The notes below the pieces were generated by a model that searched no databases, had not been told where the DNA came from, and saw only the letters and a program-made list of their open reading frames with translations. Of a DNA stretch of 32,219 nucleotides, positions 1 through 32,219 are shown piece by piece. Made by a program: the position numbers and the translations under genes. Within the stretch, counting starts at the first letter, position 1, and the number at the start of each line of letters is the position of its first letter. Source of the stretch: an uncultured Fidelibacterota bacterium (GTDB lineage: Bacteria > Fidelibacterota > Marinisomatia > Marinisomatales > UBA8229); contig CAJWIT010000015.1 of the NCBI GenBank assembly GCA_913041945.1, positions 1 through 32,219 of the forward strand, given 5' to 3'.

Positions 1-443
1 CCTATAATAGACAGCGCCTCTTCTTCCACGACAGAAGGAACTTCCTCCTCTCCTACTAAAGGAAGGACTTCTTCTTCCACAACAGAAGGAGCTTCCTCCT
101 CACCTACTAGAGGAAGAACTTCTTCCTTCACAATCGGTAAAATCTTTTCCTCGGGAACTACCGTTTCCGGAGTTCCTGGTTCAACTACAGCCTCAGCCGG
201 TGGAGCTTTTACAGGTTCCACCTGCGGTTTTTCCGTTGCTGCCCCTTCGCCGCTGGGGGTGAGGTTACGCTTCTTCATCTCAGCATCAATCTGCGAATCT
301 GTCATGCCGGCCTTCTTGGCCATTTCTCTTGCCTGGGCCTCTGTGGTGATTCCTGCCTCTTGAGCCCTCTTTATCAACTCCTTCGTTGATTGACCAAGAA
401 GCAGTGCACCGGCAAGCATTGTAAGAAATATGGTTCTTTTCAT
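1..443 (-). CDS. Probable SLBB-type polysaccharide export protein, N-terminal part only
   Basis: The gene starts at the ATG ending at 443 and runs off the window at position 1, so about 147 residues are visible. A good ribosome binding site (AGAGGAGA) lies 6-7 bases upstream of the start. The product begins with a signal peptide (MKRTIFLTMLAGALLLGQ), followed by a charged helical stretch with KELIKRAQEAG and MTDSQIDAEMKKR, then a Pro/Glu/Val-rich low-complexity linker. The linker contains a 17-residue unit (VVEEEVLPLVGEEE plus PS) in two close copies. A secreted N-terminus with a short helical repeat is seen in SLBB-domain Wza-like exporters of Bacteroidota and related phyla, and the neighbouring sugar-nucleotide genes fit. 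The SLBB and export domains themselves lie outside the window, so the function is inferred. Confidence 0.5.
   Translation of the reverse strand, partial: MKRTIFLTMLAGALLLGQSTKELIKRAQEAGITTEAQAREMAKKAGMTDSQIDAEMKKRNLTPSGEGAATEKPQVEPVKAPPAEAVVEPGTPETVVPEEKILPIVKEEVLPLVGEEEAPSVVEEEVLPLVGEEEVPSVVEEEALSII
21..122. repeat. Two 51-bp tandem repeats inside the exporter gene
   Basis: Two adjacent 51-bp copies (about 21-71 and 72-122) differ at only a few bases, and a decayed third copy begins near 123. They encode the 17-residue Glu/Val/Pro units of the low-complexity linker. The period is a multiple of three, so copy number can change without shifting the frame. Confidence 0.75.
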
Positions 444-625
444 AATTTTCTCCTCTTTACCTTAAGAAAAAGTGTATAAGACTGTGATTGGTGTTCATTC
501 ACAATAAATACATATAATATTAACGTATCCAGAGGAAGATTACACAATATATTTATATATGGCAACAAAAAGTTTATATAAAATGTATGGTTATGAAGAT
601 CAATCATTTTGAAAATATTATTATT

Positions 626-1735
626 TTAAACCAAACCGGTAATTTTTTCAATATCTGTTTCAGTTAAATATGGATGCATGGGTAAACTGAATATTCGCTC
701 GCTGGTTGGCTCAGATACTGGAAAATCTCCCTTCCGGTATCCTAATTTTGTAAACGCCGTCTGTAAGTGCAATGGTATCGGATAATATATTCCCGTAGGA
801 ATATCATGATTTTTTAATCTTTCCTGAATTTCTATTCGGTGATCCGAAGATTCTGCCACAATTGAATATTGTGCCCATGCTGAAACATATCCATCTGGTA
901 TAAAGGGAGTAATGACCTTGTTTTTTAGTCTTTCTGTATACTGAGAAGCCACTGCATTCCTCAATCTGATTTCCTCTGGGAAAATAGTCATTTTTTCCAG
1001 AAGGATAGCTGCCTGTAGCGTATCAAGGCGGCCATTGATCCCCACCCTCACATTGTCGTACTTATGTCCACCTTTGCCATGTACACGAATTGAAACAAGT
1101 TTTTCAGCCATGCTGTCTTCATTCGTAAAAATAGCTCCGCCATCTCCATAACAGCCTAACGGCTTAGCCGGAAAAAATGAAGTAGCTGCCATATTCCCAA
1201 AACTGCAGGCCATTTTCCCCTCGATGGATCCACCGAATCCCTGTGCTCCGTCTTCCAATACCAACAGATCATACTTTCTGGAAATGGAATCTATTTCAGG
1301 ATAATTCGCTGGCAGTCCGAATAAATCCACGGGCATGATTACTTTTGGTGTCAATTTACCTTCTTTTTTTGTCCTGTCAATTTCTTCAGCAAGTTTCAAT
1401 GGATTAATGTTGAATGTGTTCTCATCAATATCCACAAAGACCGGCGTGGCTCCCAAAAGTTGAATAACCTCTGCTGTAGCTATGAAGGTAAATGGAGGTG
1501 TAAACACAGCATCACCCGGACCTATATCCCACGCCATTAAGGCCATAAGCAGAGCATCTGTACCTGAAGAACAGGTAATACAATGTTTAACCTCTACAAA
1601 ATCAGCCAGCACCTGTTCCAATTCCTTAATTTCTGGACCCATGATATATTTACCATGCGCAAGCACAGTTTGAATTCTATCATCAATACCAGTTTTGATC
1701 TTTTCCTGCTGGGTTTTTAAATCAATAAACTGCAT
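626..1735 (-). CDS. wbpE: WbpE-like sugar-nucleotide aminotransferase (DegT/DnrJ/EryC1/StrS family)
   Basis: This is a PLP-dependent aminotransferase of 369 residues, the usual family length. The SSGTDAL cofactor-phosphate motif is near residue 56, the LEDGAQ motif near 160 and the Schiff-base lysine is K191 in FFPAKPLG. In the WbpA-B-E-D-I pathway this enzyme transaminates UDP-3-keto-GlcNAc-uronate, using glutamate, to UDP-GlcNAc(3NH2)A. The assignment rests on family features plus the presence of all four partner enzymes in the same locus. It lies at the 3' end of the minus-strand cluster, separated from wbpI by 206 bases that contain a broken duplicate of its own start region and an inverted-repeat element. 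The ATG has only a weak AGAGAG site some distance upstream. Confidence 0.88.
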   Translation of the reverse strand: MQFIDLKTQQEKIKTGIDDRIQTVLAHGKYIMGPEIKELEQVLADFVEVKHCITCSSGTDALLMALMAWDIGPGDAVFTPPFTFIATAEVIQLLGATPVFVDIDENTFNINPLKLAEEIDRTKKEGKLTPKVIMPVDLFGLPANYPEIDSISRKYDLLVLEDGAQGFGGSIEGKMACSFGNMAATSFFPAKPLGCYGDGGAIFTNEDSMAEKLVSIRVHGKGGHKYDNVRVGINGRLDTLQAAILLEKMTIFPEEIRLRNAVASQYTERLKNKVITPFIPDGYVSAWAQYSIVAESSDHRIEIQERLKNHDIPTGIYYPIPLHLQTAFTKLGYRKGDFPVSEPTSERIFSLPMHPYLTETDIEKITGLV

Positions 1736-1801
1736 AATTTATTCTCATATTATACTCTCTGCACCCTTCAACAAAATCTTCAATTAAATACACCACAACC
1801 A

Positions 1802-1880
1802 TGTCATTGCGAAGGAGCGGGTGCGACTGCGGCAATCTAATACCACGTAGATAGATCGCTTCGCTACGCTCGCGATGACA
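1802..1880. repeat. 79-bp inverted-repeat element, MITE/REP-like
   Basis: The element begins TGTCATTGCGAAGGAGCG and ends in CGCTCGCGATGACA, so the ends form an imperfect inverted repeat (TGTCATTGCGA against TGTCATCGCGA). GGCAATC and GATCGCTTCGC lie inside. It is GC-rich within an AT-rich intergenic region. From memory, interspersed repeats of the TGTCATTGCGAGGAGC type are widespread in many unrelated bacterial genomes. No transposase is present. It abuts the broken wbpE-like fragment exactly. Confidence 0.7.
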
Positions 1881-1933
1881 GAACGAATATCATCAATCTT
1901 TGCCTGATAAGTTTTCAAATCAATTAATTCCAT
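1881..1933 (-). pseudogene. Remnant duplicate of the wbpE 5' end
   Basis: Reading from the ATG at 1933 the sequence gives MELIDLKTYQAKIDDIRS, clearly related to the start of the intact wbpE product (MQFIDLKTQQEKIKTGIDDR) with four residues missing. The similarity also covers the bases just before the ATG (GAATAAAATG against GAATAAATTATG). Homology stops where the inverted-repeat element begins. The frame continues through the element and ends at a stop at 1784-1786, giving a 49-codon frame of which only the first 17-18 codons are wbpE-like. An AGGG site precedes the ATG, so it could still be translated, but no functional protein is expected. Confidence 0.7.
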
Positions 1934-1941
1934 TTTATTCC

Positions 1942-2985
1942 CTACGAAACGAAAAGATCGTCCCTGAAATTATTCTTAATTATGTCCACAATTTCTTCTG
2001 AAGCATTGCCATTGCCAAAAGGATTCGTAAAATCCCCATTATAAATTGTTGTCACATCCAAAGAATCTTCTTCCCTGACAATAGAATTTGATTTTTGCTC
2101 AACAGTCTCAATCCATTCTGTTTCATTTCTTAATGTAAAGCAATGTTTTCCATGCCAGAGAGCTTCCTTTTGTAAACCGCCGGAATCGGTGAGAACAAAC
2201 TGGGTATGTTTGACCAGACCCATTAACTCCAGCCAGCCCACAGGATCAATGAGCACTAAATTTTCAGGTATCGTAATAGAATATTCTTTAAGACACTTCT
2301 TTGTTCTTGGATGGATGGGATAAACAACTTTGAGAGCCACTTCACTGATCTGGCGAATACGTTTTTGAAGAACATCCTTTGTTGTATTCTCTGCCCTGTG
2401 CATGGTTAATAGGCAATATTCGCCATACAGATTATCATCCGGGAACTGATGTTCAAATTTCCTGAAAATATCATACATCACATCACCCACTACGTGCACA
2501 CCTGCAGTGATTCCCTCCTTTTTCAAATTTTCTTTTGAAACATCTGATGGACAAAATAACAGTGATGAGACATGATCCGTTAACACCCTGTTTATTTCCT
2601 CAGGCATTTTCCGATTAAATGAGCGCAGCCCTGCTTCAACGTGCCCGATAAGGATGTGCAGCTTTGATGCTGCCAGGGCACCGGCAAGTGTTGAATTTGT
2701 ATCTCCGTAAACTAAAACATAACCCGGGTTTTCTTTTTCAATAACCGGCTCAAGTTTTTTCAACATCTCCCCTGTCTGTTCACCATGTGTACCAGAACCG
2801 ACTTCAAGATTATATTTTGCTTCCGGAATCTCCAGTTCCTTGAAAAATAGTTCAGACATGTTGACATCGTAGTGTTGACCGGTATTGACTATCACTTCCT
2901 CAACTCCAGCACCTATTAAGGCGTGGGAAACAGGAGAAGCTTTGATGAACTGGGGCCGTGTACCGATAACGGTCAGGATCTTCAA
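1942..2985 (-). CDS. wbpI: WbpI-like UDP-GlcNAc(3NAc)A 2-epimerase
   Basis: This 347-residue protein belongs to the non-hydrolysing UDP-GlcNAc 2-epimerase family (GT-B fold). It has the N-terminal GTRPQFIKASP motif, NTGQHYD near 35, GDTNSTLAGA near 94, and HVEAGLRS plus MPEEINRVLTDH. The family epimerises C2 of the nucleotide sugar; the company of wbpA, B, D and E points to conversion of UDP-GlcNAc(3NAc)A to UDP-ManNAc(3NAc)A rather than the WecB reaction. The start must be TTG at 2985: no ATG lies near, the conserved MKILTVIGTRPQ begins here, and an in-frame stop lies just upstream. A GGGGG run about 11 bases upstream may serve as the ribosome site. It lies 21 bases after wbpD and is probably cotranscribed. 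Confidence 0.9.
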   Translation of the reverse strand: MKILTVIGTRPQFIKASPVSHALIGAGVEEVIVNTGQHYDVNMSELFFKELEIPEAKYNLEVGSGTHGEQTGEMLKKLEPVIEKENPGYVLVYGDTNSTLAGALAASKLHILIGHVEAGLRSFNRKMPEEINRVLTDHVSSLLFCPSDVSKENLKKEGITAGVHVVGDVMYDIFRKFEHQFPDDNLYGEYCLLTMHRAENTTKDVLQKRIRQISEVALKVVYPIHPRTKKCLKEYSITIPENLVLIDPVGWLELMGLVKHTQFVLTDSGGLQKEALWHGKHCFTLRNETEWIETVEQKSNSIVREEDSLDVTTIYNGDFTNPFGNGNASEEIVDIIKNNFRDDLFVS

Positions 2986-3006
2986 TGTTGGCTGTACCCC
3001 CGGATC

Positions 3007-3579
3007 TTATAATTCAATTAAGCGGTCGTTTATCTGCTGGTATTTTTTACAGGTGCTCATCCCATTTTCATCAAGCTCCAGCCGATGTCCTTTTTTATCC
3101 ACCCAGCCAACAATCTTACCGGGATTACCAATAACCAGGGCATGGCCAGGCACATCTTTTGTAACCACTGTTCCGGAGCCAATAAAGGAATATTCCCCAA
3201 GAGTCACTCCGCATACAATCGTAGCATTTGCACCAATAGAAGCTGACTTTTTTACAAGTGTTTTCAGATAAAATTCACTTCCCCGCTGCGGGAACTTTGA
3301 TCGTGGTAATTTAATATTCGTAAACACCATAGATGGACCACAGAATACATAATCTTCCAGTTCCACTCCTTCATAGATTGAAACATTATTCTGTACTTTA
3401 CATTTGTTTCCAATGATAACATTATTTCCAACGTTTACATTCTGTCCAAAAATGCAACCTTCGCCAATAACAGAACCGGACTGGACATGAGAAAAATGCC
3501 AGATTTTTGTTCCTTTTCCAATCTTTACGCCAGCATCAAGATATGAAGATTCATGAACAAAATAGTCTTTTTTACTCAT
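3007..3579 (-). CDS. wbpD: WbpD-like UDP-sugar N-acetyltransferase
   Basis: This is a 190-residue left-handed beta-helix acyltransferase with many hexapeptide-type repeats (for example VGNNVIIGNKCKVQNNVSI and IGANATIVCGVTLGEYSFIG). The length matches WbpD/WlbB enzymes, which use acetyl-CoA to acetylate the 3-amino group of UDP-GlcNAc(3NH2)A. The C-terminal GNPGKIVGWVDKKG is typical of the group. Its ATG overlaps the end of wbpB by eight bases, indicating translational coupling. These enzymes act as trimers in the cytoplasm. Confidence 0.9.
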   Translation of the reverse strand: MSKKDYFVHESSYLDAGVKIGKGTKIWHFSHVQSGSVIGEGCIFGQNVNVGNNVIIGNKCKVQNNVSIYEGVELEDYVFCGPSMVFTNIKLPRSKFPQRGSEFYLKTLVKKSASIGANATIVCGVTLGEYSFIGSGTVVTKDVPGHALVIGNPGKIVGWVDKKGHRLELDENGMSTCKKYQQINDRLIEL

Positions 3580-4543
3580 TACTTCCCTCCAGCAAACTTT
3601 CCGTGGCTGTTTCCAGGATTTTCATGACTTCTATCGCGTGCTCACTATTTGATATCTTTATCGATTCTCCATTCAGATGATCCACAAAATATTGCAGCTC
3701 CCTGGTGAGCGGCATACCATCCTCAAATCTCACATCCCTGGTTGGCCCGCTTCTTGGAATGGGTTTTCCATTATCCCAAGTAACACTCTTGTCATAAAAA
3801 ACCAGTGGTTTGCCTTCCAGGGAATCTTCAAATCTGATCATACCCTTGGAGCCAACTACAACAAAACGGTGCTCTTTAAACGGATGCAGCCAGCTGACGT
3901 AAATATGTCCCATCAACTTCTGACGGTATTCCAGAGTGGTAACCGTCGTATCATGGATCCCATTTTGCAATATATCCATGCCGCTGGAGTTGATCATTTC
4001 AGGATAAGAACCTGTGAGCCATTGGAAAAGAGCAACATCATGTGGAGCAAAACTCCAGAAGACATTTTCTTCTGTACGGATTGTTCCAAGATTAAGGCGG
4101 TTACTGTAAAGATACTGGAGATCACCCAGCGTTCCGTCCTCAATTAAATCTTTGATCTTTTGAAAAGCCGGATGAAACAGCAGAACATGTCCCACCATCA
4201 GGTTTACCTTGTTTTTCATTGATAGTTCGTGCAAACGTAAGGCATCAGCACTATTCATCGTGATCGGCTTTTCTACTAAAACATGATACCCGCTCTCGAT
4301 GATTTTTCGAGCTATCTCAAAATGGCTTTCAGCAGGAGTAGCCACGGTAAAACCGTCGAATCCATATTTCATTGCATCGTCCAGCCTTGTAAAGCAATCC
4401 GCGTTTGGATAAAGCGCTTTGAATGAGTCCAGAACCTTCTGGTCATGCTCTACAATACCGCCAAGATTACCTGAATTATGCAGGGTCCGAATGTGGTTTT
4501 TTCCCCAGAGGCCGGCACCGACTACGCATACTTTCTTTTTCAT
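3572..4543 (-). CDS. wbpB: WbpB-like UDP-GlcNAc-uronate 3-dehydrogenase (Gfo/Idh/MocA)
   Basis: This is a 323-residue NAD-dependent oxidoreductase with an N-terminal Rossmann motif VVGAGLWGKNH, the EKP motif (K92) and FAPHDVALFQWL with H168 in the substrate domain. Family members with this pattern oxidise C3 of UDP-GlcNAcA to the 3-keto compound, the substrate of WbpE. Its ATG overlaps the stop of rmlA in an ATGA arrangement (4540-4543), and its end overlaps wbpD, so rmlA-wbpB-wbpD form a tightly coupled unit. Confidence 0.88.
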   Translation of the reverse strand: MKKKVCVVGAGLWGKNHIRTLHNSGNLGGIVEHDQKVLDSFKALYPNADCFTRLDDAMKYGFDGFTVATPAESHFEIARKIIESGYHVLVEKPITMNSADALRLHELSMKNKVNLMVGHVLLFHPAFQKIKDLIEDGTLGDLQYLYSNRLNLGTIRTEENVFWSFAPHDVALFQWLTGSYPEMINSSGMDILQNGIHDTTVTTLEYRQKLMGHIYVSWLHPFKEHRFVVVGSKGMIRFEDSLEGKPLVFYDKSVTWDNGKPIPRSGPTRDVRFEDGMPLTRELQYFVDHLNGESIKISNSEHAIEVMKILETATESLLEGSNE

Positions 4544-5427
4544 TTCAGCAGCTTTTTCAGATAACGAAAATATCCGCTATCTCCCTTTGACTCCAGATAC
4601 TTGCTCAGGTCTTCCTTTTGTAACCAGCCTTTTCGGAAAGCAATCTCTTCAAGGCAGGACACCTTAAGCCCCTGTCGCTTTTCCAGTGCATGGATGAACT
4701 GGGATGCTTCTGTCATGGCTTCGAATGTTCCAGTATCCAGCCAGGCAAACCCCCTGCCCATGAGCTCAATTTTCAATTTCCCTTTTTCAAGGTAGGCCTG
4801 GTTTACAGAAGTAATCTCCAGTTCTCCCCTGTCAGACGGCTGTATATGTTTTGCTATTTGAATGACCTCATTCGTATAAAAATACAATCCAACAATCACA
4901 AAATTTGATTTTGGAGCCTGAGGTTTTTCCTCAATTCCAATCACGTCACCATTTTGATTGAATTCAGCTACACCATACCGCTCCGGATCCTGAACCTGAT
5001 AGCCAAAAATAACGGCATTACGGTCAGTTTCGACATTTTGTCGCGCACGTGATAAGATTTCTGGGAATCCAGCACCATAAAAAACGTTATCCCCAAGGAC
5101 AAGGCACGCATCATCACTGCCTATGAATTCCTCTCCAATCAAAAATGCCTGCGCCAGTCCGTCTGGCGAGGGCTGGACAGCATACGAAAAGGACAAACCA
5201 AACTGACTCCCATCTCCAAGTAATTGCTCATACAGGCCAATATCTTCCCGTGTACTGATTATGAGTATTTCCCGAATCTCTGCAAGCATGAGTGCAGAAA
5301 TGGGATAATAAACCATTGGTTTATCATAGATGGGGAGCAACTGCTTGGATACAGATTCCGTAACTGGATGAAGCCGTGTACCAAATCCTCCAGCTAAGAC
5401 AATACCTTTCATCGTTTGTTTCTTCAT
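4540..5427 (-). CDS. rmlA: Glucose-1-phosphate thymidylyltransferase (RmlA-like)
   Basis: This 295-residue nucleotidyltransferase has the signature GIVLAGGFGTRLHPVT followed by SKQLLPIYDKPMVYYP, plus LGDNVFYG, GVAEF and EEKPQAPKSNF, as in RmlA, which makes dTDP-glucose from dTTP and glucose-1-phosphate. The ATG at 5427 is preceded by GAGGT at good spacing; the internal methionine in MKGIVLAGG (residue 6) is a weaker choice. It is the first gene of the minus-strand unit. No rmlB, rmlC or rmlD is visible here, and the UDP-ManNAc(3NAc)A route does not need dTDP-glucose, so it must feed another sugar whose genes lie elsewhere. Confidence 0.9.
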   Translation of the reverse strand: MKKQTMKGIVLAGGFGTRLHPVTESVSKQLLPIYDKPMVYYPISALMLAEIREILIISTREDIGLYEQLLGDGSQFGLSFSYAVQPSPDGLAQAFLIGEEFIGSDDACLVLGDNVFYGAGFPEILSRARQNVETDRNAVIFGYQVQDPERYGVAEFNQNGDVIGIEEKPQAPKSNFVIVGLYFYTNEVIQIAKHIQPSDRGELEITSVNQAYLEKGKLKIELMGRGFAWLDTGTFEAMTEASQFIHALEKRQGLKVSCLEEIAFRKGWLQKEDLSKYLESKGDSGYFRYLKKLLK

Positions 5428-5445
5428 TTGTACCTCAAAATTAAC

Positions 5446-5462
5446 ATATCAACTTCATTATA
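5446..5462 (-). promoter_or_regulatory. Candidate -10 box and GTTGATA box before rmlA
   Basis: On the minus strand TATAAT lies at 5462-5457 and GTTGATAT at 5453-5446, about 20-35 bases before the rmlA ATG. No good -35 hexamer is visible, which would suit an activated promoter. The GTTGATA box resembles the repeated boxes before the nearby regulator gene. Confidence 0.35.
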
Positions 5463-5504
5463 TTCGACAATGTTCCGTAGAAATGTGATTTTTTTTGTCT
5501 AGGG

Positions 5505-5570
5505 TTTCCCGCCAACTCGCGGCTCCGCCCCGTCAGTCCCATTGAACTGAGAAAGCAACGCAGTACAGAT
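5505..5570. repeat. GC-rich intergenic insert, possible interspersed-repeat remnant
   Basis: Within a very AT-rich spacer, this stretch contains GGGTTTCCCGCCAACTCGCG, CGGCTCCGCCCCGTCAG and AAGCAACGCAGT. The composition break and the CAACTCGCGGCTCCGCC core recall short interspersed repeats, but only one copy is visible here, so repeat status is a guess. Together with the adjacent terminator and the rmlA promoter it accounts for most of the 5428-5738 gap; nothing else is seen there. Confidence 0.3.
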
Positions 5571-5572
5571 AG

Positions 5573-5600
5573 AAAAAATCCCACTTATTTTCAGTGGGAT
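5573..5600 (-). terminator. Intrinsic terminator after the HATPase/DUF4325 regulator
   Basis: ATCCCACT and AGTGGGAT form a perfect 8-bp stem with a 7-base loop (5578-5600). On the minus strand the stem is followed directly by six U residues. It lies about 140 bases beyond the stop of the regulator gene and would insulate it from the rmlA operon, which therefore needs its own promoter. Confidence 0.8.
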
Positions 5601-5738
5601 CATTACTCTACATTATTTTATTGATTTCCTTTAATAATTGCACAAATAAAAGACGGCAATTTATGCTTTTAAAATCACTGGTAAACAATACTTCTTTCAT
5701 AAAAACGTAAACATTTGGGTTCGCAGTGATGAAACTTT

Positions 5739-6770
5739 TCATGAACTATAATTACTTCCATTATTTCTTACACCTGAGACAAGATTTTCTATGTGCACAT
5801 TTGCATTAATACACTCAATTTTTAGGTTAGGATGCTGGTTTTGGAACACACGGAATATCTCATCGGCAAAAGAATCCCCGATAAGCTTAATTCCCTTGAA
5901 ATCAATACAGACTTCATAAAACTTTTCCAGGTTCCTAAAGAGCCTGCGGGCCTGGGAGCGGGACATAAGGTTCTCAGAATCAAACCTGGCAAGGGAAACC
6001 GGGACCTCAGCCCTGTCAAATAAAGAATTGTTTGAGTCTGTAGAATATTTATTGAACACATTCTGAAGTGTATTATGAGAAGAGGTGGATACGTTCATTA
6101 ATACGGATGTTCCCCCCTTTGTGCTGCCTGATTTCACAACCTGATGCCCTTTGGAACTATCATACTTCCAGCATAATCCACCAGAATTGATCTGAACCGT
6201 ATCAAAGAGGTGAATTATTGAAAATATTCCATCACCTAGGTGAGTCTTTGGATTGGTTGTAAGCCTGCCTTTAGACAGCTCCAAAATAGCATGGTGTTGA
6301 TTCTCCAAATCAAAATGCTTCTTTATTTTTCGAAAAATTCCCACACCGTTATCACGAACATAAAGATGAACATTCCTATCGGTTATTTTCAATTTCAATG
6401 TGCATTCATCACCTGCAGAATGGGAAAGAACATTATTCACAATCTCCATAAATCCATATTCACAGATTTCTCTTATATTCGAAGAAAAACCGGATAAATG
6501 TGGAAATAAATGTTTCCGACCGATTGTATCTTCTTCAAGTTCTGGAGTTATTGTAATTGTCACCGTTTTTTGAACAATGGGCTTCAGCGTATAGTATCTG
6601 TCCTTTGTTTTCCCGTGAGCGGTGACTTTCCCTCCCTGGATCAAGACATACATATGCCTGAGAACAGCCTGGCGGGAAAGGCCAAACTTCCTGATCACAG
6701 TTTTTACAATGTCCTTTTGATGTGCTGTGAGATTATTGAGAATAAATTCTCTGATGGGGGAAAAACGCAT
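5739..6770 (-). CDS. Winged-helix/HATPase/STAS-like DUF4325 regulator
   Basis: This 343-residue protein has three parts. Residues 1-65 form a winged helix (KFGLSRQAVLRHMYVLIQGG). Residues about 85-230 form a GHKL ATPase with the N box EIVNN (109-113), G1 DNGVG (140-144), G2 GDGIF (179-183) and KGGTS near 218. Residues about 250-335 match the STAS-like DUF4325 family (GDSFADEIF near 298). It has no histidine-kinase dimerisation helix or receiver. GHKL plus STAS-like modules are usually a switch pair, as in anti-sigma/anti-anti-sigma systems; here both are joined to a DNA-binding domain, so an autonomous transcription switch is inferred. It sits between rmlA and wbpA on the same strand, has its own terminator, and direct repeats lie just before its start. 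GAGG is unusually close to the ATG. Confidence 0.8.
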   Translation of the reverse strand: MRFSPIREFILNNLTAHQKDIVKTVIRKFGLSRQAVLRHMYVLIQGGKVTAHGKTKDRYYTLKPIVQKTVTITITPELEEDTIGRKHLFPHLSGFSSNIREICEYGFMEIVNNVLSHSAGDECTLKLKITDRNVHLYVRDNGVGIFRKIKKHFDLENQHHAILELSKGRLTTNPKTHLGDGIFSIIHLFDTVQINSGGLCWKYDSSKGHQVVKSGSTKGGTSVLMNVSTSSHNTLQNVFNKYSTDSNNSLFDRAEVPVSLARFDSENLMSRSQARRLFRNLEKFYEVCIDFKGIKLIGDSFADEIFRVFQNQHPNLKIECINANVHIENLVSGVRNNGSNYSS

Positions 6771-6783
6771 ATCCTCGGCTATT

Positions 6784-6816
6784 TTATCAACATACTTTGG
6801 TTATATTATCAACATA
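6784..6816 (-). promoter_or_regulatory. Direct-repeat operator candidate before the regulator
   Basis: The 11-mer TATGTTGATAA (minus strand) occurs twice, at 6794-6784 and 6816-6806, exactly 22 bp apart or two helix turns, 14-46 bases before the regulator ATG. A third, near-identical copy (TAAGTTGATAA) lies at 6869-6859. The position and phasing suggest autoregulation by the winged-helix protein. Confidence 0.5.
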
Positions 6817-6842
6817 ATTTGACCAATCTAATGCATATTGAC

Positions 6843-6848
6843 ATTATA
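6843..6848 (-). promoter_or_regulatory. Candidate -10 box of the regulator gene
   Basis: TATAAT on the minus strand lies about 75 bases before the regulator start, with the two direct repeats downstream and the third copy upstream at about the -35 region. No strong -35 hexamer is seen. Confidence 0.35.
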
Positions 6849-6869
6849 TCCAATATTTTTATCAACTTA

Positions 6870-7172
6870 AAAAAACATATTTATCAGCCTGAAGTGCATT
6901 TCTTTTTGTTTATAAATCAACCGTCAATACCTAGTATATATTATATATTATGTGTACTTATTGTGAACGTATGCCAGTCACAGCATATACATTTTCTTAA
7001 GGTAAATTCGATGAGTGAGAATTCGTAATAGTTTTGAGCTGGAATTTTATTACTATCCAGTCCCAGCCATCGAATTGTAACAGTCAAAAGCAATAATTAC
7101 AAATGCTCTACAAGAATTTCAGTTAATTGAGACTGTGACGCTCAGTGATGAAGATTTTTTGAGACGATTTAA
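6870..7172. other. Gene-free spacer with a long-range inverted repeat
   Basis: No credible gene is seen between the regulator promoter region and the end of wbpA. The spacer holds a perfect 9-bp inverted repeat, AATTCGATG at 7005-7013 and CATCGAATT at 7068-7076, enclosing GCTGG (7038-7042) and CCAGC (7063-7067). It has no U run, so it is not an intrinsic terminator on either strand. It may be a 3' structure of the wbpA transcript. The remaining bases are AT-rich without recognisable features. Confidence 0.35.
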
Positions 7173-8477
7173 TCAGGCTTTAATTACTTTGTTCGAATAA
7201 TTGAAACATCCTCTTGTATCCACAATCAAGCTGGCCTCTTTTTCAATAAGCTCATAATCAAAATCATCATGATCTGTGGCGAGGAGCACCAAATCTGCTG
7301 ACTTTAGTATTTCCGCATTCAACGCTTTTGATTCTAATTCAAATTGGTACTTTCTGGTGTGTGGTATTGTTTTAAAATATGGATCCGAATATTCCACAAC
7401 TGCACCCTTATCAATGAGACTTTCAATTAATACCAATGATGGTGATTCTCTTAAATCATCCACGTTTTTCTTATATGCCAAACCCAATATTAGAATTTGG
7501 CTGCCTTTGATAGATTTACCAACACTGTTTAGCGCTTCCCCCACTTTCTGCACCACGTAGGCTGGCATTGCTGTATTAATTTCACCAGCCAATTCGATGA
7601 AGCGAGTATCTATACCTACTTGCTTTGCTTTCCATGAGAGGTAAAAAGGATCGATAGGGATGCAGTGGCCGCCCAGGCCAGGGCCGGGATAGTATGGAGT
7701 GAACCCAAATGGTTTGGTAGCAGCAGCATTAATAACCTCATAAATATCAATGTCCATTTTATCAGCCACCATTTTGAGTTCATTCACCAGTCCGATGTTG
7801 ACGGCACGATGAATGTTTTCCAGGATTTTGGTCATTTCCGCAACTTTTGGCGAAGATACTGGCACCGTTTGATCCACGATTTGGTCATAGAGTGCTTTTG
7901 TCACTTCCAAACAGTTTTCTGTATAACCACTAACAACTTTTGGAATTGTTTTTGTGGTAAAATTTTTATTCCCCGGGTCTTCTCGTTCAGGTGAATAGCC
8001 AACGAAAAAGTTGGTGCCAATCTTAAAGCCTGCTTTTTCAACAACAGGGACGATTTCTTCTTCCGTTGTACCTGGGTAAGTGGTGCTTTCCAAGACAAGA
8101 AGTTGATTTTCCGTCAAATGTGGCTTGATAGATTGGAGTGTGCTGTGAATATAACTTAAATCCGGCTCATTGTGGACACCCAGTGGCGTGGGAACGCAAA
8201 TGAGAATGACAGCCGTACTGGGAATGTGATTGAAATCGCTGGTAGCCTTGAAACCATTCCTTACAATGGTGTCAATTAGTTTTGCATCGATATGCTTTAT
8301 GTAAGATTCGCCACTGTTAAGCATTTGCACTTTTTTGCCGTCCACGTCAAACCCCATAACCCTAAAGCCTTCTTCCGAAAAACGGATTGCCAGAGGGAGA
8401 CCTACATAACCAAGACCAATTATACCGATTGTTGATTTCCGATTGATAATTTGTGATGTTAGATTATTAATTGACAT
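7173..8477 (-). CDS. wbpA: WbpA-like UDP-N-acetylglucosamine 6-dehydrogenase
   Basis: This 434-residue nucleotide-sugar dehydrogenase has the NAD motif GIIGLGYVGLPLA at 18-30, TYPGTTEE, the GYSPEREDPGN signature, and the catalytic cysteine C272 in GPGLGGHCIPIDP; KKNVDDLRESPS lies in the C-terminal domain. GYSPER and GGHCIPIDP place it with the UDP-HexNAc dehydrogenases (WbpA/WbpO/TviB type) rather than UDP-glucose dehydrogenases. It oxidises UDP-GlcNAc to UDP-GlcNAcA, the first step of the route completed by wbpB, E, D and I. It is separated from those genes by the regulator and about 1.7 kb, and has its own promoter, so entry into the pathway may be controlled separately. The ribosome site is weak. 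Confidence 0.9.
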   Translation of the reverse strand: MSINNLTSQIINRKSTIGIIGLGYVGLPLAIRFSEEGFRVMGFDVDGKKVQMLNSGESYIKHIDAKLIDTIVRNGFKATSDFNHIPSTAVILICVPTPLGVHNEPDLSYIHSTLQSIKPHLTENQLLVLESTTYPGTTEEEIVPVVEKAGFKIGTNFFVGYSPEREDPGNKNFTTKTIPKVVSGYTENCLEVTKALYDQIVDQTVPVSSPKVAEMTKILENIHRAVNIGLVNELKMVADKMDIDIYEVINAAATKPFGFTPYYPGPGLGGHCIPIDPFYLSWKAKQVGIDTRFIELAGEINTAMPAYVVQKVGEALNSVGKSIKGSQILILGLAYKKNVDDLRESPSLVLIESLIDKGAVVEYSDPYFKTIPHTRKYQFELESKALNAEILKSADLVLLATDHDDFDYELIEKEASLIVDTRGCFNYSNKVIKA

Positions 8478-8551
8478 TATTTAACTGGCACCCAATTCAT
8501 TTTATCTCCTAATTCTAATACGTTTTGCAGATAATTGAAAAAACTCTGCTT

Positions 8552-8579
8552 ATTATCAAGCGAATTTACACATTGTCAA
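8552..8579 (-). promoter_or_regulatory. Sigma-70-type promoter of wbpA
   Basis: On the minus strand TTGACA (8579-8574) is followed after 16 bases by GATAAT (8557-8552), predicting a transcript start near 8545 and a leader of roughly 70 bases before the wbpA ATG. The -10 lies inside TTGATAAT, which resembles the repeated box before the neighbouring regulator. Confidence 0.55.
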
Positions 8580-8695
8580 CGCAAAGTAAATAAAAATACT
8601 ACCTTTCCCTGCTGTATTTCCGCCTTCATGAAGCACTGATCTTAGAGTTTCTGCCAAGGAGTTTTGATTGATAAATGCGTAAACCAAGATCATTA

Positions 8696-10408
8696 TTAAA
8701 GATACCCAAACTGTTTTATCTTTAAAAAGATATCCTGAACAAGGATCTCCGGTTCAATCTCGCTGGAGTCAATGACAATTTCCGGGTGTTCCGGCGGTTC
8801 ATAAGGATCGCTGATCCCCGTAAACTCTTTGACGATTCCTTCCCTTGCCTTGGCATAAAGACCCTTCGCATCCCTTTCTTCACAGACTTCCAGTGGTGTA
8901 TTCACATGCACTTCCATATAACCGCCATAGTGTGAGATCAGTTCCCGGTTAAATTTCCGATCCAATTGATAGGGCGCAATGGGAGCACAAATAGCAATGC
9001 CTCCATTTTTGGTGATCTCACTGGCAACAAATCCAATCCGCTGAACATTGATGGAACGATGTTCTTTTGAAAAACCCAACTCGCTGGAGAGATGGGTCCG
9101 GACGATGTCCCCATCCAACAGTGTCACCGGACGGCTGCCTTCTTCCAACATCTTCACTAAAAGGCCCTTCGCTAGCGTGGATTTTCCTGAACCGGACAAT
9201 CCGGTAAAAAAAATGGTTAATCCTCGATTGGTTAACGGCGGACGGGACGCTTCCAGCTCCTGAGCCACTTCCCTGTAGCTGAACCATTCAGGGATCCCTT
9301 TCCCTTCGTCTAACAATTGTCTGAGCTCAGCCCCTGAGATTGTTTGATAATCAACACCTTTTTCTACTCCATCAATGGTTCCGTAACGATCTTCTAAAGG
9401 CAAATAGACCATAAATTTGAAAGGCACCATTTCAATGCCAATCTCTGCTTGGTGTTTCATCAAAAGTTCCTGTGCATCATAAGGACCGTAAAAAGGCTCA
9501 TCATTTTTATCATTTCCCGGCCCTGCATGATCGCGACCGACAATGAAATAATTACAGCCGTAGTTCTTTCGGATTATAGCGTGCAACACTGCTTCCCTGG
9601 GTCCACCCATGCGCATAGCCAGGGGTAACAAGCTCATCATAACAGAATTTTCAGGATACTTTTTCAAGACATGCTGGTAGCAGCGAACCCGGGTATAATG
9701 GTCTACGTCACCAGGTTTGGTCATGCCAACCACAGGATGGATCAGCAGGTTTGCATCCAGGTCCAGGGACGCACGCATGGTCATTTCCACATGAGCCCGA
9801 TGAAGGGGATTACGCGTTTGAAACGCCACAACCTTATCCCAGCCTTTTTCAGTGAAAATGGATCTCAATTCTTCAGGCGTATGTCGATCCTTTTGATAAT
9901 CATAATGGTGCGGGAGTAAAATCCCTTCGATTTGGCCGCCTATATAATTTTTTTCCCCCATATTGAACAGATAATTGACAGCAGGATGGGCTGTGTCAGT
10001 TGTGCCAAACACAACAGATGCTTCTTTTTCAAGGTCAGGCTGCCAGATATCGCCCACAGTCAGGATAGCGAGGGCAAAACCTTCTTTATCCCGAAGGGTG
10101 ATTTTTTCTCTGCCTTTGATTTCTTCTGCGAATTGATCAGAGACATCCAGGGTAATGGGTATAGGCCAAAGGGTGCCGTCCGCAAGGCGCATAGATTCCA
10201 ATACAGATTCATAATCATTTTTTATCATGAAACCGTTCAAAGGAGAAAAGGCACCGTTCAGTAACAATTCCAGGTCACAAATCTGGCGGTCAGTTAATGT
10301 CCAGGATGGATACTCATTGGACTCATCCTTCAAGGCAGAAAAATCGCTTGAATCCGCCAGCAAATTAACCAGGCAACCTCCGTGAGGTTCAATAAGTGTA
10401 ATTGACAT
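8696..10408 (-). CDS. Bifunctional sulfate adenylyltransferase/APS kinase
   Basis: This 570-residue fusion makes PAPS from sulfate in two steps. Residues 1 to about 380 are ATP sulfurylase, with QTRNPLHRAH at 197-206 and GRDHAGPG at 291-298. Residues about 395-570 are APS kinase, with the P-loop GLSGSGKST at 403-411, LDGD at 431-434 and a CAPIAPY segment where the APS-binding loop lies. Both halves keep their nucleotide-binding motifs, so both reactions are likely. GGGAAGAG precedes the ATG at good spacing. No APS or PAPS reductase or cysteine genes are in view. The neighbourhood suggests, but does not prove, that PAPS serves sulfation of a surface polysaccharide. Confidence 0.93.
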   Translation of the reverse strand: MSITLIEPHGGCLVNLLADSSDFSALKDESNEYPSWTLTDRQICDLELLLNGAFSPLNGFMIKNDYESVLESMRLADGTLWPIPITLDVSDQFAEEIKGREKITLRDKEGFALAILTVGDIWQPDLEKEASVVFGTTDTAHPAVNYLFNMGEKNYIGGQIEGILLPHHYDYQKDRHTPEELRSIFTEKGWDKVVAFQTRNPLHRAHVEMTMRASLDLDANLLIHPVVGMTKPGDVDHYTRVRCYQHVLKKYPENSVMMSLLPLAMRMGGPREAVLHAIIRKNYGCNYFIVGRDHAGPGNDKNDEPFYGPYDAQELLMKHQAEIGIEMVPFKFMVYLPLEDRYGTIDGVEKGVDYQTISGAELRQLLDEGKGIPEWFSYREVAQELEASRPPLTNRGLTIFFTGLSGSGKSTLAKGLLVKMLEEGSRPVTLLDGDIVRTHLSSELGFSKEHRSINVQRIGFVASEITKNGGIAICAPIAPYQLDRKFNRELISHYGGYMEVHVNTPLEVCEERDAKGLYAKAREGIVKEFTGISDPYEPPEHPEIVIDSSEIEPEILVQDIFLKIKQFGYL

Positions 10409-10453
10409 ATACTCTTCCCAATTCTGTTACATTAGTTATTTCCAAGCGTAAAA

Positions 10454-10482
10454 TTTATAACATTACCTTCATGGTTTGTCAA
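10454..10482 (-). promoter_or_regulatory. Strong sigma-70-type promoter of the PAPS synthase gene
   Basis: On the minus strand a perfect TTGACA (10482-10477) and TATAAA (10459-10454) are separated by 17 bases. The predicted start is near 10447, about 40 bases before the ATG at 10408. This is the clearest promoter in the window. Confidence 0.75.
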
Positions 10483-10560
10483 CAATTTATTGCTAATTTT
10501 ATGGGTTTCATTTTACAATTTGATAACTAAATAATTCACAAATTAAAAGGAGAACTACAT

Positions 10561-11070
10561 ATGCTTAGAGTTTTTCATTTTATATTTATATTCACTCTCG
10601 TGTTCATAGGCTGCAGCGGAAATGCAACGAATGAAAAAACCGCATTGAACAAGAAAAATCCTACCGGGGATTATGGAAAAAAGATTGAATTAAAATCAAT
10701 AACATCAATCGATCAACTTTTGAACTATCCATCGGAATACATTGATAAATCAGTGTTAATCAATGGTACAATTTCTGCAGTTTGCCCCATGCGGGGCTGC
10801 TGGATTGATGTAAAATCAGCTGAAACGGATTCAGAATTACGATTGAAAGTGACAGACGGAGAAATTGTTTTTCCCCTTTCAGGAAAAGGGCAAAATATCA
10901 AAGCAGAGGGGATTTTTCAAAAATTAGAGTTCACTCATGATCAAGCTGTGAGCCGGAAGATTCACTTTGCCGAGGAAAAAGGAATCACATTACATCCTGA
11001 CTCTGTTCACATCACACCAGAGGATTTGACAACTTACCGCGTGTATGTCAGTAGCGCCGTTATCGAGTGA
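10561..11070 (+). CDS. DUF4920-like lipoprotein
   Basis: This 169-residue protein has a signal peptide ending in a lipobox (FIGC, cysteine 18), a charged linker, and a small beta-rich domain with INGTISAVCPMRGCWIDV. The CPMRGCW cluster is the hallmark of DUF4920, an OB-fold-like family of secreted proteins; its two cysteines could bind a metal or form a disulfide. An excellent AAAGGAGA ribosome site sits before the ATG. The stop lies only six bases from the next start, so the two are cotranscribed. The function is unknown. Confidence 0.75.
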   Translation: MLRVFHFIFIFTLVFIGCSGNATNEKTALNKKNPTGDYGKKIELKSITSIDQLLNYPSEYIDKSVLINGTISAVCPMRGCWIDVKSAETDSELRLKVTDGEIVFPLSGKGQNIKAEGIFQKLEFTHDQAVSRKIHFAEEKGITLHPDSVHITPEDLTTYRVYVSSAVIE

Positions 11071-11076
11071 ATTAAA

Positions 11077-11766
11077 ATGATAATCAGCTACACAGGGATT
11101 GAGCTTCCTGAGGGGAAAGTGAAGTATGAAGATTCAATCCTAAATGAATTGGCAGAAAAAGATAAGCCTAAAAAAATATCGCCAATGTTCTTTGAATTTA
11201 TCAAAGAGGATTTCCCTAATTCTTTTGCCATCGTGGTTCCAGAATCAAATCTTTTAGACCTTTTAATTCTTGATATGGAAAAAATAGAAACCAGGTTGAC
11301 ACGGACTGCTGATAAAAAAGAGATTAAATTATTACAAAAATGCATGGATTTCCTGGAAAAAGAAGTGCCTCTCTGTGATGTTCAATTTGATGACTCGGAA
11401 AAAGAAATTTTAAATGGTTTGATGCCATTTAGCCTGAAGCCAACTGTACAATTAATGGGAAATGAAGATATTAATACCATTATTCAGCTGGCAATGGAAA
11501 AAGCAGACTACATGTTCTTTTATACCTCTCACCCAAAAGAAACCCATGCCTGGTTTGTTCCTAAAGGAACAGATATCGTCACCTGTGCCGGTAAGATTCA
11601 TTCAGACCTGGCCCGCGGTTTTATAAAGGGGGATGTAGTCAGTTACCAGGATTATTTACATCACCATAGTTTTAATGAGTGTAAAGCCAAAGGCGTTGCG
11701 AAAACTGTGGAAAAAAATTATATCGTTCAACCTGACGAGATAATTGAAATCAGGTTTAATGTCTGA
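11077..11766 (+). CDS. YchF-like C-terminal protein (helical and TGS/DUF933 domains, no GTPase)
   Basis: The 229-residue product matches the C-terminal two thirds of the Obg-family ATPase YchF. A helical hairpin region spans about 65-140 (DMEKIETRLTR, EIKLLQKCMDFLEK, KPTVQLMGNED). A TGS/DUF933 domain follows, ending in GKIHSDLARGFIKGDVVSYQDY and VQPDEIIEIRFNV, as in YchF proteins. The Walker A and other G motifs are absent, and no in-frame sequence upstream could supply them because the lipoprotein gene ends there in another frame. It is thus a distinct short paralogue rather than a visible truncation. GAGTGA, overlapping the previous stop, is a plausible ribosome site. A role with ribosomes or RNA is suggested only by YchF homology. 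Confidence 0.75.
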   Translation: MIISYTGIELPEGKVKYEDSILNELAEKDKPKKISPMFFEFIKEDFPNSFAIVVPESNLLDLLILDMEKIETRLTRTADKKEIKLLQKCMDFLEKEVPLCDVQFDDSEKEILNGLMPFSLKPTVQLMGNEDINTIIQLAMEKADYMFFYTSHPKETHAWFVPKGTDIVTCAGKIHSDLARGFIKGDVVSYQDYLHHHSFNECKAKGVAKTVEKNYIVQPDEIIEIRFNV

Positions 11767-11973
11767 AAATTGAAAGGTACTATTGTTTTCTTTCTATTAT
11801 GTGAAGAATGTTTCTTTTCTGATTCAAGACATCATTTATTCTGAAAAATCTTATTTTCATTGACAGGGTGCATCCTGACTACGGAAAAAGAAGAAAATAT
11901 TTAATAATAACATTTATTGAAAATATTAAGTAAACTACCCTCTTAACCCGTTTTTACTAGATGATTATTAAAT

Positions 11974-12031
11974 TATACATAGGAGTTGATAATTCTTATT
12001 AACTTTATTAGCTAAAGATAATCCATCAACT
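11974..12031 (+). promoter_or_regulatory. Candidate promoter region and boxes of the pilus operon
   Basis: TATACA (11974-11979) could be a -10 box; no strong -35 is seen. GTTGATAA follows at 11985-11992, and AGTTGAT (11984-11990) pairs with ATCAACT (12025-12031) as a 7-bp inverted repeat 34 bases apart. The GTTGATAA box is the same as in the repeats before the HATPase/DUF4325 gene. The rest of the 11767-12052 spacer is AT-rich without clear signals. Confidence 0.3.
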
Positions 12032-12052
12032 TAATTGGAAGGAAAAGCATAT

Positions 12053-12457
12053 ATGCAGAAGCAAGATAAACAACGGAATGGCTTTACCATGATTGAAATT
12101 ATGGTGGTCGTGGTCATTATCGCTATTTTGGCAGCTTTCGCGGTGCCAATTTACATTGATTACGTTGAAAGTGCCCGCGCCTCGGAAGCAAAATCCGTTA
12201 TAAGCAGTATCTCCAATGCGTCCGTAATGTTCTATCAGTCTAATGGTGAATGGCCATCCTCGGTGGATGATCTTGAACGTCAAGGACAATTGGACCTGGA
12301 GCTTTCCACCAAACTTAAATGGCAGTTTGAATTACAGCTGCCGGAAATAGTAACTGCTACCAGCACAGAGGAAATGGCCGGTGGAGCAGGGAAAGTCATC
12401 CAGTACAATAGAGAATTGGGGAAATACACAGGATACGGAACACCAGAAGAAGAATAA
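12053..12457 (+). CDS. Type IV pilin (major or pseudopilin-like)
   Basis: From the ATG at 12053 the product has 134 residues: leader MQKQDKQRNG, then the prepilin motif FTMIEIMVVVVIIAILAAFA with glutamate at +5 and a hydrophobic N-terminal helix, followed by a short globular part. A TTG further upstream is open in frame, but GGAAGGA at 12037-12043 serves the ATG. It would be cleaved and methylated by the prepilin peptidase encoded at the end of the operon. As first gene of the operon it may be the main pilin, though its C-terminal half is short and lacks the usual disulfide cysteines, so a minor role is possible. Confidence 0.88.
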   Translation: MQKQDKQRNGFTMIEIMVVVVIIAILAAFAVPIYIDYVESARASEAKSVISSISNASVMFYQSNGEWPSSVDDLERQGQLDLELSTKLKWQFELQLPEIVTATSTEEMAGGAGKVIQYNRELGKYTGYGTPEEE

Positions 12458-13522
12458 ATGAACTCAACTGTGGATATCAACGAATTATTGAAATATGCTT
12501 TGGAGAGTGGTGCTTCTGACTTGCACCTGAGTGTAGGATCCAAACCAATGGTGCGGATCGATGGAAGCATAAAACCTCTCAACTTAGACAAATTAACTCG
12601 GGATTCAATGACATCCATTCTTCCCCAGGTGATGAATGCAGAACAGATTAAAAAGTTTGAACAGGAGAAGGAAATTGACTTTTCAACCAAACTGGATAAC
12701 AAAGGACGCTTTCGGGTAAATTTCTTCAACCAGCTGAAAGGAATAGCTGGTGTTTTTAGAACAATCCCTGAGGTGATCCGCAGTTTTGAAGATTTGGGTA
12801 TTCCACCAGTGTTAAGAGATTTAACTCTTATGGATCATGGTCTCATTTTACTGACAGGACCTACTGGTTCAGGGAAAAGCACTACACTGGCAACTATGGT
12901 GAACCATATTAATGAAAATCGCGCCTGCCACATAATCACGATAGAAGACCCCGTAGAGTATTTTCATTCGTCAAAAGAAAGCCTTATAAATCAAAGGGAG
13001 CTGGGGACAAACACCCATAGTTTTTCCAATGCCCTTCGATCTGCTTTGAGAGAAGATCCAGATGTAATATTAGTGGGAGAGATGCGGGACCTGGAAACAA
13101 TTTCTCTCGCCCTTACTGCATCGGAGACTGGACATCTTGTTATGTCAACCCTGCATACAGGAAGTGCCGTCAAAGCAATTGATCGTATCATTGATATGTA
13201 TCCTGAAGGACAGAAAACTCAAATTAGGGCTATGATGTCTGAAAGTTTGGAAGCGGTTATTGCCCAGAAACTGCTTCCTAGAAAAGATGGTGAAGGCCGT
13301 ATTCCTGCGTGTGAGGTACTGATCTCCTCCACCGCAGTACGGAACCTGATCCGTGAAGACCGGATTTACCAAATTCCTTCTTTGATTCAATCCGGCGGGA
13401 CTGAAGGGATGCAGGCACTGGATCAGGACCTCCAGCGATTGGTTTCACAAGGATTGGTTGAACGATCTGTAGCCCAGGGGATTGCTGAAAATCCGAAACT
13501 ATTTCAATCTAATGTTCTGTAG
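12458..13522 (+). CDS. pilT: Pilus retraction ATPase PilT
   Basis: This 354-residue secretion ATPase has an N-terminal PAS-like domain (GASDLHL near 18), Walker A GPTGSGKST at 134-142, Walker B ILVGEMRD at 204-211, STLHTGSA near 230 and the retraction-ATPase motif AVRNLIRE in the C-terminal part. Length and the last motif separate it from PilB. PilT hydrolyses ATP on the inner face of the cytoplasmic membrane to depolymerise the pilus. Its presence marks the operon as type IV pilus rather than type II secretion. The ATG follows the pilin stop codon directly. Confidence 0.95.
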   Translation: MNSTVDINELLKYALESGASDLHLSVGSKPMVRIDGSIKPLNLDKLTRDSMTSILPQVMNAEQIKKFEQEKEIDFSTKLDNKGRFRVNFFNQLKGIAGVFRTIPEVIRSFEDLGIPPVLRDLTLMDHGLILLTGPTGSGKSTTLATMVNHINENRACHIITIEDPVEYFHSSKESLINQRELGTNTHSFSNALRSALREDPDVILVGEMRDLETISLALTASETGHLVMSTLHTGSAVKAIDRIIDMYPEGQKTQIRAMMSESLEAVIAQKLLPRKDGEGRIPACEVLISSTAVRNLIREDRIYQIPSLIQSGGTEGMQALDQDLQRLVSQGLVERSVAQGIAENPKLFQSNVL

Positions 13523-13530
13523 CCTAGTAC

Positions 13531-14079
13531 ATGTATTTATCTGTGTATAAAAAACCTTTTTTGAAACTCAGGAAATTGAAGAGAGAATCAAATCCGAAAG
13601 AAGATATTTATCATTTCACACCAGGTATTTCTTCAGGTTTTACTTTTATCGAAGTGATGGTTGCCGTGGTGATCATATCTATCACAGCATTGGGAATAAT
13701 GCATGGTACCGTGCATTCCAGAGGGATTTTGCGGTCCTTGGAACTCCGGGAGCGGGCTACGGAAGAACTGACCAACTACATGGAATACTGGCAGGGCCGG
13801 ATAGCTGATGATAGACTGAGTATGGTTGAGAAAGCTGGAGATAATCTCGGCAAACAGATTTACCTTGTGGGAAACAGCAATTCGAATTTAAAAGTCCCTG
13901 CCAAGCTATATTATAACCTTGTAAAACAGAATTCTAAATATAATAGCCCCGTGTACAATGCTTATAAAATTACAGTCCGGATAACTTGGCAAGACTATTT
14001 TCTTCAGGAAAACGATCCTTATGTTGGAGATGTAGTTCACGAACGAATCTTAGAAACTGTAATGATAGCTTATAACTAA
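13531..14079 (+). CDS. Minor pilin, PilV-like, with a long leader
   Basis: This 182-residue protein has the prepilin motif SSG followed by FTFIEVMVAVVIIS, with glutamate at +5. The leader before the cleavage site is 36 residues and rich in Lys/Arg, much longer than most type IV prepilin leaders; no better ATG lies closer and the ribosome site before 13531 is weak, so a later non-ATG start is possible. The helix and ALGIMHGTVHSR segment resemble PilV/GspI-type minor pilins. The stop overlaps the next ATG by one base. Confidence 0.78.
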   Translation: MYLSVYKKPFLKLRKLKRESNPKEDIYHFTPGISSGFTFIEVMVAVVIISITALGIMHGTVHSRGILRSLELRERATEELTNYMEYWQGRIADDRLSMVEKAGDNLGKQIYLVGNSNSNLKVPAKLYYNLVKQNSKYNSPVYNAYKITVRITWQDYFLQENDPYVGDVVHERILETVMIAYN

Positions 14080-14672
14080 TGAAAAAATCACAAAAAATAA
14101 ACGGGTTTACATTGGTGGAAATGAGCGCAACGATCGTTGTCATTGGGATTATTGGACTGGGATTAATTATGACATTACGGACCACCTTTCTTCACTACAG
14201 CACTGATTATGTACGCCAGGAAATTCGTCAGTATGGCAATATAGTGATGAGGGAGTTGAATGAAAAAATAAACAATGCTCAACAGGTTAGTTTTGGTGTT
14301 CATCAAAATGGCTTTGCACTTATTCAAATTTGGGATAGCTCATCCAATCCAGTTCCCTCGGAAACCATCAGGGCAAATAGTGATGAAGGGATATTGGTTA
14401 ATAATTCGCCTCTTATGGGAGGAACATTTCAGTTACCCACAGTAGGCCGTTTCCGGGATAACGATCAGCACAGGGTGTCACTTATTGATTTTACATGGAG
14501 TCAAGAAACGGATCCAAGACCGTCCTTAAACAACTTTAACAATAATATGATAACAATAGCATTAACTATACAATTGGATAGCGATGTACTTACTGATGAA
14601 GAAACCGTAGCGGAAGAATTTTATTTTAGTAAATCTGTGTTTGTAGCAAATAACTACATCCAAACACTATGA
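14079..14672 (+). CDS. Minor pilin, PilW/GspJ-like
   Basis: This 197-residue protein has a short leader MKKSQKING and the prepilin motif FTLVEMSATIVVIGIIGLGL with glutamate at +5. Position after the PilV-like gene and before the PilX-like gene, and the size, suit a PilW/GspJ-type subunit that helps prime the pilus tip. Its start overlaps the previous stop and its end overlaps the next start by four bases. Confidence 0.8.
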   Translation: MKKSQKINGFTLVEMSATIVVIGIIGLGLIMTLRTTFLHYSTDYVRQEIRQYGNIVMRELNEKINNAQQVSFGVHQNGFALIQIWDSSSNPVPSETIRANSDEGILVNNSPLMGGTFQLPTVGRFRDNDQHRVSLIDFTWSQETDPRPSLNNFNNNMITIALTIQLDSDVLTDEETVAEEFYFSKSVFVANNYIQTL

Positions 14673-16993
14673 AAAAGAAGTTTCATAACAGTTCAGGTTC
14701 TGTTGCCCCACTGGCAATATTGTTTACATTTTTAAGTATGTTATTGATAGCTGCCTATTTGGGTCAAAGCTCTACGATAGCCACGATGGAAAAATATCGG
14801 TTTGCCGAACTTCGGGCTCAATATGTTGCGGAAGCAGGGTTAAACCGTGAAGCGGTAGATTATTTGCCTTACCTGGATGCCGATACCACAATCCTTGTAG
14901 GTAAGCAGGGAATGGAATTTGGAGAAGACTCCGATGGAGATCCACTTGGCGTTTATAAAAATATTTCCTGTTATACCCAATTGATGGATGGTTCAACCCG
15001 CAAGGAATTTGTAGCAAAAAGCACAGGTGAAGTGAATTATGCTTCCACAGTAGGATCGACGGTAACCGTGCAAAAAACTGTTTTTATGTCAATGGTTCCT
15101 TCCGGCTTTGAGGAATTTATGTATTTTACCAATGATGAAGAACCTTTTGGACCAAATCCATCGTCCTTTGTGAGTTTCGGAGACGGTGATGAGCTGGAGG
15201 GACGTGTCCATACCAATAGTCCCACGGTTACTTTTAGTGAATGGGGATGCCCTGAATTTACTGGCACATTTACTGTCACTGAACCCATCTCCTACGAAGG
15301 AGATACAGGCTGCCTGGATGAGATGGAGGACGAAGACGGTGTTTCAATAATAGATACTGTTGAATCAATTATATTCCCGCCGGATAATTCTATCGGCATT
15401 TTGAAAGCAAATGCCACAAGGGTATTCACTGCTGATGACATGATCACTTTTTCCCCTACCCAGAAAGACACTCTCATCATGACCGAGATTGAATTTGATG
15501 AATCAGGTGGATTTTGGGCTACCCAGTGGTGGTATCTGGTGCCACCGGTAGTAGAAGATGCCAGTACAAGTATAGGATTTTACTATGATAGTATCGAAGT
15601 AGCGGCTCCCTTCTCTCCTATTGAGCCATACTCTTTAGGCCTGGTTCTCGCAGATGGAACTGATGCCTATGATCCAGTTGAGAATTACGATAATGCGGTT
15701 TGGTTATATGTAAGCACCAACGATATTAACGGCAATGATAATACTGCCGCAATGAGCACGTTTGAATCAAATGATGTGGTGTCCATTGAATCAGAAGTAG
15801 ACCCAGATAAGAAAGTCGATTTTACGATCCTAAATTCCAACCAGGTTAGTAGTTTCCTATGGAGATTACAAATTAATACTTTTTTACCTATAAATTATGA
15901 AGGTCCGCCTGGCATTGGATTTTTGGAGGATGAACCTGTCACTCTATCCCGCCAGGGGAGTTCTAGCACCCTAAATGCTCATGTCCCCTTTAATGAATAT
16001 CAATATTTTCATAATCATTCAGAGCCAACTGGGTTTGGTGGCCCAAATGAGAATACAATATGCCAGGCAGATGGTTTTCAGCATTTCGATTTTCGTTATT
16101 GGCTGTGCAATGACCGCTATAGTGTGAATGGCTGTTATGAGGATCTCAATGGAGATGGAGAATATGATGAAAATGAAGATAAGTCCTTTGTGCTGTTTCA
16201 ACGGACTTTCTTTCCCTATTCAGGGCCTGAGGTTATCTATATTAAGGGAGGCCAGGTCTTGGTCCACGGTACTGTTAAGGGAGCCTACACTGTAGTGACA
16301 GATTATGTGATCGAATACCGCCGACATGATAATCCCATTATTGTTGATCAGATTTGGGGAAATATCTGGCTTATTGATGATATCAGGTATGAAGATTCCA
16401 ATACAAGTTCATCTTATTTAACAGATGGAGAAGTTATGCATCCCGATGATGGCGGAACAGACAATGTGTTGGGGTTGGTAGCAGGGAGCAATATCATCAT
16501 TGCGAATACCACACCAAATGGCGCACGGAACCGATATTTAAATCCAAGCAGTCGTCATATAGTTATTAACGGTGCCTTAATGGCACTGCAGGGAGCTTTT
16601 ATTAGCCATTATTGGCAGAATTCGGTTCAATCAGGGCAATGTTTTTACTGCGCACAGCCAAATCCAGGGGACGTATGGGAAAATTCATTAGGAGATGGAC
16701 GGGGCGGCCATCGGAATCCTGTCAGAGATGAAGGATTACCAGGTGCTTATACAAACAACCAGGACAACAGAGGAAAAGTAAACCTATGGGGGTCCATTGT
16801 TCAGCAGGAAAGAGGCTACATGATGAGGAATAACCCTGGTCCATATACTTCTGGAGATATTGGATATGAAAAAAATTATCATTATGACTACAATCTATTA
16901 GACAATCCCCCACCCTACTATCCAGACCAAAGTACAGTCAGCGGTGTGATCGTGTTGAAAATAAAATCTTATGGAACTCAACCGGGGAGTTAG
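14669..16993 (+). CDS. Very large PilX/GspK-like minor pilin (DUF4900-like)
   Basis: The 774-residue protein begins MKKKFHNSSG, then a hydrophobic helix starting SVAPLAILF and the AELRAQYVAEAGLNRE segment typical of PilX-type proteins. Position +5 is leucine, not glutamate, as in GspK-type tip subunits. The segment YFTNDEEPFGPNPSSF and GRVHTNSP resembles DUF4900 proteins. A DLNGDGEYDENED loop near residue 490 looks like a calcium-binding EF-hand-type loop, and FYCAQP adds cysteines. The bulk is beta-rich and would be exposed at the pilus tip, possibly as adhesin. Known PilX proteins are usually under 250 residues. Confidence 0.78.
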   Translation: MKKKFHNSSGSVAPLAILFTFLSMLLIAAYLGQSSTIATMEKYRFAELRAQYVAEAGLNREAVDYLPYLDADTTILVGKQGMEFGEDSDGDPLGVYKNISCYTQLMDGSTRKEFVAKSTGEVNYASTVGSTVTVQKTVFMSMVPSGFEEFMYFTNDEEPFGPNPSSFVSFGDGDELEGRVHTNSPTVTFSEWGCPEFTGTFTVTEPISYEGDTGCLDEMEDEDGVSIIDTVESIIFPPDNSIGILKANATRVFTADDMITFSPTQKDTLIMTEIEFDESGGFWATQWWYLVPPVVEDASTSIGFYYDSIEVAAPFSPIEPYSLGLVLADGTDAYDPVENYDNAVWLYVSTNDINGNDNTAAMSTFESNDVVSIESEVDPDKKVDFTILNSNQVSSFLWRLQINTFLPINYEGPPGIGFLEDEPVTLSRQGSSSTLNAHVPFNEYQYFHNHSEPTGFGGPNENTICQADGFQHFDFRYWLCNDRYSVNGCYEDLNGDGEYDENEDKSFVLFQRTFFPYSGPEVIYIKGGQVLVHGTVKGAYTVVTDYVIEYRRHDNPIIVDQIWGNIWLIDDIRYEDSNTSSSYLTDGEVMHPDDGGTDNVLGLVAGSNIIIANTTPNGARNRYLNPSSRHIVINGALMALQGAFISHYWQNSVQSGQCFYCAQPNPGDVWENSLGDGRGGHRNPVRDEGLPGAYTNNQDNRGKVNLWGSIVQQERGYMMRNNPGPYTSGDIGYEKNYHYDYNLLDNPPPYYPDQSTVSGVIVLKIKSYGTQPGS

Positions 16994-17003
16994 GTAATAA
17001 CAT

Positions 17004-18056
17004 ATGCAAATTGGATTGGACATTGGACGCCAGTATGTAAAAATGGTCGTGGTGGAAAAAACACGGGATGGGTTAAAACTATTGAATGTTGACAGCAAAT
17101 TAATCCCGGAGAAAAACAAACCCTTCGATCCGGAAAATATTGATACTCCCTTAATTGTAATGGCGGTAAAAGAATTAATTGATCGGATGAGTTTAAAACC
17201 AAAACATCTCCGAAATCTGACTACTGGGATTGGCGGTTCCAATATTTCTATCAAACAAATTACCACCATGGACATGTCCACCGATGAATTGAAAGCCTCC
17301 ATGATGTTTGAAGCAAGAAAACATATGCCAATGGATGGCACCGATGCGGTGATCGATTATCAGGTACTTGGTCCCAATAGGTTTGAAGCTGATAAAATAG
17401 ACGTAATTCTGGTTGCCTGTACCAATGGTGTAAGAACCAGCCATCAAAAATTACTGAAGAACATCGGTTTAAAAGCAGACATTATTGATTCAGAGCCCAT
17501 CGCGATTATGAATGCATTTTTACAAAGCCACCAGTCTTCAGAGGAAGGAGCTGTGATTTTACTGGACATAGGTGCAGTCTCAACCTCCTTGGTTGTCTGG
17601 GGAGAACAGGACATGTTTTTTACCCGGGATATCCCCAGGGGGGTACATGATCTCGTTAAAGATATTGCAACAAAAAGATCCATAACCTATAGTGAAGCAC
17701 AGGATTATTTGCAGAACGAAGGAGCTGCTGCCCTTGAAGTTGAACAACCAGAAGATACTAGTCTTATTTCAGTAGCAGAACGCTCATCCCTTGATATTTT
17801 CCTAGAAGATGTACGGAGAACATTGCGATTTTATACAAAGAATTCCAAACAAAGTCATTTCTCAGCCTTGTATCTGAGTGGAGGAGGCGGAAATGTTAAA
17901 GGCTTAAAGGAGTATATGGAAGAAAATTTGCAGATAAAATCTCAGGTCATGGACCCCTTCGCCAACTTGGAAACGAAGGAGAAGATCTCAATTGAAGACC
18001 CTGCTCAATATGCTGTAGCCACGGGCCTGGCAGTACGAAAAGGGTTTGAAGCATGA
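17004..18056 (+). CDS. pilM: Pilus assembly protein PilM
   Basis: This 350-residue actin-like ATPase has an N-terminal phosphate motif IGLDIGRQYVKMVVV, a second phosphate motif VILLDIGAVSTSLVVW near 185, and LYLSGGGGNVKGL near 290 as adenosine motif. PilM forms the cytoplasmic ring of the alignment complex and binds the N-terminal tail of PilN. The start lies ten bases after the large minor pilin gene, and the end overlaps pilN as ATGA. Confidence 0.92.
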   Translation: MQIGLDIGRQYVKMVVVEKTRDGLKLLNVDSKLIPEKNKPFDPENIDTPLIVMAVKELIDRMSLKPKHLRNLTTGIGGSNISIKQITTMDMSTDELKASMMFEARKHMPMDGTDAVIDYQVLGPNRFEADKIDVILVACTNGVRTSHQKLLKNIGLKADIIDSEPIAIMNAFLQSHQSSEEGAVILLDIGAVSTSLVVWGEQDMFFTRDIPRGVHDLVKDIATKRSITYSEAQDYLQNEGAAALEVEQPEDTSLISVAERSSLDIFLEDVRRTLRFYTKNSKQSHFSALYLSGGGGNVKGLKEYMEENLQIKSQVMDPFANLETKEKISIEDPAQYAVATGLAVRKGFEA

Positions 18057-18721
18057 AACAAAATTTTATTCTCATCAATTTGAATCAGGTAGAGTCGGAC
18101 CAATCTAGATCTGCCCGTTTCCGTGAAAACCTGCGCTGGTCTATACTGACCATCCTCGTGTTGCTGCTTTTTGGAGGGAATGTTTTTGTTTGGTATATGG
18201 GAATTAATTATGACAAGTTGCTGCAGCGCAAAGAGAGTGAAATTACGCAGATAAGAGAGGAAATCAGCCAATTGCTGAAAAAGGGGAAAAATCTCTCCAA
18301 GCAGGATATATTGATGCTGGCAAAACTGGAAAATAACCGTTTTATGTGGGCTGACTGTCTTCAACGACTGGGCAATATGACCTTCATAGACATGTCTCTT
18401 ACAGGGTTGAAATTCAAAAAAACGAAACTGTTAATCCAGGGTATTGCTTCTACTTATAAGGGGAAAAAAGAATTCGAGCAGATAGAAAATTTCATTCACA
18501 CATTGAATTCGGACCGGGATTTTTCCAGCAATTTTGTTCGGTTAAAACTGAAACACCATGAATTGCTGAAAGTTCGCAATCAGGAAATAGTATCCTTTGA
18601 AATTGAAGCCACATTAAAATCTGTTCCACATATTTCAAAACAAGTGAAAATACCAGCTAAGAAATCATCCAATATTGTCAATAATAATATTAAAAAAGAA
18701 AACTTTCAAAATGAATCGTAA
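18053..18721 (+). CDS. pilN: Pilus assembly protein PilN
   Basis: The 222-residue protein has the short cytoplasmic tail FILINLNQVE, which corresponds to the INLLP-type PilM-binding motif, then one membrane helix (about 29-50), a coiled-coil stretch (LLQRKESEITQIREEI) and a periplasmic domain. It is the inner-membrane alignment-complex partner of PilM and PilO. The C-terminus has an extra basic, Asn-rich tail that overlaps the pilO start. Confidence 0.88.
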   Translation: MKQNFILINLNQVESDQSRSARFRENLRWSILTILVLLLFGGNVFVWYMGINYDKLLQRKESEITQIREEISQLLKKGKNLSKQDILMLAKLENNRFMWADCLQRLGNMTFIDMSLTGLKFKKTKLLIQGIASTYKGKKEFEQIENFIHTLNSDRDFSSNFVRLKLKHHELLKVRNQEIVSFEIEATLKSVPHISKQVKIPAKKSSNIVNNNIKKENFQNES

Positions 18722-19280
18722 TAGTTTATTCCTAATCTTATCAGCTCTATTGACAGTCTTATTTTGGATGAGTGTGAAATTTTCTATTGGATCTAAACCA
18801 ATCAAATTGAAAAAATTGGAGTTGAAACAGACTGAATTGAATGAACAATTTATAAGCGCTAAAATTCTGGCGGAAAAACTGGATCAGGTGTATACTCTCT
18901 TTTCCAGGAACTTGGCTCTTTCCATAGAAGACTCCCTGGCAGAAGACGCCTCTCTTCCTTTTCTCAAAGAAATAACTAATTTGATGAATAAGCACAATAT
19001 TGCTTTACTCAAAATCAGGCCAAGAGCCAGGAACAAGAAAGAAAATTATTATGTAGCACCTTATGAATTAACTATCAAATGTGCTTTTGAAAATTTGGGA
19101 AATTTCCTGGCTGAAATGGAGCGTTCTCCCAGACTAATTACGGTGGATGAATTCTCAATAAATAATGGAATTGAACGCATAAAAAGTACAGTGAAAGAAG
19201 AAGATTTATTGGAACAGGAAATTACATTGAAAATTTCCACTTTAACCTTAATAAAATCTAAAGTAAAACTCTTATCATGA
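18711..19280 (+). CDS. pilO: Pilus assembly protein PilO
   Basis: From the ATG at 18711 the product has 189 residues: a short basic N-terminus, one membrane helix (about 5-23), a coiled coil (LKQTELNEQFISAKILAEKL) and a ferredoxin-like periplasmic domain with FENLGNFLAEMERSPRLITVDEFSI, a PilO pattern. A TTG at 18675 would add 12 residues but places charged residues before the helix and overlaps pilN more, so the ATG is preferred. It overlaps pilN by 11 bases and the next gene by four. Confidence 0.88.
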   Translation: MNRNSLFLILSALLTVLFWMSVKFSIGSKPIKLKKLELKQTELNEQFISAKILAEKLDQVYTLFSRNLALSIEDSLAEDASLPFLKEITNLMNKHNIALLKIRPRARNKKENYYVAPYELTIKCAFENLGNFLAEMERSPRLITVDEFSINNGIERIKSTVKEEDLLEQEITLKISTLTLIKSKVKLLS

Positions 19281-19801
19281 ATAAGCGCCAAAAAACCATT
19301 TGGGTGATCATTTTATTGCTCACATTTTTGTCAGTAGTTTTGGCAGGAGTTAAGCTCTATCCTGTCGCCGGCAAGTGGCAGAAAGCAGTCGAAAGAGCAG
19401 AAAACCTTAGGATTGGAACAGATGAAGAGTTAGAAAACATTATTAATTTTCTTGAAAACCGCTTGAAAAAACGGTTGCAATATGAATTCACAATGGAAAA
19501 GGATCCCATGCTTCTCACAAGCGTCATTTATTTGACAGATGCAGGTGGGAGAAGAATAAGCAATAGAAGAACAGCCCAGATGGAAGTTAAACATATAATA
19601 ACGAACGGAAAAAACCGTTATGTTGGTATCCAATATAGAGGACAAAATTTAACTTTGGTTGAAGGGGATTCTATTGCAGGAGGGGAAATTACCAGCATTA
19701 AAAGTGATGGGATCATTCTGTTGAAAGACAATCAGAAAAAATACATTCAAATATTAACACCACTTATTGACGAATCAATTACAACATCAGGTAAAAAATG
19801 A
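19277..19801 (+). CDS. PilP-like alignment-complex protein
   Basis: This 174-residue protein has an N-terminal membrane helix (IWVIILLLTFLSVVLAGV) instead of a lipobox, a coiled region, and a small C-terminal beta-rich domain (VGIQYRGQNLTLVEGDSI, GGEITSIKSDGIILL) like the HR-type domain of PilP/GspC proteins that contacts the secretin. The name rests on this fold pattern and on its place between pilO and pilQ; overall similarity to classical PilP is not evident. Both ends overlap neighbours as ATGA. Confidence 0.65.
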   Translation: MNKRQKTIWVIILLLTFLSVVLAGVKLYPVAGKWQKAVERAENLRIGTDEELENIINFLENRLKKRLQYEFTMEKDPMLLTSVIYLTDAGGRRISNRRTAQMEVKHIITNGKNRYVGIQYRGQNLTLVEGDSIAGGEITSIKSDGIILLKDNQKKYIQILTPLIDESITTSGKK

Positions 19802-21168
19802 AGAAACATTTTATTTCTAAAATTATATTAACCAGTACGTTAACATTTTTCTCTGTTCTTGGAGGAGAAGAAACAGATACAACCTTGACGAAAGAAGATG
19901 GTCTCCCTTTTCTGGTTACCATCCATGCCGAGGATGCGTATTTACCAGGTATCCTGGTAGTACTTGCGAAGGAAAGCGGATATAATATTGTTACTGACCC
20001 GAGTGTAAATACTCAGGATAAGATTTCCATCCACCTTGATGAAGTACCTATAGAAGAGGCCATTAACCTGGTCGTGAGAGCAGTGGGCCTTGGGTATGAA
20101 ATTGTAGGTAATTCCTTCTTGATCGCAGACCCGAAAAAATTAGACAAGGAAGTAGGTATTACACCCCACATAATCGAATTGAAATATGCTGATGCAGTGG
20201 AAGTGAAGGAACTCCTGAGTGATCTTTCAAAGCAGATCAAGGTTGATGTCTCCGGAAACAAGCTTCTGATTAATACCTCGCCCAGGAAAATTGCTGAAAT
20301 TAAAGAAGTCGTCAAAGGAATAGATGTTCCTGCAATTCAAGTTTTATTAGAAACACGTCTCATTGAAGTTGCCATGGATGTTGATGAAAAATTGGGTATT
20401 GATTGGTCAAAATTAGCTAAATACACAAGTATTTTAGGTGAAAATGCAGAGCCACCCAGCACAGGAGCGGGGAGCGTCGTCCCCGATCCTGCTACTCTTG
20501 GTACACTGCCAGTTACAGCACTCTTTAATCGCTTAAATGAGGATAACTTGATTCCCGGGAAGTTCAGCCGGCAGATGACGGCTTTCGATGTCACTCTGAA
20601 TTTTCTCCTTAAGGATAACAAAGCAGATATTTTGGCAGATTCAAAATTAGTCACCCTTAACGGACGGGAGGCTACCATAAAAATGGTGGATATCGTTCCA
20701 TATATTTTGAGTTCAGGAGGAGTAGGCGGACAAGTGCAGGTTCAGCGTGAAGAAGTTGGAATTAAACTGACAGTCCTTCCTTCAGTCAACACGGATGGAG
20801 ATATTACCGTAAGGGTAGAACCGGAAGTTGCATCCATTTTTGAATTTATAGGACCTGATAAAAATATTCCCAGAGTTAAAAGCCGTTCTTCCTCCACAAC
20901 CATCCGTGTGAGTGATGGAGAATCTATCATAATTGGAGGGTTAATCAGCAAAGATCGTAAGAATACGATTTATAAAGTTCCATTTTTTCACAAAATCCCC
21001 TGGCTTGGTAAAAAGTTCTTTACCAGCACAGATCTAGTGGAAAGAAAAACTGACTTAATTATTCAGATTACACCCTCTGTATTGAAAGACAATATCAGTG
21101 GAATTCCAAAAAATGAAGCCATGATCAAGCTTGAAAAAACAATCATGCTAAAAGAAGATGATGAATAG
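19798..21168 (+). CDS. pilQ: Type IV pilus secretin PilQ
   Basis: A signal peptide is followed by an STN/N0 domain (about 40-110), one N1 domain (about 120-180, HIIELKYADAVEVKELL) and the secretin domain (about 200-440) with ADILADSKLVTLNGREA and VPFFHKIPWLGKKFFTS. The protein forms the outer-membrane channel for the pilus. At 456 residues it is short: no AMIN domains are present, so peptidoglycan binding must be supplied otherwise. The next gene, a large lipoprotein, starts nine bases later and may be a partner of the channel. Confidence 0.93.
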   Translation: MKKHFISKIILTSTLTFFSVLGGEETDTTLTKEDGLPFLVTIHAEDAYLPGILVVLAKESGYNIVTDPSVNTQDKISIHLDEVPIEEAINLVVRAVGLGYEIVGNSFLIADPKKLDKEVGITPHIIELKYADAVEVKELLSDLSKQIKVDVSGNKLLINTSPRKIAEIKEVVKGIDVPAIQVLLETRLIEVAMDVDEKLGIDWSKLAKYTSILGENAEPPSTGAGSVVPDPATLGTLPVTALFNRLNEDNLIPGKFSRQMTAFDVTLNFLLKDNKADILADSKLVTLNGREATIKMVDIVPYILSSGGVGGQVQVQREEVGIKLTVLPSVNTDGDITVRVEPEVASIFEFIGPDKNIPRVKSRSSSTTIRVSDGESIIIGGLISKDRKNTIYKVPFFHKIPWLGKKFFTSTDLVERKTDLIIQITPSVLKDNISGIPKNEAMIKLEKTIMLKEDDE

Positions 21169-21177
21169 GGCTCTGTT

Positions 21178-24100
21178 ATGAAAAAATTATGGAAAATTAT
21201 TAGTGTAATAATTATTGTTGCACTCCTTCCACAGCTCAGCTGTGATGACCGGGAACCTGAAGACACCGCAGATGATAATTACGAACTTATTCTGTATTCA
21301 GCTGTTCCCGTTTATGGTGATGACGAAGCAAAAGTCGTTGTGGGTGAGGATGTTGTGGGATCAATTAGGACACAATTAAAGTTTAAACTACAGGATAAAA
21401 CCACCAGCGTTCCGGTTTCGGGGAAACTCATTTCATTTACAGCAAAACGCCTTTCTTTAGATTATGGTACATTTAGTATAAATTCAGATACGACGAAGGT
21501 TGATGGCATTGTGGAAGTTTATTATACTGATGGTCAAGATGGAGGTGCAGTAGATAATCCTGAAACCCAAGATTTTGACGGTGTAACAGTTACAGCAGAA
21601 TATGTAAAATCTGACAATATCAGGGCATTCGCTGAGTTTAATGTGTATGCTCATATTGATTCAGTCTGGCCCTATACACTTAATCTGAATGCTGATCCTG
21701 AGGAAATTGAATTATCTGATGGTTCGACAAAATCGACGATTCATCTCGAATTAGAAAATCTTTTAGAGGAGCCCGTGAAATACGTTAATGTTTATTTTTC
21801 CTCTAATATAGGGACTATTAAGCCGGATAGCATTACGAACGGAGAGGGAGAAATATATTTAGAATTTGAGGATGACGGCCATGCCGGCGATGCGATAATA
21901 ACAGCATCCTACACACATCCATCAAACAGTGAGCAGGAGACAGGTCAGGTAACGGTGACAATTGGAACTAATTACAATTTCACGATGTCTGCCTATCATT
22001 TATCAAACAATATTGCTGTCGGTGAAGATGTGGTCTCTGATGACGTCATCACTCATGTGGAAGGAACATTGACAAATGGCATAGGGAATCCCGTGGCTGG
22101 TGAATGGATCTATTTTACTTCCCATGTCAATAACGTTCCCTATGGAACCTTCAGTAATGATTCTGCCCTGACTAATTCCAGCGGTGTCGTATCAACTATT
22201 TATTCTGATGGGGGCGGGGACGGTGCTATTAATGCCCCAGGTACGTTTCTGATCTTTGAAGGGGTGACTATAGAAGCAGAAATTGCTGGTGAAGATACAG
22301 AAACTCAAGTTCAATTTAATGTCTATCCGTCTCTTGATGATGTCTGGCCCTATGAACTTGACCTGTATCCTGACCCTGCCGAAATCATGCTGGATAATGG
22401 ACTCACCACTTCTGAAATTACCTTTCAGTTAGATAATTTTTTGGGAGACCCGGTGATAGGTGTTAGTATTGATTTTCCTGAACCGAACAAAGGAAACCTT
22501 CTGGATTCAAATAATGCTACCACTGATTCAACTGGGAGTATTTCCCTTATTTTTGAAGATCGAGGACAGCCGGAAGATATAGGGCAGGCAGTTATTATAG
22601 CTCAATTCACTCATCCTGGTGTACCTGAGACTATCCTTGATTCTGTCTTTGTCTCTATTGATGTCGATTACATTATCAGCCTGACAGCTTACCCAGTTGC
22701 TTTAGAATTAGGTACAGATGTAAATGTCGGGGAAGATATTGTGGGAGATATTGCCATGACTAAACTCATAGTTCATGTGACTACAAACGATACCAGTGGA
22801 TCATCCGATCCTGTACGTAATATTGGTGTTAACCTTACCCCAATGGATTACCTTGGAAATACAGTTGGTACCATTACAATGGAGGATTCTCTTACAGGTC
22901 CTACTGGACGAATTTTTGCGTACTATCATGATGAGAATGAACCTTATATTAATAATCCTGGTACCGATGAATTTGATATCTGGGAAGGTATCACCGTTGA
23001 AGCCTCTCTTACTGAAAATACTACCGCTACAGTAGAATTTAATGTTTACCCAGAATCCCAGGTCTGGCCATATACACTGACTTTGATCCCCCCTGAAACA
23101 ACCGTAGTGTACCTGGATGAGGGGGAAACGATCGCTCTCATCAAATCCCGTCTTACCAATAATGATAATCTCCCTGTTTCAAACATTTCGATTTCTTTTT
23201 CAGCAGTTCTTGGATCCATTACTACTTCAGCTTTAACAGATAGTGCAGGGATTGCGGAAGTCACATATTCTGATCTTGGTTTCTATCCACCTGACACTAC
23301 CACAATTTGGGTTGATATCGTAACCGCGTCATATACACATCCCGGCTTTGAAACCACTCTGACCGATACTACAAGTATGACTATTGAGGATATTTCTTTC
23401 TCTACCTGTGCTTTTATTGAAATCCCTCCATCCAATCCCGATCACATTGTAGTTCGGGATGGAGGTGGAATTGAGTCAACACAGATTAAGGCTGAGATTT
23501 ATGATGATGATAATAATCTTATGAATACGCCCACACCTGTTACCTTCCGCCTGAACCCTGTGTTATCAGAGTGCTATTTGGATGAAGAAGGTCAGACCGA
23601 AGTCACTGTATACACCGTGGACGGTATAGCTTCTGTATCAGTAAATAGTGGTATTTGGCCCGGTGTTGTTCGAATTGAAGTTGAAGTAGACTGTGATGAG
23701 GACGGAGAAGTTGATCTTTCGGCAGCCAGTGACCAGGTTATTATCTCGTCCGGGGCACCCTATTACATCGAACCGGAATATGATCCGAATTCTACCACTC
23801 CAACCGGTGGTGGATTTTACCAGACCCAATGTGCGGCTATTGTCTATGACATATGGTATAATCCGGTGGAAGACAGCACCTATGTGTATTGGACGATTGA
23901 ACCAACCCCGCCTGATACTTTGATTAATGCATTTGTGGATGGAGTGAGCTTTACTGGAAATGAAAACCTGGATGGTGATATTTATTCCGGGATGGCTTTT
24001 ACAACGATCGTCTATTCTACGGATGCCATTGGTGATATTGGGTATGTTTCAGCTACGACTTATGGGGCCAATGGAGATACAATTACCGCAAGGATCAATG

Positions 24101-24801
24101 AGGACGTAGGTGAATCATTGCTGTTTTTTCTACCTGGCCAGTTGACACTGACAGCATCAGCTTACTACCATGATTTTACTCTTCCTGTCGCAACAGATGA
24201 AGTTGAAATCCAGATCACCGCTATGCTTATAGATTATTACGGCAATGCGGTTTCCGAGGCGCCCATTGCATTTAACGGTGTCGGCGTGTCCGAGTGGCGT
24301 GAAATTGGCTATGAAAATTATACGGATGGAGGAGGAGGATTTGAAGCGGATGGGTGTTTCAGTTGGCGGGATTATGGCCTGGATGATGACCCTGGAACCC
24401 TGGATGAAGGTGAAGGCAATGATGACCATGATGCTTTTGACCCGGATGGAGACGGAGTCATTGATACATCAGAGGTTTCTGAGCCGTTTGATGACTTCGG
24501 TCTGGACGGGTTGCCTGATACAAATGACGAAGGTGAAGGAAACGGAGAATGGGATGGATATCACATGATAGACTGTGGACCAACTGTAAGAACTGACCAG
24601 GATGGCATTGCCAGAATCACGGCGGTTTTTCCAAAAGAATTATGTATTTGGTTGAGTCAAGATCCTAATACCGAGTTGAATTTCTTTCAAGAGTTTAGCG
24701 CAAGTCTCACGGGTACTTTGTTAATTCCCCAACAGATCACGTCGGATCCCATTACGATCCAACTGGTTCGTTCACCAACAACAGAAGGTGGTCCCCCCTG
24801 A
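21178..24801 (+). CDS. Giant Ig-like repeat lipoprotein in the pilus operon
   Basis: The 1207-residue product has a signal peptide ending in LPQLSC (cysteine 22) and three tandem repeats of about 230 residues, roughly 36-266, 267-497 and 498-738. Each repeat carries VGEDVV or VGEDIV, FNVY, VWPY and THP landmarks at regular distance and looks like a pair of invasin-type Ig-like modules. Residues from about 740 hold more Ig-like sequence, and about 1060-1125 form an acidic Asp/Gly-rich segment with FDPDGDGVID, a calcium-loop pattern. AGGG precedes the ATG and the stop overlaps pilB by one base. The protein should sit on the outer-membrane surface or its periplasmic face. An adhesin or a secretin-stabilising role is inferred from position only. 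Confidence 0.8.
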   Translation: MKKLWKIISVIIIVALLPQLSCDDREPEDTADDNYELILYSAVPVYGDDEAKVVVGEDVVGSIRTQLKFKLQDKTTSVPVSGKLISFTAKRLSLDYGTFSINSDTTKVDGIVEVYYTDGQDGGAVDNPETQDFDGVTVTAEYVKSDNIRAFAEFNVYAHIDSVWPYTLNLNADPEEIELSDGSTKSTIHLELENLLEEPVKYVNVYFSSNIGTIKPDSITNGEGEIYLEFEDDGHAGDAIITASYTHPSNSEQETGQVTVTIGTNYNFTMSAYHLSNNIAVGEDVVSDDVITHVEGTLTNGIGNPVAGEWIYFTSHVNNVPYGTFSNDSALTNSSGVVSTIYSDGGGDGAINAPGTFLIFEGVTIEAEIAGEDTETQVQFNVYPSLDDVWPYELDLYPDPAEIMLDNGLTTSEITFQLDNFLGDPVIGVSIDFPEPNKGNLLDSNNATTDSTGSISLIFEDRGQPEDIGQAVIIAQFTHPGVPETILDSVFVSIDVDYIISLTAYPVALELGTDVNVGEDIVGDIAMTKLIVHVTTNDTSGSSDPVRNIGVNLTPMDYLGNTVGTITMEDSLTGPTGRIFAYYHDENEPYINNPGTDEFDIWEGITVEASLTENTTATVEFNVYPESQVWPYTLTLIPPETTVVYLDEGETIALIKSRLTNNDNLPVSNISISFSAVLGSITTSALTDSAGIAEVTYSDLGFYPPDTTTIWVDIVTASYTHPGFETTLTDTTSMTIEDISFSTCAFIEIPPSNPDHIVVRDGGGIESTQIKAEIYDDDNNLMNTPTPVTFRLNPVLSECYLDEEGQTEVTVYTVDGIASVSVNSGIWPGVVRIEVEVDCDEDGEVDLSAASDQVIISSGAPYYIEPEYDPNSTTPTGGGFYQTQCAAIVYDIWYNPVEDSTYVYWTIEPTPPDTLINAFVDGVSFTGNENLDGDIYSGMAFTTIVYSTDAIGDIGYVSATTYGANGDTITARINEDVGESLLFFLPGQLTLTASAYYHDFTLPVATDEVEIQITAMLIDYYGNAVSEAPIAFNGVGVSEWREIGYENYTDGGGGFEADGCFSWRDYGLDDDPGTLDEGEGNDDHDAFDPDGDGVIDTSEVSEPFDDFGLDGLPDTNDEGEGNGEWDGYHMIDCGPTVRTDQDGIARITAVFPKELCIWLSQDPNTELNFFQEFSASLTGTLLIPQQITSDPITIQLVRSPTTEGGPP
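21283..23391 (+). repeat. Three about 700-bp coding repeats
   Basis: Three diverged repeats (about 21283-21975, 21976-22668 and 22669-23391) encode the 226-240 residue units of the giant lipoprotein. They are recognisable at protein level through the GEDV (residues 56, 282, 518) and VWPY (163, 389, 629) landmarks; DNA identity looks low, indicating old duplications. Confidence 0.75.
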
Positions 24802-26525
24802 TGAACGTAGAATTCAATCCCCAAGCCAGTAAAATTGGTGAAATTCTCATTCATATCAATAAACTTTCTGAGAGTCAGCTTCAGGAAGCGCTATTGGTCC
24901 AAAAAAAAACGAAGAATAAATTGGGAGTGGTACTTGTGAAAAACGGTTTTATAACCGAGGATGATTTAGTCACTGTGTATTCAATGCAATTAGGATATCG
25001 GAAAGCTGATGATGAATTACTTTTAAATATTGATCCGAAGATTGCCTCAACTATTCCGGAAGAATTTGCCCGACAGAATGCTGTGCTGGTGTTAGAAAAA
25101 AGTAACTCTTCAATTAAGGTCGCCATGGAAGACCCGGAAGATATAACCTGCATTGATGCCCTGCAACGGTTAACAGGACTGGTGCCAGATGTTCTTGTTG
25201 TAGGGCCAAATACGCTGGAACGTGCTCTTGATGAAGTGTATGGTGAAATCAAGAAAAGCGGAGAAGTCAAAGAAGTATTTGAAGGAATTACGGTTATTTC
25301 TGGAGATGATGAAAAAAAGGAAGAGGTAGACCTCTCTCCCGAAAATGCTTCTCAAGAAGATGCTCCAATTGTCAAACTTGTGAATATGATTCTTCAGGAA
25401 GCAATAAAGGAAAGGGCCACTGATATTCACATCGAACCACAGGAAAAAAATGTAATTGTTCGAATTCGAATTGATGGTGTTTTACAAACAATAATGACAC
25501 CACCAAACACATCATTAAGTGGCCTTGTAACAAGGATAAAAATTCTTTCTAAGCTGAATATTGCTGAGAAAAGGCTACCCCAGGATGGGCGATTCACAAT
25601 CAAAACAACCGAAAAGGAAATTGATGTCCGGGTGTCCATTCTTCCAACAATTTATGGAGAAAAGATTGTGATGCGTCTTCTGGATAAAACCGGGTTTGCC
25701 TTTAATTTGAAATCTCTTGGACTTGATAAAGATTTAATTCAAATTTTTCAAAATGTAATCACCCGCCCCTATGGGTTGATTATTGTTTCCGGGCCCACGG
25801 GAAGCGGAAAGTCCACCACCCTGTATGCTTCATTGAAGGAAATAAAAAATGACCTGATTAACATAACAACTGTTGAAGACCCTGTAGAATATCATTTAGA
25901 TGGAATCAATCAGGTTCAGGTTTTTGAACATATTGGACTCACTTTTGGAGCTTCATTAAAATTTATTTTGCGTCAAGACCCGGATATATTACTCATCGGT
26001 GAAATCAGAGACCAAGAAACCGCTGATATTGCTGTAAAATTTTCCCTTACAGGACATTTGGTTTTTTCAACTCTTCATGCCAACGATGCAGTGTCCACCA
26101 TTACCCGGTTCTTAGACCTGGGCGTACCTCCTTTCTTGGTGGGCGCTTGTGTGAACCTGGTCATGGCACAAAGACTTGTGAGAAAAATATGCCCTCATTG
26201 TCGTGAAGAATATGACCCCAGTGATGAGGAACTCAAACTGGTTGGTTTAAGCCGGAAAAGGTTAAATGGAAAGAAATTGCATCAGGCAAAAGGTTGCCGG
26301 GAATGCAGGAACACAGGTTATCTGGGAAGAACTGGTATTTTTGAATTAATTCCAATGACCAGAAAAGTTCGTGCCCTGATTTACGACAGCGCTAATGAAG
26401 ATGAGATGCGTTCCTGTGCACTTGCAGAAGGCATGGTAACCCTGAGGGAGAGTGGCCTGAGAAAAATTCTGGATGCTTCTACTACGATTCAAGAGGTATT
26501 GCGGATTACAATGGATGATATATAA
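24801..26525 (+). CDS. pilB: Pilus extension ATPase PilB
   Basis: This 574-residue protein has an N-terminal MshEN/GspE-N domain (about 10-150), a linker, and the AAA-like motor with Walker A GPTGSGKST at 331-339, Walker B LLIGEIRD near 397-404, STLHANDA and a zinc site of paired cysteines C464/C467 and C499/C502. It powers pilin polymerisation and interacts with PilC and PilM. It starts one base before the end of the lipoprotein gene. Confidence 0.95.
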   Translation: MNVEFNPQASKIGEILIHINKLSESQLQEALLVQKKTKNKLGVVLVKNGFITEDDLVTVYSMQLGYRKADDELLLNIDPKIASTIPEEFARQNAVLVLEKSNSSIKVAMEDPEDITCIDALQRLTGLVPDVLVVGPNTLERALDEVYGEIKKSGEVKEVFEGITVISGDDEKKEEVDLSPENASQEDAPIVKLVNMILQEAIKERATDIHIEPQEKNVIVRIRIDGVLQTIMTPPNTSLSGLVTRIKILSKLNIAEKRLPQDGRFTIKTTEKEIDVRVSILPTIYGEKIVMRLLDKTGFAFNLKSLGLDKDLIQIFQNVITRPYGLIIVSGPTGSGKSTTLYASLKEIKNDLINITTVEDPVEYHLDGINQVQVFEHIGLTFGASLKFILRQDPDILLIGEIRDQETADIAVKFSLTGHLVFSTLHANDAVSTITRFLDLGVPPFLVGACVNLVMAQRLVRKICPHCREEYDPSDEELKLVGLSRKRLNGKKLHQAKGCRECRNTGYLGRTGIFELIPMTRKVRALIYDSANEDEMRSCALAEGMVTLRESGLRKILDASTTIQEVLRITMDDI

Positions 26526-26594
26526 ATAAGCAAATTTTATCAAGCAGGCAGTGTGTAAGTAAGTTTCATTAATTTTTCCTATAAATAAGATCAA

Positions 26595-27842
26595 ATGGCT
26601 GTATTCCAATACGTGCTAAAAGATACCTCTGGTAATCGGAAAGAAGGAGCGATTAAAGCGGCTACACTTGACACTGCCATCCAGACACTGACCGCCCAGG
26701 ACCAGGTTATTATTACTATTAAGGAAGAGGATACATCCTGGGATTTCCTAGGACCCTTCCTGGATGAAATCAACCTTTCCTTTGAGCGGCTGAAAAACCG
26801 TATCCCACTAACAAATCTGGTATTTTTTACCCGGCAGCTGGCTACAATGTTTGCTGCAGGATTAACTATTGAACGTTCGGTACAAGGGTTGGCTGCAGAC
26901 GAGAAACACCCCCGGCTGAAAAAAGTATTGAACAAAGTTGTTCAAAATGTCCGCCAGGGTTTAAATCTATCTGCAGCGTTCCAACGTCATCCAGGTGTGT
27001 TTAACAACCTCTATATTGCCATGATAAAAGCTGGTGAGATCAGCGGAAATTTAGATGAAATACTGGATCATTTGGCTACCTATCTGGAAAACATAGATGA
27101 CACCCGCCGGAAGGTGCGTTCTGCTATGACCTATCCTATCTTTATGCTGGTTTTTATGGCGACCATGATTACAGCTATGTTTATCTGGATAATCCCAAAA
27201 TTTTCGGAAGTATATGCCCAATTGGGAAGCAAACTTCCAAAAGCAACCCGAACACTTGTTGCCCTGAGTGAGTGGATAAGCAGCAATTTTGGATCCATTC
27301 TGTTTTTCAGTTTTATTTTTATTGTAAGTATTTGGATGATTGCCAAGACGAGGAAGGGTGGATTTTTCATTGATTCTCTGATTTTAAATCTCCCCGTATT
27401 TGGATCTCTAAATAAACAAGCAATCCTAAACAAATTTTGTAAAACTTTTGGCATTCTCGTTGGAGCAGGAGTTCCTGTCTTGGAATCTACCCTGCTCCTA
27501 AGCAAAGTAGTGGATAATCGTGTTTATGAGGAAGCCACCCTCGATGCATCCAAGGATATTCGGGAAGGATACAATATCAGCACTGCTTTGCGACGGACGG
27601 AGGTTTTTCCTTCCATTATGCTGCAGCTGACTTCTACTGGGGAAGAAACGGGAGAATTGGGTGATCTTCTGGACCGTGCGGCTGATTATTATTACAAACA
27701 GGTAAACGTTTTGGTCGATAGAATGACTACATTAATTGAACCGCTTTTAATCCTTGCAGTAGGTGTGGTTATTGCTATTATGGTGGTCGTCACTTATCTA
27801 CCAGTCTTTCATTTGGGTGCTGCCCTCCAGTCCGGTCTTTAA
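26595..27842 (+). CDS. pilC: Pilus platform protein PilC
   Basis: This is a 415-residue inner-membrane protein with two T2SSF repeats (about 75-200 and 275-400), the FTRQLATMFAAGL and FCKTFGILVGAGV segments, and three membrane helices. PilC couples PilB/PilT motion to pilin. A 69-base gap separates it from pilB, the largest inside the operon after the pilin leader, and there is no good ribosome site, so expression may depend on upstream translation or a weak site. Confidence 0.94.
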   Translation: MAVFQYVLKDTSGNRKEGAIKAATLDTAIQTLTAQDQVIITIKEEDTSWDFLGPFLDEINLSFERLKNRIPLTNLVFFTRQLATMFAAGLTIERSVQGLAADEKHPRLKKVLNKVVQNVRQGLNLSAAFQRHPGVFNNLYIAMIKAGEISGNLDEILDHLATYLENIDDTRRKVRSAMTYPIFMLVFMATMITAMFIWIIPKFSEVYAQLGSKLPKATRTLVALSEWISSNFGSILFFSFIFIVSIWMIAKTRKGGFFIDSLILNLPVFGSLNKQAILNKFCKTFGILVGAGVPVLESTLLLSKVVDNRVYEEATLDASKDIREGYNISTALRRTEVFPSIMLQLTSTGEETGELGDLLDRAADYYYKQVNVLVDRMTTLIEPLLILAVGVVIAIMVVVTYLPVFHLGAALQSGL

Positions 27843-28612
27843 TGGATTGGGAATCATCTGTACTATTTTTTGTCTTAGGTACTATTGGAGGAAGTTTCCT
27901 GAATGTGGTGATTTACCGTTTACCGCGCAAACTTTCCCTGATTCATCCCCGATCCCATTGTACTCATTGTAAAGCAAAAATCCCATTCTATAGAAATATT
28001 CCACTGGTATCTTTTATACTCCAGAGGGGGAAATGCAAAGAGTGCAACGGGCAAATATCCCCTCAATATCCTCTGGTGGAACTAATTACAGGTGTTGTGT
28101 GGAGCTGGTGTTTTCTTAATCTCGAAGGGACAGAAGCTGTTTTGATTGTTCTCCTCTTTTCTACTTTAATCACAATTGCCTGGATTGATGGATTAACTAT
28201 GAATATCCCACTTAACCTCATATTCTTTGTTTTGGGAGTGGAAATAGTGGGATGCCTACTGGGAGACATTTCTTTAAGAAAAGCCCTGGGAGGGGCCTTT
28301 ATCGGCGTTATATGCCTTGGTTTGATCATGTTGCTAACCTTTCTTTTAACAAAAAGACAGGGAATGGGTTTTGGAGATTTACAGTTAGGATTAGTGTTAG
28401 GGATATGGCTGGGATCGGTAAATATGGCATTGACACTCTTTGGAGCCTCATTTATCAGCCTGCTGGTTTGGCTTGGAATTTCTGCACGTAAGGGATTAAA
28501 TAAGAACAGGGCTTTGCCTTTTGCCCCTTTTCTAATATTTTCGGCAGGACTTGTGTTTGTGATAGATTTTTATCTTGGAGTCGGGATAATTCAGTTTTTT
28601 TTATTTAGCTGA
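27842..28612 (+). CDS. pilD: Prepilin peptidase PilD
   Basis: This 256-residue integral membrane aspartic protease has GGSFLNVVIYRLPR at the N-terminus, a zinc site of two CxxC pairs (C40/C43 and C65/C68), and catalytic aspartates D116 (IDGLTMNIP) and D179 (GMGFGDLQLG). It cleaves the leaders of the four pilin-like proteins of this operon and N-methylates the new end. Its ATG overlaps the pilC stop. No clear terminator is seen in the 100 bases after it, and the next gene is convergent. Confidence 0.95.
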   Translation: MDWESSVLFFVLGTIGGSFLNVVIYRLPRKLSLIHPRSHCTHCKAKIPFYRNIPLVSFILQRGKCKECNGQISPQYPLVELITGVVWSWCFLNLEGTEAVLIVLLFSTLITIAWIDGLTMNIPLNLIFFVLGVEIVGCLLGDISLRKALGGAFIGVICLGLIMLLTFLLTKRQGMGFGDLQLGLVLGIWLGSVNMALTLFGASFISLLVWLGISARKGLNKNRALPFAPFLIFSAGLVFVIDFYLGVGIIQFFLFS

Positions 28613-28714
28613 AGATTAGCCTCCACCCTCAACCCCTGCACAGTCTTTCTCCTGCTCAATTGCTGTTTCGTCTCACCGAAAAGTGTAAAAGTATAATAGC
28701 GCCAAAGGGTAACA

Positions 28715-29989
28715 CTATTTTATGTCCTGAGCACAACGAAATCCGACGTTTTGGTTCCTGGAGTCCAGACTGTACCAGCGATTCGCTGAACGACAGACGT
28801 CATCAAGACTGTACTTACCGCCGCCGCGAAGAATGCGATACGTCCCAGAATCTGGCCCCTTGGGGTCAGCCTGTGGTGAACGTCTGTAATAGTTCTTATC
28901 GTACCAGTCCGAACACCATTCCCACACGTTCCCGCTCATATCATAGAGTCCCAGTTCATTGGGCTGTTTCTGTCCCACCGGACGGGGGGGCTCATAGCTG
29001 GAATTGTCATAATACCATCCTACAGCATCAAGGTTGTTGCTGCCACTGTATGTATAGCCTTGGCTCTTGTTTCCTCCCCGGGCTGCATATTCCCACTCCG
29101 CTTCCGTAGGGAGCCTGACTTTTTTACCGGTCTGCTGGCTCATCCATTCGCAAAACGCCACAGCATCGTGCCAGGTTACATTAACCGAGCGGTCTCTCCG
29201 TGACCCTTCATCATCAGGCCTTTCTCTAACGGTGGCATCACAGAAGGTGTCATACTGTTCAAAAGTCACTTCCGTCTTGCTCATGTTAAAATCCGATACG
29301 GTTACGGTGTGCGCCGGCTTTTCGTGAAGATCACCTCTGTTGCTCCCCATCCGGAAGGTACCACCTTTAATTGTAACTAATTCCGGCATAATGGGGATTA
29401 TTTCACGACCATTATCATACCAGTATGTCCACTTTCCATCGCTTTTGCCATTTTTATAATTTCCCACTTTCTTCTTTTGTCCATTGTTATGCCAAAAAGT
29501 CCATTGCCCATCTTCTTTTCCATCAATGAAAGTTCCTTCTTTCTCCTTCTGTCCATTCGAATGCAAATAAGTCCAAAGTTTGTCTTGTCTACCCCCTTTG
29601 ATTAATCCAGAATATTTCCTACCACCATCCTTATTTAATTCAAAAACATCACCAGTATATGGTTTCCGTCTGCTTGCTTCATACAATAGTCCACTACTGT
29701 CAATCAGTGTTTCCCTATTGACAGGTTCTTTCACACTACCATTCTTATTGATGTATGAATACTCAATTAACAAACCGTTCTCATACCTTCCTTGGTATTC
29801 TTTTTCACCGGTAGAATAATTAGTGAAAACCTCACCACTATATGGCTCGTCAGAGTTTGGTTCGTACATCAGTTTATCTCTCTCAATCAAGATGCTTTCA
29901 TCCAAGGGCTTTTTAGAACACCCATCCATCAGCATCAGGACTGTAATGATTAGTAGTATGTGTTTTATTTTATCACTCTCTATTTGCAA
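28715..29989 (-). CDS. MORN-repeat/SUMF1 (FGE-sulfatase family) lipoprotein
   Basis: Up to 424 residues. A lipoprotein signal peptide (IKHILLIITVLMLMDGC), three MORN/YwqK-like repeats at about 127-195 (NGQKEKEGTFIDGKEDG, NGQKKKVGNYKNGKSDG) and a SUMF1 domain at 201-424 (GGTFRMGS, TEVTFEQYDTFC, RLPTEAEWEYAARGG, MSGNVWEWCSDWY, GFRCAQD). The SUMF1 fold occurs in formylglycine-generating enzymes and many non-catalytic paralogues; the enzyme's catalytic cysteine pair is not evident, so a binding role is likelier. The start is uncertain: TTG at 29989 is open but lacks a ribosome site, whereas an ATA codon at 29968-29966 follows GAGAG by seven bases and begins a perfect lipoprotein leader. Confidence 0.8.
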   Translation of the reverse strand: MQIESDKIKHILLIITVLMLMDGCSKKPLDESILIERDKLMYEPNSDEPYSGEVFTNYSTGEKEYQGRYENGLLIEYSYINKNGSVKEPVNRETLIDSSGLLYEASRRKPYTGDVFELNKDGGRKYSGLIKGGRQDKLWTYLHSNGQKEKEGTFIDGKEDGQWTFWHNNGQKKKVGNYKNGKSDGKWTYWYDNGREIIPIMPELVTIKGGTFRMGSNRGDLHEKPAHTVTVSDFNMSKTEVTFEQYDTFCDATVRERPDDEGSRRDRSVNVTWHDAVAFCEWMSQQTGKKVRLPTEAEWEYAARGGNKSQGYTYSGSNNLDAVGWYYDNSSYEPPRPVGQKQPNELGLYDMSGNVWEWCSDWYDKNYYRRSPQADPKGPDSGTYRILRGGGKYSLDDVCRSANRWYSLDSRNQNVGFRCAQDIK

Positions 29990-30255
29990 TGAAGTACGAC
30001 GTCCAGATGAAACACGGAGAAGTTAGTATATCCCGTGAAGGCATTATCTGAAATTACCCCAAGTGCAGGCACATAATCAAGATCAGGTAGATCTATTAAT
30101 AATGTTGAAAACATTTATTATTGTTGGCCTTACTTTATAGAGGGCATTAAAATGGGTATAGAATTGGAGGGATTTGGGATTGTCAATGGAAAATAGTTAG
30201 ATACTGCTGGTACATAAATTAAATACCCATTTATGGAAATTTCCTTGGATAACAA
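29990..30255. other. Gene-free AT-rich DNA upstream of the MORN/SUMF1 gene
   Basis: No open frame of useful length and no known RNA gene is seen. TTATGGAAATTTCCTTGG near 30231 is weakly similar to CCATATGGAAAATCAAGG inside the second tandem unit, suggesting that the repeat family once extended further left. Confidence 0.4.
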
Positions 30256-30733
30256 TGTAACAATAATATACAGCAGGTGTATTATTGGTGTACCATATAT
30301 GTACTATATGTGTATTATTATACACAATATAAACAGAAACAAAACGTACACATACTAAAAAGGAACAAAACCTTATTTGTCGTCAGATAATCAGGGTTAA
30401 TTCTCTATAACCTTGGCTGGATTCAAACCAAAGCAACGTTTAAGTTATAATTTAGTATATATCCTGCAATATTAGTACTTATAGGTTTGTGTAGCCATTA
30501 TGTTGCATTAATATACTAAAAGTGTATTATAAATGTACTCTAAGTGTAGTAATACACACATTATAAATCGAAACGAAATGAATACAAAAGAAATGCTCAA
30601 AACACCAATTTCCATATGGAAAATCAAGGTTTATTCTTTACAGCGGGGGCTGGATTCGAACCAGCGCGAAATTTAAGGTACAATTTGAACATATATATCG
30701 CAATATCAGCACTTACAGGTTTATGTAGCCGCA
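30256..30733. repeat. Two diverged tandem units of 233-245 bp
   Basis: Unit 1 covers about 30256-30500 and unit 2 about 30501-30733. Shared landmarks in the same order are TGTAACAATAATATAC or TGTTGCATTAATATAC at the left edge; a GTGTA...TACAC stem-loop (30310-30325 and 30544-30557); GAAACAAAACG or GAAACGAAATG; GGCTGGATTC(A/G)AACC (from 30416 and 30649); and CTTA(T/C)AGGTTTRTGTAGCC at the right edge. A third copy of the edge motif, TGTAACAAAAATGATC, closes unit 2 at 30734-30749. No gene is present. Identity is roughly 60-65 percent by eye. Confidence 0.7.
30642..30665 (-). other. tRNA 3'-end-like fragment (T arm and acceptor strand)
   Basis: On the minus strand GCTGG, loop TTCGAAT and CCAGC form a perfect T arm with canonical loop (30665-30649), followed by CCCCGCT as an acceptor-like strand. 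No D arm, anticodon arm or 5' acceptor strand is found in the 80 bases before it, so it is not a tRNA gene. The equivalent place in the first unit (30413-30432) has a decayed version. Such fragments are typical leftovers of integration at tRNA genes. Confidence 0.4.
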
Positions 30734-30750
30734 TGTAACAAAAATGATCT

Positions 30751-30796
30751 AAAAAAGCCCTATTTGGTTATAAATGTCATTCAAGGAGGGGGCTTT
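30751..30796 (-). terminator. Probable terminator of the 107-residue gene
   Basis: AAAGCCC (30754-30760) and GGGCTTT (30790-30796) form a 7-bp stem with a 29-base loop; read on the minus strand the stem ends in a run of six U residues. It lies about 90 bases after the small minus-strand gene. The long loop lowers confidence. Confidence 0.5.
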
Positions 30797-30886
30797 AAAA
30801 AAAAACAACTCATAGGGCAAATAGGAATGTACATTGGATGGTGATTTAGCTCTCCGCACCAAAAGTCCATATTAATGTTGAATGGA

Positions 30887-31210
30887 TTAGTTAGTTATAT
30901 TGATTTTAATATCTACATCCCCAGATGAAATGTCTATGTCTTTTTCTATATAAAGTCTTTCAAGTTCTTGTTCTATTTCTTCTTTTGTAACAGAACCACT
31001 TCCATTTGCAAGTATATTGATAATTTCTTTACCATTATCATCTACAGTTTTTTCAATACTTATATCGATATTTTTATTATCATCATCTAACTTTTCTCCA
31101 ATTTGTATTTCAGTCTCAACATTAACATCTCCAACTATGAAAAAAACTCCACAAGTACCAATCACACCTATTATTATCCCTAAAAATATATTTTTATAAT
31201 TTGTTTTCAT
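30887..31210 (-). CDS. Small membrane-anchored acidic protein, unknown function
   Basis: I do not recognise this 107-residue protein. It has one N-terminal membrane helix or uncleaved signal anchor (IFLGIIIGVIGTCGVFFIV, residues 8-26) and then an acidic outer domain of short alternating strands (VNVETEIQIG, IDISIEKTVDD, VDIKINITN) around a helix KEEIEQELERLY. GGGGAG six bases before the ATG is a strong ribosome site. The upstream DNA carries a dense series of G runs in the transcript. It may be cotranscribed with the 190-residue gene at 31400-31972, whose stop is about 190 bases upstream. Confidence 0.65.
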   Translation of the reverse strand: MKTNYKNIFLGIIIGVIGTCGVFFIVGDVNVETEIQIGEKLDDDNKNIDISIEKTVDDNGKEIINILANGSGSVTKEEIEQELERLYIEKDIDISSGDVDIKINITN

Positions 31211-31218
31211 ACCATACT

Positions 31219-31271
31219 CCCCAATTTACCCCTAAATCCCCCTTTTGTCCAATCAACGACCCCTTTTCCCC
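31219..31271 (-). promoter_or_regulatory. G-run cluster in the leader (possible G-quadruplex)
   Basis: The minus strand has five runs of four or five G at 31271-31268, 31263-31260, 31242-31238, 31232-31229 and 31222-31219, separated by 4, 17, 5 and 6 bases. The last run is part of the ribosome site of the 107-residue gene. Folding as a G-quadruplex in RNA or DNA would hide that site. Confidence 0.45.
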
Positions 31272-31310
31272 TGTTTTGTGTGAGAGTGGCATATAACATA
31301 TAAACAGGGG
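31268..31310. repeat. 9-bp inverted repeat CCCCTGTTT/AAACAGGGG
   Basis: CCCCTGTTT (31268-31276) and AAACAGGGG (31302-31310) form a perfect stem with a 25-base loop. No U run follows on either strand, so it is not a standard terminator. It overlaps the outermost G run of the neighbouring cluster, so the two structures would compete. Confidence 0.5.
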
Positions 31311-31399
31311 GGGCAAAGGTTGGGTGGACTTTTTATCTCTCCAATTTATCAAGAGGATTCAATTCTCCCATTCAAATTATGGAAACAAAAGAGAAACTA

Positions 31400-31972
31400 T
31401 CAGTAATAAAGGGTTTTCCATGGGAATAGAACGCCTCTGTTGATGGTTGCATTCTTAAACCCAGTAGGATTCTTCAATATTATATCCAAAATCCGTAAAT
31501 AAGTATTACCATTATTCGTTTCATTCTTTAACCAGGTTTTCCAATCTTTTTTTATTTCTTTTCTGACTTTGGAATTCCCTTTATAGAATTCAAGCAAATG
31601 AATTTTAATAGTTTCTTCACTGCCCAAAGAACAATTCTTAGGATAATTGCCTTTTCGTGAAATAGTTAAGTTGTAATAAACCTTTCCACTCTTTCGTGGT
31701 GGTAAGGAGACAACCGAGCACGAGAATGCATACTTCTCTCGCAATTTGTTAATGAAATGTTTTTGAGATGTAAGATCTGACATCCATTCTTTCAGTGCTT
31801 CTTTATCCTTTTTCAATCGTATTTTGTCTTTCTCAATCTTCTTTTGCCTTATAATACACTTATTATATAACCTTCTGTAAGAAAGAAGATTTTGCAATTC
31901 CACATCACTGAGTTTATCATGTCTACTTTTAGGGATAAACTCTAATTTTCTCTTATCTAACATATTATTCAT
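31400..31972 (-). CDS. Unrecognised 190-residue basic protein with coiled coil
   Basis: No family is recognised. Residues about 27-72 form a long charged helix or coiled coil (RQKKIEKDKIRLKKDKEALK), followed by a small beta part (GKVYYNLTISRKGNYP), more helix, and a C-terminus ILKNPTGFKNATINRG. It is very rich in Lys and Asn. The ATG at 31972 has no ribosome site in front; a second ATG lies three codons on. Repeated AGTATAGG half-sites lie 30-95 bases upstream. High AT content, odd composition and nearby repeats suggest acquired DNA. Confidence 0.6.
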   Translation of the reverse strand: MNNMLDKRKLEFIPKSRHDKLSDVELQNLLSYRRLYNKCIIRQKKIEKDKIRLKKDKEALKEWMSDLTSQKHFINKLREKYAFSCSVVSLPPRKSGKVYYNLTISRKGNYPKNCSLGSEETIKIHLLEFYKGNSKVRKEIKKDWKTWLKNETNNGNTYLRILDIILKNPTGFKNATINRGVLFPWKTLYY

Positions 31973-32003
31973 TGCAAAATTATTGCTTACTCAGAACTTA
32001 CAA

Positions 32004-32065
32004 TAGTATAGGGTTTTTTGTCAATATTATTCTTCTACATCCTATACTATTTACATAAGTATAGG
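32004..32065. promoter_or_regulatory. Three AGTATAGG half-sites upstream of the 190-residue gene
   Basis: AGTATAGG occurs at 32004-32011 and 32058-32065, and in inverse orientation (CCTATACT) at 32041-32048. The latter two form a perfect 8-bp palindrome with a 9-base spacer. A TTGACA (minus strand, 32023-32018) lies between the sites, but no good -10 follows at normal spacing. The arrangement looks like an operator. Confidence 0.45.
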
Positions 32066-32100
32066 TTATTAATAATAACTTATAAAATAAACCTATATAA

Positions 32101-32219
32101 TTATACCCTGCACCAAATCACAATAAAGCATAAACCTGTGACAGCCGCAAGGCGAAACACTTCTCCTGGTTTTGCCCATTGTTTTCCTTCCATTAGTCCG
32201 CCAAAGATTACAACTGATA
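32101..32219 (-). CDS. C-terminal end of a membrane protein, possibly sterol desaturase-like
   Basis: Only the last 38 codons are in the window: the visible product contains SVVIFGGLMEGKQWAKPGEV, then FRLAAVTG, and ends LCFIVIWCRV before a TAA at 32103-32101. The frame is open to the window edge, unlike the other two frames. A glycine-rich LMEGKQWAKPGEVFRL stretch before a final membrane helix resembles the tail of sterol desaturase/alkylglycerol monooxygenase-like membrane proteins, but the sample is too short to be sure. Confidence 0.45.
   Translation of the reverse strand, partial: SVVIFGGLMEGKQWAKPGEVFRLAAVTGLCFIVIWCRV

Follow-up and report, generated by a model that had tools for sequence, protein, structure and literature searches.

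The window analyzed here is a stretch of 32,219 nucleotides from an uncultured Fidelibacterota bacterium, and its minus strand contains a gene (5739..6770; complete ORF with ATG start, 343 aa) whose product combines a winged-helix (wHTH) domain, a GHKL ATP-binding domain, and a DUF4325 STAS-like domain on one chain. Judging from sequence comparisons and structure prediction, we consider it probable, at roughly 60%, that this protein is a one-protein autorepressor that has been recruited as regulator of an exopolysaccharide (EPS) locus and that probably acts on the DNA as a head-to-tail array.

Domain architecture and known GHKL/STAS switches

The wHTH domain comprises residues 1-65 (6576..6770, minus strand), the GHKL domain residues 70-230 (6081..6563, minus strand), and the DUF4325 domain residues 263-337 (5760..5984, minus strand; Pfam 273-325). 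DUF4325 (PF14213) was detected by Pfam with E=5.4e-14 and 52.1 bits versus a gathering score of 23; the domain carries the motifs SRSQA and IGDSFADEIFRV, and the best solved structure for its profile is Escherichia VapS (9z7o), a weak match (hmmsearch E 0.013). The N-terminus gave a weak ArsR-type HMM match (residues 5-64, E=9e-4), and in the AlphaFold2 model, which was built from 13 homologues (pLDDT 88.4, pTM 0.82) and has the domain order wHTH, GHKL, STAS-like, a wHTH is confidently predicted with helices at 5-13, 21-29, and 33-45 and a wing at 49-62 (block pLDDT 84-94). The GHKL region scored below the curated Pfam cut-offs with both HATPase_c_2 (9e-5) and HATPase_c (2e-4), but the assignment holds because the fold confirms a HATPase domain: Foldseek searches with the model matched the GHKL part to the anti-sigma kinases SpoIIAB/RsbW (E 2.5e-5), whose fold it shares, and the N-terminus to wHTH proteins. 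The protein has the Bergerat fold with the three boxes of GHKL ATPases/kinases, namely the N-box E109-x3-N113, the G1 box D140-x-G142-x-G144, and the G2 box G179DG. Pfam, AlphaFold2, and Foldseek thus agree with the preliminary description, which had placed a wHTH, a GHKL ATP site, and DUF4325 on one 343-residue chain, and all motifs of the site are intact as it stated.

GHKL domains and their partner STAS-type domains normally reside on separate proteins. The closest characterized relatives are the two-protein systems CapK/CapS and VapK/VapS (2026). CapK has the architecture HTH-STAS-GHKL and CapS the architecture STAS-wHTH (EMBO J, 2026; PMC13373217). Both systems consist of separate proteins, use a phospho-serine switch, and are activated by ssDNA; deletion of the CapK HTH had no effect, and CapS is an autoregulator that binds cooperatively to sites at its promoter and possibly extends its assembly on the DNA (PMC13373217). 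CapK/CapS resembles the regulator in that HTH, GHKL, and STAS modules control a neighboring operon, but it comprises two proteins, palindromic sites, a conserved phospho-serine, and mostly immune operons, whereas the regulator is a single chain (wHTH-GHKL-DUF4325), its sites are direct repeats, the serine is not conserved, and the loci are EPS loci. As a single gene stands in place of adjacent kinase and STAS-wHTH substrate genes, as 23 of 27 members lack the phosphoacceptor serine, and as the neighbors are EPS genes in the near clade and unrelated genes in distant members instead of immune operons, the regulator was not assigned to CapK/CapS; it may, however, work like a merged CapK/CapS. The initial statement that no characterized example exists therefore stands for the one-chain order but not for the modules, which CapK/CapS share (PMC13373217). 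In the case of VapK/VapS/VapC, VapS (PDB 9z7o) aligns with the DUF4325 part, but this is a toxin-antitoxin system of separate proteins without DNA-binding output, and the regulator locus has no toxin gene. SpoIIAB/SpoIIAA and RsbW/RsbV are similar in the GHKL fold and the STAS-like partner domain, but they are separate chains that control sigma factors and have no DNA-binding domain. The nearness of the GHKL fold to SpoIIAB/RsbW could also mean that the protein sequesters a sigma factor while its HTH only autoregulates. We regard this as very improbable, since conservation in the EPS clade is highest in the HTH and the operator, and neither a sigma factor gene nor a separate STAS partner gene was noticed adjoining the regulator in the loci read.

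A phospho-switch of the CapK/CapS or SpoIIAB/SpoIIAA type could in principle operate within one chain, the GHKL domain phosphorylating Ser300 of a neighboring DUF4325 domain and thereby breaking a DNA-bound oligomer. The window protein has the intact N-box residue Glu109 and a serine in IGDSFADE (Ser300) at approximately the place of SpoIIAA Ser58, its fold matches SpoIIAB, its DUF4325 domain weakly matches VapS, and CapS and VapS are switched by phosphorylation (PMC13373217). However, a serine occupies this position in only four of the 27 readable members (the window and three others), with A, G, P, or T in the remaining 23, and G048 as well as all tabulated members of family f7 have lost the N-box Glu. 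Cis-phosphorylation was therefore rejected as a family-wide mechanism; it would at most apply to the window's genus, and we hold the phospho-switch to be unlikely.

The GHKL boxes are intact across the broad family, whereas among EPS-linked members the N-box Glu is lost as described, and f7 also loses the G2 motif. The domains shift in parallel: the wHTH ranks first in conservation in the EPS-linked clade (mean identity 64% versus 38% for GHKL) and last in the broad family (25% versus 41%). The decay of GHKL together with the rise in wHTH conservation suggests to us that a sensor using ATP has shifted in function towards regulation by DNA binding. The window copy appears to stand near the intact end of this series. 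Control by ATP is plausible here but is not a conserved trait, and the nucleotide dependence proposed at the outset is weakly supported: it draws on the intact motif set of the window but conflicts with the Glu and G2 decay in EPS-linked relatives.

Iteron array and promoter candidates

The repeats that had been reported upstream of the gene were found (6782-6794, 6804-6816, and 6857-6869), and they exceed chance. On the minus strand, a repeat search revealed iteron 1 (ATGTTGATAAAATA, 6780..6793), which is followed at 22 bp by iteron 2 (ATGTTGATAATATA, 6802..6815), after a further 53 bp by iteron 3 (AAGTTGATAAAAAT, 6855..6868), and after another 22 bp by a weak iteron 4 (AGGCTGATAAATAT, 6877..6890). 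GTTKAYAAT iterons with a 21-22 bp period directly precede the start codon of every near homologue and of several distant ones from other phyla. All 15 Marinimicrobia-type homologues examined have 2-4 GTTKAYAAT-like sites within ~120 bp before the start codon, where 0.06-0.15 are expected. A motif-free analysis of repeat lags in 26 upstream regions showed a maximum at 21-22 bp and multiples of it at 43-44, also for loci of other phyla or phages in which the repeat sequence is a different one. Of 12 distant loci, five retain the motif as a spaced pair, and in some others (e.g., L087 and L089) the 21-22 bp spacing is kept with another repeat sequence; differing repeats at constant spacing would fit, by eye, the expectation that operator and wHTH evolve together.

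As a search with the single exact TTATCAACATA was uninformative (four matches, the same as the control), paired patterns were used. The stringent paired pattern gave 23 matches in 14 whole genomes (~31 Mb), all of them at the regulator gene and in 14/14 genomes (21 upstream and two at the 3' end of the gene), compared to two matches with the reversed control pattern; a looser pattern gave extra scattered matches in several genomes. At the stringent pattern, the pair of iterons 1 and 2 is unique genome-wide. The repeats are operator-like iterons and putative binding sites, and conserved sites of this kind at the own promoter are a mark of autoregulated transcription factors.

In the f7 genomes, iteron 1 provides TTGAYA and iteron 2 provides TATAAT, 17-18 bp apart; the iterons form both promoter hexamers, and the operator therefore overlies the promoter. 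In the window, the best promoter match, a sigma-70-like TTCACA-16-TATAAT (6940..6967, minus strand; 11/12, consensus match only), lies upstream of the iterons, which counts against the autorepressor reading, and this match is weak because the region has fewer promoter-like sites than shuffled sequences. No further array at the EPS genes was convincing as a second operator. A marginal candidate operator, GTTGACAAT and CTTGATAAT 20-21 bp apart, is located at ~8550-8580 before the UDP-sugar dehydrogenase gene (ugd), and single 9-mers like these are expected about once per window from base composition. Control of the EPS genes would therefore run via the regulator's own promoter or via this marginal pair.

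Exopolysaccharide linkage, leader element, and distribution

The sugar-nucleotide surroundings noticed earlier were borne out by the identity of the neighbors, all on the minus strand. The regulator gene sits between ugd (WbpA/Ugd type; 7173..8477) and a gene for an RmlA-type nucleotidyltransferase (4540..5427), and GFO/IDH, hexapeptide transferase, Epimerase_2, and DegT genes of a UDP-amino-sugar type pathway follow (626..4543). The sulfurylase/APS kinase gene at 8696..10408 also occurs in the EPS operon of the relative L025. Farther away, the window contains a large set of type IV pilus/type II secretion-like genes (12035-28612, plus strand) that includes a 1207-aa Big_1 Ig-like protein (21178-24801), and a protein that combines a FGE-sulfatase domain with N-terminal MORN-like repeats (28715-29989, minus strand).

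In G048, ugd directly follows the regulator, and in f7 a NusG paralogue gene is divergent from a regulator-cpsB-SLBB-wzc series (CpsB/CapC, SLBB, Wzc-type). The EPS linkage is weaker in G001 (only the adjacent sulfurylase/APS kinase), G152 (contig end), and G006, where degT is 2.5 kb off behind small HicAB-like genes; this HicAB-like pair lies at 2415-2838 of locus L022. In G008, G012, G025, and L003 there are no EPS genes beside the regulator, which counts against our preferred reading, and the regulator is missing from some EPS/cpsB loci within the order (the g28 genomes of f7 and the f3 genomes), these absences being from draft genomes and no proof of loss. Nevertheless, EPS linkage is maintained across several genera in four families. 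Random neighborhoods had been named in advance as an argument against a self-contained local regulator: the near clade is found in EPS loci, so that this reading stands there, together with the conserved array and the regulator being the sole DUF4325 protein, but distant homologues, even of the same order, have unrelated neighbors and no EPS genes.

Between the regulator and rmlA, an intrinsic-terminator-like hairpin (5577..5601, minus strand) lies 3' of the regulator gene and separates it from an ops/JUMPstart-like element (GACTGACGGGGCGGAGC, 5522..5538, minus strand) and rmlA; this hairpin is a further point against the recruited autorepressor. The element belongs to a conserved leader, CAGTT(n)TGTGACTGACGGGGCGGAGCC, in the interval that separates the regulator from the following EPS gene. 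In the ten sequences aligned, GGCGGAGC is invariant, and it comes after a CAGT..ACTG hairpin ahead of the EPS genes. The leader 17-mer occurs about once per genome, with 8 of 11 matches right behind the regulator gene, and f3 genomes, which lack the regulator, have a variant ahead of cpsB. Rfam gave no matches in the window. The element is similar to E. coli ops (GGCGGTAGCGTG; PMC5995543), with the core reading GGCGGAGC where the RfaH/ops system has GGCGGTAGC. A NusG paralogue was found in 10 of the 12 genomes searched, usually beside cysS outside f7; in G000 it is encoded near 12014-12337 of C9. The element is possibly a recruitment site for this paralogue. The comparison with RfaH/UpxY-type NusG paralogues and ops/JUMPstart, which draws on the presence of a paralogue in most genomes and of the element before EPS genes, is a resemblance only. 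Linkage of the paralogue gene to the EPS locus is confined to f7.

The regulator is carried by 14 of 101 related genomes, as a single copy and as the only DUF4325 protein, except in G034, whose second copy is on a contig almost identical to one of G047. A phylum-wide search added only G152. Distant full-architecture relatives (30-37% identity) were found in viral-collection contigs and in an Oscillospiraceae MAG, and the fused architecture is therefore widespread and not a one-off. Direct tblastn searches of phage and plasmid collections gave no matches to P0001 or to the L077 homologue, PADLOC gave no convincing defense assignment, and literature naming DUF4325 or STAS-like domain-containing proteins contained incidental mentions.

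This patchy presence would also fit a selfish or phage-carried autoregulated cassette, a moron, that regulates only itself and lies in EPS loci by chance. Two distant homologues (L079, L084) are indeed moron-like single genes within phage structural/late regions, and the paired array otherwise occurs only at the regulator gene. In G008, G012, and G025 (loci L014, L031, and L032), arrays flank the gene on both sides, the 3' copy being in direct orientation and overlapping the last codons; the spacers are alike between the array copies in two of the three genomes, which suggests duplication or mobility. A gene-less array is present in a prophage late region of G012 (L141, ~7860-7905, G012:C97), oriented against the phage genes. 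However, a chance location agrees poorly with an EPS linkage that spans several genera and four families with the same layout in f7, with the shift of constraint to the wHTH in the EPS-linked clade, and with the same ops-like element following the gene in most of this clade, and we consider the moron rather unlikely.

Proposed mode of action and implications

The recruited autorepressor could work as follows. The wHTH would bind the GTTKAYAAT direct repeats, two helical turns apart and just before its own start codon, and the regulator would most likely repress its own promoter, as we infer from the overlap of operator and promoter hexamers in the f7 relatives. Since direct repeats lie on one face of the helix, the protomers are expected to be arranged head to tail, and the chain may be built by the GHKL domain of one protomer contacting the DUF4325 domain of the next, as in the known GHKL-STAS contact. 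The chain would become looser or tighter with occupancy of the ATP pocket or through another ligand. Within the order, which comprises Marinimicrobia-related MAGs, exopolysaccharide loci would have recruited the cassette, and it may act there as a leader gene: transcription from the derepressed promoter would pass through the terminator and the ops-like NusG-paralogue site into the EPS genes. As the near relatives are found inside surface-polysaccharide clusters, the regulator is probably the local on/off switch of these clusters. A more far-reaching idea, which we find doubtful, is a widespread one-chain CapK/CapS-like family that assembles head to tail on direct repeats via GHKL-DUF4325 contacts. 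It would place surface polysaccharide under a type of switch that in other systems responds to ssDNA arising from phage or DNA damage, and would thus serve a capsule response to phage attack.

The findings that go beyond the preliminary description are the conserved operator-like iterons, the near-clade EPS linkage, the ops-like element, and the loss of serine and Glu with constraint on the wHTH. The regulator would be an uncharacterized GHKL/STAS switch encoded by one gene, with a putative operator at hand for in vitro tests, and as the ATP sites of this one family grade from intact to degenerate, the question of what the ATP site contributes can be asked directly. For uncultured bacteria, the gene represents a candidate for exopolysaccharide control.
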